DNA of 64,000 nucleotides from Xylogone sp. PMI_703 (Eukaryota > Ascomycota > Leotiomycetes). Both the position numbers and the translations under genes were made by a program. The stretch's first letter is position 1. Each line of letters begins with the position of its first letter. The notes under the pieces are model-generated. The model was not told the origin of the DNA, did not search any database, and worked only from the letters and a program-made list of their open reading frames with translations. The DNA is taken from the NCBI GenBank assembly GCA_021399445.1, contig JAJTUQ010000003.1, positions 1,488,001 to 1,552,000 on the forward strand. The letters run 5' to 3'. Positions 1 through 64,000 of the stretch are shown in pieces.

Positions 1-131
1 TTAAAGCACCCTTTACTGAGCAGCTTATAACATTAAAATAGCCTTTGCATAATCACAATCTAGAAGGCGGCGACTATGGCATATACTTCGAGGCCGATGG
101 CTTCCTTGTGACATTCTGAATTAGCATCTAA

Positions 132-881
132 CTATTCTAGCTCAGCCCAGTTCAAAGGGACACATGTTTGAAACATCAAAGGACTAAACGTCATCTCGTG
201 GCGATATTCCTCAATATCTTGCATCCCAACGTCGTAAATTTCCTTCATAACTATTTTGGCGCAGTGAATAGAGTGCATGAAGTCTGCGACTTTTGAGTCG
301 AGCAGCGGTAGACGGTTCATTACTGCTAAAGCAAGCTTTCTCCAACAGTATACACAGTGCTCATTGTGGAAAAAATGTGCGTATACATCCAGGTCGTCAC
401 CCTCTCGGAGTTTTCTCATTCCTTCTTCATCCAGCTTTTGAGTCAGGTTGGCATCGTAATACCATTCTCGGTCATCGAAGGGGTGGTACTCCTCGCTTGG
501 TTCCGAAGTATAGCAAGCGTCTGGAATCCAAGAGCGTTGCATTGGCTCATAGTGGCATCCAGCTGCTCGGGCTTGCGCTGCTGAAGAGCCACAAGGGATC
601 CATTCTAAGGTTTCTTTATGGCTTTTGGGTGAACTATGCTGCGATGACAGGAATAGCAACACCGCGCCGACTAAGAGGCTGCTGACGAGGACTCCCAGTA
701 ATATCTTGATGAAATGCTTGATTCGGGCTCGACGACGATTTCTAGTGGCGAGCCCAGCTAAAATTTCCTGTTCATCAATTGATGAGCGATCATCAGCCAG
801 TAATTTTTCAAATCCAGTTGATTCTCTTCGTCCAGAGATCATTGTCACGTCCTTGAGATTGCGCTTCCAAGAGAGCGGCAT
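132..881 (-). CDS. UstYa-like membrane-anchored oxidase, divergent double-HxxHC type (paralogue A)
   Basis: This single-exon gene encodes 249 residues. A basic cytosolic stretch (about 45-56) precedes one membrane segment at about 57-79, followed by a lumenal domain. That domain contains a WxxCGxSxxxARAxGC block at about 93-109 and two HxxHC motifs, HNEHC (172-176) and HSIHC (203-207). Paired HxxHC motifs after a single membrane anchor are the hallmark of the DUF3328/UstYa proteins that oxidatively cyclise or cross-link dikaritin core peptides. The block around the first motif and the conserved ARAxGCHxxPM region differ from classical UstYa, so this is a divergent branch. It pairs with the paralogue at 1628-2317 across a shared 746-base promoter region, and a RiPP precursor lies 7 kb away. 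Oxidase activity is inferred from family and context. The ATG used is the first in frame before the anchor. Confidence 0.72.
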   Translation of the reverse strand: MPLSWKRNLKDVTMISGRRESTGFEKLLADDRSSIDEQEILAGLATRNRRRARIKHFIKILLGVLVSSLLVGAVLLFLSSQHSSPKSHKETLEWIPCGSSAAQARAAGCHYEPMQRSWIPDACYTSEPSEEYHPFDDREWYYDANLTQKLDEEGMRKLREGDDLDVYAHFFHNEHCVYCWRKLALAVMNRLPLLDSKVADFMHSIHCAKIVMKEIYDVGMQDIEEYRHEMTFSPLMFQTCVPLNWAELE

Positions 882-1627
882 TTTAAGTCTGGGAAACTGA
901 TTCTAGTATAACAAAACATTCACAGCGGACTCAAATGCAGTACAGGATTAAAAGGAAAAGCCCCGTTACTTCTGCACGATTATTTTCAGAGCTCGGAGAA
1001 GGTGAGAAAATCGCGCACTGTCTAAACTAACAGAAACCATCTACGCAGATCTTCGAGAAAAGGTGAGGATATATCAGTGGAACTGTGATGTCGATCCATT
1101 CGATTCGCAGAACTAATATTTTGGTGATACATGAAGAGGCAGTTCGGGTAAAGTTGCACGAATTTGACATGCAGATGAAAATTGCGCTGTTGATTGGAGA
1201 CCACTTGCATCAATATGAGGTACGTTAAGACAAGTGGACCCCTCCACATTAGGAAATCGCGTTACAACATTCCATCTCTCGAGTTATTTAGACAATCAAA
1301 GATCTTGGGAAGATCATTTGCGTAAACGCAATGCTGCGTGCAAAATTGTCACCCACATAGTATCCGGTTCTAATTGCTCTTCATGTCCTAGCCGGAAAAG
1401 AGCTCTGACAATGCGTGGAGAAAAATTAATAGCATACCAGCATGTAGATGTAGCAGCCCGGGGTTTTCATACCTGCCAGTAGTTCTACCAAGCGCGATAC
1501 GCGCTTCCGGCGTGCTCTTTACTCTGCACGGATAATAAGCTTAGGCATAGACTGTGATAAATAGAATCTCTATCCCAGTTGCAAACTGGTCGCCTGTTCG
1601 GTAACACGTTGCAGTAATTCAGTAGAA
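882..1627. promoter_or_regulatory. Shared divergent promoter region of the two UstYa-like paralogues
   Basis: These 746 bases separate the start codons of two head-to-head paralogues. I see no convincing gene here: the short reading frames lack family features. The arrangement suggests one bidirectional promoter, but I could not identify a specific operator. Confidence 0.45.
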
Positions 1628-2317
1628 ATGTTTCCGTGGAGGTCGAGCAACCGGAAAAGGGCGAGTGAGGAGAGCTCTGCAGAGGCGGAACATCCTTTGA
1701 TTGAAAAGTCAATTCTTGAAAGTCAGAGAGCAATATCGTCGGTACGAGGATCTAATGGTACCCGCCACTTAATAACAGTGCTCCTGATTTGTGCCGCTGG
1801 AGCAATAGTTGTCCTCGTTTCAGGCTTACTTGGAGCATGGATCTCGCCTAAAGTCCACAACCGTCAATTGAAATGGACATCGTGTGGAGAGTCAGCGGCT
1901 GAGGCAAGAGCCAGAGGCTGTCATTTTGATCCTATGTTGATTTCCTGGGTCCCATCGGCGTGCTATATTCCAGAACCTGGCGATGAATACGACGTAGCGG
2001 AATTTCAGTGGTTCTATGACGAGAACAAAACACAGCCAGTACCGCCTGACGAGATTCGCAACGGCGAGTATACACATGTCTTCACGGATGGAACGCACCA
2101 CGACCAGCACTGCATTTACACCTGGAGAAAGCTCTCGATTGCAATTGAGAAACGACTGCCTTTACTAGATTCAAAGACAGCTGATTTCCATCACTCTACT
2201 CACTGTGCTAAATCCGTCCGCGGAGTTGTGCAGGACGCTTTGAAGTCAGTGGATGTTTACAGCAAATATTATTCCTCGGTACCAAGGTTATTCGCAGAAT
2301 GTGTTCCACTGTTTTAA
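1628..2317 (+). CDS. UstYa-like membrane-anchored oxidase, divergent double-HxxHC type (paralogue B)
   Basis: This single-exon gene encodes 229 residues. It has an N-terminal cytosolic stretch, one membrane segment at about 48-71, and a lumenal domain with WxxCGESAAEARARGC at about 83-98. The two histidine-cysteine motifs are HDQHC (158-162) and HSTHC (189-193). It is clearly paralogous to the protein at 132-881: they share the ARAxGCH[F/Y]xPM block, the W[I/V]P..CY segment, the EEY/DEY acidic stretch and the [N/D][E/Q]HC[V/I]Y.WRKL signature. Family knowledge points to an oxidase acting in the secretory pathway on RiPP cores. A two-subunit arrangement is plausible because several dikaritin clusters use paired UstY proteins, but that is inference. 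Between this gene and the next stands 1.1 kb without a recognisable gene. Confidence 0.72.
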   Translation: MFPWRSSNRKRASEESSAEAEHPLIEKSILESQRAISSVRGSNGTRHLITVLLICAAGAIVVLVSGLLGAWISPKVHNRQLKWTSCGESAAEARARGCHFDPMLISWVPSACYIPEPGDEYDVAEFQWFYDENKTQPVPPDEIRNGEYTHVFTDGTHHDQHCIYTWRKLSIAIEKRLPLLDSKTADFHHSTHCAKSVRGVVQDALKSVDVYSKYYSSVPRLFAECVPLF

Positions 2318-3395
2318 AGGCACAGCGGTGGCAAAGACTTGATACCAAGGAGTTTGTTAATTCATGAAAAGGGGGCCCAGGGCACATGAAGAGATAGCCA
2401 GTATCGAGAAACGCTCACCTTCTCATAGTATAATTGATTAGTATATCCATAAGAATTGCCTCGCTTTAATTCATATTTCAATGAAATAGCGTGGATGGCG
2501 AAATTGCATTATCCTCAGAAGTCCCGTCATCCGCGACATTGAGTTTCTCAAAAACAATCACTCCGCATGTTAAGGGTTGGATGTTATCGATCTGCAACAA
2601 ACATTTGGCCCAAGCTGTAAGACAGATATACATTAATTGAAGCAATTAGAATAGTTACATCTCGAGCTATATTTACTGGCCCTCAGAAGATCTCCAGTTA
2701 CTCTCTTCTCTGAGGGCGGGGCTGCCAACAATCAGTGAGTATACAGCCCAGTATGTTTCTTGCAATTCTGTAGTCCCCCAAGTAAAACCGCAGCCCCCCC
2801 ATTAGTGTATGCATATAACTTTTTTTTGAGGGGGGGAATTATAACTAGACAAACTCACTAATTCTCTAGAGTGTACCAAAATTAAAGATTCTTAGTTTTA
2901 CTTATTACGGAGAGAGCGTATCGCTTTGCATGCTACCGATTCCAATGGCTCGCATGAATCCCAATCGTTTCGACTTACCGAATTGAGTTATACGCGATTA
3001 TTAACAATACAAGGCAGGTGTATTAAACATATATAGATGATGTGCATATTTTCTCTAGTGGCGACCTCCTGCGACCCCGGCTCTTGAACAGTAAAGCGAG
3101 AGCCCTAATTCTAGTATCATGCGGGGTTGAGCTTTGATAGTGTAGGAAAGGCGAAACGGCGTGTCAACAAGCTTGCTCGTAAGATTGGTGAGCCCAATGC
3201 GAGTGTGACTCTAGTGTGTGACTCTAGTGTTTGACATGGGATATAGTAATGTGTGTGGCACTTTTTTCGGGACGCGATGCACTCCTTTAAATGAAATTGA
3301 TCTCACAATCATACATGTAAAAAGAGAAATTGCATCTTGATAGATCAATAGCAAACCTCAGCCAAAACCAACAAGCTGTTACAATACCGAGTACC
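2318..3395. other. Intergenic, no gene recognised; contains poly-C/poly-G arms and a regulatory motif candidate
   Basis: This AT-rich spacer holds a C7 run near 2793-2799 followed by a T8 and G7 run near 2819-2836, which could pair as a weak hairpin. A GGCGAAACGG decamer lies at 3150-3159. An imperfect tandem repeat of TGTGACTCTAG occurs around 3205-3232, about 165-190 bases upstream of the UstYa-type start codon. No coding potential was recognised. Confidence 0.4.
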
Positions 3396-4372
3396 ATGGA
3401 AGCTTCGAAAACATACCTGCCGGACCCAGAGATACGGTATTCTGCTCTTGAGAAGGATGAACTGAGCGGGGATGAATTCAGTGAAGGAGAAGATATCCAG
3501 TATAAGCCATATACCAATTATTTACGATTATGCACTGACTTAATTCAAGCCATTTAAGACCAAGACCCAACCTTTTTGCAAGGTTCTGGAAGAACATTCT
3601 GTTGTTCTTAACAGGCACTGCATTAGGTCTCTCATTTGCTTCTTTATTTTCAGAGGGACATTCGCAGTACAGTGTAGCCGGTGTACCAACATGTAAGTTC
3701 CAACTTAATATTACGAAGAAATGCAGACATACAGACTAATACGGGTGACCGAAAATAGCGGTAACTGAGGCGGTTACGACTAGAGTATGGCAGCCAGATG
3801 ATCGATTTGCCTTAGAGAGACACGATAATGAGAGTGCTCAAGCATGGGAGGCTTTACAATCACGTATGTCATTCCTTCTTGTAGGAGTCTGAGCTATACA
3901 AGTCTAACAACACGAAGGCTTCATCTGGGTTGACGAACCTATGAAGAAAGGATTACCCCCGTCATATCCCCAAGGAGGAGATAGACAACTATATTCAGTT
4001 GCTGGTTTTCATCAATTGCATTGCACGTAAGTTACTATACTCCATTTTCTTCAGCAGAGTGCAGCTAATGACATATGGCACAATAGATGGGTATTATACT
4101 ATTCATGGAACGAGTTGGTTGAGCACGGAACGGAAATCCTAGATGCAGAATTCCCAAATACGGGTGGACATTATACGATCGGTAATCACTTCAGCCATTG
4201 TGTAGAAATTATCCGCCAAGCACTTACATGCTACGCTGATCCAACATTGGAGCCCATGATCAGTCTAGACGGAGTGACTATTTCAGAATCGGGGCTTTCT
4301 AGTGGATGGGGGACCACACATACTTGCCGAAATTTTGAAAATTGGGTTGAATGGCTTGATGCGCAGCCTTAA
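3396..4372 (+). CDS. UstYa-type dikaritin cyclisation oxidase (DUF3328)
   Basis: The spliced gene encodes about 248 residues from five exons: 3396-3499, 3550-3692, 3759-3863, 3918-4026 and 4087-4372. All junctions keep frame, and several introns show CTGAC/CTAAC branch points 10 bases before the acceptor. A cytosolic N-terminus precedes one membrane segment at about 48-69. The lumenal domain has the expected AW..L stretch (about 111-116), HQLHC (149-153) and HFSHC (188-192). These paired HxxHC motifs define UstYa proteins, which act on dikaritin core peptides, commonly through tyrosine or tryptophan oxidation and ether cross-linking. This is the most canonical member of the three in the island and therefore the best candidate for core macrocyclisation. 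It lies upstream of the transporter and precursor on the same strand. Confidence 0.85.
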
Positions 4373-5243
4373 TTAAATACATATGTTAAATATCCCATAT
4401 ATTAGAAGTTAGGACACGAAATGTAAAGTTATTGAAACTTATATTAAAAGTAAATTTCTCAAGTGAACTCATGGTGGTAAACGTTTAGAAAGATAAACCT
4501 GTATATTATAATGATAAAGTTTCAGTCATTTACTTTAAGATTCATCAATATGGCGTAACTATTATCTATTTGTCGATTCATTGCCTCACATAGTATTAAC
4601 ACTATTTTTCATTTGTGTTTATTACAAATTACTACTAGGATCCGTTGAGAAGCACATCAACAACGCTATTGATATTATGTCTGAAAAGGTTACTAAGGTC
4701 AAGGTGCACAAAGGGTGTGTAGGAACGCATGGAGATGTATTTTGCTACAGCAAAGCTATTTTACAGGAAGGTGTGGTGTTGGCCTGTCACATGATCTAGC
4801 CGAGGCTCTCTCAACAGGGTGCCTCCAAGGGTAGTAATTGATTGCATGGTAATAGAATTAAAGTAATGAAATAGTAGTGTACAGCTGCTTGATTAGACAG
4901 GCCGAATTTGGTAGCTTGTGGGGTTGGACAAGTCATTTCTGACACTCATTATGCACCTTTAGTACGCTGCACATCAGTTAACTAGCGCAGCATGCGTAGC
5001 TGTTAGGATCGGAAATTCGAAACGAACTCTTACACGCTTGCTGACTCCTTGCATAAGGTAATTAACTTCCAACTGTTTTCGCAAGCAGCGTCGGCATCTA
5101 TGCGAGGGTAATTGCTATCGACTCGATATGTAAGCTCATTCTTTGCTCGTTAATCACCTTTTTTGTAATGAACAAATGAATCTTTCATAGACTAACTGCA
5201 CTCTATCACTGAGTTTATACATACGGCATCATAACGTCTCGTA
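4373..5243. other. Intergenic; unexplained 72-codon reading frame and motif copy
   Basis: An open frame at 4581-4799 has a hydrophobic N-terminus and two cysteine-containing segments, but it matches no family I recognise and may be spurious. The sequence TCGAAACGA at 5017-5025, about 220 bases upstream of the transporter start, resembles the GCGAAACG motif seen elsewhere in the island. Confidence 0.3.
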
Positions 5244-7029
5244 ATGGAAGCTATTGAAAGCCAAGACCAACTGTCTCTGGATGGTATCAATGAGCATAAA
5301 CCGCGAAACTTTGCACGCATGCTTGCTCTAACGGCGGGCCTAGGAGGGTGAGCACTCTTTAATCTTCCTAGAACCGGTTGCATAATCTGTACTGACAAGA
5401 GCAAAAATTCTTCAGACTTCAATGCATCTTTTGTGTTGAGTTCTCACTTGCATCGGTATGTCCTCAAGAATTTCTCATAAAATTTTGGAGAAAATGACTG
5501 TCTAAGACTCTGGAACTTGACTGTTTTGTATAGTATGATCACTAAGAGTATCTAGTTGCATCTCATCTCACTTGGAATCCCAAAGTCAACAACTGCTCTT
5601 ATCTGGCTCTCTAGTCCCATTGCTGGAATAATTGCACAGCCATACTTTGGGACTTGGAGCGATAATTTAAGGTCTGAATGGGGAAGACGAAGGCCTTTTA
5701 TACTTGCTGGAACGGCGGTAACAATCATATCTCTTCTCAGCTTTGCATGGATAGAGACAATCGTCACAAAAGCATTCTGGCTGCTGAAACTAAATTCAGA
5801 GGGGCAGAAATTCTATGTTGCACTTGTTGTTTGTGCGACTATATGTGTCCTGATGCTCAACATAGCCATCCAGGCTATTCAGTGTGGAATGCGTGCATTG
5901 ATTGTTGATAAGTGTTCGGCACATGAGCAAGCAAAAGCATCAGCCTATGCTAGTTGCATGATTGGCGTTGGAAATATGTTTAGCTATTTCGTCGGATCGC
6001 TGGATCTCTCTAAGATCACTCACACTTCTTTTGATGAGACGCAAATCAAAGCGATGAGCTTCATAGCTTCGCTAGTTCTTTGCTTAAGCACTGGTGTAAC
6101 CTGTGCCTCGACAAATGAGACTAATAACGACGTATTTCCTTTCCAAAAGATTCCAAAGTTGACAAAAGAATCTCTATTTGCAAGGCACAAGCAAATTTTC
6201 ACGGCGGTTCTCACGATCTCGCAGACGGTTAGACGAGTATGCGTGGCTCAACTATTCGCCTGGTTCGGCTGGTTTATCTTCTTAACTTACAATACACTGT
6301 AAGGTTCATTCTGCTTTTAAACCAACAATACTGACTGCCTATAGTTACACAGAGCAGATTTGTGCGATCTACCATTGTATCTCTGTCAATAACGGTTGAA
6401 GGCTAATTTTAATAGACATATCCGGAAGTTCAACGATTAACTCCCATAACCAGCTAACGACGGCTGTCTCAGCAAAGCGGGCAGCCAGTCGACTTTCCTC
6501 GGTGGCATTACTATCATTTGCTATTGCCAGCTTCCTTGTAAACGTCGTTCTACTCCTAATATTCACTCGAATACGTTCAAATCAAAAGAGCAGCTACTTA
6601 GACGTAACCGATAATAGAAATCGGTCCTTGACGAGGACATTATGGACTTACTCTCAAGTATTTTTTGCTGTTTGCATGTTTGCTACAGTATTCATAACCG
6701 ACGCATTGCCCGCAACAATAATGGTCACTCTCGTGGGGATTAGCTGGGCAGTCAGCAACTGGGCGCCTTTTAGTTTGGTTGCAACGGAGGTTGCTAGTCA
6801 GCTAACAGGAGACAATGGTGCAGGTATATCCTTCGGTCTTCTCAATGTTGCAATCTGTCTACCACAGGTGCTTGTGGTAATTGTGAGCAGCATACAGTTT
6901 AGGTTCTTTACTTCTAGCTCTCTATCTACTACTGACTACCGAGGATATGGTATTGTATGGCTCTTTTGTTCTGGAGGAATCTCCTCTTTAGTAGCAGCTT
7001 ATCATATCACTAGAATAAATAGAAACTAA
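5244..7029 (+). CDS. MFS transporter, GPH/sucrose-transporter (SUT)-like
   Basis: The spliced product is about 510 residues from five exons: 5244-5347, 5416-5455, 5556-6298, 6345-6376 and 6416-7029; all phases agree. The protein shows many hydrophobic segments, consistent with about 12 membrane helices. A SUT-like signature follows the second segment: LGIPKSTTALIWL, then a GxxSDxxxxxxGRRRPF cytosolic loop. That loop is characteristic of the glycoside-pentoside-hexuronide/sucrose transporter group in plants and fungi. Its position between the UstYa-type gene and the RiPP precursor suggests it exports the mature peptide or imports a sugar. The former fits the context, the latter the family. Dikaritin clusters often contain an MFS transporter, but a SUT-like one is less expected. 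The short exons 2 (40 bases) and 4 (32 bases) are inferred. Confidence 0.82.
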
Positions 7030-8215
7030 TAAGGAAGAATTTTGAGACCAATAATGCTTTAGATCAGCTGTATATTGTGATAACAAGGCTAGGTAATTAT
7101 AAGCGGTCACAATTTACGATTTTATCCAGAGTTGAAAGATTTCAACTCTTTTCACGAGTGTCATATTCAAATGATAATGTACTCTAATCCTCCTTTACAA
7201 TGATGCGTTGGCCCACACTCTAGTAAAAAAGCCCCGTCGTTGAAATTCCTTATGGCTCCTTATGCTTCAAACTATCCGTAATCATTTTACTTTATCTCAA
7301 CCGAACGGGTGATTATTTTCATTCGGCATAAGATCGAATACCTTAGCTTCTAGCTGACAGACTTGTCACTCTTCCTACTGGTATTGTGCTTCATTTGTTA
7401 GGTTCCTTAGGAGATCCGTTTCGCCAAAGTCATCACTAGTTCGCGTCCCAGACATGACAGATCAAGGGATGGGAGTTGAATCAGATGACACTTCCCCATT
7501 CCTTACCATAACTAGCATCAAGGTTACCATACTAAATATGGTTGGCAAGGCGAAACGGGGCGAAACGAGCATGAGGCAATTTGTTTGTGTTGTACTGCAG
7601 TAGCGTTTCGCGGAACGACGATCTTATTACCCGTATTAGGAAATTGGCAATACATCCAGGACCACTCTCGCTACTGCATTGTCCCATGCTTCTTGCTCAC
7701 ATTGCGCAAGACCCTGCTTCCAGCAAATGCGACTTCTAGTGGCTAACCGGTTAATTTACATGGAGAGTAAATATGTCTCCAGCAGGTACGAATAAGGTGA
7801 AGAGGTCAACTGCTTTTGGCTCTACAAAGAAATGGCGTAACGCTCTTGTTCCTTGTCAGCACCAAACATCTTACGCAAAGATGGAGCAGCTATACAATCA
7901 ATAATCAGAATCTTGCAACAGGTCAAATGGGCAAGGCGAATCGAGAGAAGTTAAGCAGTCGGTAAGCTTGCACATGAGTCCAAGGTATGTGTGCAGATGT
8001 CCAACGTTTCCTCATGGCATACCTTCACTTTCAGCAGCTTAGTTCAACCTCCCAACCTTGCTTCACCAGACTAGCCATTAATTCCAGCTATATAATGTGC
8101 TCTGTTTGCATTTGGAGTGGACAGATCAGAGCATCTACTTGCAACCGATACTCTAACATTCGGGGCTATCACTGATCTAATAAATTAAGATTTCTTTACA
8201 CTATCCTCTTCCAAA
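7030..8215. other. Intergenic region upstream of the RiPP precursor with clustered GCGAAACG motifs
   Basis: No convincing gene is present; a 62-codon frame at 7987-8175 lacks recognisable features. The stretch contains CCGTTTCGCC (7416-7425), GGCGAAACGG (7549-7558) and GGCGAAACGA (7559-7568), and a related GCGTTTCGCGG near 7603. These are candidate binding sites for a cluster regulator. Confidence 0.4.
8089..8096 (+). promoter_or_regulatory. Probable TATA box of the RiPP precursor
   Basis: TATATAAT lies about 120 bases before the precursor ATG, a usual distance for a fungal gene with a short 5' leader. No other TATA-like element is closer. Confidence 0.5.
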
Positions 8216-9195
8216 ATGAAGGCTTCTTTTGCAACCCTGCTAGTAGCAGCTCTCAGCCTAAGTGCTTCAGCTCTTCCTCTTGCTACATCCGATGGTAAGA
8301 GAGTCATCATTATAAGAAAATATGGTTTTTGCTAGCCAACCTACTAATTATCTCCCGAATTATAGCACTCCAAGTCAGGAACCAAGAAAATAGAAAGCTT
8401 GCGTATGGTAAGATTCCCAATAAAACATTGTATTGTATTTTCTGTATTGCATAGGTGGCTAAACTTAAGACCAGCACCACAACCAGAAGCTAGAAATCAA
8501 GAAAATAGAAAACTAGCATACAGTTAGTATTGCCAGAGATTTCAAACTGTTGTGCGTAACAACTTACACCTTTTAAGCATCCGATGTGGAGGCCCGGAAC
8601 CAAGAAAACAGAAAGTTGGCATATGGTAATTCTTGTGCCGAGTTTAAGTGTATCTAAATACATACTTACAGTTTATCAGCGCCTGAGGTAGAGGCCAGGA
8701 ACCAAGAGAATAGAAAGCTTGCCTACGACGTGGAGGCTAGAAACCAAGAAAACAGGAAACTTGCTCATGATGTGGAGGCCAGGAACCAAGAAAATAGAAA
8801 GCTTGCTTCTGGAGTAGAGGCTAGAAACCAGGAAAACAGAAAGCTTGCTTATGGTGTAGAAGGCAGAAATCAGGAGAACAGAAAATTAGCATATGGTGAG
8901 AGCTTCCATATCCGAGTGTGTGCTGATATTAACTCTCCTCTAGAACCTGAAGTGCAAGCCAGAAACCAGGAGAACAGAAAATTAGCATACTGTAAGTACT
9001 ATAAAACCATTTACACACAACTACTCAGACCTCTATTAGCTCCTGAAGTAGAAGCCAGAAACCAGGAGAACAGGAAACTTGCCTACGGCGTGGAGGGCAG
9101 AAACCAGGAAAACCGCAAACTTGCGTACAGTAAGTGAAATTCTAAAGTTTTAGCAATGATCTCTAGTACTCACTAGTATAGGTGATGCTGAGTAA
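8216..9195 (+). CDS. Secreted multi-core RiPP precursor (dikaritin/victorin-like), 11 repeats
   Basis: The inferred mRNA has eight exons: 8216-8294, 8366-8407, 8475-8522, 8578-8625, 8680-8895, 8944-8991, 9040-9129 and 9182-9195, encoding 194 residues. The start carries a classical signal peptide with likely cleavage after Ala19. The rest is almost entirely eleven copies of a 13-16 residue unit, consensus VEARNQENRKLAYG. Nine copies end the core in Tyr, one in His and one in Ser. All introns are phase 1, and every internal exon is a multiple of three; three of them are exactly 48 bases with one repeat each. A signal peptide, identical repeats and UstYa genes nearby are the established features of fungal dikaritin-type precursors. 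No KR or RR Kex2 site separates the units, which is odd. If the last intron is retained, the protein ends at 9137 instead. Confidence 0.85.
8366..9129 (+). repeat. Eleven-copy core-peptide repeat region, partly one repeat per exon
   Basis: Copies are distributed by exon as 1, 1, 1, 5, 1 and 2. The amino-acid unit ARNQENRKLA is invariant apart from the residue before Arg (Ala, Gly or Val), while codons differ between copies (for example AAT/AAC, CAA/CAG, CTT/TTG/TTA/CTA). The protein is therefore conserved more strongly than the DNA, which indicates purifying selection on the peptide. The spacer residues (APE, SDV, PEV, YD, YG) vary. Confidence 0.9.
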
Positions 9196-9966
9196 ACATG
9201 TGGGACGCACGTAAAAGATAGGCGAAATTAAGACTTATCTCATACTTTGTCGCGAAATATGGTGATAAAAGGGAGTATCCTGGTGTTATCGCAGCTTTTG
9301 GCGATAATGATGAGGATAGATAGCTCTAGATCTTTCTTGGGCTAGAATACAGATTTGAACATGACTCTAAATACTTTATTGAAGACTCTTGCTATTAGCT
9401 GTGCTGATCAATTGCTCGTGCTAAAGAAATGGCTTGTGAGGTATATGTTCAGAGCTTCCATTTATGGATCGAATTTCTTTAACGGACATCGTGGCAGCGG
9501 CTGTTTTGACAATCTTATTGCTCAACCCTGATATCTGCATGCAGAAAATAAACCTCAGAGCCCTTATGCTTTTGCCCTTCTGGCTCTAGTTACCGACATA
9601 TTTAACGGTGCCCGTGTCATCCAGAAGTTGGTTCGGGTGTAGCTCTCTTCGTTCCAGGAATTGTCAGGGCAACGGTAACGAGCATATCGTTTTTAAATAT
9701 AACCCGATGTGCCAGCTGAGATGATTTGTTCATCTAAGAGAATGTAAAATTATTTAAGAAATAGTTTAGTTTTATCTATTGGATAGATTGGTATATAGGT
9801 GATTGCTGCTAGACTTTTACAAGATTACATCTAGGTTCCACTAGTTCCTTTGTTCACTATATTCTGCTTCTACGTTTTCTATGGAGATTTGCTTACTAAA
9901 TATCAAGAAAGGTATCTGCTGTTATATGTATTTCTGCAGTTCTGCTATCCGAGCCGTAACAACGGA
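9196..9966. other. Intergenic between precursor and sulfatase pseudogene
   Basis: I see no gene, RNA or repeat in these 771 bases. The region holds the 3' ends of two convergent genes and separates the RiPP island from the degraded sulfatase/transporter pair. Confidence 0.4.
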
Positions 9967-11490
9967 CTATCCAAACTCAGTATGTAGCGCCGACACGGTT
10001 CGTGGTTGAGTAGGGGCCCAATGAGGGCCCACTTGATTACCTGGACTTTCTAGGTCCAGATCAAATCGATCTGGGAGTTTCATGCCCATCTCTTGATGCT
10101 TCTGACTTGCAATTGCAGATATACCATCCTTGAAAAGCCACACATCATTGGTTTCATACTGCCATGCCTCGACTTTCGCGCGGCAATCTAGCAAGTCTGC
10201 TTCATACTCCTTCTCGCCGACCAGATTATGCACCTCATCTGGATCATTCTCCAAATCGAATAGCTCTTCAGGTCCGCGGAAGAGGTATTTCTCTAGCGGT
10301 CGTTTGCCTATCATCACCGGTCCATCCACGTTGCGAATACCTTCCCAAGACAGGCTTCCATACAAATCAGTGCCAAATGGGAAATCCAATCTTCAGGCAA
10401 TATTGCGATGGTATTTGAATTGACGTGTACGAAGAAATCGTGTTGGCCAATAGTTTTGGATTTCATGGAAAGTGTGTGATCCGAAGACGTGCTGTTTCCA
10501 CTTATCAGCTGGCAATAGCTCCGATGAATCTAAAATTGAGAGGAAGGACTGGCCGAATTGCGGTGGAGATTTGCCCGTATTAGCAGTTCTAACAGCACTG
10601 TCTGTAGCTCCAGCCCAATCAAGGCAGGTAGGCAAGATGTCTAAGAATGATACCATATTTGGATTAACTATGCTACGCGGCGAGCCTGGGCACCTCACAA
10701 TCAGCGGTAGCTTCACGCCGGCATCGTAGAGTGTCGTCTTCGAATTTAAAAACGGAGCCCCGTTATCACTAACGAAGATGACCAGCGTATTCTCTTGTAG
10801 GCCGTGCTTCTTCAGCGCCTGCATGATAAGACCGACTCCGACATCCATCCTACTGATCGATTTGTAGTACTCGACTAACTCGGTGCGTAGCTCAGGCACA
10901 TCGCTGATGAAAGATGGTATCTCAACGTCCTCTGTTCTATATTCGGGAACATTAATATTAGCAGCGATCACGTCTTCTTCATCGTTACCAAACCCTTCTC
11001 TTGAATCGTCTCGGTGTGGATCCCGAAATCCAATCGTCAGGTGGAACGCCCGATTGGTCTCCTTGGCTTTCTCGAAAAAAGCTTCAGCACGAGAAACGTT
11101 CCATGTGACATCTCGGCTTTTGCTTTCTTCGTATATTTTTTATGGATAGACGGAGCGTGGTCCAACATGAACTTTACCGATTATTCCGGTCTGGTATCCG
11201 AGAGTATTGAAGATCTGAGGTACGGTCTCGATATGGTCATGCGTCTGGAAGTGGTTGTATCCGTGTGCCAGGCCATACTGACCATTTTCATGCGTATGAA
11301 GGCCAGTGTATATGGTTGAGCGGCTCCCACAGCAGGATGCAGTGCTTGCAAAAGCATGTGTGGACTTGGTTCCTTCTGCAGTCAGGTTGTCGATATTGGG
11401 AGTCTGAATATTTTTCAGACCATAGCATCTTAGGCAAAGTCCCAAATCATCCGCAATGAGCTGGATGATATTTCGCTTGTGGTCCGCCAT
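9967..11490 (-). pseudogene. Sulfatase (N-sulfatase/arylsulfatase family) with two in-frame stops
   Basis: A single continuous frame of 508 codons runs the length of a typical sulfatase. It is interrupted by TAA at codon 117 (11142-11140) and TGA at codon 366 (10395-10393). Coding similarity continues in the same frame past both, so these are nonsense changes, not frameshifts. Visible features are the N-terminal IADDLG metal-binding strand (about 12-17), the sulfatase cysteine motif in ASCCGSRSTIYTG (formylglycine site, Gly where Pro/Ala is usual), GKVHVGP, and FVSDNGAP for the second metal-ligand strand. The second stop sits where relatives have Trp (NIA-W-RLDFPF), suggesting TGG to TGA. Neither stop is flanked by convincing splice sites. 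It stands head to head with a similarly damaged MFS gene, suggesting a lost pathway for sulfated substrates. Readthrough cannot be excluded. Confidence 0.8.
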
Positions 11491-12000
11491 GACGGCACGG
11501 AGGGCCAGGAGCCAATTCCTCGATAAGTGAAGAGGGTTTCAACGATTTTTAGGAGAAACGTCGCTGAAGTCGAGAGCAGCAGCAATATTTGTATCTAACT
11601 TTCCCCCAATCCGTGTGATGTAACTTCCGTCGGCCCGGGAATTGTTGAGAGAATGCTAATTCGGTTGAATCTACTGTTCCGGCACTCGGTGCTCGAGGGC
11701 CGCTCAAAAAATGAGGCCGGTACCACGGTTGTCCGTGCTACGGCTGTCGGGGGACTACGATGAAATTTCACTCCAAGCCGATGATTTATGCGTGGAGAAG
11801 TCCAAAACTCCGCAAAAACAATCGCAGCCCCCATCTTTGCAGCTCACCAATAACCAATCAGCTCTGTGCCACCCCTATATGGAGCTCCAGACAATCCTAC
11901 ACTATAAAGGGTAATGGACATAGAAAATTATTCCCCGTCTTCGTACTACTAGCTGTCATCACTTTTGAACTGACTGTAGCTTGGACTCAACCTTGTCACC
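11491..12000. promoter_or_regulatory. Divergent promoter region between sulfatase and MFS pseudogenes
   Basis: These 510 bases separate the start codons of two divergently oriented, both disrupted genes. They probably once served as a common promoter. No specific motif is assigned. Confidence 0.35.
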
Positions 12001-13832
12001 ATGCTCAAAATATGGCGGCAGATGACGCCCTACCTCATCTTCAACGCCCTTGTTTTCTTGCAAGGAGCGCTTCTGTTCGGAATGTATGCTTCCACTGTTG
12101 CTACACAACATTACAGTTGCGCTGACAGAGTACAGTGACACGGGTTCCTTCGGTTCACTACAAGCACTACCGTCTTTTCTAAACCGTTTTGGTGTCAGAA
12201 ACACTAATGGTGCTTTCCAGCTGCCAGCAGGAAGAAAGTCGCTGACGAACTCACTGCCATGAATTGGCAAGATCTTAGGTTGCCTTGGTGCTGAATCCAT
12301 GATTGAGCATAACGGATACAAGATGACTATGTACATTGCAGCGGGAATTCAAATAGTCGCCGTAATAAGTATCAACGCTCCCGCTGCTATTGAATCTAAG
12401 GCGAATAGGAAGTGCTGACACCATTACAGTTGAGCTGACGGCGGATCACTGGGCACAGTTCACTGTCGGCCGTATTATCGCATATTCCGCTGTTGGTCTC
12501 GTTGAAAATGCGGTGCCATCATACAACGCCGAGACATCCCCGGCAGCAGCACGAGGGCTGATGTCTGCATCAATAATGCTAGTGACTGGGCTTGGGAATC
12601 TCTGGGGAGCAGGCATGTCATGCGCATACTCTACCACCACGACTAGAAAGGGCTGGATGATTCCTACTGCTATGCAATTTATCCCGGCTATTGGATTACT
12701 CTGCCTCATCCCCTTCACTCCAGAATCGCCTCGATGGCTTATCTTGAAAGGCCATAAGCAGCGTGCTAAGGAAGTACTTGATAAGATCCGCACGAAACAT
12801 GAGGTCGAGAGTGGAGCAACAGCTGCAGAGGTGGACATCCTCGAGTCAATTATTGAAGAATCTCTAGCTACTGAGCAAGGTTCTTGGCTAGATATCTTCC
12901 GAGGTAACTATCTGCGACGTACCTGGGTAAATCAGTTATTCGTAACCGTTAGAGTGATATTACTGACCTTGATCAGATCTCAGCCACATTATTCGTTCTA
13001 GAACAGACCAATGGCAACCAGTTTGTACAATCATGTGCAGCCACATTTTATGTTCAACAAGGACTCGGATCTATGTCGTTCACATACACTATGATTGGGC
13101 AGGTCGTGGGCGTAGTGGGATGCGCAATAGGCATTATACTTTTAGACATTAGCGGTCGTCGTCCTACTTTCATCTATGGCAGTGCCATTTGTGCCTTCTT
13201 GCTCTATCTTGCTTCCGGACTAGGGACAATTCATCCTTTGAACCAAAACGCATCAAACACACTTCTGGCTTGCTTCATGCTACTTCCTGCGTTTACTCGC
13301 ATTTCGGCTTCAAACAATGCATTCCTTACAGGTGCTGAGATTGGCGGAGTTAGGATGAGGAAGAAGATAATGGTAATTCCTTGAAGTCAAGTTTATACAG
13401 CCCTATTTCTCTAACCTCAATGACTAGGCCTTCGGTACCGCCTGTGACGTTGCAGCCGCCTTCCTTGTCACCTTTGTTACTCCTTATTTGCTCCCCAGTA
13501 TGGGCGTCAATATTGGCTGGATATTTGGGAGTGTAGCGGTATTTTCAGTGATCTGGGGCTTCCTATTCTTTCCAGAGCTTAAGGTTAGGTCCTCTTTATC
13601 TTTACTTCTCCATCTGATTTTAGCTAATATCTGTTAGGGACGATCATTGGAGGAAGTCGATGAGCTTTTTGCTGCTAGACTGTATGTCTGGCGATTCAAG
13701 AAGTATGAGACTCATGGGAGAGGCCGCCTTCTCGCAGACATCGAGATTGAAAAAACAGATTTACAAAAGTCTCACATTGAGGAGATCGAACTTTCCAACA
13801 CCAAGGGTTCTGTGAGTAATGAAAATACTTAA
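12001..13832 (+). pseudogene. Sugar-porter MFS transporter with one in-frame stop
   Basis: Six exons can be joined in frame: 12001-12083, 12136-12368, 12430-12926, 12977-13372, 13428-13583 and 13638-13832. They give 519 residues, the normal size for fungal sugar porters. Family features are the N-terminal GALLFGIDTGS segment, GRIIAYSAVGLVENAVPSYNAE, PESPRWLI after helix 6, LEQTNGNQF, and PELKGRSLEEVDELF near the C-terminus. A TGA at 12260-12262 (codon 70) falls in LP-x-IGK, where Trp is expected, so it looks like TGG to TGA. No intron removes it with acceptable sites. Everything else, including all five introns, is intact, so inactivation appears recent, or the sequence has one error. It is divergent from the disrupted sulfatase. 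Confidence 0.78.
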
Positions 13833-14755
13833 TAGTAGTTGTTTATTTTGTTGCTAACTAGGTGAACAGGTTAAGAAGTAGAAGTAGAAACTATGTCTAG
13901 TCCGAGAGTAAGGTGATAATTGCGTATGTTCCGGTTTTGTAGAATAACCAACTAGGCCATAAGCTAGTTCAGCCAAGTAAAGTGCAATACCCTTTAAGGG
14001 GGCCGAATCAATAAACTATATTATCATTGAGCACAAGTATTATAACTACATGCAAGTTCTTAACTTATCAAGCATTAGACTCTGCGAATACGGGCTGTAG
14101 GCTGACAAGTTTCGCATATCAATCTAGACTTTCTTTTATAAGCTCCTCAATCATCACTTTCAAGACAGCTTCTGTCCTCTGAATTCTAGCGTCCAACATT
14201 TCCTCTGCACAACAGTACCGCAAAATGGTACAGTGTATGTTGTTGGATTATGTGACCTGTAGGCATCCATCCAATTTCTGTTATATATTCATCCGCTACA
14301 GAATTTTTAGTCATAACTACAAAAATTTAAGGCCTGAAATTCCACTTTGGTTGAGAATTAGAGAAATATTAAATTTTCAGATTGCATCTCGATCTATTTA
14401 TTATTCATACATGTAAAGGTTCGTTAAACCTGGTGCAGCCGTTCTAAAATCGTAAAAGCCAGAAGTATTCCCCTTCGAAGTTCAAGTATATTTATTGCAT
14501 TCACTTCGTTCCAAATATATTTGGCATGTTAAGGGAAACATATGAACAGATCTCATTTATCCTAATACTTCAAATCACTAAGACCGCATCATGTTAAGAA
14601 TCTTTTTTTCTCTTATTTTTTCTGTCAAAAACAGAGCTTTTCGGTATGAAAATAGTCTAACTTATCTTGCAAATTTTTGGAGTAGAACGGATAATGAATA
14701 AGGACAATGGAGGTATAGATTTACTACTATTTATAACATTAGAGATTTACGGTAC
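13833..14755. other. Intergenic, AT-rich, no feature recognised
   Basis: This stretch holds the convergent 3' ends of the MFS pseudogene and the Zn2Cys6 regulator. I found no gene, RNA or clear repeat. Confidence 0.4.
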
Positions 14756-16731
14756 TTAGAGAAAAAATATGTCTATTTGCAAGTTTCTAAGGGCATCGCT
14801 CCAGTCGACCCCACATTTGTTCTGATTTCGTTCTCGCAGTGCCCAACATGTTTGGATGACTTTACCAACGTTTAAGAGAACTCCTGGTTCAGATCTAGTG
14901 CCTATCTCAAGAAGGTCGGTAAAGAAATCGTAGTGCTGAGGTTGCGCCATACACCCGGCAATGCAAATAGGCCAAGCCAGATACTGGAGCAAGCTTGGAC
15001 CAGGCAAGCTCTTCAAGGCGTCTATTGTTCGCTCAACCTGTCGTTCGACCTCCTTGAGGTTGGAATATGATCCCGACACTACTATTTCTAGGAGAATTCC
15101 AGCGGCGAGAGCGAAAACGTAGGTAATTGTTTGTTTGTCAATTGCATGTCTGTCACTGACCCTGAATTGTGCAAGTAGAAAGTCTAGAGGCTCTGCTTGT
15201 CCCTGACCACTCGCCCGAATGCCGTCTTCTAAAGTCGTTCTTATTTTACCTGCTCGTTTCATCAAGTCCCAGAAACTGAGAGAGCGAGATGCCTCGGCAC
15301 TAATTTTCCAATCACGTAAGGAATAGATGGATAAAATACTTATCACTACCCAGCTTTGACAGCCTGTAATTTCCTCAAAATTAACTCTTGTTCCCTTGGT
15401 CTGTAAGAAGTAAATATACTGTTCACAGAGCTCTGGGGAGATATTAGAAGGCTCGGAGACATCAGTCAAGGAATTGAAGCTTGAGAGAATATTAGACCAC
15501 ATCACAAGTCCGATCGCCGATGTTATGACCACATTGTTGCCAGAGTTTAAGTCTCTCTCATTGGAACTGGCGGATATTGCATTCAAAATGTCTCCTATAT
15601 CATCATTTGCTTCTTCTGGGTGTCTTCCTCGCTGTAAATTGCTGTCTGTGATATATTGCTGCAGAATGGACGTAGCTGCTTGTAGATGGATTCGCCAGTC
15701 GCGGCTCTCTCCATCAAGAAACTGGTACTGGAAATCAGCCTCTTGCTTTTCAAATGTCGTGTGACCACAAGAACATACACTTATAAACATGAGCATGATA
15801 ATACACAGAAGAATATCTACATTTAACTTGTCGTCTCTAAGACTCTGGCATCCATACTGACTTTGTTGGAGTGAGGACAAAAGACCATTTATAGCTAGGT
15901 TATAACGGCTAGCAACATCATCTTCACCCATTCCAGTCATATTGGAGATTCTCGGTCTATGCACCAGAGACAAATGAGACGCACTCAGCGCAAGCACCGC
16001 TAAGTAAACAGTTTGATTTTGGAGTATGAGACGAAGTAGCCAATCTTTTGGCGATGGGAAGCTTTGGCCCGGGTGAAACCGAAATTGCCAGTGATACACA
16101 TTCTGTAAGTAATGAAGTAACAGCATGAGTCGTGGAGACTGATTGAAGTAAGCAAATGAGTAGGTGAAGTAGCTTCTGGGAGGCAGCTGGATGAAGAGCT
16201 GGTCAAAACGTCGCTGAGTAGTGCGGGGCTGATGGTAGGTGATGTGTCACTTATAGGCTCAGTTTGTAGAGCCGTGCCAGTGCCCTCGTCTGTCGTGTTA
16301 TCCTCAGTCTCATACTGCTGGAAAGAATGCTGTGTATTTGTGCGTGTTCTAACACTGGAGGCAACCGTTGCAAACTCTGTCATGGGATTTGCATTGATGC
16401 TTCCTTCTGTTTGCCTAGATTGAGCATTGGTAGCGTTACTGTTCTTGTTTCTGGAGCCATTTAATGTTACTTGTAGAGGGTGATGGTACTCTTCAAGTTG
16501 ACGATTCAAGAGTTCTCTTCTTCTCATAGAATCGACTGTCATTATTTTTATCTTCCTAGATTCGGCTCTCTCTCTCGCGCCATTGCCCTTCTCCATAGGG
16601 CTCTTTCCATAGCCGTGACAATTCATTCCTCCTGTTAAACAGCGCGAACAATGAGGACGACCTTCGTCACATTTCTTCCGTCGGGAACGACAAGTCCAGC
16701 ATCCAGTACGACTACGGGTCTCCTTTGCCAT
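14756..16731 (-). CDS. Zn2Cys6 transcription factor with fungal-specific regulatory domain
   Basis: The product is about 634 residues if exons 16731-16210 and 16138-14756 are joined. An N-terminal Zn2Cys6 binuclear cluster (C11, C14, C21, C28, C31, C38, spacing 2-6-6-2-6) is followed by a basic linker, a long Ser/Thr/Asn-rich stretch, and a helical C-terminal half starting SPRLMLLLHYLQNVY that resembles fungal_trans_2-type domains. The two halves lie in different frames. A 71-base intron (16209-16139) restores the frame and ends with a normal CAG, but it has an unusual GTTTTG donor, so a one-base frameshift is the alternative. As a DNA-binding regulator it might control the neighbouring MFS/sulfatase pair or the RiPP island, whose precursor lies 6 kb beyond. 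No direct evidence decides this. Confidence 0.8.
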
Positions 16732-19700
16732 TCTCGGAGTTCTAGATTGTTGAAGTATTTCGATTGAGAGCCTCTCACTATGAGATTATCTTCTCGCTGA
16801 AGGTGTTAGGAAATCAATGCGAATATTAGCTCCTATGTTGAAATAGACCTATAAGATAGGTTTCCTGAAATGAAGCATTTTTAGTTCCCTATGTAGTAAC
16901 TCGGATATGTACTATATTTTGGAAGGCATAATTTCAATTATTACTACAATGATTTAAGCTATCTTGCTATACCTCACTACACTGAGAACTCACATGACCC
17001 CTAGTCCCGACGCTCGCTGCATACGAGATCTTCACTGCAAAAGGCGCATTATTATTCTCTTGATAAGGTTTGGTTCACGCATGGATTGCATTAGTATTCT
17101 CTCGCAATTGGTTGTTTACTGCTGACATATTGCAGATCTCCGTCAGCTTACCATCCGATACAAGTATCATTATAGAATATCGTTATCCTCGTTGACGATG
17201 CATCGGCGCTCACAAGCTACTCAGTGGGGCCGCTAGCTTCAAACACTGTATACTGTATAATACGGCATCACTGATTCGCTCTTGATTCGTGTAATATTAA
17301 AGCAAGATGCAGCACAGCTGATAAAGCAGATGGAGCAATTAAGAAGCATTGGAGAGGGTAAAAACAACCTTCTCAGCCCATACATTTTACGTCAGAACCG
17401 AACCCAGCAAATCCTAAATTCGCCTTTGCGCTAGTGAATGGATGCTACAGCCCCCTCAATTCCCAATTCAGGGATTATAATAAATTCTGCACTGTATTAC
17501 ACTGTATTACAGGACAGTACTTACTACTTATAGATAGTCCCTTGGAGCTGCTTTTGGCTTGTAAATCTGGTACCTGTACGAAGCCCTATCCTTGAGTTGA
17601 TAGCTTGACGGCCGTTGTGGGCTTACTTGTGCTAAGTAAATTAAAAGCAATTGGCTAACCACTCATTATGCTTAACTATCTGAGTTGAAAGGCTTCTCCC
17701 GCCTCAAGCTTTTTACGTATGGAGGGATGGCATCCGAAGGGCATACCTTGTCACTTTTCGTAAAATAAGGTGCATCTCACATCGGATCTAGGAGCAGATA
17801 TCATTGTAGTCAGACGGCTAGAACTGCTGCAGGCGATGCCAGACGGCGGAATGAGCTGGACTAGGAAAATGAACTTATCTCAGTGCAGGTGCAATGTAAC
17901 GTTATACCTCGCGTACACACGAATCACTATAATGGTATAAGGTACTGTATCGGGACTGTAGAATAATGAATGCAACACGGCGCTGCCGGTAGTCTCTCTG
18001 TATGCATTGCGCACAAGACTCTCATGGGGTCGTCAGCGCTAGGAGAGATTTCCTGTGTTTTGTCTCAACACGGGAGTAAATTGCGGACAGCTCCCAAAGT
18101 CCGCCACTAAATCGCTGCGCGTCGGCAAACCCGGCCCCGTCGCTTGTGGCGCCGCGGTGATCCAGACGCCCAAGACGCTTGGCGACCTCCAGCCGAGCAG
18201 CCGAATGGGCATAAGGTAGCACTTGCTGGAGCAATCCAGGTGAGCAGCCTCACTTTAAAGTTCTGATAAATAAAACAGAGATTATCTTGATAAGACTCTT
18301 ATCCTACCTGGCTATGGTGCCAGAACTTCCCTTTCTCCCTCTCTTATGCAAGATCCGGCCAAAAAAGGCTGAACGTCGAAATCTTGTAACAACTCAAGCA
18401 TTCGTTCATCCTCAGCTAGCTTCCCGGTTCGGCTATGTGGCGGATTACAGATCGGCAATTGGGATATACGCCCTAGATGTGCGTGATCTGACACTTCCCT
18501 GGGCAATGGCCAATGATGCTCAACTTCGTAATATATCATAAATCACCTGGTGTAGTCGAGCAGTGTCGAGATGTGACTGATTGGGGGCCATGTGACTGGG
18601 ATTGCCCTATACGGCCCTTAGTTAAAAAACATAAACATGGTATAATACTCGGCACTACGTACAATGCTGTGGAATCATGCATACTGGCCAGTTATCGAGC
18701 TGCGTCCAGCTGGATGATCATTTTCTATAGTATTCAGCTCATGGATGCTGATTGAAACAGCCGTGGTCTATTTGCCATGGATTAAAGATCCAGAGTGCTG
18801 TTAATTACCCGATCAGGAACGGAGACGGAGTTTCTGTGGCTTCGTTTACTCCTGCAAGTCCGCAATATCCGACATTGACCGTATATCCTATTGTACAGAT
18901 CGTTAGTGCAAGCAGGGGATTCCATAGAAGCGGTGAACGCCAATGACTGGGATCCTGAACGGATGGTTGGCAACAGCCAATTAACATAGCCAGCGGGCAG
19001 TACCTCAATTGCCAGATGGAGTGATTGCTATAGAATTGCGGACCTCTACCGGGTAACTTCAGAAGCCGGAGAAAAGTGGTTTCACGATAGTTTAAGCGAT
19101 TAAATTTGCATTATTAGCAGCTGCATCCTGCGGATGGACCTCCGAGATTCTTGGTCACAGTGTTCAGTTAGCCCCGAGCATAGCGTCCTCTTCCCTTGTT
19201 TCAACTGATAGTACAAATAGAATACAGTCTGGATCAAACGGAATGAATCCCGTTTCTGCGTATCCCTAGCGGATGTTGTAAAATTTTCAACTTGTATGGA
19301 TTTACAGAGCTCCGAAAAACTCATTCAGCGTTAGGGACGCATTTGTAGCCTTCTTAAGAAGCGATAAGAAATACTTAATACCATTGTTCATCTCCTGTGG
19401 ACTTGAAAAGACAATCCAAGCCATCGTCGTTCAATGCTGATATTTAATATCTTTCTTCATGATACCATATAATCCCTTGAAAATGACTGTGGAGCTAGGT
19501 CTGTATTATGGCTCCATATATTTCCATAAGGGCTAACCTATATCCACTTGCATTTTACCTAAATTCACTTTTCAATATCACTCCTGCACATAATCCAAAC
19601 GCTTGACTTTCTAGCGTTGGTAATACGGACTGTATGGCGTTACATTTAGCCCACACTTATCCCCCAGTCCTGCAGCCATTTTTGTGAGGTTAGACGGTAT

Positions 19701-22421
19701 AAGTTAACCAGGACTGATGCTCCAATATCCACCGGATACACCAACGTACCCCGCATCTTTTCTATCACCGCTCGGCAATCGAGCCTTTGAAAGAGAAACA
19801 ATATCTACAACATGGTGTATTTTTCTTCTCCTTGATGGACTCATCAAGCCAATTTGTGTCGCAGATATGGTGCCCAGTTATATATTCAAGAAGGCGTTGT
19901 CTACGGCTTCGGTCTCTTCGGTCCTGAAGAGGTACTAAGCTTCTTGAGATTCTTGATATATCCGTCCAGTCTATTCTAGATAGGGGAGCAGAATCTCTTA
20001 ATGAGAATTGCCCTATAAAATATTTTACTTAAGTCAGTGGGCTGTTCTTTCTATAAGATGTGATATCAAAAGAGCGTATAATCGTGTGTATGGTAGATTT
20101 GTTAGAGAAAAATATAATGGTTCCTAAGAAAGGTATCCCGGCTAGAGGTAACTTGAACAACCCTCACGAAGGCGAACAATCATATACATGTGAGATCCTG
20201 TTTCAGCTGCATCGTATAAAGTAACCCAGGAAAAGTTATTGTCCCCGAGGTCAACCGTACCTTCGCAATATAAAGGTTTATCTACGCCTTGTAATGAGTG
20301 TGCGACTAAGGATTGAAGCTTGTTTTAGCCTCTGAATATTAGGACTTGTGGCTAAGAGGTGGGTCAGGTGCCATGACTAATTTTTCTTACTATAACAGTC
20401 ATTAGTAATTGACTGTAATTTGACAGCTCATTAAAGCTCAATCGACTAGCGAAATTATCCTTTAGTATTGCCGTATCTCAAAAAAATTGTATGAGTTGAT
20501 CTTGAGTGTACTGCAAAGCGGTAGAGATACACATACTTCTCACGGCTCACAGAGAAAGTTCCAGACTCATATTAGCTAAGAACATGATTGACTTTTTTCT
20601 TTACCTAGAGTTCGTCAATAGATTGAGCTTGCTAGCGACCGGCATGTTTGTGTACCATATTTACTTTGAATTATGTTTCCAGTGTTAGGTGACGATAACT
20701 ACAATTCATTCTGGTGAAAATCAAGTAATAATGCTCGGATCTCACGCTGGAGATGCATTATTGAGATTTGAGCAATAAGTTTATTTTTATAATTCTACTG
20801 CGCATGCACTATATGCAACTCTTACACCACCACCAGGAATCACTGCTACGCGGTAGCCGAACATTCTAACGATTTGTATGTTCATTTAGAACCTTACGCT
20901 GATATTCTGGGGTAAGTTACATTATGATAATATTTGTAAGGTATTATGAATTAGTAAGAAGACATAACATATGTTTTGCTTCAATATCGACTACTTCCTA
21001 CTTCCTAATTCTAATTATAGACAAGCTAACACGAGGGAACACTTACATGATAGCAACTGCTTTTCATTCAAACAAGTAGAAACTAATAAACAGAGCTATT
21101 AAATTTCTTGTAGAAGTTAAAGACCTGTTAGTTCTATTCTAATAGAATATATAATGAACGAACAGAACTCCCTGGAAAGATCTGGAGAGACTGAACGCTG
21201 AGTACGCTCCAGTGAACCATTATGAAGACTTTTGCAATTAGTCCGACAAAGGCTTGCTAACAATGAGGTATGAATTACTGCTAATGAGATAGAAGGGCCT
21301 AAATAACACAAGAGTAAAGTTAGCTTACCATCCGAATCGACTCACTACCTCAGGATTACCACTGTGTACATAGAAAGTCAAGACGTCTACAGAGGACAGT
21401 ACCATCTACATCCATATGGAGAGATCAACTGTGTCATATAGACAGATCCGACAGCTGTAGCTGAACTAACGGGCATGTCTGAGTGGCAGGGGACTGATTG
21501 GACGTCCCCTGGTCCAGGAACGCATCACCACCCCGAGGCACGGGTGGAGCTATTGTTGCGCTATTCTTCCTCTCTGCTGATGGAATCTCATACAAGATCC
21601 AGCCTGGTGGGACAAAGTCCTTAGCTATCTAATATGATGGTGTGAAGATAATGGTGGCTCGGGACATGGGCCGTTCTATGTAGAAGGATACCTGTATGTT
21701 GTAACCTTTTCGTCAGGCCAATCAAACTAGAATGAAAAGTTTGTTTTTATTGCATTGGCATTCAATTTGTACCTTAACGTCTGATTAGGTTTCAGTGTTA
21801 TTCTAAATTACCTGCTTTGCGTTTAAAATAGCTCCAAGCTTATATACCGAGTACTGCATTAATTGGACCATAAGTTGCAACATATTCCGCCCCTTAAGGA
21901 CTTGACAGTTTCTCCTACAACGGTATGTAATTACTGCTTCGTTGGAGATCATTTAGAAGCTAAGAAATATACCATGATCCCGATAATCCGCGGTCAATCG
22001 GAGAATTTTTATCTATTACCGTACCAATAGGGTCATTACTATGGACCTAATTAACTCGTTGGCAAAATTTCATGGGGCAAATCTCGGATCTTGAAGGGTA
22101 ATCTAAGGGTAAACCCCGGGAAATGTCTATGACGACCTTTTCTCGCGGGGATGTTCGGACCGACAGAGCGACCTCGTACGAATATATTGGGCTTTTGGAG
22201 AAGTTATCAATAGTACAGGTCTGTGTTAAGCTATGGAGACTTCAATCAGCCGACGTCCACCCGCGCCTCTCGAAAGAAAGCCCACAGCTAATAACTGACT
22301 TGAAGAGAAGGAAGGAGTAGAGAATGGGCTATTAAGAGAAGGATATAATGTAGTACAATTCACCTTGATTCCTCTCCTCAGGAAGGCATTTGGATTGAAG
22401 ATCACTAACAGGACGGCTAAC
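16732..22421. other. 5.7-kb gene-poor region
   Basis: No gene, tRNA or intact mobile element was recognised. Local GC-richer patches (about 18070-18240 and 18310-18540) give short open frames on both strands without family features and may be remnants of old genes. A tandem ACTGTATTAC pair lies near 17493-17513. Confidence 0.4.
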
Positions 22422-24406
22422 ATGGGTTCAACTACCATACAGACTGTGCAGCTGGAGACCATCAGGCCTCCAGAGCCTGCCAAGGTCTCTGAGATACAAT
22501 CAGTTCAAAGTTCCTCTCCCAGTGCTCAGCCGCATATCCAGACTCAGAATGATGCCATGGTCTCAGAGTCACGTATGGATGCACCGGCAGCAAGGCAACA
22601 AATCTTCGAACAAGAACCATCATTCAACTCTATGGGAAATACTCGCAAAATAGTCATATTGATCTTGATTGTTGCGACCAACTTTGTTCAAGTAAGTGTT
22701 GGCTATACAGTGAATGGATGATAGCAAACGGTTAACTAAACGCCCGGGCATAGATGATATCGAATATGATCGGCCTAGCAGCTGGCCTCGAGATCAGCAA
22801 GATCCTTGGTGCGCCAACGGGGCCTGGAAAAGCAAATTGGGTGGCAGCTTCTTATCCGTAGGTTGCATTGCGCTCTCATCCTCGAAGGACAAATACTAAG
22901 GGTTTCACGCACACATACAGGCTTACTCAAGGAACATTCGTGCTTATAAGTGGCCGACTTGGCGCTGTTTATGGTCATAAAACAATTCTCTTCGTGGGAG
23001 GTGCTTGGTTTGTTCTTTGGTCTCTAATAAATGGATTCGTTAACTCTGTGACCCCATTCATCACTGCAAGAGCTATGTCGGGCATCGGTGGCGCCTTGTT
23101 GATGCCGAATGTTGTAGCAATGATCGTGAGCTAATCCTCCCGCTTTGATTTTATCTCGTTGTTGACCAGTTTATAGGGGATCACTTGTCCACCGGGTAGA
23201 TTAAGGAATATTAGTTTGGGATTTTTTAGTGCTTCGGCCCCTACGGGAAGTTATTTAGGTAGTATAATAGGAGGCGGATTCATAGCTGCTGGAAGATGGG
23301 ATATGTTTTTCTTTACCATGTAAGTTGCGTGATACTGTGTTCATATGTGATAATAGAGTTAATGGTTATAGGGCCATTCTTTGTACAGTCATCTTAGCAA
23401 TTCTATGGATCCTCCTTCCACCTGAGAGACCAGTAGATCGTAATGGTAAGATCGACTGGATTGGAGCTACACTAGGCACGGGAGGTTTGATTGTGTTTAA
23501 CGTGGCATGGAAGTATACAATCCCTTTTCATTACTTTCATGAGGGCCTGTTAACCAAATCAATAGTCAGGCACCGGCAGTGGGTTGGTCTACACCTTATG
23601 AAATCATACTGATATGCCTCGCTATGGTGATACTTGCTCTATTCGCCCTCTGGGAATGGAAATTCGCCCACACGCCGATACTTCCACTCGACATATGGCG
23701 TGCGCCTTCATTTCTCCCCCTCGTACTATGCAGTCTTTTTTGCTTCATGTCTAATGGCATTTTCCTCTGGTACATGGTTGCTTGGCTTGAAATCTTGAGA
23801 GGTTATACTGTTTTAGGCTTTGCCATCTCCTGGACCCCATTTGGTATAATGGGTATTGTAGGAGCTTTAGCCTCTGCTTGGTTAATACCACGCTTAGCAG
23901 CACAATGGATTCTTGCTATAGGTGCAATTGCCATTATGGTGGCAAATTTATTACTAGCAACAATGCCGGAGCAACAGAGCTACTGGGCTCAAGTCTTTCC
24001 CTCCAACCTCTTCATGGCATTCTGCCCCGATTTCGTCTACACAGCTGCGCAAATAATTGCTAGTAATAGCGTGCGCAGGTCCCAACAAGGTGTCGCGGCC
24101 AGTTTGGTAGGCACGCTCAATCTATATGGAACTAGTCTAGGGCTTGGGTTCTCAGGCACTGTAGAGACGGAGATTAACAAGAGAAACAAGAGTCCCGTAG
24201 CGGGGTATAAAGCCGCGCTTTATTTTGGAGCTGGAATCGCTGCTGCGGCATTGGTAATTGATGTCTTGTTTGTGAGAGTTGTCAAGGACCAGCGGGAAGG
24301 GTGGATTGACGAAGAAGATGCGGATGCAGCCAGTGACAGATATCGTGATCAAACTCAGGGCACGTCAACTTCAGTTCAAGCTAGGCACACAGCTGCTTCG
24401 ACATAA
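22422..24406 (+). CDS. DHA2-family MFS multidrug exporter
   Basis: Six exons join in frame: 22422-22691, 22754-22857, 22921-23125, 23177-23319, 23372-23512 and 23566-24406. They give about 567 residues with roughly 14 membrane segments, the DHA2 arrangement. A polar N-terminus precedes the first helix (KIVILILIVATNFVQ). Recognisable blocks are YPLTQGTFVLISGRLGAVYGH (motif A-like loop), RAMSGIGGALLMPN, and the SAS.PTGS.LG..IGG.. stretch typical of proton-antiport DHA2 exporters. The C-terminal tail is hydrophilic. The family exports drugs and secondary metabolites; the substrate here is unknown. It is not adjacent to a biosynthetic gene, so a link to either island is speculative. The ATG at 22365 upstream is in frame and possible, but 22422 is preferred for the usual tail length. 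Confidence 0.85.
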
Positions 24407-24724
24407 TTAAGTTGTAGTAACATTCCAATGGAACCATGTTAGCTGGCACAAATGATTCAGAAGAACACACCAACAAATGCCTTCAAAATAAGATACGAAG
24501 CACAGCGCAGAGTTGGATTGCAATATCAATACCGCTATAAGAGTATATATGTATGGCAACTCAGAATTACATCGTTATATTATAAAAGAGTATGAAAGGA
24601 ACAATAAGCTTCTATTTTGAGTGTGAATCAACTGTTTGGTTCCAACCGTCGTGTGTTCGACTGCACTGAATTTGACAATCCTATTGGCAACAAATTTCTT
24701 TCATCGACTCTCCTTCTCTACAAG
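24407..24724. other. Short convergent intergenic region
   Basis: These 318 bases hold the 3' ends of the DHA2 exporter and the aspartic protease. Nothing else is recognised. Confidence 0.4.
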
Positions 24725-25951
24725 CTACTCTTTATAGTAGACTCGTGGTAAAAACGTGATCTGATCTTTTCCAACATCGAAAATTGTGAGCACGCTCCTT
24801 AAGAATACGCTTCCTAAAATAGGTGGAAAGCCAGGAACAGTTGTTCCTGCTTGGACGCCACTCATGCACCCAAGTGAATCCTGGCAAGCACTGACAATTA
24901 AATCCTTTGGATTGTGATAGAATAGTTTCCCGCCTATCTCGACTGCTAGATCCGGTGCAGTGGCATTGCATTGCACTACGTAAATGCCAAGTTTGTCATT
25001 CCAGATAGCTGGTGGTTGGAAAAGGGCGTTGAAGGCTCTGGCCTGGTCCTCAGGGAATGAGTTGGGAATAGTACCTGTGTCGACGACATATTGCCCCTTT
25101 CCTGCATTTGCTGCTGCTCCTGAGTAGCAAAAGCCATCAACGGTAATGAGATAGTAAGTATGGTGTCGTGTACCGTCGAGGATTTCGTTGGGGACTGTTA
25201 CCGCAGAGTTTTGAGTCGCATTTATTTGCGGATCGTCAATATCCGGGATGCCTCCAAGTGTAATGACGCCTCCAGTGGTCTTGCTTCGACTGAGAGCAGT
25301 GGCAAACACTGGTTCTACCAGTCCATCTCGGAACATAGTGGTGAGAAGAGGTGAGTAATTTTGTTGGTTGCAGTCTTCACCACAGGCCACAATAGAGTCA
25401 CTGCATTGTACGTCCTTCGAGGGGTCGAGACCAGGGTATACTGTCGTCAGGTGTGGGTAGGCAAGGCCAACTAGACCACTTGCTTCACCGGAGTAGCCGA
25501 CGAAAGCGCCAGTGGCTAGGTTGAGCTCCTGCCTTGAGACATTAATACCGCCGAGGGAGACATTACCGTAACCGTTGATGGCATTAATATACTCTCCGGA
25601 TCCGTAGCTGATGTTAGCATGGGTACCAGGATTCTGCTGAAAAGATGCATTAGGGGCAATTCTTGGGCCAGGATAGCCGCAGCCGGGTTGAGATGGATCC
25701 GGATTCACGCATTTGACGCCAGATCCCATGAACCATATATTGGATGATCCTGTATCCATCACGGCGCGGACAGTCTGCGAGCCTACTTGAATGTCGGCTT
25801 CGAAGTTGTGTAGGGCAGGAATCTTTGGTGGATAAAGTGGTATAACATGCTCTGTGATATGATAGCAGGTATCTGCTGGGTGAGATGAGCGAACAGCCAG
25901 AGCTCTGGCTGCCGAAAGGAACAGTGTTGTCGAGACTACTGATGAAAGCAT
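24725..25951 (-). CDS. Secreted pepsin-like aspartic protease
   Basis: This intron-less gene of 408 residues has an N-terminal signal peptide (about 1-18). The A1-family catalytic motifs are DTGSS (Asp66) and DTGT (Asp291), with flap tyrosine Y116 in SYGSGEY. There is only a short stretch between signal peptide and mature fold, so a classical propeptide is reduced or absent. Several N-x-S/T sequons and cysteines fit extracellular secretion. The role is general extracellular proteolysis. It is not one of the known RiPP processing enzymes, although it is the only protease in the window besides the M20 enzyme. A TATATAAA sequence about 90 bases upstream supports the chosen ATG. Confidence 0.9.
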   Translation of the reverse strand: MLSSVVSTTLFLSAARALAVRSSHPADTCYHITEHVIPLYPPKIPALHNFEADIQVGSQTVRAVMDTGSSNIWFMGSGVKCVNPDPSQPGCGYPGPRIAPNASFQQNPGTHANISYGSGEYINAINGYGNVSLGGINVSRQELNLATGAFVGYSGEASGLVGLAYPHLTTVYPGLDPSKDVQCSDSIVACGEDCNQQNYSPLLTTMFRDGLVEPVFATALSRSKTTGGVITLGGIPDIDDPQINATQNSAVTVPNEILDGTRHHTYYLITVDGFCYSGAAANAGKGQYVVDTGTIPNSFPEDQARAFNALFQPPAIWNDKLGIYVVQCNATAPDLAVEIGGKLFYHNPKDLIVSACQDSLGCMSGVQAGTTVPGFPPILGSVFLRSVLTIFDVGKDQITFLPRVYYKE

Positions 25952-26038
25952 CCTGAAAGATAGCTAAAGGAAGCTAAAGTGATGGACCAGATGAACAAAC
26001 TGTGGATAATAGAGCCCTTGAACGGTGTGAAAGCATGC

Positions 26039-26046
26039 TTTATATA
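26039..26046 (-). promoter_or_regulatory. Probable TATA box of the aspartic protease
   Basis: On the minus strand this reads TATATAAA, about 90 bases upstream of the protease start codon. Confidence 0.5.
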
Positions 26047-28353
26047 CTTATAACCATGAGAAAGTCAAAGAGCCCTGCCATGTTACAGCCTCTTTGGTTC
26101 ACGAGCTTAACGTTGGAACATGCTCCATTGTTGAGGCGCGGTCCTCATAAGTGGTATTAGATGAACGATTTCCTTTCCATAATGGACTAAATCTGGGAGA
26201 AGAATGAATGCCGCTCTAATTTATTCATCGAAAAAGGGGTAACTTGGATAATCGAACCCATTATATGGGCTCACAGCGAGTCAGCGAGTTAGCGAGGCGT
26301 ACAATAAGCGGCTATGTCGAAAATAAAGCCAGGTACACATCAGCCTCTGAGCTCATTCCTTGCAGTCTGATGTAACCTGATGATTTTAGCTTTATTATCA
26401 AGTTGTCTCGAAGAGGTTGTCCATGAAACTTCGGCTAATTAAAAGGAGCATGGCTGTAAGAATCTCATTGTTTTTAGCTGTAGACATTGCAGGGAGCGCA
26501 TTTTGGTCCAAGCTAGGAAATTGATCTACAACCCTCGGATGCCAAACTCTATATTACTGGCAAACTGGCTTCAGGATCAACAATTATTACTCAAGAACGA
26601 TGAAGCGATATGCTTGCTTGTAAACAGAATTAAAAATAATACGAAACTTCGGGGCTGAATGGGAAAATTTCCTGAGCATACCCGATAATAATCCTCCACA
26701 AATTGATCAGCCTTAGCATAACCTTGAATTAGAACGAAATGAATACCCGAAATAATTCTGGAAGGGTATATTCCGGGCCAATTCCTGGAATGCATACCGG
26801 TTGTTTCTTTCAGAGAAACATTCAGACACGAATATATATGAAGAGCATTCTAGCTGAAAGTGGCTCTAACCGATAGACAACAACTCAAGATGAGCAATTG
26901 CGAATAATTGCTATAATCAAATGCGAAGCAATCGCTGTTCCTGAGTACAATGATTAGACAGTGTGATTGTACGGCCAGTAACACGGTCTATCAGTCATAG
27001 CTCTTCCAAGATTTATGTTGCTAATGCTGCAAATTGCTCTTCCGTTGAAGATATTATATGGTGCAATATAATGTTCGGAATAGCTTCATCGAATCTGTTG
27101 TCGCTAGCTGGACCATGCTACCGCCCTCTACTCCGTAAGCATTATGAATTGTGGTCGTGTTTTCAAAAGAGCAATATATCGTACACTCTCTTCCTTCTGA
27201 CATACATGCCAAGTTGAATTAAGATGCACAAAGCTCCCGATTTCAATGCTATCTATACATTTGATAATGAAAGCCAAAGTGGCTCGTTACGCTTTGCTTC
27301 GACTCGTGTAGCCCTGGGTTGTTCACGATGACGCACGCGACACACAGGCAAAAGTGGGGAGCGGCAACGAACGCCATTCTGGTTGCCGAACAAGCTTAAC
27401 CTCTATTTAAGGTTTAGAGTGTGTACGCGTAAACTATCGAGTACTGTAGATAACGGACGTAAAGGATATGTGATTACCCGGACTTCATCTTGCTGATACG
27501 ATCTCCCAGGAATTGTAATAGCATCTAACATGATCGTCCTTGTAGTATGTCCTGTTCTTCTGATTCATCGACGCTAGTCAGGCTTCTTTATTGGATCTGC
27601 CCTTTTAGCCGTCTCTTTTGGATAACGAATCAATGGTTCTAAAGAGAGACCACCACGGCGATTATCCAGATATCTATTATGCTCCTGCCTCATATAACCA
27701 GTGTGCAAGGAAGAGTGGGAGCTTCTACCCCGCAGTAGGCGCAACTGTTTAATCCCGAGTTACATGTTACATCCTGCTTATCTGATATCTTTCAACCCGC
27801 GAGCATAATGGGCTTATCTTGAGATTATCAGAGGAAAAGAGGTCCAGCTTCAGTGATCAAAGGGCTCAGCTTTCGCTCCTGTTAAACTTAATAGACATGA
27901 TTTGGTAACTGTAGCAGAATTCTCAAGGAAGTCTTTAGGGATCATATAGCATCGGTCGCATGAACGGTCGGGTTTGCCAAGGACAAGGCCCCTCACACAT
28001 CGCTATGATAAAGGTTGGATGCCAAGCATGTTCGGGGGAGCCTCGATATTGATAACGCTGCGGGAGTGCATCTGCTGGAGTGAGTCGGCCTCGATAAGGG
28101 GGACCGGCCGTAGACAGCCGCAAGGAATCCATGTGGATCAAGGTTGACAGTGGCGCAACATCCCTTTCTCATTGGGTTAAAATCCGGATCGGTATATCGA
28201 TTTCTTTATCATCGGGCTATACTCTTGTGTTGTTTAACTTTGTTCTATGCGATAATCTGCCGACTAAGATGATAACCGGCTTAACAACTTCCCAAACGGA
28301 CCTCGTCAAGGATGATCGCATTACACTCTTTATGCCATGCTTCTAACTCTGGG

Positions 28354-28360
28354 TATATAA
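28354..28360 (+). promoter_or_regulatory. Probable TATA box of the Dal5-like transporter
   Basis: TATATAA lies 93 bases upstream of the transporter ATG. It is the only TATA-like element close to this start. Confidence 0.5.
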
Positions 28361-28452
28361 GCTACTACGAGTGACACTCCAGAGATTGACTAAGTTCGTC
28401 GACCTGAAATCTTAGTCTTAAGTTTCTTATTCCTTGCTCTCTGCTGTCTGCA

Positions 28453-30090
28453 ATGTCTCAGGTTCCACCGTCACCCATAGTTCCCATAGAAGATGGAAAG
28501 TCCCCAGGAGTGTACGAGACCAAAACCGAGGCCAGCATAACCACCTCGCCAGTTAGTAAAGATGATGTCAGCTCCTTAGATGGCGACGATGCTCTCAAGC
28601 TGGCCGGTACTTCTGCACAACAATTCGATGACAAGTACTACCTTCGCCTTCGACGGAAGATCGTAAGTCATCTGAGATTCCAAGTCCGTCCATTGACTGC
28701 ATAGCTGATCTCACTTTTCTAGGATATTCATGTTATGCCTTTGCTCGTCTTTGTCTACTTTACTCAATTCTTGGACAAAAACATCCTATCTTATGCCTCC
28801 ATCATGGGTTTCCCCATCACTGGTATTTGGTACAATGATGTTGCCCAGGCGTTCTACATGGGATTTCTAGTCTGGATGTTCCCCACGCAGTACATTGGTC
28901 AGAAATTCCCCATAGCAAAATATCTCGGCTGCCACATCATCGTCTGGGGAGGACTTGTCATGCTCCACGCTGTCTGCCACAGCTTCTCTGGCTTCTATGC
29001 CCTCCGATTCTTTCTCGGTATGCTCGAGGCATGCGTCTCTCCGAGCTTGATTCTTATTGTGAGTATGTGGTACAAGCAAAACGAACGCGCTTCTCGCATC
29101 GGATGGTTCTATGCTGGTAATCTTAGCACGTCGGTGGTTGGCGGTGGCGTCGCCTACGGAGTCACGTTCTACAAGGGGGCCATCGAGCCATGGAAACTGC
29201 TATACCTTATCCTTGGTGTACTTGCTATTTTTAATGGTATTCTTGTCGTTCTCTTCCTCCCAGACTCTCCCATCACCGCCCGTTTCTTATCGTCGGAAGA
29301 GAAAGTTGCTGCACTTGAGCGTGTCCGCCTCGACCAAGCCGGCACCCACAACAGGCACATTAAGAAATATCAGATTGTCGAAACCTTCAAAGATATTCGT
29401 ACCTGGATTATGTTTATTATCATAATGTGTATTGGTGTTCCCAACGGTGGCAACTCGGCCTTTAGCAACATTATTACGAAGAGCTTTGGCTGGACTTCTC
29501 GTCAAACTTTACTGCTCGACATGCCTCGTGCGGCCATCGGTGGCTTTGCGGTTGTGGCAGTAGGATGGCTCTCGGACCGTATCAACGATCGAATGACTTT
29601 AATCCTCATCTTCACGCTTCCTACTCTCATAGGTATGATAATTATGACTACTATGCAATATTCGGGCCAGAAAGGTGTTCTTCAATTTGCACAACTGTTC
29701 CAGAACCTGTCAGCTCCAGGCTTCCCTCTGTGCTACGCTTGGAATGCGAGCAACACTGGTGGCCACACTAAGAAAGTCACCGTCAACTCTTTCACTCTTT
29801 TCACCTTTGGTGTAGGCTCTGTTGTAGGCACTTATATCTTCCTACCTCAGAATGCGCCTGGCTATATCCCTGGAAAAGCAGCTATCGTAGTTCTGACTGC
29901 AGTCATGATGATATGCTGCGTTGCAATGGCGTACGTCAATGTGCGCTGGAATAGGCAGAAGAAAGCAGAGCTCGAGAAGTTAATTGCTGATAATGGCTGG
30001 ACGGAGGAAGATGTTGAGAGGGAGAGGGAGAAGGCTGCTTTTCTGGACCTCACCGATAGGGAAAATGTTTTCTTTACATACACCCGGTAA
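28453..30090 (+). CDS. MFS transporter, allantoate permease (Dal5)/anion:cation symporter type
   Basis: Two exons, 28453-28662 and 28723-30090, give 525 residues. After an acidic N-terminal tail the protein has about 12 membrane segments. Family features include the first-helix LVFVYFTQFLDKNILSYA signature (DK instead of the common DR), a GR-type gate region replaced by FLVWMFPTQYIGQKFP, RFFLGMLEACVSPS, and FLPDSPITARFL before the central loop. These place it in the ACS/Dal5 group that imports allantoate, ureidosuccinate, nicotinate, biotin precursors and other carboxylates. The exact substrate cannot be read from sequence. The M20 ureidohydrolase-like gene at 57089-58706 could act on similar compounds but is 27 kb away. 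It is intact, with a TATA box 93 bases upstream. Confidence 0.87.
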
Positions 30091-30382
30091 TTTGCAGTGA
30101 GGAATATGCCGCTGGTCTCTGTGTCCGTGGGACGAGTGACAGAGCTGGACATCTAGATAGCCAATTGACAATTCTTTGCTATAATTTAAATGGAATCACT
30201 TCGATCTCAATTTGTTATTGAAACTTGTTTGATTCGTTGACGTGAACTCAGAGTTTTATTGATTGCCGAATATCATTTAAATCCGGCTTTATCAGCCGGG
30301 ACCCTAATCTTATTTCACTTGCCTTATCCCTCTAACTATGCACTGTGGCACTATGTTTCTCGAAGTGGATGTATAAAGTATC

Positions 30383-31475
30383 TCAACCGAATATACGCAT
30401 CTTGTGGTCATGGGTGTAAAAGAAAGGATCATTAAAACGTAACCCTCTGTCCATACCGGTAATCTTATCGAGATCATCTTTAGACAAGTCGAATCCGAGA
30501 GAATCGAGGTTCTCAGCTCGTCGCTTAGGATTGTTGGACTTGGGGATAACAGCGACGTTCCTTTGTGTCGCCCACCTGAGCAAGATCTGTGAAGGAGTCC
30601 TGCTGTATTTGGTCGCTAGATCTTTAATCAGTCCTGCCTCCAAAAGCGGCTCAATTGCTTTCGCTTTTTCAGCTGGAATGCCATCCATCTCCAGGAAACT
30701 CTGAGGGCCGAAAGAGGAATAAGCAGTGATGACAATATTGCTAGCTTGGGCTAGGTGAATAAGTGCTGGCTGAACGAGATAGGGATGGTGCTCAATTTGG
30801 AGCGCGGAAATAGGATGACGATTGTATCGTTGCAAGTCATAGATGCTCTGGGCTTGAAAGTTGGAGACACCAATTGACCGAACAATACCCTGGTCAACAG
30901 CTTGCTCTAGTGCCTCCCAAGTCTCACGAATAGTGGCTTTTGAAACCTCAACCTTGGTTCCGGCAGCATCTATAGTCCAACCCTTGGCTTTGTCAGTATC
31001 GTACGTTTGCAGTACGCTTTAGCAAGGCTTGAACTCACAGGGAATTTTCTCTCAGCAGGGTCCACATACTTGAGCGCAACAGGAAAATGAATCAGATAGA
31101 GATCAATGTATCCGAGACCCCAGGTCTCATTCTGTTCTTTGGCCATAGATAGCGCCCTTTCCTTCTCATGGTACGTATTCCAAAGTTTGGTTGTCAAGAA
31201 AATATCTTCACGCTTGACAAGACCCTCCTTGATAGCTCGTTGGAGTCCTTGGCCAGCCTCTTTCTCGTTACCATAATCGTATGCACCATCAAAACATCGG
31301 TATCCAGCTTTAACAGCCTATATATTTTGATTAATTGATGTTCTCACTGATCACCTTGACGATATTGACATACAGTATAGACAGTCTCAGCAACCTCTTC
31401 TGCCGGAACTTTCCAGAGTCCAAATCCAACAAGAGGCATCAAACGCCCCGATGCAAGTCTAATTGTAGATGCCAT
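30383..31475 (-). CDS. Aldo-keto reductase, xylose-reductase type
   Basis: Three exons on the minus strand (31475-31374, 31317-31039, 30982-30383) give 326 residues, the standard AKR length. The catalytic tetrad is visible: Asp44 and Tyr49 in FDGAYDYGNE, Lys78 in TTKLWN, and His in YLIHFPV. The spacing matches yeast-type D-xylose reductases (AKR2B). The phrase KYVDPAERKFPGW after intron 2 and the coenzyme motif IPKSNNPKR near the C-terminus support NADPH-linked reduction of aldoses such as xylose to xylitol. It is a primary-metabolism type enzyme and no cluster membership is evident. The first intron (31373-31318) follows codon 34 and the second ends with a TACTGAC branch point. Confidence 0.9.
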
Positions 31476-32579
31476 TTTCAAATATTGAAATAGATATAGA
31501 AGATATGATTGTAATTCCTATGCGGTAAAGCACAATTGGACGAGCAAACTGAGAACGTAGCTTGTAATTTATTATAGACTTCGTGTCTATAGACCACAAT
31601 TTATACATATCAATTTTCTTAATCCACCCCATGCCAATATCATTATTGAAGAGCATAATTATGTCACATAATCGGACATCTTAATCAGCTATCGGTGATT
31701 GCAAGCCAACGATCGTCTCGGATTTCCACTTATTGTTTACCGTTGCATTCGTAAGCTCTTTTGCAGGACCATGAGATGTTCCCTTTCCAAGGTTATGTCT
31801 GGGCTGTTTCAGTATGTTTCCTAATTCAGCTCGCCGAAGAGTCATTACAGATCTAGGTGATGACAAAGATGACACAACGGGGCGGTTTGGTGGAATCTAA
31901 CCTTCACGGGATGCCCCAATTGGTGTTCCGCGCGGCTCAGCCTTATGGTACCTGAGAGCAGAAAAATTTTGTGTGATGATCAGAACTTGACCCCACACTC
32001 TGGGCAGCTTCCATGCTAACTAAATGAAGAATCTAATTGCTTTGTACAATCTTACCCTGTTATGGTAATCCGGTATCTGTTGTTAAGTGCTGGTCCCATC
32101 ATACTTACCGTACAGGTGCATGCTATCAAATGTAGTAGTACAGAGAAAAAATTGTCGAGTCAATGGAGAGTGAGAAGGTAATAAGCTATACTACTGGCAT
32201 AATATCCAACAGAAAGCAAATGTTTCTGAACTTGTTTGATACTCTTAATTATTCTGTTGTCAGAAAAAAAAACTCCAGTCATCTGACTGCTGATACACCC
32301 TTGTATGATCCGACATCGGCATCTAAATATTGAGTGATTATTCGGGAATCTAACCCAGAGTTATATAGACCATAGCTCTTCATACATAGAAACTGCAAAT
32401 TTACGCGGATTTGAGCTGTGTAAAGGTATATGGATACAATATTCCTATTAGCCACAAAGTTTCACGTCTATTGGAGCTCTATTCAATCAACAGGGTCTTC
32501 CACCTGTCTAATAATTGTGATACTCTAAATCTCTTGTGGTTTGACTAGTATTACGAAGTAAACGCCTACTTAGCCTTTG
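31476..32579. other. Intergenic, no feature recognised
   Basis: This 1.1-kb AT-rich stretch lies between two minus-strand genes. Short open frames on both strands have no recognisable features. Confidence 0.4.
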
Positions 32580-33548
32580 TCAGTTATTTTTGACTAGATG
32601 ACTTAGTACCCATTTGACCTCGTCAACGATCAGTTCTGGCTCTAGTAGCTGGACATTATGTCCACTCTTCGATGTATCTCGGAATCTATGCACACTCGAA
32701 AGAGATAATATCTCCTTTGCACGCACAGTAGAAGTCGCTTTCCAGAATTCTATAATTTCTCGGAATTCCTCACGGTCCTTCTCTGATCCATTGCCTGCTT
32801 TAACCCCAGCTTCATACATTCGTTGAAAATCACGAGCTGTGTTTGCATGGATGACACTTATAGGGCGGTTTTGCATAACTTGATTTTGAAGCTGCTGTTT
32901 TGCTGCCAGGACTCGAGAATCTCCTTTTGCACCCGCCTCTTCAGCTGCTTGAGTGACTGCAGTTGAGGGCTTCCTCTGCACATCCAACACAGCTTGGAAT
33001 TCTTCCTCTGACAACGGAGTATCAGCTTTTATACCTACAACTTCCCAGTAGTCTATACCGGCCATCATGATATCGAAACACGGAGGGGGGAAGTTCTCGT
33101 GATGTAGAAACGTATTTTCCTGGTTGGCGTCCACGAAAACTATTCCCACAACGTCATTGGGCCGTAAATGTAAAAACTCTCTAGATGTAATACCGCCTCG
33201 TGAATGACACAATATAATGTATGGTGGGTTAACACCTGCATTTTTGAGTAGCGTGTCAAGATCAGTGGCTATAGAAACGGCGCTGATAGCGTCTGGAGGA
33301 TTGGGTGGGCTTTCGCTCCTCCCTAATCCTGAGCGATCGTAACATAAGAATCGCGCGAACGGTCGAATAAGTCGCTGTACGGCTACCCATTCATCAATGG
33401 TACTGCCCAGCCCTTGCATCAATAAGATAAGCGGTTCTCCATCTTGTCGATCGGGACCAGAGACCGACATATAGAGGCTGTGGCTGCCTATTGAAACAAG
33501 TCCCGATTTCTCGCCTTTCTCCCAGTCCTGGCCGGATTCTTGAGCCAT
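32580..33548 (-). CDS. Alpha/beta hydrolase
   Basis: The intact single-exon product has 322 residues. An alpha/beta-hydrolase fold is shown by the oxyanion strand LILLMQGLGST (about 40-50), the CYDRSGLGRSES turn (69-80), the nucleophile elbow CHSRGG with Ser116, a VFVDANQE strand, and a C-terminal SGHNVQ supplying the catalytic His. The nucleophile context is C-x-S-x-G with Arg after Ser, a variant of GxSxG found in peroxidase/esterase-like members. The substrate is unknown. A MITE-like element begins 188 bases upstream of its start, so its promoter may be altered. No signal peptide is seen, so the enzyme is probably cytosolic. Confidence 0.85.
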   Translation of the reverse strand: MAQESGQDWEKGEKSGLVSIGSHSLYMSVSGPDRQDGEPLILLMQGLGSTIDEWVAVQRLIRPFARFLCYDRSGLGRSESPPNPPDAISAVSIATDLDTLLKNAGVNPPYIILCHSRGGITSREFLHLRPNDVVGIVFVDANQENTFLHHENFPPPCFDIMMAGIDYWEVVGIKADTPLSEEEFQAVLDVQRKPSTAVTQAAEEAGAKGDSRVLAAKQQLQNQVMQNRPISVIHANTARDFQRMYEAGVKAGNGSEKDREEFREIIEFWKATSTVRAKEILSLSSVHRFRDTSKSGHNVQLLEPELIVDEVKWVLSHLVKNN

Positions 33549-33735
33549 CTTAACTGTGTTATATCAATAGTGCCTGAATGGGTGGTGGGTTAAAATTTTG
33601 AGTAGTATCGTATTATGTATTCATTGCGGGAGAATGTGATGGGTGGCTATATTGATGGATTGTAGAGAGAACGGTAGCCATGTACAAAGAGATTTGGTTG
33701 GATGCCCATCGGTCACATGATCCGACAATTCCGTA

Positions 33736-33885
33736 CCAGTATTCACCCCTCAACCGGACAGCCCCCTCAACCGGACACTTTATAGGTGCTTTAGGCTATA
33801 CTTCGGCACTCGCTACAGGCTCACAGACGCTAAGAGGCCCTGAAAATGTACCCCTAATCTCTCGCTATTCACTGTAATATCGCTT
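33736..33885 (+). repeat. Left terminal inverted repeat
   Basis: This is the 150-base left arm of the element. Near its end the sequence CCCTCAACCGGACA occurs twice in tandem, a likely transposase-binding arrangement. Confidence 0.9.
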
Positions 33886-34266
33886 GAAGCCCCCTATTAC
33901 CACCTGATTCTTGTGATTATATAGGTAAACTACATTTTATAGGCTCTATACAGCCTGAAATGCACTATTTACAGTATGTTATGAAGTCTCCTCTTACCAC
34001 TACATACAGAATCAGGTCATGTGACTCATAGCCGAGCCGGTCAGGCCGGCAAGCTAGCAAGCTGGCAACCATAACATACAACCATAACATGGCCCTTCGC
34101 TTAAAAAGGGCTAAAGGTCGATTTATATTATATTCTTATTCATAAATAGCTTTTTATAACTAAATTGTAGTACTTGATCAGTTTACTATTTCCATACTTA
34201 TCACGTTATATCTTATATTGTTTATTGAATCTCTCCTTCATTGTACAGTTAACCCCCTGACAATTA

Positions 34267-34415
34267 AAGCGATACTACAGTGAATAGCGAGAGATTAGGG
34301 GTACATTTTCAGGGCCTCTTAGCGTCTGTGAGCCTGTAGCGAGTGCCGAAGTATAGCCTAAAGCACCTATAAAGTGTCCGGTTGAGGGGCTGTCCGGTTG
34401 AGGGGTGAATACTGG
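34267..34415 (-). repeat. Right terminal inverted repeat
   Basis: This is the 149-base right arm, almost perfectly complementary to the left arm. It lacks one C of the poly-C between the two CCCTCAACCGGACA copies. Confidence 0.9.
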
Positions 34416-34417
34416 TA

Positions 34418-35020
34418 CTCTTCTGCTCCAATCTCGTTGGTTTTCAGCGTGCGCACGAGCATGCCCACTTGTGATGATTTCCGAGATTACTGTATCTCGC
34501 TCTCGATAGTTTACACCTTGGGATACTGCTGCGTTACATCTCGCGGTGGCCTAATGAATACAGGTCCATAATCTAATTTTTGGTACAAATTCTTTACCAC
34601 CCCAAACGTAGTGAGGTAGGCTTCTGCCTGTTCCTTAGACTAATTGGCACCCCGCATGCTGATTTACTTGACTGGCGTGTATGTAGCTTGAAACTTCGTA
34701 GATATCTTGATCACGATCTCAACCTGATTTTCACCATTAATCTTACAATAAACGTATCGTTCATTTATATTATATTATATTATGCAATAACGCATTTTCT
34801 ACTGTTCTCGTTAGATAGATGCTGATACATTTTAAATCAAGCTGCGATAGTAAAATTTCACACGAAGATATATAGTATGATCTCCTATTTTTCTAAATCT
34901 GGTTCCACAAAGTTTGCTTATTTGGAAGGCAAAGGGAATATTTGAAGGGAAGTCGTAGTACGGCTCTTACCGTATATAGTTATGGTAAGGCCGGTCCACA
35001 GTCAGAGGAATTGCTACATA
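34418..35020. other. Intergenic between MITE and phosphotransferase pseudogene
   Basis: No gene is recognised in these 600 bases. A short TATAT-type microsatellite lies near 34765-34782. Confidence 0.4.
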
Positions 35021-35962
35021 ATGGCTCCGAGTGTGATAATATCTCCTCAACAATATCCGGAAGCTAAAGAAAATATGGAATTTCTCGACTCTTCATTTTT
35101 CAAGTTTACTAGACCCAGCCAACACCTCCCAACTCCAGCCGAAGTGAGAGCTTTGTCGGCAGGCAACGGAGTCAGGCCTCCTCCAGTTATATTTGAACAC
35201 CTTAATCTTCTCGTAAAATTCGGGCGCGAGATTACCATCACAGAGGCTTAATCTCTCTGGATTATCAGGAAAACACTTGGAGATCCGATTCCCGTTCCCG
35301 AACTTTATAGTTGGAAAGTCGATGACTCGCAAGTATTTATTTATATGGGATACATCAGAGGCGATCGACTCAAAGAACGCTGGGATCTTTTGAGTATTGA
35401 TGAGAAGATGGACATCTGTTATCAACTGAAGAAGATGGTTGCAGCTCTTCATCAAGTTGGGCAGCCACCTTATGACCAATTTATTGGTATGTTACTTCAA
35501 AGATATCATGCTCATAGCTGATTAGCTTTAATAGGTACAATCAATCACCAGGGCCCGTCAGATAGTGTTTTTCGCTCTATGCCTGCCAGAGGTCCCTTTA
35601 ACAGTATAAAAGCTTTCAATGATTGGATTTCTTGGCTTCCAAGGAGGTTCTTACCTGATGATATACAATATGAAGATCCATGGAGAGCTCTGTTACCGGA
35701 CACGGGCAAAATTACTTTGACACATGGCGATCTTCATCACGGTAACATTATTATATCTCGACCAAATCCTTTTCGTATTCTTGCGATCGTCGATTGGGGC
35801 GAGTGCGGTTGGTATCCTGACTACTGGGAATATTGTAAGGCTGCGCGAACTTCATGGTATACCAACGAATGGCGCAATCGATGGATTCCTCTATTCCTTG
35901 AGCCCCGAGTAGAAGAGCATGAAGGGTTCGGAGAATATACTATGGCAATAGGAGCAGATTAA
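35021..35962 (+). pseudogene. Aminoglycoside-phosphotransferase-like (APH/choline kinase fold) gene with one in-frame stop
   Basis: Exons 35021-35486 and 35535-35962 form a frame of 298 codons. TAA at 35249-35251 (codon 77) interrupts ITITEA-x-SLWIIRKTLGD, where relatives commonly carry Gln. This points to CAA to TAA. Downstream the kinase-like fold is intact: VPELYSWKVDDSQVFIYM, the Brenner-type catalytic HGDLHHGN, and the metal-binding IVDWGECGWYPDYWEY. Fungal genomes carry many members of this family; they are usually not antibiotic-resistance enzymes and their substrates are unknown. It is probably a recent pseudogene, unless the stop is a sequence error. An ATG at 34982 is also in frame. 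Confidence 0.78.
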
Positions 35963-38799
35963 GAGGTGATTCTAGAGCTTAATAGCATGTATTTTCTTAT
36001 CTGTATATATTGCGGTATGCTGTTTTCATTACGTATATCGAGAATAGAGGCTGGACCCGAAGTTTTAATTTCCTGCTATGGAATCATATATAGCTATATT
36101 ATTGAAATTATTCGCCTTATAGGATAGTTCTATGCGTTTGCATCTTGTATTTTCCATTAATAGGAAAGTAGCCGATATATGATATTTACCCTGAGCTTTG
36201 CTGGATCATTTTGTCTGGTGTATAATTTATTTCAGTGCCTCCACAGCCGTCATTAATACATCTTCTTTGTGATCTTCTATATATACCCATCATCTCCACG
36301 AAGGACTGAGACGTCCCCGTGGACACATACTGGTTACAGCTTCATCTAACTTATTAAACAAATGTGCCCATACACCGCTGCGTATAACAATGCGTCGGGA
36401 CGCCCCCGTAGCACGTAGCACCCGTAAGCCTAATTGATTATACAGCTATACAGACACAATGATTAACAGATAACGAATATTAGCATGTAACTGACGTTAT
36501 TACATTGTGGTCTACTCATTCAAGCTTATGAAAATGCATTAACTCATTATAGTTACATTCTAATGAATGGATAAACAATTAGCAAGTCAAGTTAAATTAC
36601 AAAAACGTCAAAACTAATCGACAAGAGCAAAACTTTTTTACGATCGCTATATTTTGAGTGATTATTGCGTGTTCGAATGTTCCCTGTCAGAGCAGTCATG
36701 AGCACTACTTAACAGGGGGTTGGTACTGTTTCTCTGATAGTAACATGGGATCCAGAAGTAGTACCACCAAACGTTCTGCTACAATAAAATTATCATTCCG
36801 TAAGAACTTTTGACAGGTGTGATAAATGAGTCGTCATTGTTAAACGGCAAATACTCTAATGCAACGATGTACCTTGGAAAGTCTCCATTTCCAGCTCACA
36901 GGCTTGCCTAGGGTACTTCCAGTCCATATTTTGACGATGCGTTTACAAGCAATTTCAAAAAGCCATAATAAAAATGTTTACTTTCGAAAACGAGATCCCA
37001 ATACTCTGTGGCGAGTGTTTCAGTACATGTATAGAGGGAGTTACAGCTATGTGAGAAATCGGTGTCCTGCGCTTCAAATTTGAGAAATAATGTAAGCGCA
37101 GGGACCAGCTAAAGGATGTGCGTATTAGTTGCACGCGGTACTAAATGATATTTCTTGTTATTCTTGAAAATAAAAGAACTATTTACCTGAAAACTTCATC
37201 CTCACGTAATAAGCTCTCTGGCAGCCTATCGACCGCGAGATTAATCCCATTGGAACCTCAGAGCTCGCCAAACATCAATATACAATGGGTGGACATAAGT
37301 CTGCAAAAAGGCACCCTTCTACTTTAACGTAAATTTATTTTCACAAGACTTTTCTACCTCGTCATAATCAATCAAACTCGCTAGCTTCGTTTTTTTCAGA
37401 CCCCTTCGTCAAAGTCAAAGTTCATCTGCAACTTTGCAGGGCAGCTAGACCTCCGTTGTAGGAAAAGCACTCTCGCAACTCCTCCTTCGTAACTTTGCCG
37501 ACTTAGTTCGTCCATAGGATGGTCAATTCTGCTATTCAGCGCCATGCTCCGCAGCTCCGTTTCAGCTATCTCCTGTGGCGTTGCTGAGGCGGTCTGCATT
37601 TCTACAACTTGCGAGACCTTTTTTTCTTAGCCACCACATAGTTATTAAGATGTTGTGCCTATAAATACAGTTACTATTTGAGTTCTTATCAATATCAATA
37701 AAAATTTATATTTCAAGATTGGGGGAACTTTATATGGCTTGTTCACACCTTTATTGAAGAATAAGACAAAGAAGAAAGAGAAAGAAAGAACATTAAGTTC
37801 AACATAGTTTCGATTCAGTATACTTTTTATTATACTGCGTTCTAATTGTGACGACTCAGTCTAGATGAAGCCTAATGCGGTTACCCGTAGTGCCCGCTAA
37901 GCTGCGCCACTGCTATACCCCGGATTTCCCCAGAAAACCGCCTGGTCTCACAACGACACCCGTTTCGTATATCCCCACTTACGTCTATAGCGACGAGATG
38001 GAAGGAGATCCTGGAGAGGGGCGTCAGAAGGATGCACTGGCGCGACAATTGATCCTTTTATCCAGCAAATGGCGTCGTCGAACAGCCCTCCAACGGCAGA
38101 TTGCATGAGGCGGCCTGTACTGGGGCTCGTTGGAAGTTTCCATCAGTAATAACGGCAGTTGCTGGTCACCGTTGATATGATCAAATAGAACGGGATACCA
38201 ACTGCTGAATGGAACCCCCTCATCCCGTTTGTTTGGTTGGCTCTCAATAACTCCACGAATGACATTCGAATATAATACCCGTACTGTGCCTTATGCTACG
38301 GAAAGAGTGCGGTTCGGAAATCATTTCGCGATACTCTCCCGTTGGATATGCCTTGTGACGTCAACTTAGTTCATTACGCGTCTAACATTGCCCTCCGACA
38401 CGGGGAAAACTCCTCCGACTCTCGCTCTTTCAAGTATGTACTTATCTGGTGGCCGTGCTATTTGTATACCTGGATTCGTTGAGGTGATAATGAGTTGTCC
38501 CCGGTGCCGGGGAGAGAACGGGAACTCGCGAAGCCCAACGCACACTTTAGTAGAAGAACGTTGGTAAGACTTTTTGTATAGTGAAAACCGTCTTCTCGCA
38601 TTCTCGTGATTTAAACCTCTAAGCCTTAAAGTAGAGATATAGTTAAAATGCACACTTGGAATAGATGGTAAAATATCAGCCCTTTCAGACGCACAGCTGT
38701 CCCAACTCATAATATAATATAGCAATTGCCATCTTTCTTTAGAACCTTTCCGAAGAAATAAGCGCGATAAAAATCAGATAAGAGAGTATAGCACGACAA
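35963..38799. other. 2.8-kb intergenic region, no gene recognised
   Basis: Several short open frames exist, the longest a 119-codon frame on the minus strand at 38366-38725, but none shows domains, splice structure or family resemblance. The stretch carries no intact mobile element. Confidence 0.4.
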
Positions 38800-40182
38800 C
38801 TAAAAGTGAACCAGCTCTTGTACCTTCACTGGTAGACCAGTTTCAATAGATTTGTTTCCTCCTATGCCAATCAATGTAGACATGGCGCCCTCACGGATGA
38901 AAGCAGCTCGATTAAATCGATCTGGCTTCCGTCCTTCTAGAATATCTGACAACAAAAGAGGATCACCACCTCCATGGCCACCGCTAGCTTTGGGGATAGG
39001 AACATCGTAAGGTGATCCAAACATAGGCATCACGGTAATAGACTTGGATAAGATGCCACCATGCACATACTTACTCCCACTGTTGTCGCCGTTGCTGGCG
39101 CCCACTCCATACGTTTGGCGCTCCTCGCCTGGGACATACTTCGCTTCTATCACAACCAGCTCGATGCGGCCTTTGGTTCCAGTAAAGTTAACCCGGAAGC
39201 CTTCATAAGGCGAGTATGCGTTAGTGCTGTAGGTGAGTATAGCATTGTTTTCGAATCGTGCCATGAGGCCAAGGGTATCCTCCATGGTAATCCCGTCACC
39301 AAAAACATATTGATCCCGCTTGTAGCCGTCTTCCTTTTCGGCATCCAGATACATGGCCTTGAGTTGCGGATTGTCTGCGAGACTTAAGTAAAACGGGTCA
39401 TCCTTAGCTTTGTCCTCATTGCCGTGATATCGATCGATGGAAGTATCGACGCCCCGCTTTTTAGCATTTTCTCGCCCATAAAAGCGTAGGCCGCCTAATG
39501 CATAGACTAGCTCGGGATCAGAACCCAGCCAGAAGGTGACAAGATCGAAGTGATGGATAGATTTGGACAGTAGCAAACCACCGCTATTTTCCTTCATTCG
39601 GTGCCAGCGTCGGAAGAAATCACCGCCATGGTGAGTATCCAGGAGCCATTCAAAATGCACTTGGGTCACCTCTCCGATAACATCATCCGCGATGAGCTCT
39701 CGCACCTTGGTGTTGTGCGGTGCATATCGATAATTGAAGGTAACTCGGATTTCTTTCCCAGTATTCTTCACGCCATCTATCATCGCTTGTAGCTTCTCTG
39801 CATCGATTGTCATGGGTTTCTCGACAATAGCGTTGGCACCGAGCTCCATAGCGCGAACGCAATACTTGTGGTGAAACTTATCCATGGTGGTCACGATTAC
39901 ATAGTCAGGCGTTTGTTCTTGGACCATCTTGTCGAATTCATTTTCTTTGTAAGTTGGCACTGGAGGATGGCCATACTCGCCAAGCGCCTTATTGGCATAG
40001 TCCATACGGGTTTGGTTCAAGTCGCATAGGCCCACGAGCTTGGCTGTTTTGGTAAATTGCTTGGTGATGGCAGAGTAGTAGAAAGAAGCCCGACTACCTA
40101 CGCCTACGATGGCAAATCGTTGGACATTGGAGCTCGACATGGTTTGAGAGAGAGCTTGTTTGAACTTAGTTAGTGAGCTCAA
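38800..40182 (-). CDS. Gfo/Idh/MocA-family NAD(P)-dependent oxidoreductase
   Basis: The intron-less gene encodes 460 residues. An N-terminal Rossmann fold is marked by RFAIVGVGSRASFYY (about 22-36), CDLNQTRM, and the family-defining EKP motif in AIVEKPMTIDAE. The C-terminal sugar-binding domain includes FNYRYAPHNTKVRELI, GGLLLSKSIHHFDLV (catalytic region with Lys and His) and GHGGGDPLLLSDIL. Family members oxidise or reduce sugars and cyclitols such as myo-inositol or glucose; this one resembles long bacterial-type members. The single-exon structure and bacterial-like sequence would be compatible with ancient horizontal transfer, but that is unproven. If M15 is the true start, the N-terminal tail would be dispensable. 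Confidence 0.88.
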   Translation of the reverse strand: MSSLTKFKQALSQTMSSSNVQRFAIVGVGSRASFYYSAITKQFTKTAKLVGLCDLNQTRMDYANKALGEYGHPPVPTYKENEFDKMVQEQTPDYVIVTTMDKFHHKYCVRAMELGANAIVEKPMTIDAEKLQAMIDGVKNTGKEIRVTFNYRYAPHNTKVRELIADDVIGEVTQVHFEWLLDTHHGGDFFRRWHRMKENSGGLLLSKSIHHFDLVTFWLGSDPELVYALGGLRFYGRENAKKRGVDTSIDRYHGNEDKAKDDPFYLSLADNPQLKAMYLDAEKEDGYKRDQYVFGDGITMEDTLGLMARFENNAILTYSTNAYSPYEGFRVNFTGTKGRIELVVIEAKYVPGEERQTYGVGASNGDNSGSKYVHGGILSKSITVMPMFGSPYDVPIPKASGGHGGGDPLLLSDILEGRKPDRFNRAAFIREGAMSTLIGIGGNKSIETGLPVKVQELVHF

Positions 40183-41523
40183 ATCAAATAGAGAGCTATA
40201 AAGAGGCCAAGATAGGAGGGCGTAAAATGGATCTATGTGCTTTGAAGTGATCGAAACCTTTTGTTAGTGAACAAGAATTGAAAATATGAGAGAAGTGATG
40301 ATTTTATAATAGTACCTGCCAATAAACAACTTCAGACCTGATATCCACTTTCGGAATCCCGCCTGGGAGTTCCAGGGTAGCTGGGCATGCTGGCGATCTG
40401 GGGGAGTGGAGAAGTGGGATAAACAGCACATTCAACCCTTCCTTGGCGGATAAATACAGAGAGAGCTTTGAAAAGAATTAGCTTAAGGTCTACAGACCGT
40501 CCAATCATAGAACTCTAGTGCTTCTCTATCTATCGAAGTCCAACACCTGAAACTGTTCGCATATAGGTTTTGTCGTATTATACAAGGGCAAAGTATTCCC
40601 TGTTCATACCGAAGTACTTAGATATTCCACCTGTTAGAGGTCATTATAGCTGTTGGAATAGCGACGAAGTCATTATTACCCCTGCGCATGGCCTCATTCC
40701 CAGAGCATCGGAAATTTGCTGGGGTCACAACACCGGACATTAAGCCACCTTTAGCCTTTCTGTCACTTCTCATGACTACCTCTTCTAAATCTTCTGTGGC
40801 TAACAAACTCCCTAATTACTTCCAAAAGAAAAAAACGTCACAAAATATTTCATAGCCTACACTGACGTTATCAGGAGCGAGATTCTAGTCTAGTCAGATT
40901 ATAGGCAGTATCTTAATACGAACCCCAAGGTACTTAGTAAAACGCGCTAAGACGGATCTGAAGATGACTGTATCATAACTAGTATTTCAATAGAAATTTG
41001 ATGAGCGCCAAATCTGGTAAGAATTTGTCACGATTAAGCTCGGGCCTTTATGGCAGGTGTCGCGTTATCGATTCTGGTTCATTAAGCAACCACATACTAT
41101 GTTTCTTCCTTGCTGTTTGTATTTAAGCTCTTGACTCACTACTGTCCCGATATATTGTACTTGACTATATCTTAGACCTAGCTGTGACAAAATAGTGCAA
41201 ACCAATCACTCTTGGGTCACGGGGACTAGCAATAATCTCCTCCTGACAGCGACTATCAACTCCATACAGAAAACTCCAACGCCTGCGATGCCTGGTCGGT
41301 AATGAAGTCTTAAATCGATACTTCCAGCAGATCATAACGAGAAACTTGAGCATACGCAAAGATATCAGCCCATGGGATGCGTATTGCACGGCTACTCTCA
41401 TACTATGTATTAGTAATCCACTTTCCTCACCTCGGTAATTTTAAACAGGCCTCAGCCATTGTTGGATTACGTCTTCTTCGTTGAGTGAAATACCTGCAGT
41501 TAACTAACACTAACCAGGCCGAT
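40183..41523. other. Intergenic, no feature recognised
   Basis: This region holds the promoters of the minus-strand oxidoreductase and the plus-strand regulator. Short open frames lack support. Confidence 0.4.
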
Positions 41524-43230
41524 ATGGATGCATTCTCTATAGTGTCCTCAGGTGGGCCAGTGATAATAGTTCACAAGGGCTGGAACAAAGAACCTTCTAG
41601 GTCAGCCAATCATACGTCCTCAAACGACCCTGGTGGCAGAGAGCTTCCAACTGAAAAGGCTGAATCAGAGTCACAGCCGATTCTTAGTGCTCAAAAGCTT
41701 GAGTTTATTAATACTACCAGTCCTTCTGGATATAAAGACCCTAAAGTTAGAAAGCTCGTCAGGTCGCATGTAGGAAAAAGTTCATCCCGGCGACAGGCGC
41801 AGTCACAGATTAAGAAGTCAGCAAGACATCGGACGAAAAATTCAAATACAGAAGCCAAAGCTTCAGCTACTGTTGGGGAGACATTTCCAGTCCAAGAAAA
41901 TGTCGTTACCGAGATAATGTGCCGTTTAAATACGGATTTGAATACCCCTTCTCCTGGGCTAGATCCTCATTCTCAACTATCAAAGATTATACACTACATT
42001 AGTGGTGTCGGCAAAGCAATGTGGCCACTTGAAGAATCACTTAAATTCAACCCTATATGCCCCATTGGTTGGTTTGACTGGGCTCTTAGTGATCCGGCAC
42101 TATTCAATGCCATTCTTTACACGACCTACTCTTATGCCAATCTCATTCCAGGTACCACTAGGAATTCAGCATCTATGGTACATCTTGGGAAAAGTCTGAA
42201 TCTGGTGAAAGAAAGGCTAAAAGTAAGAGAACTAATGCAAAAACCTGGAAGAGCAATGGTGTTAAGTGAAGGAACAATAGCAGCTGTATCTTGTATGGCC
42301 ATCACTGAGGTAAGAAGAGGTTACCTCAGACAATATATCTTTTTCTAATCATAACCCATGATACAGGCTCTGCAAGGGAATTTCAATGGATGGAGGATCC
42401 ATATGCTTGGTGTAAAGAATATGACTGATTCGAGGGGAGGAATTACAGAACTAAGTAATACTCTTCAGCTCAAACTCAACCGGTAAATACTATTTCTCAG
42501 TATGTCTTTATTGCGTTATTGGCTAATTGGGTAATTCAGAGCTGATCTTACTGGTGCCGTAAATTCCCTTCAAACACCTTTCTTTCCAACCTTGAATCAA
42601 CCGACAGAGTCTGGACTATTCCATCATCTCGGGACCGATTCGAATGCTCGATTAGAATACTTGAGCCAACTACTTGATTCGTTATCAATGGAGCAAAATC
42701 TCTCTGCTAATCTAATTTCCATGCTGAAGTTCTCTGATCAATTATCCAATTGCATCTCCAGCTCCGCATCATGTAGTATATCGGACCAATCAGCACTCAT
42801 CAAAATTGCTTGCATACTTCGTTACAATTTTCTACGCTCGCAGACATACTATGAAAACAATTCCGCCACTTCCAAAATCAACAAGGCATTATGCATAGGC
42901 TCACTGCTATACTTACAAACAACCTTACAAGAGTTCCCATTCGCAACTGTGGGATCTAAAACCCTAGTGCAAATGCTGAAAGAATGTCTGACGAATCCTA
43001 AAACCAGATATGAGAAAGAGGATCACTTGATTTTATGGCTTTTATTCATAGGTGGCATAGAAGCCGATAGCCATGATAAGATGTGGTTTATTTCTCAATT
43101 GAGTGAGTTCCTAAAGATCTGGGATATAGGTAGCTGGGATTCTGTGAGCGCGATTCTTCGGCGGCTCTGGTGGATAGAGAAAATCCACGAAAAACGATGT
43201 AAACTATTATGGAGTAATTCTCAGCTGTAA
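41524..43230 (+). CDS. Fungal-specific transcription-factor-domain protein without zinc cluster
   Basis: Exons 41524-42309, 42367-42482 and 42540-43230 give about 530 residues; an in-frame ATG also exists at 41485. The N-terminal part is polar and basic with a FINTTSPSGYKDPKVRKLVRSHV-type segment seen at the start of many fungal_trans_2 proteins. No Zn2Cys6 cluster is present. The remainder is helical, with FDWALSDPALFNAILYTTYSYAN and a C-terminal region ending in a Leu/Trp-rich helix, as in that regulatory domain. It stands tail to tail with the NRPS (430-base gap), so it could be the regulator of the right-hand cluster, acting perhaps by partnering a DNA-binding protein. That role is inference. 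Confidence 0.7.
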
Positions 43231-43660
43231 ATACTGCTATAAATTAACTCAATATTTAGCGCTGAATTACGTTGGATGTATTATCTTTGGTTAAGCAATG
43301 TATGTCCTCTTTTAGTGATTTCTGCGTTCATCATACTGATTCAGAAGCTCATTAAGCTCTCATACTCTCAACTTTGCCCCGATTTTGGATAGCACTGTTT
43401 ATGAGTGCTACCTGTAAGCTTCATTTTTGGTAAAGTTCTCCACTTCTATTAAATATTTAATATACCGAGGCTATAACCCAATGACGATACTGCTGGTATG
43501 TTCACATTGCAAGCTTGATTAACTTTGGTTAATTCCTTTTTTTACTCTTTCATTTCTGATATATAATAGCTTATGATTAAATCGGATCAGATCAATGTCA
43601 ATACCGAAAATAGCCATCCGACCTTAAAATACTCCAAAATCAACACATACAAAACTCCTT
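43231..43660. other. Convergent intergenic region before the NRPS stop
   Basis: No feature is recognised in this AT-rich spacer between the regulator and the NRPS 3' ends. Confidence 0.4.
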
Positions 43661-46600
43661 CTAAGCCATTACTCTACCGTCCCGCATCTTATTTTTCAGC
43701 AATGAAAATTTCTTCATCTTCTTTACTGGCATTTCTGTCACCAATAGCTTTGCATTACTCGCCATTTCGCCGAGTGTAGGATACTGGAAGATGTCTACCA
43801 CCGAGATCCCGATATTCGCTTCGCCAGCTTGTGCAACGAGATGTATTGCTGACAAAGAGCTTCCACCCATAGCAAAAAAGCTGGAATTAGAGGTTATAAG
43901 GCTATCATCAATTCTGAGGATTTGTTTCCATAGTGCCAGGAGTTTAGTCTCCATCGGTGTCAAGGGCACGCGAGGCTTGAGGCTGTTGGCGGAGGAAGAA
44001 GATGGTAGGCAGAGTTCGTGAATGGAGACCTGACTTGCCAGGTGGCGCAGGGATTTCCGATCTGTTTTACCTGCAAGGGTAAGGGGGATCCTGGAAATTG
44101 GTATGTAAGCTGTGGGAATCATATGTGGTGGCAGGTCGATGGCCAGCTTCTCGCGGAGGCCTTCAATGAGACCCCCAGCCTCGCGATTAGCGTGTTCTGA
44201 TGTAAGTATGATATCGCCTTTTGTATCTATCTCGCCCCTAGAGATGAAGATAAATGCACCAAGCATAGACTCCTTCTCATGCAATGGAGTGATAATATCA
44301 ACTACCACCTTGTTCGCGGCAGGTAAATATTTTCGCAAATGGTGTTCCACCTCTCCTAGCTCGACTCTCAATCCTCGTAGTTTCACCTGGGTATCCTTTC
44401 GTCGGATGTATTGGAGAGAGCCGTCTGATTCAAACCTCACTAAGTCTCCGGTTCGATATAGTCGCCGTGGCCCTTTTGACACTGTATAATCCATCCATTT
44501 TAGATACTCAATGAAACTCTTCTTTGTCAAATCATCCCGATTCAAATATCCAGAGGCTTGACAAGGTCCTTCTAGGAATAACTCTCCTATAGTTCCTATT
44601 GGTGCTAATTTATCATTATCATCAATATCGGTGATCCAAGGGCGCAGGGTGAATGACCTTCCTATATTCGCCGGGTCAGAGTCATCTGCGACGATCGTAG
44701 CGGTGTTGAGGATACATGTCTCTGTAAGACCATAGATTTGAATACACTTTAAGTGATCAGCCCATGCCTTTATATCTTCTGATGTCGCAGGCTCGCCACC
44801 TATCACCAAGGTCTGTAAGGTTGGGACTTCTGTGTGCTTAAGGAGCCGAGACACAGTCGGGGTGGTGAACAGAAAATTAGCTTTCATGTCATCAATGCTA
44901 GCTGCTAGACTATTGAGCCTATCTGCCTCCGAGGGAACACAAAGACAACCACCCGAAGAAAGAGTGCAGTATATATCGCTGAGACTGAGATCGAATGTAA
45001 ATGACGAAAATTGGTATGTCCTGGTCAAGGAAGAGTAACCTAATTCTTTTGATATCTGACTGATAGCAGTACACATTGCTCTATGAGTCAGCAGAACTCC
45101 TTTGGGCCGCCCTGTGGAACCGGAGGTAAAAAGTACGCAAGCTAGATCCTCGGGTCGGCTTTTCGTATTGTCTGCTAGGTTCGTAGGAAGGCTTCGGACA
45201 AAAGAGGACGCGATAACTACCTCGCGTAACAGGCCTGAGAATCTTCCAGCAAATGACTGAGACACGAGGACAATCCTTGCTTTGCAATCTTCAATGATAC
45301 TGGTGTGACGTGAAAGTGGATCAGTTACTGCGAGAGGCACACAGGCACCGCCAGCCTTAAGGATAGCAATAATGCTGACCAGTGCCCACATTGATTTCTC
45401 AATGCAGAATGGAACCATGGTATTAGCTCCAATGCCGAGACTTTTGAGCAGCACGGCCAAATTTGTGGATAGATCATCCAGTTCTTTATAAGTTAAGTCA
45501 CCGTCCCATGCAGAAATTGCCAGAGAATTTGGTTGGATCTTGACACGTTCCTCAATAACAGTGTGCAGGCAACTTTCTACAGCTTCCGGTATCGACCGAT
45601 TCCACTGTTCAATATCAGCAATGTCAGCCGGACTGATCAACTCCAGATCTTTGATCCTTCTTTCAGGCTTCAGTTGTGATATCTGTGAGAGGATGTGCTC
45701 AAACTGTCCCACGATTCGTGACACCTGAGTCGAGTCAATTACATCACTATCAAAACTTGCTTTAACGACCATGTTAGAGTCTCCCTTGAGGAAACACTCC
45801 AGGTTCAATGGATATGTTACCGAGTTCTCCATGTTAGTGTTGAATCGTATCTTGTCCGATGGCAGTTCCTCTGTTCTCAGGCTAGAACTATAGTCAGGCT
45901 GGACAATCAAAATATTTTTAAATCCGGTAGCCACTTGTGTTGAAGGGCTCAGGTCCTTGATATTTTGCAGTCCCAAAGTTGCAGCTTCAATCATCTCAAT
46001 GTATTGGTGCTGAATGCGGTGGAGGAAGTCCACTACGCTTTCACTCTTATCAAACTTAACTCGTACCGGTACGGTGGAAAGCGTGGGTCCCATAATATCC
46101 TCAATGGCTGGCAATGGTATATCACGACCACTTAGCATCATGCCGAAAATGGCGTCCGATGAGTCCTCGTATCGTGCTACGAGTAAAGCCCATGCTGCCT
46201 TTATCATAGTGGCAATTGTTATATCCGTATTCGTTACAGGTAAGAATCCAACTTCTCGGACGACCTTGCTGTTTGTGATTGAATATAACTTTTTTGTTCT
46301 TGCAACTGGGAACGTCGGTTCAAGCGCATCAGCCAAATATGTCCGCCAAAACGTCTCAGTGTCTTTTGATTTAAGGTCTTGAGTGTGGCTAAGGAAGACA
46401 TTCATTCCCAAAGCCTCCTGGGCAACTCCACGGTAGTAGAACTGTTCAACACGACTGACAATACTAGGAATAGTCCACCCGTCATATATCGCGTGATGCG
46501 CCGTCCATATGAGGTGGCGGGTGCCATTACCTTTATCATTGGCGATTGACCAGCGATTGAGAGGCTGACCATATGGCATCGGGATCGTCTTATCATGAGC

Positions 46601-49561
46601 CAGATATATGTCCAAGCTCTCACAGTCTACTATTTTAGTAAACTTGAACGCATCATCGGTAACTACTTGCATGAACCCTGCATTGGCTGTGTGTATGATT
46701 CGAGTTCGTAGTATTGGATTTTGTTGGACTACAGCTGTCCAGGCGGCTTGAAGCTTCTGCACATTTATTGAAGCGTTCAAGGTGAAAACCAACTGACCAA
46801 TATAAGCACCAGGGCTGCTTAAAGAAAGTGCCATAAGGCCATTTTGAATAGGAACACAAGGATAGATATCATGGATCGCATCACTTGAAACTCGACATTG
46901 CTGGCAGGCTTGTGCGGTCAAGTCTCCAACATCATTAGCATCGACTAAACTAAACGGGGTGACTTTGGCTTGCTTGTTCAGACTCGTTGAAGTCATTTTT
47001 CGGGCAACTTTAGCCATATGTTTCAAAACGGGGTTCATAAAGATCTCCGAGAAAGTGATGGCGACACCATTAGCACGAGCAGCGGAGACAAGGGCCATGC
47101 TCTTTAAAGAATCTCCACCTCGTCTGAAGAAGCTGTCATTTGCACTGATTGAGGAGCCTTCTATACCAAGAATTTGTCCCCATAGACTTTGAAGCGTTTT
47201 TTCCATGTCTGTCTTTGTACCTTGGTACTCGGACTGTGTCAGGGAGAAGCTCTCCCATTGTTTATCTGATAAATTTGACACGATTTGATGCAGCTTCCGT
47301 CTGTCAAGCTTGCCATTAGCTGTCAACGGAATCGTTTTTAAGGGGATATAGGCTGAAGGAATCATATAAGATGGTAATGCATCAATTAAAGCTCTCTCGA
47401 TAGCAAGGAAGCAAGAGCGTAATGGCTCCGATACACTAATCGGCAGATCAACGGGATCTTCAGTCTCATCTGCCAAGCAAAGAAACGCCGCGATGACCTT
47501 CATCTGCGCTCTTCCAGGCGGCGAAACGATCTGAGCAGACACGCCCTTAATCGTAGGGATAGCGAGGGAAATATGGTGTTCAATCTCACCAAGCTCGACC
47601 CTCTGACCACGTAATTTGACTTGAGCATCTTTTCGACCGGCGAAGCTAATACTACCGTCATTATTATACTTAGCCAAGTCTCCAGTCTTATACAGACGCC
47701 AGCCCTGGTCGTGGCTCGCATCCATCCAGGGGACGGACTCTAGGAATGATCTCTTTGTAACTTCGGGATTGTTCAGATACCCCTTTGCCAGGATAGGACC
47801 TTCGATGAGGATCTCGCCCACGCAGCCGATAGGAGTCAGACGATTGTGATCATGTGGTTCTGCAATCCAGAGGCGACATCCAAAAGGTTTACCCAGGTGC
47901 TCAGGCCTACTCGTTATTTTGGCAGGCGCAGCTCCCATGCAATAAACTGATGCTTCAGCCGGTCCATAGCAGATGATAAGATCCACTTCATCAGCCCAAG
48001 TCCGAATAACTTCTTGAGTAGCGGCTTCTCCGCCCAACACAAGAGTAGACAAGCAACGCGCTGCTGCAGGGTTTACAAGGCTCGCTACTGATGGGGTCAG
48101 GAACGCCCAGTTTGCATTAAATTTTGTAATGGCTCCTGCCAGGTTGTTGAATCGATCCTCAGGCGATGGTATACATACGCAAGCACCTCGCATGAGTGAA
48201 GTGAAATTATCCGCTAGACTCACATCAAAAGTGTATGCTGCGAACTGGAAGACTCTCGTTCCCGGATTGATATCCCACGTAGTACCATGAGCTTTCCCGC
48301 TTGTGCAAATGGCCTGGTGCTGCAAGACAACTCCCTTAGGGACTCCAGTGCTCCCAGAAGTGAAGACCACGAATGCAGGATCTTGGGGAGTAACGGAAGT
48401 TACAGGAGCTTGCTGCTTTTCCGGAAGGCTATAGACGAAAGAAGCATCGACAGAGACCACCGTTGGAGCAAGAGTCTGGCACAGAGAAACATGCTGGGGC
48501 GCAGCTATTATATGCTGTGATCCGGCATCTTGGACAATTTTTTGCAGTCTTGCAACCGGGTGTTGGGCATCTAGAGCAATGCAAGCTCCTCCAGCTTTTA
48601 ACACCGCTAACATTGACACAACAGCCCAAGCGGATTTGTCAAAGCAGAAAGGTACGAGATTTCCAGGATGCACACCTGAACTGACGAGATGGTTACTTAA
48701 TCTTGTGGATACATCGTCGAGTTCGCTGTAAGTAAAAGTCGCGTCCCATGAGCATATGGCCTCCTCATCCGGGCGCAGTGTCACTTGCTCTGCAAAGAGC
48801 TCGTGTACGCAAGAATGTACCATCTCGAATGACTTATCGTTGAACTCCCAGATTTTACGCTTATCTTCGGGGCTAAAAATCTGGACATCCTCAAGAGTCG
48901 TATTGCCTGGTTTATTGCACAGCTGCTGTAACACAAACTCCAGCTGATGAAGCCAATGTTCCACATTTGTTCTTGAGACAGTATTCTCATCAAAAGTAAT
49001 CTCAAAGTTAGCCTCCTGGTCATGAACGTAACAGTCTGCTAGAAGAACATAATCCGACTGATCCTTAGAAGAGCCCATACTGCCATTATGCCGTGTGTGG
49101 ATAGCAAGTATCTCTTGAAATTCGCAAGCAGCACTTATCTCTGTACCAAGCCTTCGAATTTCACTGATTTTGGTATCCTTGAAGCGTGCTAGTCTCTGCG
49201 TAAAGTCGCTGATCGATTCGAGATATTTGGAGATACAATCCAAGCTGTCAACTGAAATTCTAATAGGAAACACCTTGTTTGTATTACTCTCAGGTTTGCA
49301 ATCGTTGAAAACGTTGCCAATCACTACGTCGTCCATCTCCAAATATCTCGCAGCAACAATAGCCCATGCTCCCTGAATCATTGTTACCGCCATCTCTCCT
49401 GATTCACACCCGCCTATTGTCATTGAATATTTGATATAGTCGTATACCCTGGTCCCCTCTGCATCTCCTGTAGGAATGGGGAGGAAGCATCTCGCAGGAG
49501 GAGCCCCGGCGAGTAGCTCCCGCCAGAAAGCATCTTGTTCATTCATCCTGGTGGTCGTCAT
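43661..49561 (-). CDS. Two-module nonribosomal peptide synthetase with truncated N-terminal C domain (partial C-A-T-C-A-T)
   Basis: One uninterrupted frame extends to 49648, but its first codon there is GTG just after a stop. The first ATG is at 49561, giving about 1966 residues. Numbering from 49648: a C-terminal half condensation domain (31-270) lacks HHxxxDG; A1 (275-790) has FTSGSTGVPKG, YGPAE, YKTGD and Lys780; T1 has GGDSL with Ser847; a complete C domain (925-1350) has HHAIYDG at 1051-1057; A2 (1355-1870) has FTSGSTGRPKG, YGLTE, YRTGD and Lys1861; T2 has GGSSL with Ser1931. No thioesterase, reductase or terminal condensation domain follows. Two A domains imply a dipeptide-like product. 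A-domain specificity starts D-V and D-L; I do not predict substrates. Neighbours (ABCC exporter, M20 enzyme, acyltransferase, NR-PKS) suggest a shared cluster. Confidence 0.92.
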   Translation of the reverse strand: MTTTRMNEQDAFWRELLAGAPPARCFLPIPTGDAEGTRVYDYIKYSMTIGGCESGEMAVTMIQGAWAIVAARYLEMDDVVIGNVFNDCKPESNTNKVFPIRISVDSLDCISKYLESISDFTQRLARFKDTKISEIRRLGTEISAACEFQEILAIHTRHNGSMGSSKDQSDYVLLADCYVHDQEANFEITFDENTVSRTNVEHWLHQLEFVLQQLCNKPGNTTLEDVQIFSPEDKRKIWEFNDKSFEMVHSCVHELFAEQVTLRPDEEAICSWDATFTYSELDDVSTRLSNHLVSSGVHPGNLVPFCFDKSAWAVVSMLAVLKAGGACIALDAQHPVARLQKIVQDAGSQHIIAAPQHVSLCQTLAPTVVSVDASFVYSLPEKQQAPVTSVTPQDPAFVVFTSGSTGVPKGVVLQHQAICTSGKAHGTTWDINPGTRVFQFAAYTFDVSLADNFTSLMRGACVCIPSPEDRFNNLAGAITKFNANWAFLTPSVASLVNPAAARCLSTLVLGGEAATQEVIRTWADEVDLIICYGPAEASVYCMGAAPAKITSRPEHLGKPFGCRLWIAEPHDHNRLTPIGCVGEILIEGPILAKGYLNNPEVTKRSFLESVPWMDASHDQGWRLYKTGDLAKYNNDGSISFAGRKDAQVKLRGQRVELGEIEHHISLAIPTIKGVSAQIVSPPGRAQMKVIAAFLCLADETEDPVDLPISVSEPLRSCFLAIERALIDALPSYMIPSAYIPLKTIPLTANGKLDRRKLHQIVSNLSDKQWESFSLTQSEYQGTKTDMEKTLQSLWGQILGIEGSSISANDSFFRRGGDSLKSMALVSAARANGVAITFSEIFMNPVLKHMAKVARKMTSTSLNKQAKVTPFSLVDANDVGDLTAQACQQCRVSSDAIHDIYPCVPIQNGLMALSLSSPGAYIGQLVFTLNASINVQKLQAAWTAVVQQNPILRTRIIHTANAGFMQVVTDDAFKFTKIVDCESLDIYLAHDKTIPMPYGQPLNRWSIANDKGNGTRHLIWTAHHAIYDGWTIPSIVSRVEQFYYRGVAQEALGMNVFLSHTQDLKSKDTETFWRTYLADALEPTFPVARTKKLYSITNSKVVREVGFLPVTNTDITIATMIKAAWALLVARYEDSSDAIFGMMLSGRDIPLPAIEDIMGPTLSTVPVRVKFDKSESVVDFLHRIQHQYIEMIEAATLGLQNIKDLSPSTQVATGFKNILIVQPDYSSSLRTEELPSDKIRFNTNMENSVTYPLNLECFLKGDSNMVVKASFDSDVIDSTQVSRIVGQFEHILSQISQLKPERRIKDLELISPADIADIEQWNRSIPEAVESCLHTVIEERVKIQPNSLAISAWDGDLTYKELDDLSTNLAVLLKSLGIGANTMVPFCIEKSMWALVSIIAILKAGGACVPLAVTDPLSRHTSIIEDCKARIVLVSQSFAGRFSGLLREVVIASSFVRSLPTNLADNTKSRPEDLACVLFTSGSTGRPKGVLLTHRAMCTAISQISKELGYSSLTRTYQFSSFTFDLSLSDIYCTLSSGGCLCVPSEADRLNSLAASIDDMKANFLFTTPTVSRLLKHTEVPTLQTLVIGGEPATSEDIKAWADHLKCIQIYGLTETCILNTATIVADDSDPANIGRSFTLRPWITDIDDNDKLAPIGTIGELFLEGPCQASGYLNRDDLTKKSFIEYLKWMDYTVSKGPRRLYRTGDLVRFESDGSLQYIRRKDTQVKLRGLRVELGEVEHHLRKYLPAANKVVVDIITPLHEKESMLGAFIFISRGEIDTKGDIILTSEHANREAGGLIEGLREKLAIDLPPHMIPTAYIPISRIPLTLAGKTDRKSLRHLASQVSIHELCLPSSSSANSLKPRVPLTPMETKLLALWKQILRIDDSLITSNSSFFAMGGSSLSAIHLVAQAGEANIGISVVDIFQYPTLGEMASNAKLLVTEMPVKKMKKFSLLKNKMRDGRVMA

Positions 49562-50884
49562 GTATTCAGCGTGCAAACGTCGAGAACAGCGTTCACTGTA
49601 AGTCACGATATAATTCCCATTGGGGTTCCTCGACGGTGTGAACGCCACGGGTTATGTAACGTAGACTGCTAGAATTCTGGATATTTCTGAAGGAACAATG
49701 AAAAGTTGAAAAGCAAGGAGCATTGGTGCTTATCACTGATATAGTCATCAAAAGTAGATCACTCACCGTCGTCTAACACAAATTGATAGAATTGAAGCTC
49801 AAATAGGCATGACGCCACGATGGTACCTCTTACCTTCTTGTTATTCAGTATTTCGAGCCAAGCGCTAGCTCCTGAGCTGGAGCTGTAGCGGCAGCTAGTG
49901 CAAGGGGAGAAGCGCAATGCCCCCTGACTCTACACTGGCGTACCTGGGTCTGCCTTCTGCAACTGAGTACTGGGCATATTAGATTTGCAACTAATTGTGA
50001 TGCGGAGCCTCGAAGGTGGTGCGAGGTGGCATTCGTTGAGGCGCATGCCAAAGAGGAAAAGCGCAACATGCGAGCGTGGCATCATTCAGGCTGTGGATCC
50101 GGTTAAAGACACAATGAGTTACGGTCGCTCTTCTACGCGACGGAGGATATCAGACATTGTTCTCCTCGCCGTGGTTTACATTGTATTATTCTTTTCTATT
50201 GGATCGTTATCACTCATATATCATTAGTGATGTGTATAATTTGGTTCAACTCTTTATGCAATCTTTTCTATCCGCTTTGTATCTGATCAGGTGGTATTGA
50301 TCTCCACTGTAAATTATGTAAAAATAGCCTGAATTAGAAACGGTTAAGAGCTTAAGAGCATATATATCGCGTTATAACATAGCCTCTCCAGAGCGAGAGT
50401 AATTCTTGTAAATCAAGGTCATACATTTGTGCACGATAGCCACCCAAAGTATTGCCAACCCAACGTGACTGGCATGAGGTTGCCATAGGTTAGGTTTGGG
50501 ACCAATGATAATAATCATAAGCTCTGATGCCTGAAGAACTCAGCCCTTTCGCGAGGCGACAGCTGAGAGGAGGCGAGGGCCATACATTAAATGATGCCAC
50601 CCCCCGTCCATGACACTGTTGTAGAAAATCTGCATTCTGCTCCACCTGTGAGAGGTAGGAACATGGGAAACTGGAATCTCATAGTAAGCTCAAGGGCCAC
50701 CTTAGTAGGTGTTAAGTTATCGCAAATGTGTGTTACTTAAGCCGATCATAGATGAGAGAGGCAGGGGGAAATCACTTTCAGCGTTGTTTTCCTTCATTAA
50801 ATTCTCTGCTTTATTCATTTTATCTTTGATGCTCTTGTTCTACGTCCTTTAAGATCAATTCTTGGTGCGTAGAGCGAGGCAGTC
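49562..50884. other. Divergent intergenic region between NRPS and ABC transporter
   Basis: This is a likely shared promoter zone for two genes of one cluster. I looked here for a 5' exon carrying the missing first half of the NRPS condensation domain and found none. Short frames on both strands are featureless. Confidence 0.4.
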
Positions 50885-53800
50885 ATGCAAGACCGCTGCC
50901 GCGCGCTGGACAATTCCTTCGGGCCTTCCGCAGGCAACTGTCATGGCTCCATCGACTTCACCCTAATTTTTGAGCAGAGCATTCTCAGTATCCTTCCAAG
51001 CGTCCTTCTCATCCTAATCACTCCCGTCCGCGTCAATGTCCTCCACCAGGCCAGGATCAAAGTTAGGCTGAGTGCATTTGCGCATCTGAAATCTGTAAGC
51101 TAAAACTACCAACCCATCTACAGACTGTCGCTCGCTAGGAAAGCCTCCGTGTGGAAAATGAAGGCAGAAGAGCAGAAAGTCTTCTAATACTATGACGGAT
51201 TTGCTAATGATTTGCACATTCGTGCGCCTACAATTAAAAAGATCATCATCGGCATTTTTACCGCTCTAAACCTGACCCTTTTAGTCTTATGGTCACGAGA
51301 AAACAGCAGTTGTCGAACCAAGGTAACAACAACTGCTGCGGCCCTTACTGTCGTCAGTAATGTGGTGCTGGGCGTGCTCTCATATTATGAACATCGACAT
51401 GCTCTCAAACCGAGTGATATCCTCGTAGTTTTTATATCCTCTACCCTACTTTTTGATGCCGCACAATGCCGCACCTTGTGGTTGATTGGATGCGAGCGTG
51501 CTATTTCAGCTGTATTCTCAGCGGCGCTTGGTTTGAAGGCCGTAATTTTGGTGGTCGAGTGCTGGGAGAAGAGAGCGTGGCTGACAGAATATTTTCGGGA
51601 AAGCACACCTGAACAGACGACTGGTCTTTTCAACCATGCTTCCTCGTGGTGGCTGAATCCTCTGTTATGGACAGGTAAGAAATTTGATAGCAAAAAGAAC
51701 CAGAAAAACATCTTGAAAATTTCTATTGGTGTTGTGAACAATCAGTAATATGAAGTTGTGAACAGGACGAAAGCGCTCTTTGACAGAGGAAGACCTCTTT
51801 GATATCGAAGATGACCAGACATCGGAGAGACGAAGGCTCGAATTCCAACGCGCCTGGGATTCTTGTGGTTACATTTCCTCTAAATATGCTCTAATGGGTG
51901 TCTTGCTCGAAACAATGAGTCCGTATCTGCTTGCCCCTATCCTTCCACGACTGGCCATGGTGGCTGTGACATTTGGTCAACCATTCGTTCTCAACCGAAT
52001 CTTGTCATTCCTCTCAGACCCTACCCAGAATATTAGCATCGGGTATGGTCTGATAGCAGCAATTAGTCTGGTTTACCTGTTGATTGGGTTGACCAAATCT
52101 CAGTATTATCATCTTCTCAATACTTGTACTCTCGAAGTACGGAATGTTATTGTGACGGCGATCTACGATAAAGCGCTTGAAGTTGATTCAGCTGCCCTGG
52201 GTACCGGTACAACAAGCACGCTAATCAACAATGATATCGATGTTATTATGCAGGGGTTACACTCGTTTCATGAGGTTTGGGCTAGTATCATCACTCTGGG
52301 AGTAGCAATGTGGTTGATCTACCTACAAATGAGCTGGGCGTAAGTGGCTGCTCACTCTTCGCCCTTTCCTAAACTTTGCAATTGCTGATATGTTGTGTTA
52401 TAGATTTGTCGGCCCCTTGGCTGCTATTCTAGGTAATGCATATGTATAGACAATGGCTGGTTTTCGAGGACTAATCATGGATTCTATTAGGCCTTACAGT
52501 ACTCGTAGGGTTCATGTCCCCGCCGCTCATGAAATACCGTCAGCGCTGGCTTACCGCAACAGAAAGCAGGATAGAAGCGACGGTTCGCAGTATAGGATCT
52601 ATGAAGGTGCTCAAATTAATGGGGATGGGAGAAGACGCATTTCAAGAGATCCAGCAGCTCCGTGCTCATGAGGTGGAGATGGCCAAGTATGTTCCGTATC
52701 GCATCAGTCCACAAATTTCTCTATGCTGATTAAATCAGATCATATCGTATCTTTGACTCGCTCGTAACGTCAATCTGTAAGTGTCGATCTGATACAGAGT
52801 TAATATTATTGCTAACCATATCAAGCAAATGTCATGGGTAGCTTTGCTACATTAACCTCATTAGCGATCTATGCTATCATAATCAAAGTTCAAGGGCGCA
52901 ACTTTGATGTCGGGGTACTATTTACATCCTTGACACTCATTACAATTGCCACAGGCCCGATGTTCACCCTACTTCAAGGCGTCCCAACTCTTTCAGGCGC
53001 TCTAGTTTGTCTGACCCGCGTGCAAGATTTCCTGCTTCTTGAAAGCAAGTCTTCAAAAACCATTTCCCGACCTAGCAGTAGAGGTGCTGTGGGTGAATCC
53101 AGTTGTTCCACTTCTGAAAATGAGTTGAAGCTTCCTGGAGAAGTATCCATTGAGGATCTGGCTGTATTCTCTGCTACTAATGCTACTTTTGCCTGGTCTG
53201 AGGAGCAAGTCGTTTTACACGATGTATCATTTGAAATCCAACAGTTCAATGTTACAGTTATTGTTGGCCCGTGAGTGCTCGAGTTTTCCTTTGTATGTGA
53301 TACCTCATGGCTAACTCTTGCGTGTATTTTAAGTGTTGGATCCGGAAAGTCCTCGTTGCTGAAATCTATACTGGGCGAGAGTAAATTGTTGAGTGGGTCC
53401 ACATCACCACTGCATGAAACGGTTGCCTTCTGTGAACAGAAGCCATGGCTGCTGAATCAAACTTTACGAGAAAATATCCTGGGAGGCTCCGTATTCGACG
53501 ATACCTGGTATAAAATGGTTATAGATGCCTGCGCTCTAGGAGAGGATTTATCCACATTGCCAATAGGTGATCAGACGCAGATAGGCAGTCAGGGGCTAGC
53601 TTTAAGTGGTGGTCAGAAACAGAGACTGGTAAAGTGTACCATGGTTTGAAATTATAAATATAAATCCAACTGACTGGTACCAGGCACTTGCCCGGGCAAT
53701 CTATTCCAGAGCTGAGGTTGTGATTCTTGATGATATTTTTAGTGGTCTAGATGCAACCACTGAGAAACATATTTTCACGAGACTATTGGGATCCGACGGC

Positions 53801-56440
53801 CTCTTGAGGACGAGCAAAGCAACTGTTATTCTCGTGACCCACTCAGGTTTGTATCTCATGTTTTCTGAAAAAAAATCTCATTCTAACTATGTCTGATCTT
53901 AGTGCGTTGGATCCCCTTCGCAGACCATATCATCGTCCTTGAGAGCGGGAAAATCTCCCAGCAAGGATCTTTCGAAAAACTAAACGCTTCAGAGGGTTTC
54001 GTTCGCCATCTCGCCCTGCAGGATAGTGCCAATAGCCTGGTACCCGCTACCGCAGATGATAATGAATCTTCGCCAGCTGAATATCAGAGTAAGAACGACG
54101 TAGCGCTGTCGGACTCTTCTAGAGATTTTTCAGTCTATGCATACTATGGTCGCTCAGTCGGAGCTGGAAATGTTCTTCTTTACCTTTTATTTACCTTCAC
54201 CAGCGCTGCTGAGGTGACATATCAGAGTAAGTATCAATATTTACATCTATTAAGGCGCTTTTATTTTGCAGTAGCATGAAACACGGATTAGTACTGACAT
54301 CATCCAGCTGTGTGGCTTCAAAATTGGGCATCGTCGACTTATGGCACAAGTTTAGTGATGTATATACTGGTATATACAGCTCTTGTCTTGCTCTGGATAG
54401 TAATTTTCTTCCTGATGTGCTAGTAAGAGATCTATCCAACCAAGGCTCACAAATAGTCCACTTACTCAGTATTCTAGCCAGCTAATGTGTGTCTTGGTGC
54501 CAAAATCTGGTTTGGAGTTGCATAAGAGACAGTTACGGAGCCTCGTTAGGTAGGAAAAGGTTACTATCCTAGCATATGGACGAGCTGACATAGAAAGTGC
54601 ACCTATATCATTCTTTATTTCAACGGACACTGGAGAGATTGCCAATAGGTCTGCTTTGGTAGAACTTGATATATAGCTTAATGTGCTAATATAGTGCTAG
54701 GTTCTCCCATGACATATTCTATGTGGATACAGGTTTGCCAGGCGCATTGTTAAACACATTAGGAAGTAAGATACCTTCAACGACACACTCTCAAAAAAAC
54801 CAAGGATGTAGGAACCGAACTGCAAGCTTACATATGATTAGATGCAACTGGGACAATAGGCAACATCGTTATAGTTATCGTCGGTGCAAAATGGGTTGGC
54901 TTAGCCCTACCTCCCATGCTAGTCATCTTATGGCAGATTCAGAAGTTTTATTTGAAAACGTCGCGTCAGTTGCGTTTCATGGAACTTGAAGCTAACGCAC
55001 CTCTGTACACTCATTTCTTCGAGACTCTCTCAGGACTGCATTCCATTCGAGCATTTGGCTGGACGGGCCGTTTCCGGAAACAGAATGTCAAGCTACTGAG
55101 GACCTCACAGAAACCGCGGTTCCTTCTGGCAGCCATTCAGATCTGGCTCCAGTTTGTCCTTGATTGTATGGTCGTAGCGTTGGTCCTAACTGTCTCGAGC
55201 TTGGTGGTCACCTTGAGAAATTCCAGTGTAGGACTGGTTGGTTTGGCTTTATTTAATTTGGTACGTGTGTACTAAAACAACCGGACTTTGGATACTGGCA
55301 GTCTAATCAGAACCTCCTCCTAACGTAGATAAACCTTGGCCAAGGCCTAAACAATGTCATCGCCAGCTGGACTCAACTCGAAACCTCTATCGCGGCAGTC
55401 AGTCGTATTCGGAAATTCTGTTCGTCTACTCCAATTGAGGAAGATCCTTCTGAAGTATTGATACCGACACCGGATTGGCCATCTTCAGGAGCCATTGCGT
55501 TTGAGAATGTTTCTGCTACTTATGAGTAAGTCTTCATTTGTTATAAAGAGCGCATTCACTGAACGCTGATTCTTTATAATATCATCAGACTAGGTAAAGA
55601 GCCTGTCCTGAAAGATATAACATTCAATGCACAAGCAGGTCAGAAGATAGGAATTTGTGGAAGGAGTGGCAGGTAGGTTTCCCGTTCTGTAATCTAGGTT
55701 TTACTAATAGCGCGTGTATAGTGGAAAGAGCTCTCTGGTACAATCTATCTTTCGACTCCTAGAGATTACTCAAGGCAGGGTCCTTATCGACAAAATTGAT
55801 ATCACCAGCATGCCGCGCGATGTTCTTCGTTCTCGGCTTGCTATTGTGCCTCAAGAGCCATTTTTCGTTCCGGGCACAATAAAACGTAACCTTTTATTGC
55901 ATAGCATAGTTAAACAAGGTGAAGAGAAAGAGGAAATAGAGAAATCACACGAAAAGATTGAATCAACACTTCGCGCTCTTAACTTGTGGAATAAAACAAT
56001 AGAGCTCGGCGGGCTGGATGTGGTGTTGGAACCAGAGAAAATGCTAAGTCAAGGCGAGAGACAGCTATTCTGCCTCGCAAGGGCAATACTCAACCCATCT
56101 CCAATTTTGGTCCTAGATGAGGCTACCAGCAGGTTAGTTTTGTCTTTCCTTAAATTTTCTCCGCCTACTCTTTGATCGATCGAACCGACATAAACTAGCT
56201 TAGCTAACGGTTCGTTTTCCTTATAGCATGGATGTCCGGACTGATGAGGTAGCACAAAAGGCTCTACGCGAACTCTGTGCCCATCGCACAGTAATCACCG
56301 TTGCGCATCGCCTGGATACTATTCTAGATGGGGATCTAGTCATTGTTTTGGACAGCGGGAGGATTATTGAGCAGGGGCCTCCGAACGAGTTGATGAACAC
56401 GGAGGGAGCAGCGTTAGCACGCATGTGGGCAGATAGATAG
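50885..56440 (+). CDS. ABCC-type (MRP-like) ABC transporter
   Basis: Nineteen exons can be joined with every phase consistent, giving about 1444 residues; the first is 50885-51094 and the last 56227-56440. The N-terminus (DNSFGPSAGNCHGSIDFTLIF) is typical of fungal full-length ABCC proteins with an extra N-terminal membrane domain. NBD1 has Walker A GSGKSS near 643, Q-loop FCEQKPW, signature LSGGQ at about 732-736 and Walker B VILDD (Asp instead of Glu, usual in ABCC). NBD2 has GRSGSGKSS near 1237, VPQEPF, signature LSQGE and LVLDEATSS near 1370. Family members export organic anions, toxins and conjugates. Located between NRPS and amidohydrolase genes, it most likely exports the cluster product or protects the producer. 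Small exons (29 and 38 bases) are inferred. The first intron acceptor (51241) is the least certain junction. Confidence 0.92.
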
Positions 56441-57088
56441 TGTTGACGGAAGGAGAGCAGGAAGACCGTAAATATCGGCGTGAAATTGTCTAACTTAGCT
56501 TGAACCTTGAAACATAGTTCATAGAAGTACATTTTAATGGTATTCTTGATATTAGCGATTGTCAGGAGGTACCATTGATCTTCTAAACTGCTTTTAAATA
56601 AGGGCCACAGATCGCGATTCCAGATTACGATAAGCGGTCCAGCAATTACTTTCAAATGAATTGAAAATTTTCAGATTTTATAGTGGATCGAGCTCAGCAG
56701 CTCGTTTCCTGAGCATAAAGATGCCCTATACTGATTCTTATTTCGCGTTGTGACGAATCGGCTACTAGCATGACATTTGCTCAAGTTGCAGTCCTTCATT
56801 TCAATAAATGTCAATTAGGTCATTCAGTGGGCCTGTTGAGATCTTACAAAATGATTTGAGTTTAAACATCATGGAATTGACACAAGAAAGTATTTGAAGT
56901 AAAATCTTTGCTAATATATAATCAAGCCTTTGAAAACTACTCCAAGTATCCTACGTAACCAAAAGAACAAACAATTCAAATCAAAATGCAATAGAATGTC
57001 AGAAAGTTACAGGTGTGTATCGTGTCTCTTGTCTTCTCGGTATAGGCCGTATTATATCGAGAATAAATTACTCGGAGGCGTTTACAAG
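56441..57088. other. Convergent intergenic region
   Basis: No feature is recognised in these 648 bases between the 3' ends of the ABC transporter and the M20 gene. Confidence 0.4.
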
Positions 57089-58706
57089 CTAAAGTCCTTC
57101 GTCTCGGAGCGTTGGATGCGCTCCCAGGATTTCATCATGAACTCGCAGAAATGTATCATAATTCAAGACGCTATCCAGAAGGACTTGAGCACCGTGGCCG
57201 CTGTGACAGAGTAGGCGTTAGCAAAGTAGCCGTGATATAAATAACTGGGAGAGAACGCAGGGTAGAAAAGCATCGTGTTCTGCATAAGCTAACTCCAACA
57301 GGATTGATTTGTTAACACGTACCATTGTTTTTTGGTACTGTACTCCAGAGGGGAATGGCTAACTCCGTCCTTACAAGGCACAAATATCATGGCGGTGGGA
57401 GCTCTTAGGGAAACCAAGGCGCTATCGTGACCCGCGAAGGAGATCATCTCCATGATCTTGTCGGGTCCAACACTTTTCACAGCAGCAGTGCGGATACAAT
57501 CCACTGCTAGATTGTCGAAGATGGCGACAGGGCTATGCCAATTTCGAGTCATGTTCAATTCAAATTTGGGGTTGTCGCTTGAGATGCGGGCCAATTCGGC
57601 CCTTACAATGTATTCTATTTCATTGAGTACCGCCTCTACTGGGTGTCTAAAGTCGATGGAGATCTCGGTGTAACCTGCAATCTTATTCGCAGATGGGTTT
57701 TCTGTGCGGATCGATCCGACAGTTCCAAATGCATCGTGCATCAGTGCCAACTTCTGAACTAGTATAATTATTTGCGCAGCAACAACGTGGGCGTCGGCAC
57801 GATCTTTCATCGGCGTTGAACCGGCATGGCCCTGTACCCCAGATATTATTAATGTATACCACCTTACTCCTTGAACTCCTGTGACTACACCGATCTCTTT
57901 CTCTTGATCTTGTAAATGCCTTTCTTGTTCTATGTGCAATTCAAAATGTGCGGTTAACGGATTCGAGCGGAAGTCTGCTCCGCGGGTTCCTAAGTAGTCA
58001 ATTGATAACAAATCTTCTTTCATAGTTGAGTCTCGCATCGTATTGGGGTTATCATGCCCTTGTGAAAGTGGAATATGGGTAGACCAAACGGCTGATCCGG
58101 TACATCCTGACACATAGCTGGCTCCTTCTCTAAACATAAAAATACAACATCGTCATTATTGCTCCAAACCACTACAAGAAAATGGGGTGAAGGAGACAAG
58201 GGGGAATTACTCATTAGTCCAATCTATAGCAGCTATAGGCGCGTATGTTTTGACTCCAGATTCTTTTATGGTACGCAAGACTTCCAGCCCGGCCAGAACG
58301 CCCAGAATACCGTCAAACCTACCGCCTTCAGAATAGGGTCAGCATGTGAAAGCAAGAGATGAAAACGGGGTTTCCGGAAGCAAATATTAAGTATCTACAA
58401 ACCATTGAACTGGGTATCAAGATGACTTCCCATCGCAATAGGTGCTAGATCGTTATTTACTCCTGGCAAAACGGCAAATATATTTCCAATTGCATCAATG
58501 CTGACCTTGCAACCAATCTCTTTTGCTTGGGCGACAAACCAGTCACGGACTCCTTTATCAGCTTCTGAAACAGCTAGACGAGCCATTCCATAAGAGTCTG
58601 GTACTCCGCCATATTGCGCTGTATCATTGATGTCCCGCCACAGCCGATCAATGTTGACTCTCAAGGGTTGCTTCGCTAGATTTGGGATAATATCGGCACT
58701 AGGCAT
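57089..58706 (-). CDS. M20-family N-carbamoyl-amino-acid hydrolase/allantoate amidohydrolase-like
   Basis: Four exons on the minus strand (58706-58403, 58325-58211, 58129-57323, 57200-57089) give 445 residues. Metal-site motifs are GSHLDTQFNGGRFDGILG (His and Asp ligands), WTNEEGA, HIEQ and SFAGHDSALVS. The lid domain carries the HAGSTPM motif that binds the substrate in the carbamoylase/allantoate group. The last exon is easily missed: the frame runs on to a stop at 57289, but splicing with a GTACGT donor and a GCTAAC branch point adds the family-typical GAQVLLDSVLNYD tail. The family cleaves N-carbamoyl amides, ureidopropionate, allantoate or ureidoglycolate. In this island it may trim an amide or ureido group of the product or supply an amino-acid building block; the latter two are inference. 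Confidence 0.88.
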
Positions 58707-59817
58707 GGTGGCTGTGGATGGACTTTTCGTGAAGAGTTGGCTTAATTACTCACCGTCGGGGCTTTACGTTGAATCAAGATGCAGTGCTAAAAGGTCGCTG
58801 TATAACGTTCGAGAAGAACAAGACGAGGAAATGGAGATGATAAATAATGACAAATTTATCAAAGCAATAAATGTTTGGAAAGATAATCTTCTCTGAGAGA
58901 CTTTTCAGCAATTCTCTTACAAAACTAGGATCCTCAGTTTATATATCTGGGAAGAAATATAGCAGGCACTATAGAGCTGTACTATTTTTGGAAACAACTT
59001 GACTAGGCTAACCTTAGCCCATAAGTCTACAAAGGCGCTATGAAGTGCATCCAATAATCAGTAAGTAAGCATAGTTATGTGCGCTAACCCTTTACAGTAA
59101 TATATTATCATTTTTCCATACTCGGAAAGCTTGTAATTGCTTAGATCCTGCGCTGAGGCTGGTGGTGCCACCCATAGCGCGCCATAATAAAACGTTTCAT
59201 CATTTTCCTTGGAGTAAATCGACACTTACTTATCAACGGTGGCATCAGCACAATATAACAGAAATCGACTTTCGATTACTATCGCAGGTAGTGCTTGTCC
59301 AGTTCTTCGTGATGATTCCACCTGAAGGCGTCGCATCCCGCCCCTTACACAGAAGCTGGGGCATCCAAGACCGCATCGATTTCTAAAGGTAGATCATGCT
59401 TCTCAACTGTATTGCGGTACATGATAACTTCCTTGATTGATTTGGCTCCTACCATAGGCAGCTACGCCCAGCAGCTCGGAGAATAATCCTTAACATCTCA
59501 TTGCGAGAAATTTGGCTGCCGCAAGGCTGCCGCAATCGAGAGAGAAAAGAAAGTGCCACTCCATCGCCAAGCTGATCTCAATGATGCCACCAAAGCCAAC
59601 TGGCAACTTCTCGAAAATAAGTATACATCCCAGGCTAAGGGATCGTTACCCATCTCTCTTTTCATAGATAGAGAATTGTGGTAGCTTCGAGGAAGCCCAA
59701 TGACAAAATGAGATCTGACAGTCAAAAGCGCATATTGCTCTGGTTCTATCTCAGCTTGCTGATTCTTACTATAAGTAGATTGAGATTAAGACTGATGCGA
59801 GAAATCTATCATTATAG
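58707..59817. other. Divergent intergenic region between M20 enzyme and acyltransferase
   Basis: This is likely promoter space for both genes. No gene or clear repeat was recognised. Confidence 0.4.
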
Positions 59818-61293
59818 ATGATAAAAATGATATATATGTCGAACTTTGAAAGGTACTCCTGGAAGGAGAGCTCGCCGGGTACATGGAAACGGCTGATGGA
59901 TGAAAGCGAAATTCACTACAGCCTCATAACTCAGCGTGGAAAATCTATCAATAGGCAATCGCTTGCAACAACAGCCATAGTAAAATTTGATATCTTTGGA
60001 TGCACAGATTCGGAATTCGAAACTGAGGCAGAGAGCTTAGTGACTGAAGCATGGAAATCTCTGCGGTGGTCCTGTCCTGCTATTGCAAGTGTTGTTGAAG
60101 GCGATCACAAGGTATATCGAATCGTCGAAGATGAAGAGATGCTCGAAAAATGGGTGAAGAGCACACTATTTGTCATTAAAAGTGAACAGGAGGAGGTATC
60201 TGCGGAAACGGTGTTCACACAGCTTCAGGCTTGGTTGACTCAACCAACACTATACTTCCTTCCTAAAACAAAGGAGCTTGTCCTACGATGTACACACGAC
60301 TGGGTGGATGCCGAAGGTGCTATCCGCTTGTTGAATGAGATCACGAAACGCATGTCTGAGCAGCAGAAGAGTATTGCGTCGTGGGGGCACGGGAATGAAG
60401 CAATCAACCTCAGCACATCAATACCCTTCTCAGCAGCTGCCGCTGCCCATCTACCATCTATAGATACAAATCCGAAGGCTACAACTAAAGCAACTCAGGC
60501 GCTAGTGAGCCTGATTACCGCTGTCGGTACGCCCGGCCTGCCAGTCGAGGAGCTTAGTAGAGAGCCAGGTGATGTATATCGAGTTGACGCACGATTTACT
60601 CCTGAAGAGACTCGGACCATTATCTCCAAGGCAAAAGAACAAGGCCTGACAGTCACACACATCATGCATGCAGCGATGATAGTAGCTACAGCCAAACTGA
60701 CGCCGAGCGGTAGTAGTAGAACCCAAGGCCGAAGTGGACAGGAGAAGAAATCATACGTCTCCAACGCAGTTTTTGGACTGCGCCAGTACCGTGACGAAGC
60801 CTCCCGGTCAGACATTATGTCCGTGAACAACATCTCCTGGCCGATGGTCGTGGCATCAGACCCCCACAACAACTTGCTCAACACAGCACAGGTAGTGAAG
60901 CGCTACTACAAGAGCATCCCCGGCGATCCCATGTTCCTGGAAAGTATTACACCGTATCTACGTCTTATTCGACCTGCCATCAGCTCTACGGCGCCGATGG
61001 TAGCTTCATCTAGCGTGCCAGCCCTTTCTAGTGTAGGGCGCATCGATCACTTACTTGCGCCCACTCACCCTGCTCCAACTACGGGCGGGCGAGAGGTGAT
61101 AGTGCATGATTTCTGGCTCTCGACCACCGTCCTTGATGCGATCCCAGCCTGTCACTTGTGGGCGTGGCAGGGTGAGCTGAGATTGAATATTGCGTGGAAC
61201 GAGGCATACCATACACGGATAAGCATGCTAGCTTTCGGTGAAATGGTAAAGGCGGTGTTACTAGATGCATGTAAGATGAAGAGTCAGTGTTGA
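59818..61293 (+). CDS. HxxxD-type CoA-dependent acyltransferase (condensation-domain superfamily)
   Basis: The intron-less frame codes for 491 residues; the in-frame ATGs at codons 4 and 7 are also possible starts. The general-base motif HDWVDAEG (HxxxD, about 163-170) lies at the usual position, after about 160 residues, as in BAHD, carnitine/choline and trichothecene-type acetyltransferases. A later FGLRQYRD segment fits the second half of the fold. The SAAAAAHLP loop and a low-complexity linker lie between. The family transfers acyl groups from CoA or carrier protein to hydroxyls or amines. In this cluster it is a candidate for joining the polyketide acyl chain to another moiety, or for acetylating the product. 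It sits between the M20 gene and the PKS. Confidence 0.78.
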   Translation: MIKMIYMSNFERYSWKESSPGTWKRLMDESEIHYSLITQRGKSINRQSLATTAIVKFDIFGCTDSEFETEAESLVTEAWKSLRWSCPAIASVVEGDHKVYRIVEDEEMLEKWVKSTLFVIKSEQEEVSAETVFTQLQAWLTQPTLYFLPKTKELVLRCTHDWVDAEGAIRLLNEITKRMSEQQKSIASWGHGNEAINLSTSIPFSAAAAAHLPSIDTNPKATTKATQALVSLITAVGTPGLPVEELSREPGDVYRVDARFTPEETRTIISKAKEQGLTVTHIMHAAMIVATAKLTPSGSSRTQGRSGQEKKSYVSNAVFGLRQYRDEASRSDIMSVNNISWPMVVASDPHNNLLNTAQVVKRYYKSIPGDPMFLESITPYLRLIRPAISSTAPMVASSSVPALSSVGRIDHLLAPTHPAPTTGGREVIVHDFWLSTTVLDAIPACHLWAWQGELRLNIAWNEAYHTRISMLAFGEMVKAVLLDACKMKSQC

Positions 61294-62380
61294 TTGAAAT
61301 AATCAACTTCTTCTCACGGCAAAACACCTTTGATGGAAATCCGAAGCTCAAGCAGGTTCAAAAGCTTCATCCCAAATGAGCTGAATTGGGGGTCGATCCT
61401 TCAACTACAACGATATCCGGCCTGTTAGAGACTATATTTCAAGTATACTAGTCTGTATGAGGTCTAAATTAGTGCAAGAACGAACATATTTCAGTGACCA
61501 GGGGTGCTGGTATCAGTCACGCATATCTTTGAGACGAGCTTCTATTGTACACTAATCGCTCCAATTACTGTTTGTAATCAGCATAAGCGGATATGCCTCG
61601 ATAGGTCTTCATCCCTTTGAATATACAAAAAGACACATATAAAACCTGACAAATGTTGAAAACGGAACCACTTCTGCAAACTCATCTTCGGTTTCAGGGG
61701 AGCTCAACGAACAAGATGCTCTGAGGTAGTACGCTGTGGGTATATATCATTAGCACCTTAACTTTTCTCGCGATACGGTTGGTATCCTGCAAAAGTCGAT
61801 TGGTCCCAGGAAACTCTACAAATTCCTCCGAGTGATTGTATCCGTTTATCACATATCAGCGTCAAGGTATGCCTGAGTAGAATGGCCTGAGACTAGGGCT
61901 GTAACGGTTAAGTTTCATGGCTTCCTTAATGACTTATCAACCTGCCCAGCCACTGCGGGATATTGGCGGTTCTGATATTGTTCTATTGAAAGTCAACCTA
62001 GCTTCTATGTTAGTCAATCATATAGCTGATATAGTCTTCAACTGCCATTGCTACAATGTCTAATTGCTGGGTATCCGTTTACAATACGTTATCTGGTACG
62101 CTTAGATTTACTTCAGATGGCAATTTAACACTCACTCTATAATTACTGTGTTACAACTCAACTAAAAGCTCACAATTTTGATATTGACCTATTCCATATA
62201 GCAAGAAAATATCCGCAAGCCCTGCATCAAAAACCATGTCTACCAGAAATCTATAGCAACGAGGAATCCGACAACCCAGATAAAATGCTGAATCTAACCC
62301 TGCAAGCGAACTAACCAAATATCCAGGCTAAGAGAGAGCTTCTTTTATAAGACCACCAAGTGTCTTTGCCTATAGCTCTG
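61294..62380. other. Convergent intergenic region before the PKS 3' end
   Basis: No feature is recognised in this AT-rich 1.1-kb spacer. Confidence 0.4.
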
Positions 62381-64000
62381 TCAGTTCTTGAAGATCAAAC
62401 GTGCCCCGCACAATTTACTCACATATTCTCCTCTCATCATTGAGAAATGGTTTCCTGGCATTTGTCTGCAAGTAATCTTGTCGATGTTTAGATACGTATC
62501 CCATAGGTATGGGCCGAAATCAGTTCTGTTTTCGAGGAGGAATTGAGCATGTCCGTATGGATAAGGGTCCGGCTTTGGGTCAGTTGGATACTTGCAGACG
62601 CCATCTTCGCACCAAATGATGGTAGTTAGAGGACATTTTTCCGGATCAATCACTTCTGCTGTATAATTCGAAAGCGCTGTTACAGATGCTGCAAAGTGTG
62701 GTAATACCCACGAAGGAATGCTAGAAAGATCGCCACCTCCATCGCCAAGAAGGCCGATGGATCCAAACCACCTGTGCAGAGACCTTGGCAGCGGCTCGAT
62801 AATTAGGGGACATGGTGTATCGATGAGTATAAGGTTATCGACAGAGTCGCCACTCTTTATCAGCTGGTTGACTGTCTCAAAAGAGATTACTCCTCCGGCA
62901 CTCCATCCTGCAAGGATGTATGGGCCTTGTGGTTGCCGTCTTTTGATCTCCTTGATGAAGTAACTAGCTATACCAACTACACCACAAGTGTACTCGTCGG
63001 CATTCTTCATAAATGGAGAGTTCAGTCCCCACATTGCAATATCAGGCGATAATGGGGGAATATGGACATAGGAGGTAGCAGATCCACTGCCATCTGGAAC
63101 GACCCAGACCTGCTTTTTGCAGGTCTTTGGATGGCCCTGGAGTAAGACTGATGTCGCATGCCATTCAGGCGTCAAAGTTGGCTGCGTTGAAAGCTTTGCT
63201 GGGGCAATTCGCGGAACTTCCTGTATGGGTATTTCATTTTGAACCGTTGAGGAGGGATTCAGAGATTCCTCTAATTCCTTGAGAGACGCGTTGACAAGGA
63301 ACGCATCACCAGGAAGTTCCATGCCAGTTTGTTCGCGAAGACTTCCTAGAATTGAGAGTGCCATAAGAGAATCCATTCCAAGTGATGACAGATCTTGAAC
63401 CCTTAAAAGCTCTTCAAGCTCAATACCCATCTCCGCCGCAATTGTTGTCCGCAAGATATTGCTAAACTCACTGTTCTCGTCTACACTTGGTGTTGTGATC
63501 CCAGTTGGGCTGGAACAACCGGGAGTTTCAATCATATCGCTGGAGAATTGGGTTTCATCCTCCGATCTACTTGTGGCAGAGCGAGGAGTGGAAGAAGCGC
63601 TGAAATGCGAAAAATACTCCTTCAGCTTTCCAATTGTAGAATTCTCAGAAAATACGTTGGACGGGATATTAATATCCAAATTCTCACGAATACTACCGCT
63701 GATTGCGAGTGACATGAGCGAATCTACGCCGAGCTGATTCAGGTCAATATTGTCAGCCAGTTCTTCTTGCCCAACACCAATCTCGGTAGCTATTATATCT
63801 AGTACTTGCAGCCAAATTGATTTTGATTTTGGAGAGCTCGCTGCAGAATCAGGAAGAGGTTTGCGAGATGGTGGAGTGTCATTTACCGACGAATATTGTC
63901 TGGCTTCCTGCTTAGGTGGTGTGGCTATTGCTTGAAGCCCTCCGGGAGGCAATAGTGTATTGAGGACGGTTCTCGGAATGCATTGGAATTTTAGGCCCTG
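62381..64000 (-). CDS. Non-reducing polyketide synthase, C-terminal part (PT edge-ACP-ACP-TE), cut by window end
   Basis: The open frame runs off the right edge, leaving 539 visible residues and the stop. The first residues (FQCIPRTVLNTLLPP) match the end of a product-template domain of fungal non-reducing PKSs. Two acyl-carrier domains follow, each with the phosphopantetheine Ser in LG[V/M]DSLM (Ser94 and Ser211 of the visible part). A thioesterase/Claisen-cyclase-type domain has the nucleophile in GWSAGG (Ser367) and a C-terminal GNHFSM catalytic His. Two carrier domains plus TE indicate an aromatic polyketide released by cyclisation or hydrolysis. The ketosynthase, acyltransferase and starter-unit domains must lie beyond 64000. 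Together with the NRPS at 43661 and the acyltransferase it suggests a PKS-NRPS mixed cluster. Confidence 0.9.
   Translation of the reverse strand, partial: QGLKFQCIPRTVLNTLLPPGGLQAIATPPKQEARQYSSVNDTPPSRKPLPDSAASSPKSKSIWLQVLDIIATEIGVGQEELADNIDLNQLGVDSLMSLAISGSIRENLDINIPSNVFSENSTIGKLKEYFSHFSASSTPRSATSRSEDETQFSSDMIETPGCSSPTGITTPSVDENSEFSNILRTTIAAEMGIELEELLRVQDLSSLGMDSLMALSILGSLREQTGMELPGDAFLVNASLKELEESLNPSSTVQNEIPIQEVPRIAPAKLSTQPTLTPEWHATSVLLQGHPKTCKKQVWVVPDGSGSATSYVHIPPLSPDIAMWGLNSPFMKNADEYTCGVVGIASYFIKEIKRRQPQGPYILAGWSAGGVISFETVNQLIKSGDSVDNLILIDTPCPLIIEPLPRSLHRWFGSIGLLGDGGGDLSSIPSWVLPHFAASVTALSNYTAEVIDPEKCPLTTIIWCEDGVCKYPTDPKPDPYPYGHAQFLLENRTDFGPYLWDTYLNIDKITCRQMPGNHFSMMRGEYVSKLCGARLIFKN

Follow-up and report, generated by a model that had tools for sequence, protein, structure and literature searches.

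The segment between positions 132 and 9195 of the window, the 64,000-nucleotide stretch of Xylogone sp. PMI_703 DNA analysed here, very probably represents a UstYa-type (dikaritin-like) RiPP gene cluster. This reading, already proposed in an earlier note as an undescribed cluster, is well supported because a putatively secreted repeat precursor, selection on its repeat peptide and three HxxHC proteins come together at the locus, and because similar pairings occur elsewhere in the genome.

The precursor gene (8216..9195, + strand) consists of eight exons coding for a protein of 194 residues, which begins, after removal of seven introns, with MKASFATLLVAALSLSASALP... and carries a signal peptide, predicted by hydropathy and reading of the sequence, followed by a repeat array. 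The latter (8377..9128, + strand, from the first Arg codon to the last Tyr codon) harbours eleven copies of RNQENRKLA, each followed by Tyr (nine copies), His (one) or Ser (one), as anticipated in the earlier note, which described a signal-peptide protein made of eleven near-identical repeats. The copies start at 8377, 8492, 8595, 8697, 8739, 8781, 8823, 8865, 8961, 9057 and 9099, and part of the array (8684-8884) was picked up by Tandem Repeats Finder. The reading frame requires seven GT...AG introns of 48-71 bases, all in phase 1, six of them placed one base past the final codon of a copy; the spacers between copies count four residues where there is no intron and six where there is one. Among the 21 intron pairs, introns 3 and 4 (z 3.2) and introns 1 and 5 (z 2.4) had the best relatedness scores, all other pairs staying below 2; these scores give no clear indication of the introns having been duplicated along with the repeats. 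With regard to putative processing sites, RK occurs eleven times, each within the invariant block, and KR, RR and KK are all absent from the 194-residue protein. The frames of the precursor and oxidase genes are intact. A promoter and terminator scan was uninformative, the signals sought being bacterial and the host fungal.

The sequence of the repeat peptide is under selection. Each of the nine codons of RNQENRKLA differs among copies and every difference is silent (15 of 15 extra codon forms; log10 P of about -8.9 under a simple neutral model), indicating that selection acts on the peptide. Amino-acid differences were found in none of the 55 copy pairs at any of the nine positions, and in 9, 9 and 16 of the 45 pairs formed by copies 2-11 at the three spacer positions preceding the block. 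No relative of the precursor was retrieved from 5.8 billion proteins (none of 5298 scored candidates at E 0.001), nor from the same genome outside the locus. The protein set containing its neighbour UstYa3 returned no precursor either, perhaps because the short introns split the repeats. A literature search gave no match for RNQENRKLAY, NQENRKLAY or NRKLAY, and no RiPP from Xylogone was present among the matches listed; the core of this UstYa-type cluster is best read as undescribed.

Three proteins whose genes lie no more than about 8 kb from that of the precursor each possess one hydrophobic segment and two HxxHC motifs, in agreement with the membrane-anchored trio of the earlier note. Its assignment of all three to the UstYa family holds for UstYa3, which alone passes the Pfam UstYa cut-off, and not at that threshold for UstYa1 and UstYa2. 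UstYa3 (3396..4372, + strand; exons 3396-3499, 3550-3692, 3759-3863, 3918-4026 and 4087-4372) is a PF11807 (UstYa/DUF3328) protein of 248 residues with HQLHC and HFSHC motifs. Its gene model is identical to the deposited Xylogone protein F5884DRAFT_897544, and its best outside relative is an 'Oxidase ustYa' from Hyaloscypha hepaticicola (49%). The AlphaFold model is poor (mean pLDDT 58), both motifs being held by helices 145-167 and 185-201. UstYa1 (132..881, - strand, single exon, 249 residues) carries a transmembrane segment and the motifs HNEHC and HSIHC; in its 236-residue form, P0001, it scores 18.7 bits against PF11807, below the cut-off of 25, and has 33 database matches, itself counted. 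UstYa2 (1628..2317, + strand, single exon, 229 residues; HDQHC and HSTHC) shares 41-43% identity with UstYa1, belongs to the same subfamily and matches no Pfam family. Eight of 34 aligned subfamily members match PF11807 with an E value of 1 or less, the lowest being 0.00089, and the profile link of UstYa1 and UstYa2 to this family is weak (E 4e-4, probability 34%). Judged from their sequences, UstYa1 and UstYa2 are members of an HxxHC subfamily lying under the Pfam UstYa cut-off.

In the AlphaFold model of UstYa1 (mean pLDDT 86), a long N-terminal helix (22-69) is predicted, and each HxxHC motif opens a helix (158-175 and 188-206); searches for a solved-structure counterpart gave only chance-level sequence (E 0.11) and fold (E 9.8) matches. 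The predicted architecture, with an N-terminal tail, one transmembrane helix and HxxHC on two helices, resembles that described for CctR, a copper-dependent DUF3328 hydroxylase whose paired HxxHC motifs are reported to bind two coppers (PMC12435403). However, CctR acts on a non-ribosomal peptide according to that account, and the invariant Cys set of the UstYa1 subfamily (C84, C96 and C110 in P0001 numbering) is its own.

The UstYa1 subfamily is represented by 41 genes in the genome, none of which overlaps with the 83 merged PF11807 matches, and 32 of them lie at most 10 kb from such a match (expected 0.95). Eight further repeat precursors adjoin UstYa-type genes; in the coding-repeat scan, precursors were found at 6 of 30 subfamily loci, 2 of 8 PF11807 loci and none of the 19 background tiles (3.5 kb each) scanned with identical settings. 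Two other PF11807 loci (C5, L056-L060), inspected together with 9 kb of flank on either side, show no repeat precursor. One of the eight further precursors, of the KRKTQSAPF-repeat kind, adjoins a subfamily gene at C20:217250-219507, and no PF11807 match is present within 280 kb.

Between UstYa3 and the precursor lies a transporter gene (5244..7029, + strand) of several exons, with start and exon ends set by eye. The MFS transporter of the earlier note is borne out by Pfam matches at 5556-6302 (MFS_1 5.7e-10, PUCC 6.5e-10, MFS_2 5.2e-7), with the correction that the protein resembles sucrose/SLC45 carriers (SUC1 3e-18, SLC45A4 1.5e-15); Pfam gave no family for the later exon (6400-7029). Of 32 frames searched with Pfam, including flanks of 20 kb upstream and downstream, none was recognised as a P450, a methyltransferase or a peptidase. 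Of the 13 tyrosinase (PF00264) matches in the genome, none is near C19:1488001-1552000; tyrosinase matches do occur within other UstYa loci of the same genome.

In the pathway that we propose, the precursor would enter the secretory pathway, where cleavage at basic residues would release short peptides bearing the invariant block. At least one of the three HxxHC proteins, which are membrane-anchored and probably copper-dependent, would oxidise and cross-link each peptide in the Golgi or endosomal lumen. The cross-link would most likely involve the Tyr of the block, and transport of the product may fall to the MFS protein. As regards the cutting site, we tentatively place first a cut after the single Arg behind the variable spacer, giving (R)NQENRKLAY; a cut after R-K, giving LAY-spacer-RNQEN peptides, is a more doubtful second choice. 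The calculated [M+H]+ values are 1135.585 for NQENRKLAY (1133.570 with 2 H lost), 1291.687 for RNQENRKLAY (1289.671), 1349.644 for LAYGVEGRNQEN (1347.629) and 1421.666 for LAYDVEARNQEN (1419.650).

Whether the locus deserves the dikaritin label, as the earlier note had it, depends on the definition, as summarised in PMC12048977. Under the later, DUF3328-based definition the label stands, with UstYa3 above the Pfam cut-off and paired HxxHC motifs in all three proteins. The older five-gene list fits in part: the precursor has an N-terminal leader and repeated motifs, and the transporter or peptidase is represented by the sucrose/SLC45-like MFS protein. Of the multiple DUF3328 proteins listed, one is above the cut-off and two are below it with both motifs; the tyrosinase is missing from the locus, and no methyltransferase was found in the 32 tested frames, a subset of all frames. 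With regard to the Kex2 repeat criterion given in PMC7329392 (at least three repeats of at least eight residues between KR, KK, RK or RR), the precursor, judged on its sequence outside that study's pipeline, qualifies through RK only. Epichloecyclins (GigA), as described in PMC9233826, likewise derive from a multicore precursor, and their cores are nonapeptides, as NQENRKLAY would be; however, their crosslink joins an N-terminal Ile to an internal Tyr, and Tyr here would be C-terminal, the likeness being one of description. In victorin, according to the same source, closure joins a C-terminal aromatic residue to an internal Leu, which a block ending in L-A-Y would permit, and no more, again by description; victorin is also chlorinated and is said to require cluster-encoded peptidases (PMC9233826), unlike this locus, where no peptidase was recognised among the frames tested. 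The K-L-A-aromatic ending likened to victorin in the earlier note may serve as a lead. More generally, the locus shares a predicted signal peptide, many near-identical repeats, several HxxHC proteins and a transporter, here within 9 kb, with the dikaritins ustiloxin, phomopsin and asperipin-2a and with those Kex2-processed repeat proteins that have DUF3328/UstYa genes as neighbours. In contrast to these systems, KR, RR and KK sites are absent from the precursor and a tyrosinase from the locus, the database search gave no relative of the precursor, and two of the three oxidases are under the Pfam UstYa cut-off.

Fungal secreted tandem-repeat proteins are often wall proteins, and on this general ground the precursor could remain uncut and have a structural, wall or adhesion role. 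We consider this very improbable for a 194-residue protein in which reading showed no Cys-rich, Ser/Thr-rich or GPI-like end, whose repeats contain basic residues, whose neighbours are HxxHC proteins, and for which none of the 5298 scored database candidates passed E 0.001. It is just as improbable that the cluster is silent or decaying, its repeats persisting without a product: absence of the precursor from the protein set containing UstYa3 means that no annotation backs its expression, but intact precursor and oxidase frames and the exclusively silent codon changes in the block speak against decay. Less remote, though still unlikely, is a precursor cut to linear, unmodified signalling peptides of the pheromone or hormone kind, the UstYa genes serving another substrate. 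The survey by Umemura (PMC7329392), in which RK was allowed as a site, covered 7878 repeat precursors. DUF3328 genes lay close to 1758 of them, which favours the cluster reading; the 6120 that had no such neighbours favour linear peptides, as does the replacement of Tyr by His or Ser in two of the eleven copies. Against it, the three HxxHC genes adjoin the precursor, no other candidate substrate gene was seen among the cluster frames, and such oxidases adjoin repeat precursors at further loci.

The RiPP cluster reading itself has to accommodate several observations counted against it, namely, the lack of KR, RR and KK with RK only inside the invariant block, the two copies without Tyr, the missing tyrosinase, and the lack of P450, methyltransferase and peptidase in the tested frames. 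The sugar-carrier-like transporter, the two PF11807 loci without repeat precursor, the weak profile link of UstYa1 and UstYa2 to PF11807 and the poor UstYa3 model were weighed in the same way.

By 2022, five dikaritins had been reported according to PMC10512285, as against the 1758 repeat precursors that have DUF3328 genes nearby in the Umemura survey (PMC7329392), and the locus described here would add an undescribed precursor to this field. Beyond this cluster, it is an evenly balanced possibility that a large UstYa-like copper-oxidase branch, missed by the Pfam profile underlying DUF3328 surveys, acts on ribosomal repeat peptides beside canonical UstYa or alone. If so, surveys based on PF11807 would overlook entire fungal RiPP clusters, such as that at C20:217250-219507. 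The locus points to this branch and makes it testable what share of fungal RiPP chemistry such scans miss.

The five genes that the earlier note had placed at positions 132-9195 of the window were borne out, namely three coding for HxxHC proteins, one for an MFS transporter and one for a repeat precursor. UstYa1 (132-881, minus strand) and UstYa2 (1628-2317, plus strand) are encoded by a single exon, and UstYa3 (3396-4372, plus strand) by five; each of the three proteins combines a hydrophobic segment with a pair of HxxHC motifs. The MFS transporter gene (5244-7029), whose Pfam match is limited to 5556-6302, has the precursor gene (8216-9195) on its 3' side. Downstream, a sulfatase gene occupies 9967-11538 (minus), and beyond it come a sugar transporter at 12369-13384 (plus) and, at 14756-16785 (minus), a Zn2Cys6 regulator. 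Upstream are found a HET-domain gene, alpha/beta hydrolase frames, a carboxylesterase, and a further gene with a regulator-like reading, for which no Pfam family was found in three frames. No RiPP enzyme is evident among the genes identified on both sides, and the flanking regulators could govern the cluster.

Several other features were observed around the locus. A 107-b stretch, perhaps a dispersed element, is common to window 4718-4817 and L014:4529-4635 (81% alike) in a separately read stretch of the genome. Another such stretch carries a 1108-aa frame encoding TPR and CHAT domains (L013:545-3871, approximately 17 kb upstream of the window) and a DDE_3 transposase frame (L013:9145-9666). 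The window also contains a separate NRPS gene cluster (43661-49651, minus; 51188-56175, plus; 57289-58152, minus; 59818-61293, plus), with Pfam matches to two AMP-binding stretches, one condensation stretch and two carrier domains, together with ABC-transporter-like exons (the membrane part being below the cut-off), an M20 peptidase and a 491-aa frame lacking a Pfam match.

Removal of seven introns, all in phase 1, yields a precursor of 194 aa. RNQENRKLA occurs in it 11 times, the next residue being Y in nine copies, H in one and S in one; the single copies with His and with Ser in place of Tyr lie at 8739-8810. Six of the seven introns are located one base past the codon closing a copy. Among the ten inter-copy junctions, the five with an intron give 6-aa spacers (APQPEA, TSDVEA, APEVEA, EPEVQA and SPEVEA), and the five without give 4-aa spacers (DVEA twice, GVEA once and GVEG twice). 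Introns 5 and 6, of 48 b each, are free of stops, so that the frame alone would also be compatible with their retention; their excision gives back regular spacers. Because the introns barely resemble each other, we only infer that an exon-plus-intron unit was multiplied and that intron-less expansion came later.

All nine codons of RNQENRKLA vary among the 11 copies, and each of the 15 extra codon forms is silent, which would occur by chance with a probability of about 10^-8.9 under a simple single-step model with a transition weight of 2. When the copies are compared pairwise, none of the 55 pairs shows an amino-acid difference at any of these nine positions, and 19 do so at the tenth. For the three spacer positions ahead of the block, compared among copies 2-11, the numbers are 9, 9 and 16 out of 45 pairs. 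The pS/pN estimate, a count of mutational paths with pS above 1, was left out of this argument. UstYa3 is identical to F5884DRAFT_897544 of Xylogone sp. PMI_703, a member of the Leotiomycetes. With this protein of the same strain present in the database, the precursor had no match, itself included, among 5298 scored candidates, in a search restricted to proteins between 0.55 and 1.75 times as long as the query, which an annotated form of very different length would escape.

With regard to the oxidases, UstYa3 lies above the Pfam UstYa cut-off, UstYa1 reaches 18.7 bits versus a cut-off of 25, and UstYa2 has no Pfam UstYa match. UstYa1 has 33 protein database matches, itself included, none with a precomputed Pfam domain; the named relatives are from Xylogone, Chlorociboria, Cadophora, Pseudogymnoascus and Pyrenula. 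Across 34 aligned sequences, Cys 84, 96 and 110 (numbering of P0001, the 236-aa form of UstYa1) are invariant, and both HxxHC motifs are present in 32, the other two (P0032 and P0033) being fragments. Compared with ten UstYa sequences, the UstYa1 subfamily profile aligns across the two motifs with an E value of 4e-4 and a probability of only 34%. In the predicted UstYa1 model (mean pLDDT 86), each HxxHC would open a helix, a layout resembling that described for CctR (PMC12435403). According to the same text, CctR depends on copper, each monomer holds two copper ions, and altering residues of the motifs costs the enzyme its activity. On these grounds, UstYa1-3 probably use copper too.

Scanning the genome with PF00264 (tyrosinase) gave 13 matches, none of them near the window cluster. 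Some of them fall within UstYa loci elsewhere (C1:8096533, C1:8102267, C19:6466760-6467457 and C5:319853); therefore, the classical tyrosinase-bearing type also occurs in this genome, and the window cluster is not among them. The proposed dikaritin assignment depends on the definition: it holds under the one based on DUF3328 and fails under the older five-gene list, as given in PMC12048977, because tyrosinase is absent and no methyltransferase was seen among the 32 frames run through Pfam. The repeat-protein rule, as stated in PMC7329392, applies to the precursor through RK only. Given this partial agreement, we call the cluster a variant that would work like a dikaritin cluster; a possible likeness to victorin is drawn from the description in a review (PMC9233826).

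Across the 50 Mb (25 contigs) of the genome, in which the window spans C19:1488001-1552000, UstYa1 gave at least 42 matches (at least 41 once merged), and PF11807 at least 108, or at least 83 once exons within 400 b were merged, a figure that may exceed the true gene number. Among the matches listed, the subfamily and merged PF11807 sets do not overlap, 32 of 41 subfamily genes have a PF11807 match within 10 kb (0.95 expected from coverage), and the loci, at least 54, comprise 18 with both kinds, 30 with PF11807 only and 6 with the subfamily only. The search for precursors covered seven longer stretches and, out of the 54 loci listed, 30 of the subfamily and 8 of PF11807, each taken with flanks of about 1.5 kb. 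Scanned for recurring peptide 6-mers, these showed repeats at 6/30 subfamily loci, 2/8 PF11807 loci and 0/19 background tiles; some of the subfamily loci adjoin one another, and two are the window's own, with flanks too short to include its precursor. Two PF11807 loci on C5, scanned over 9 kb on each side (L056-L060), had no repeat.

Eight other precursors (L002, L004, L017/L061, L019/L062, L022, L025, L030 and L041) adjoin UstYa-type genes. On reading, all eight open with a signal-like M[KH] segment, and the repeats differ between precursors. Putative cleavage sites are KR in six of the eight, KK in L002 and a single Arg per unit only in L025, which has no dibasic site; a tyrosinase match lies near the latter. 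Introns seem to separate repeats in the L004 and L062 precursors too, and L062 shows a Y/H alternation at one site as well.

The nearest analogue of the window cluster is L061 (G000:C20:213250-223249), where the precursor, made of KRKTQSAPF units, occupies approximately 5710-6258. Its oxidase, P0015, shares 51% identity with UstYa1 across 77% of the latter. The repeat, KRKTQSAPFRVEAENV, consists of an invariant block with an aromatic last residue, then a variable V-E spacer. Because of this parallel, a single comparison, we favour for the window a putative core formed by the block ending in Tyr, which would be cut after the Arg behind the spacer. Roughly 1 kb separates the L061 precursor from a UstYa1-type gene, the nearest listed PF11807 match is more than 280 kb away, and the locus would escape PF11807-based mining.
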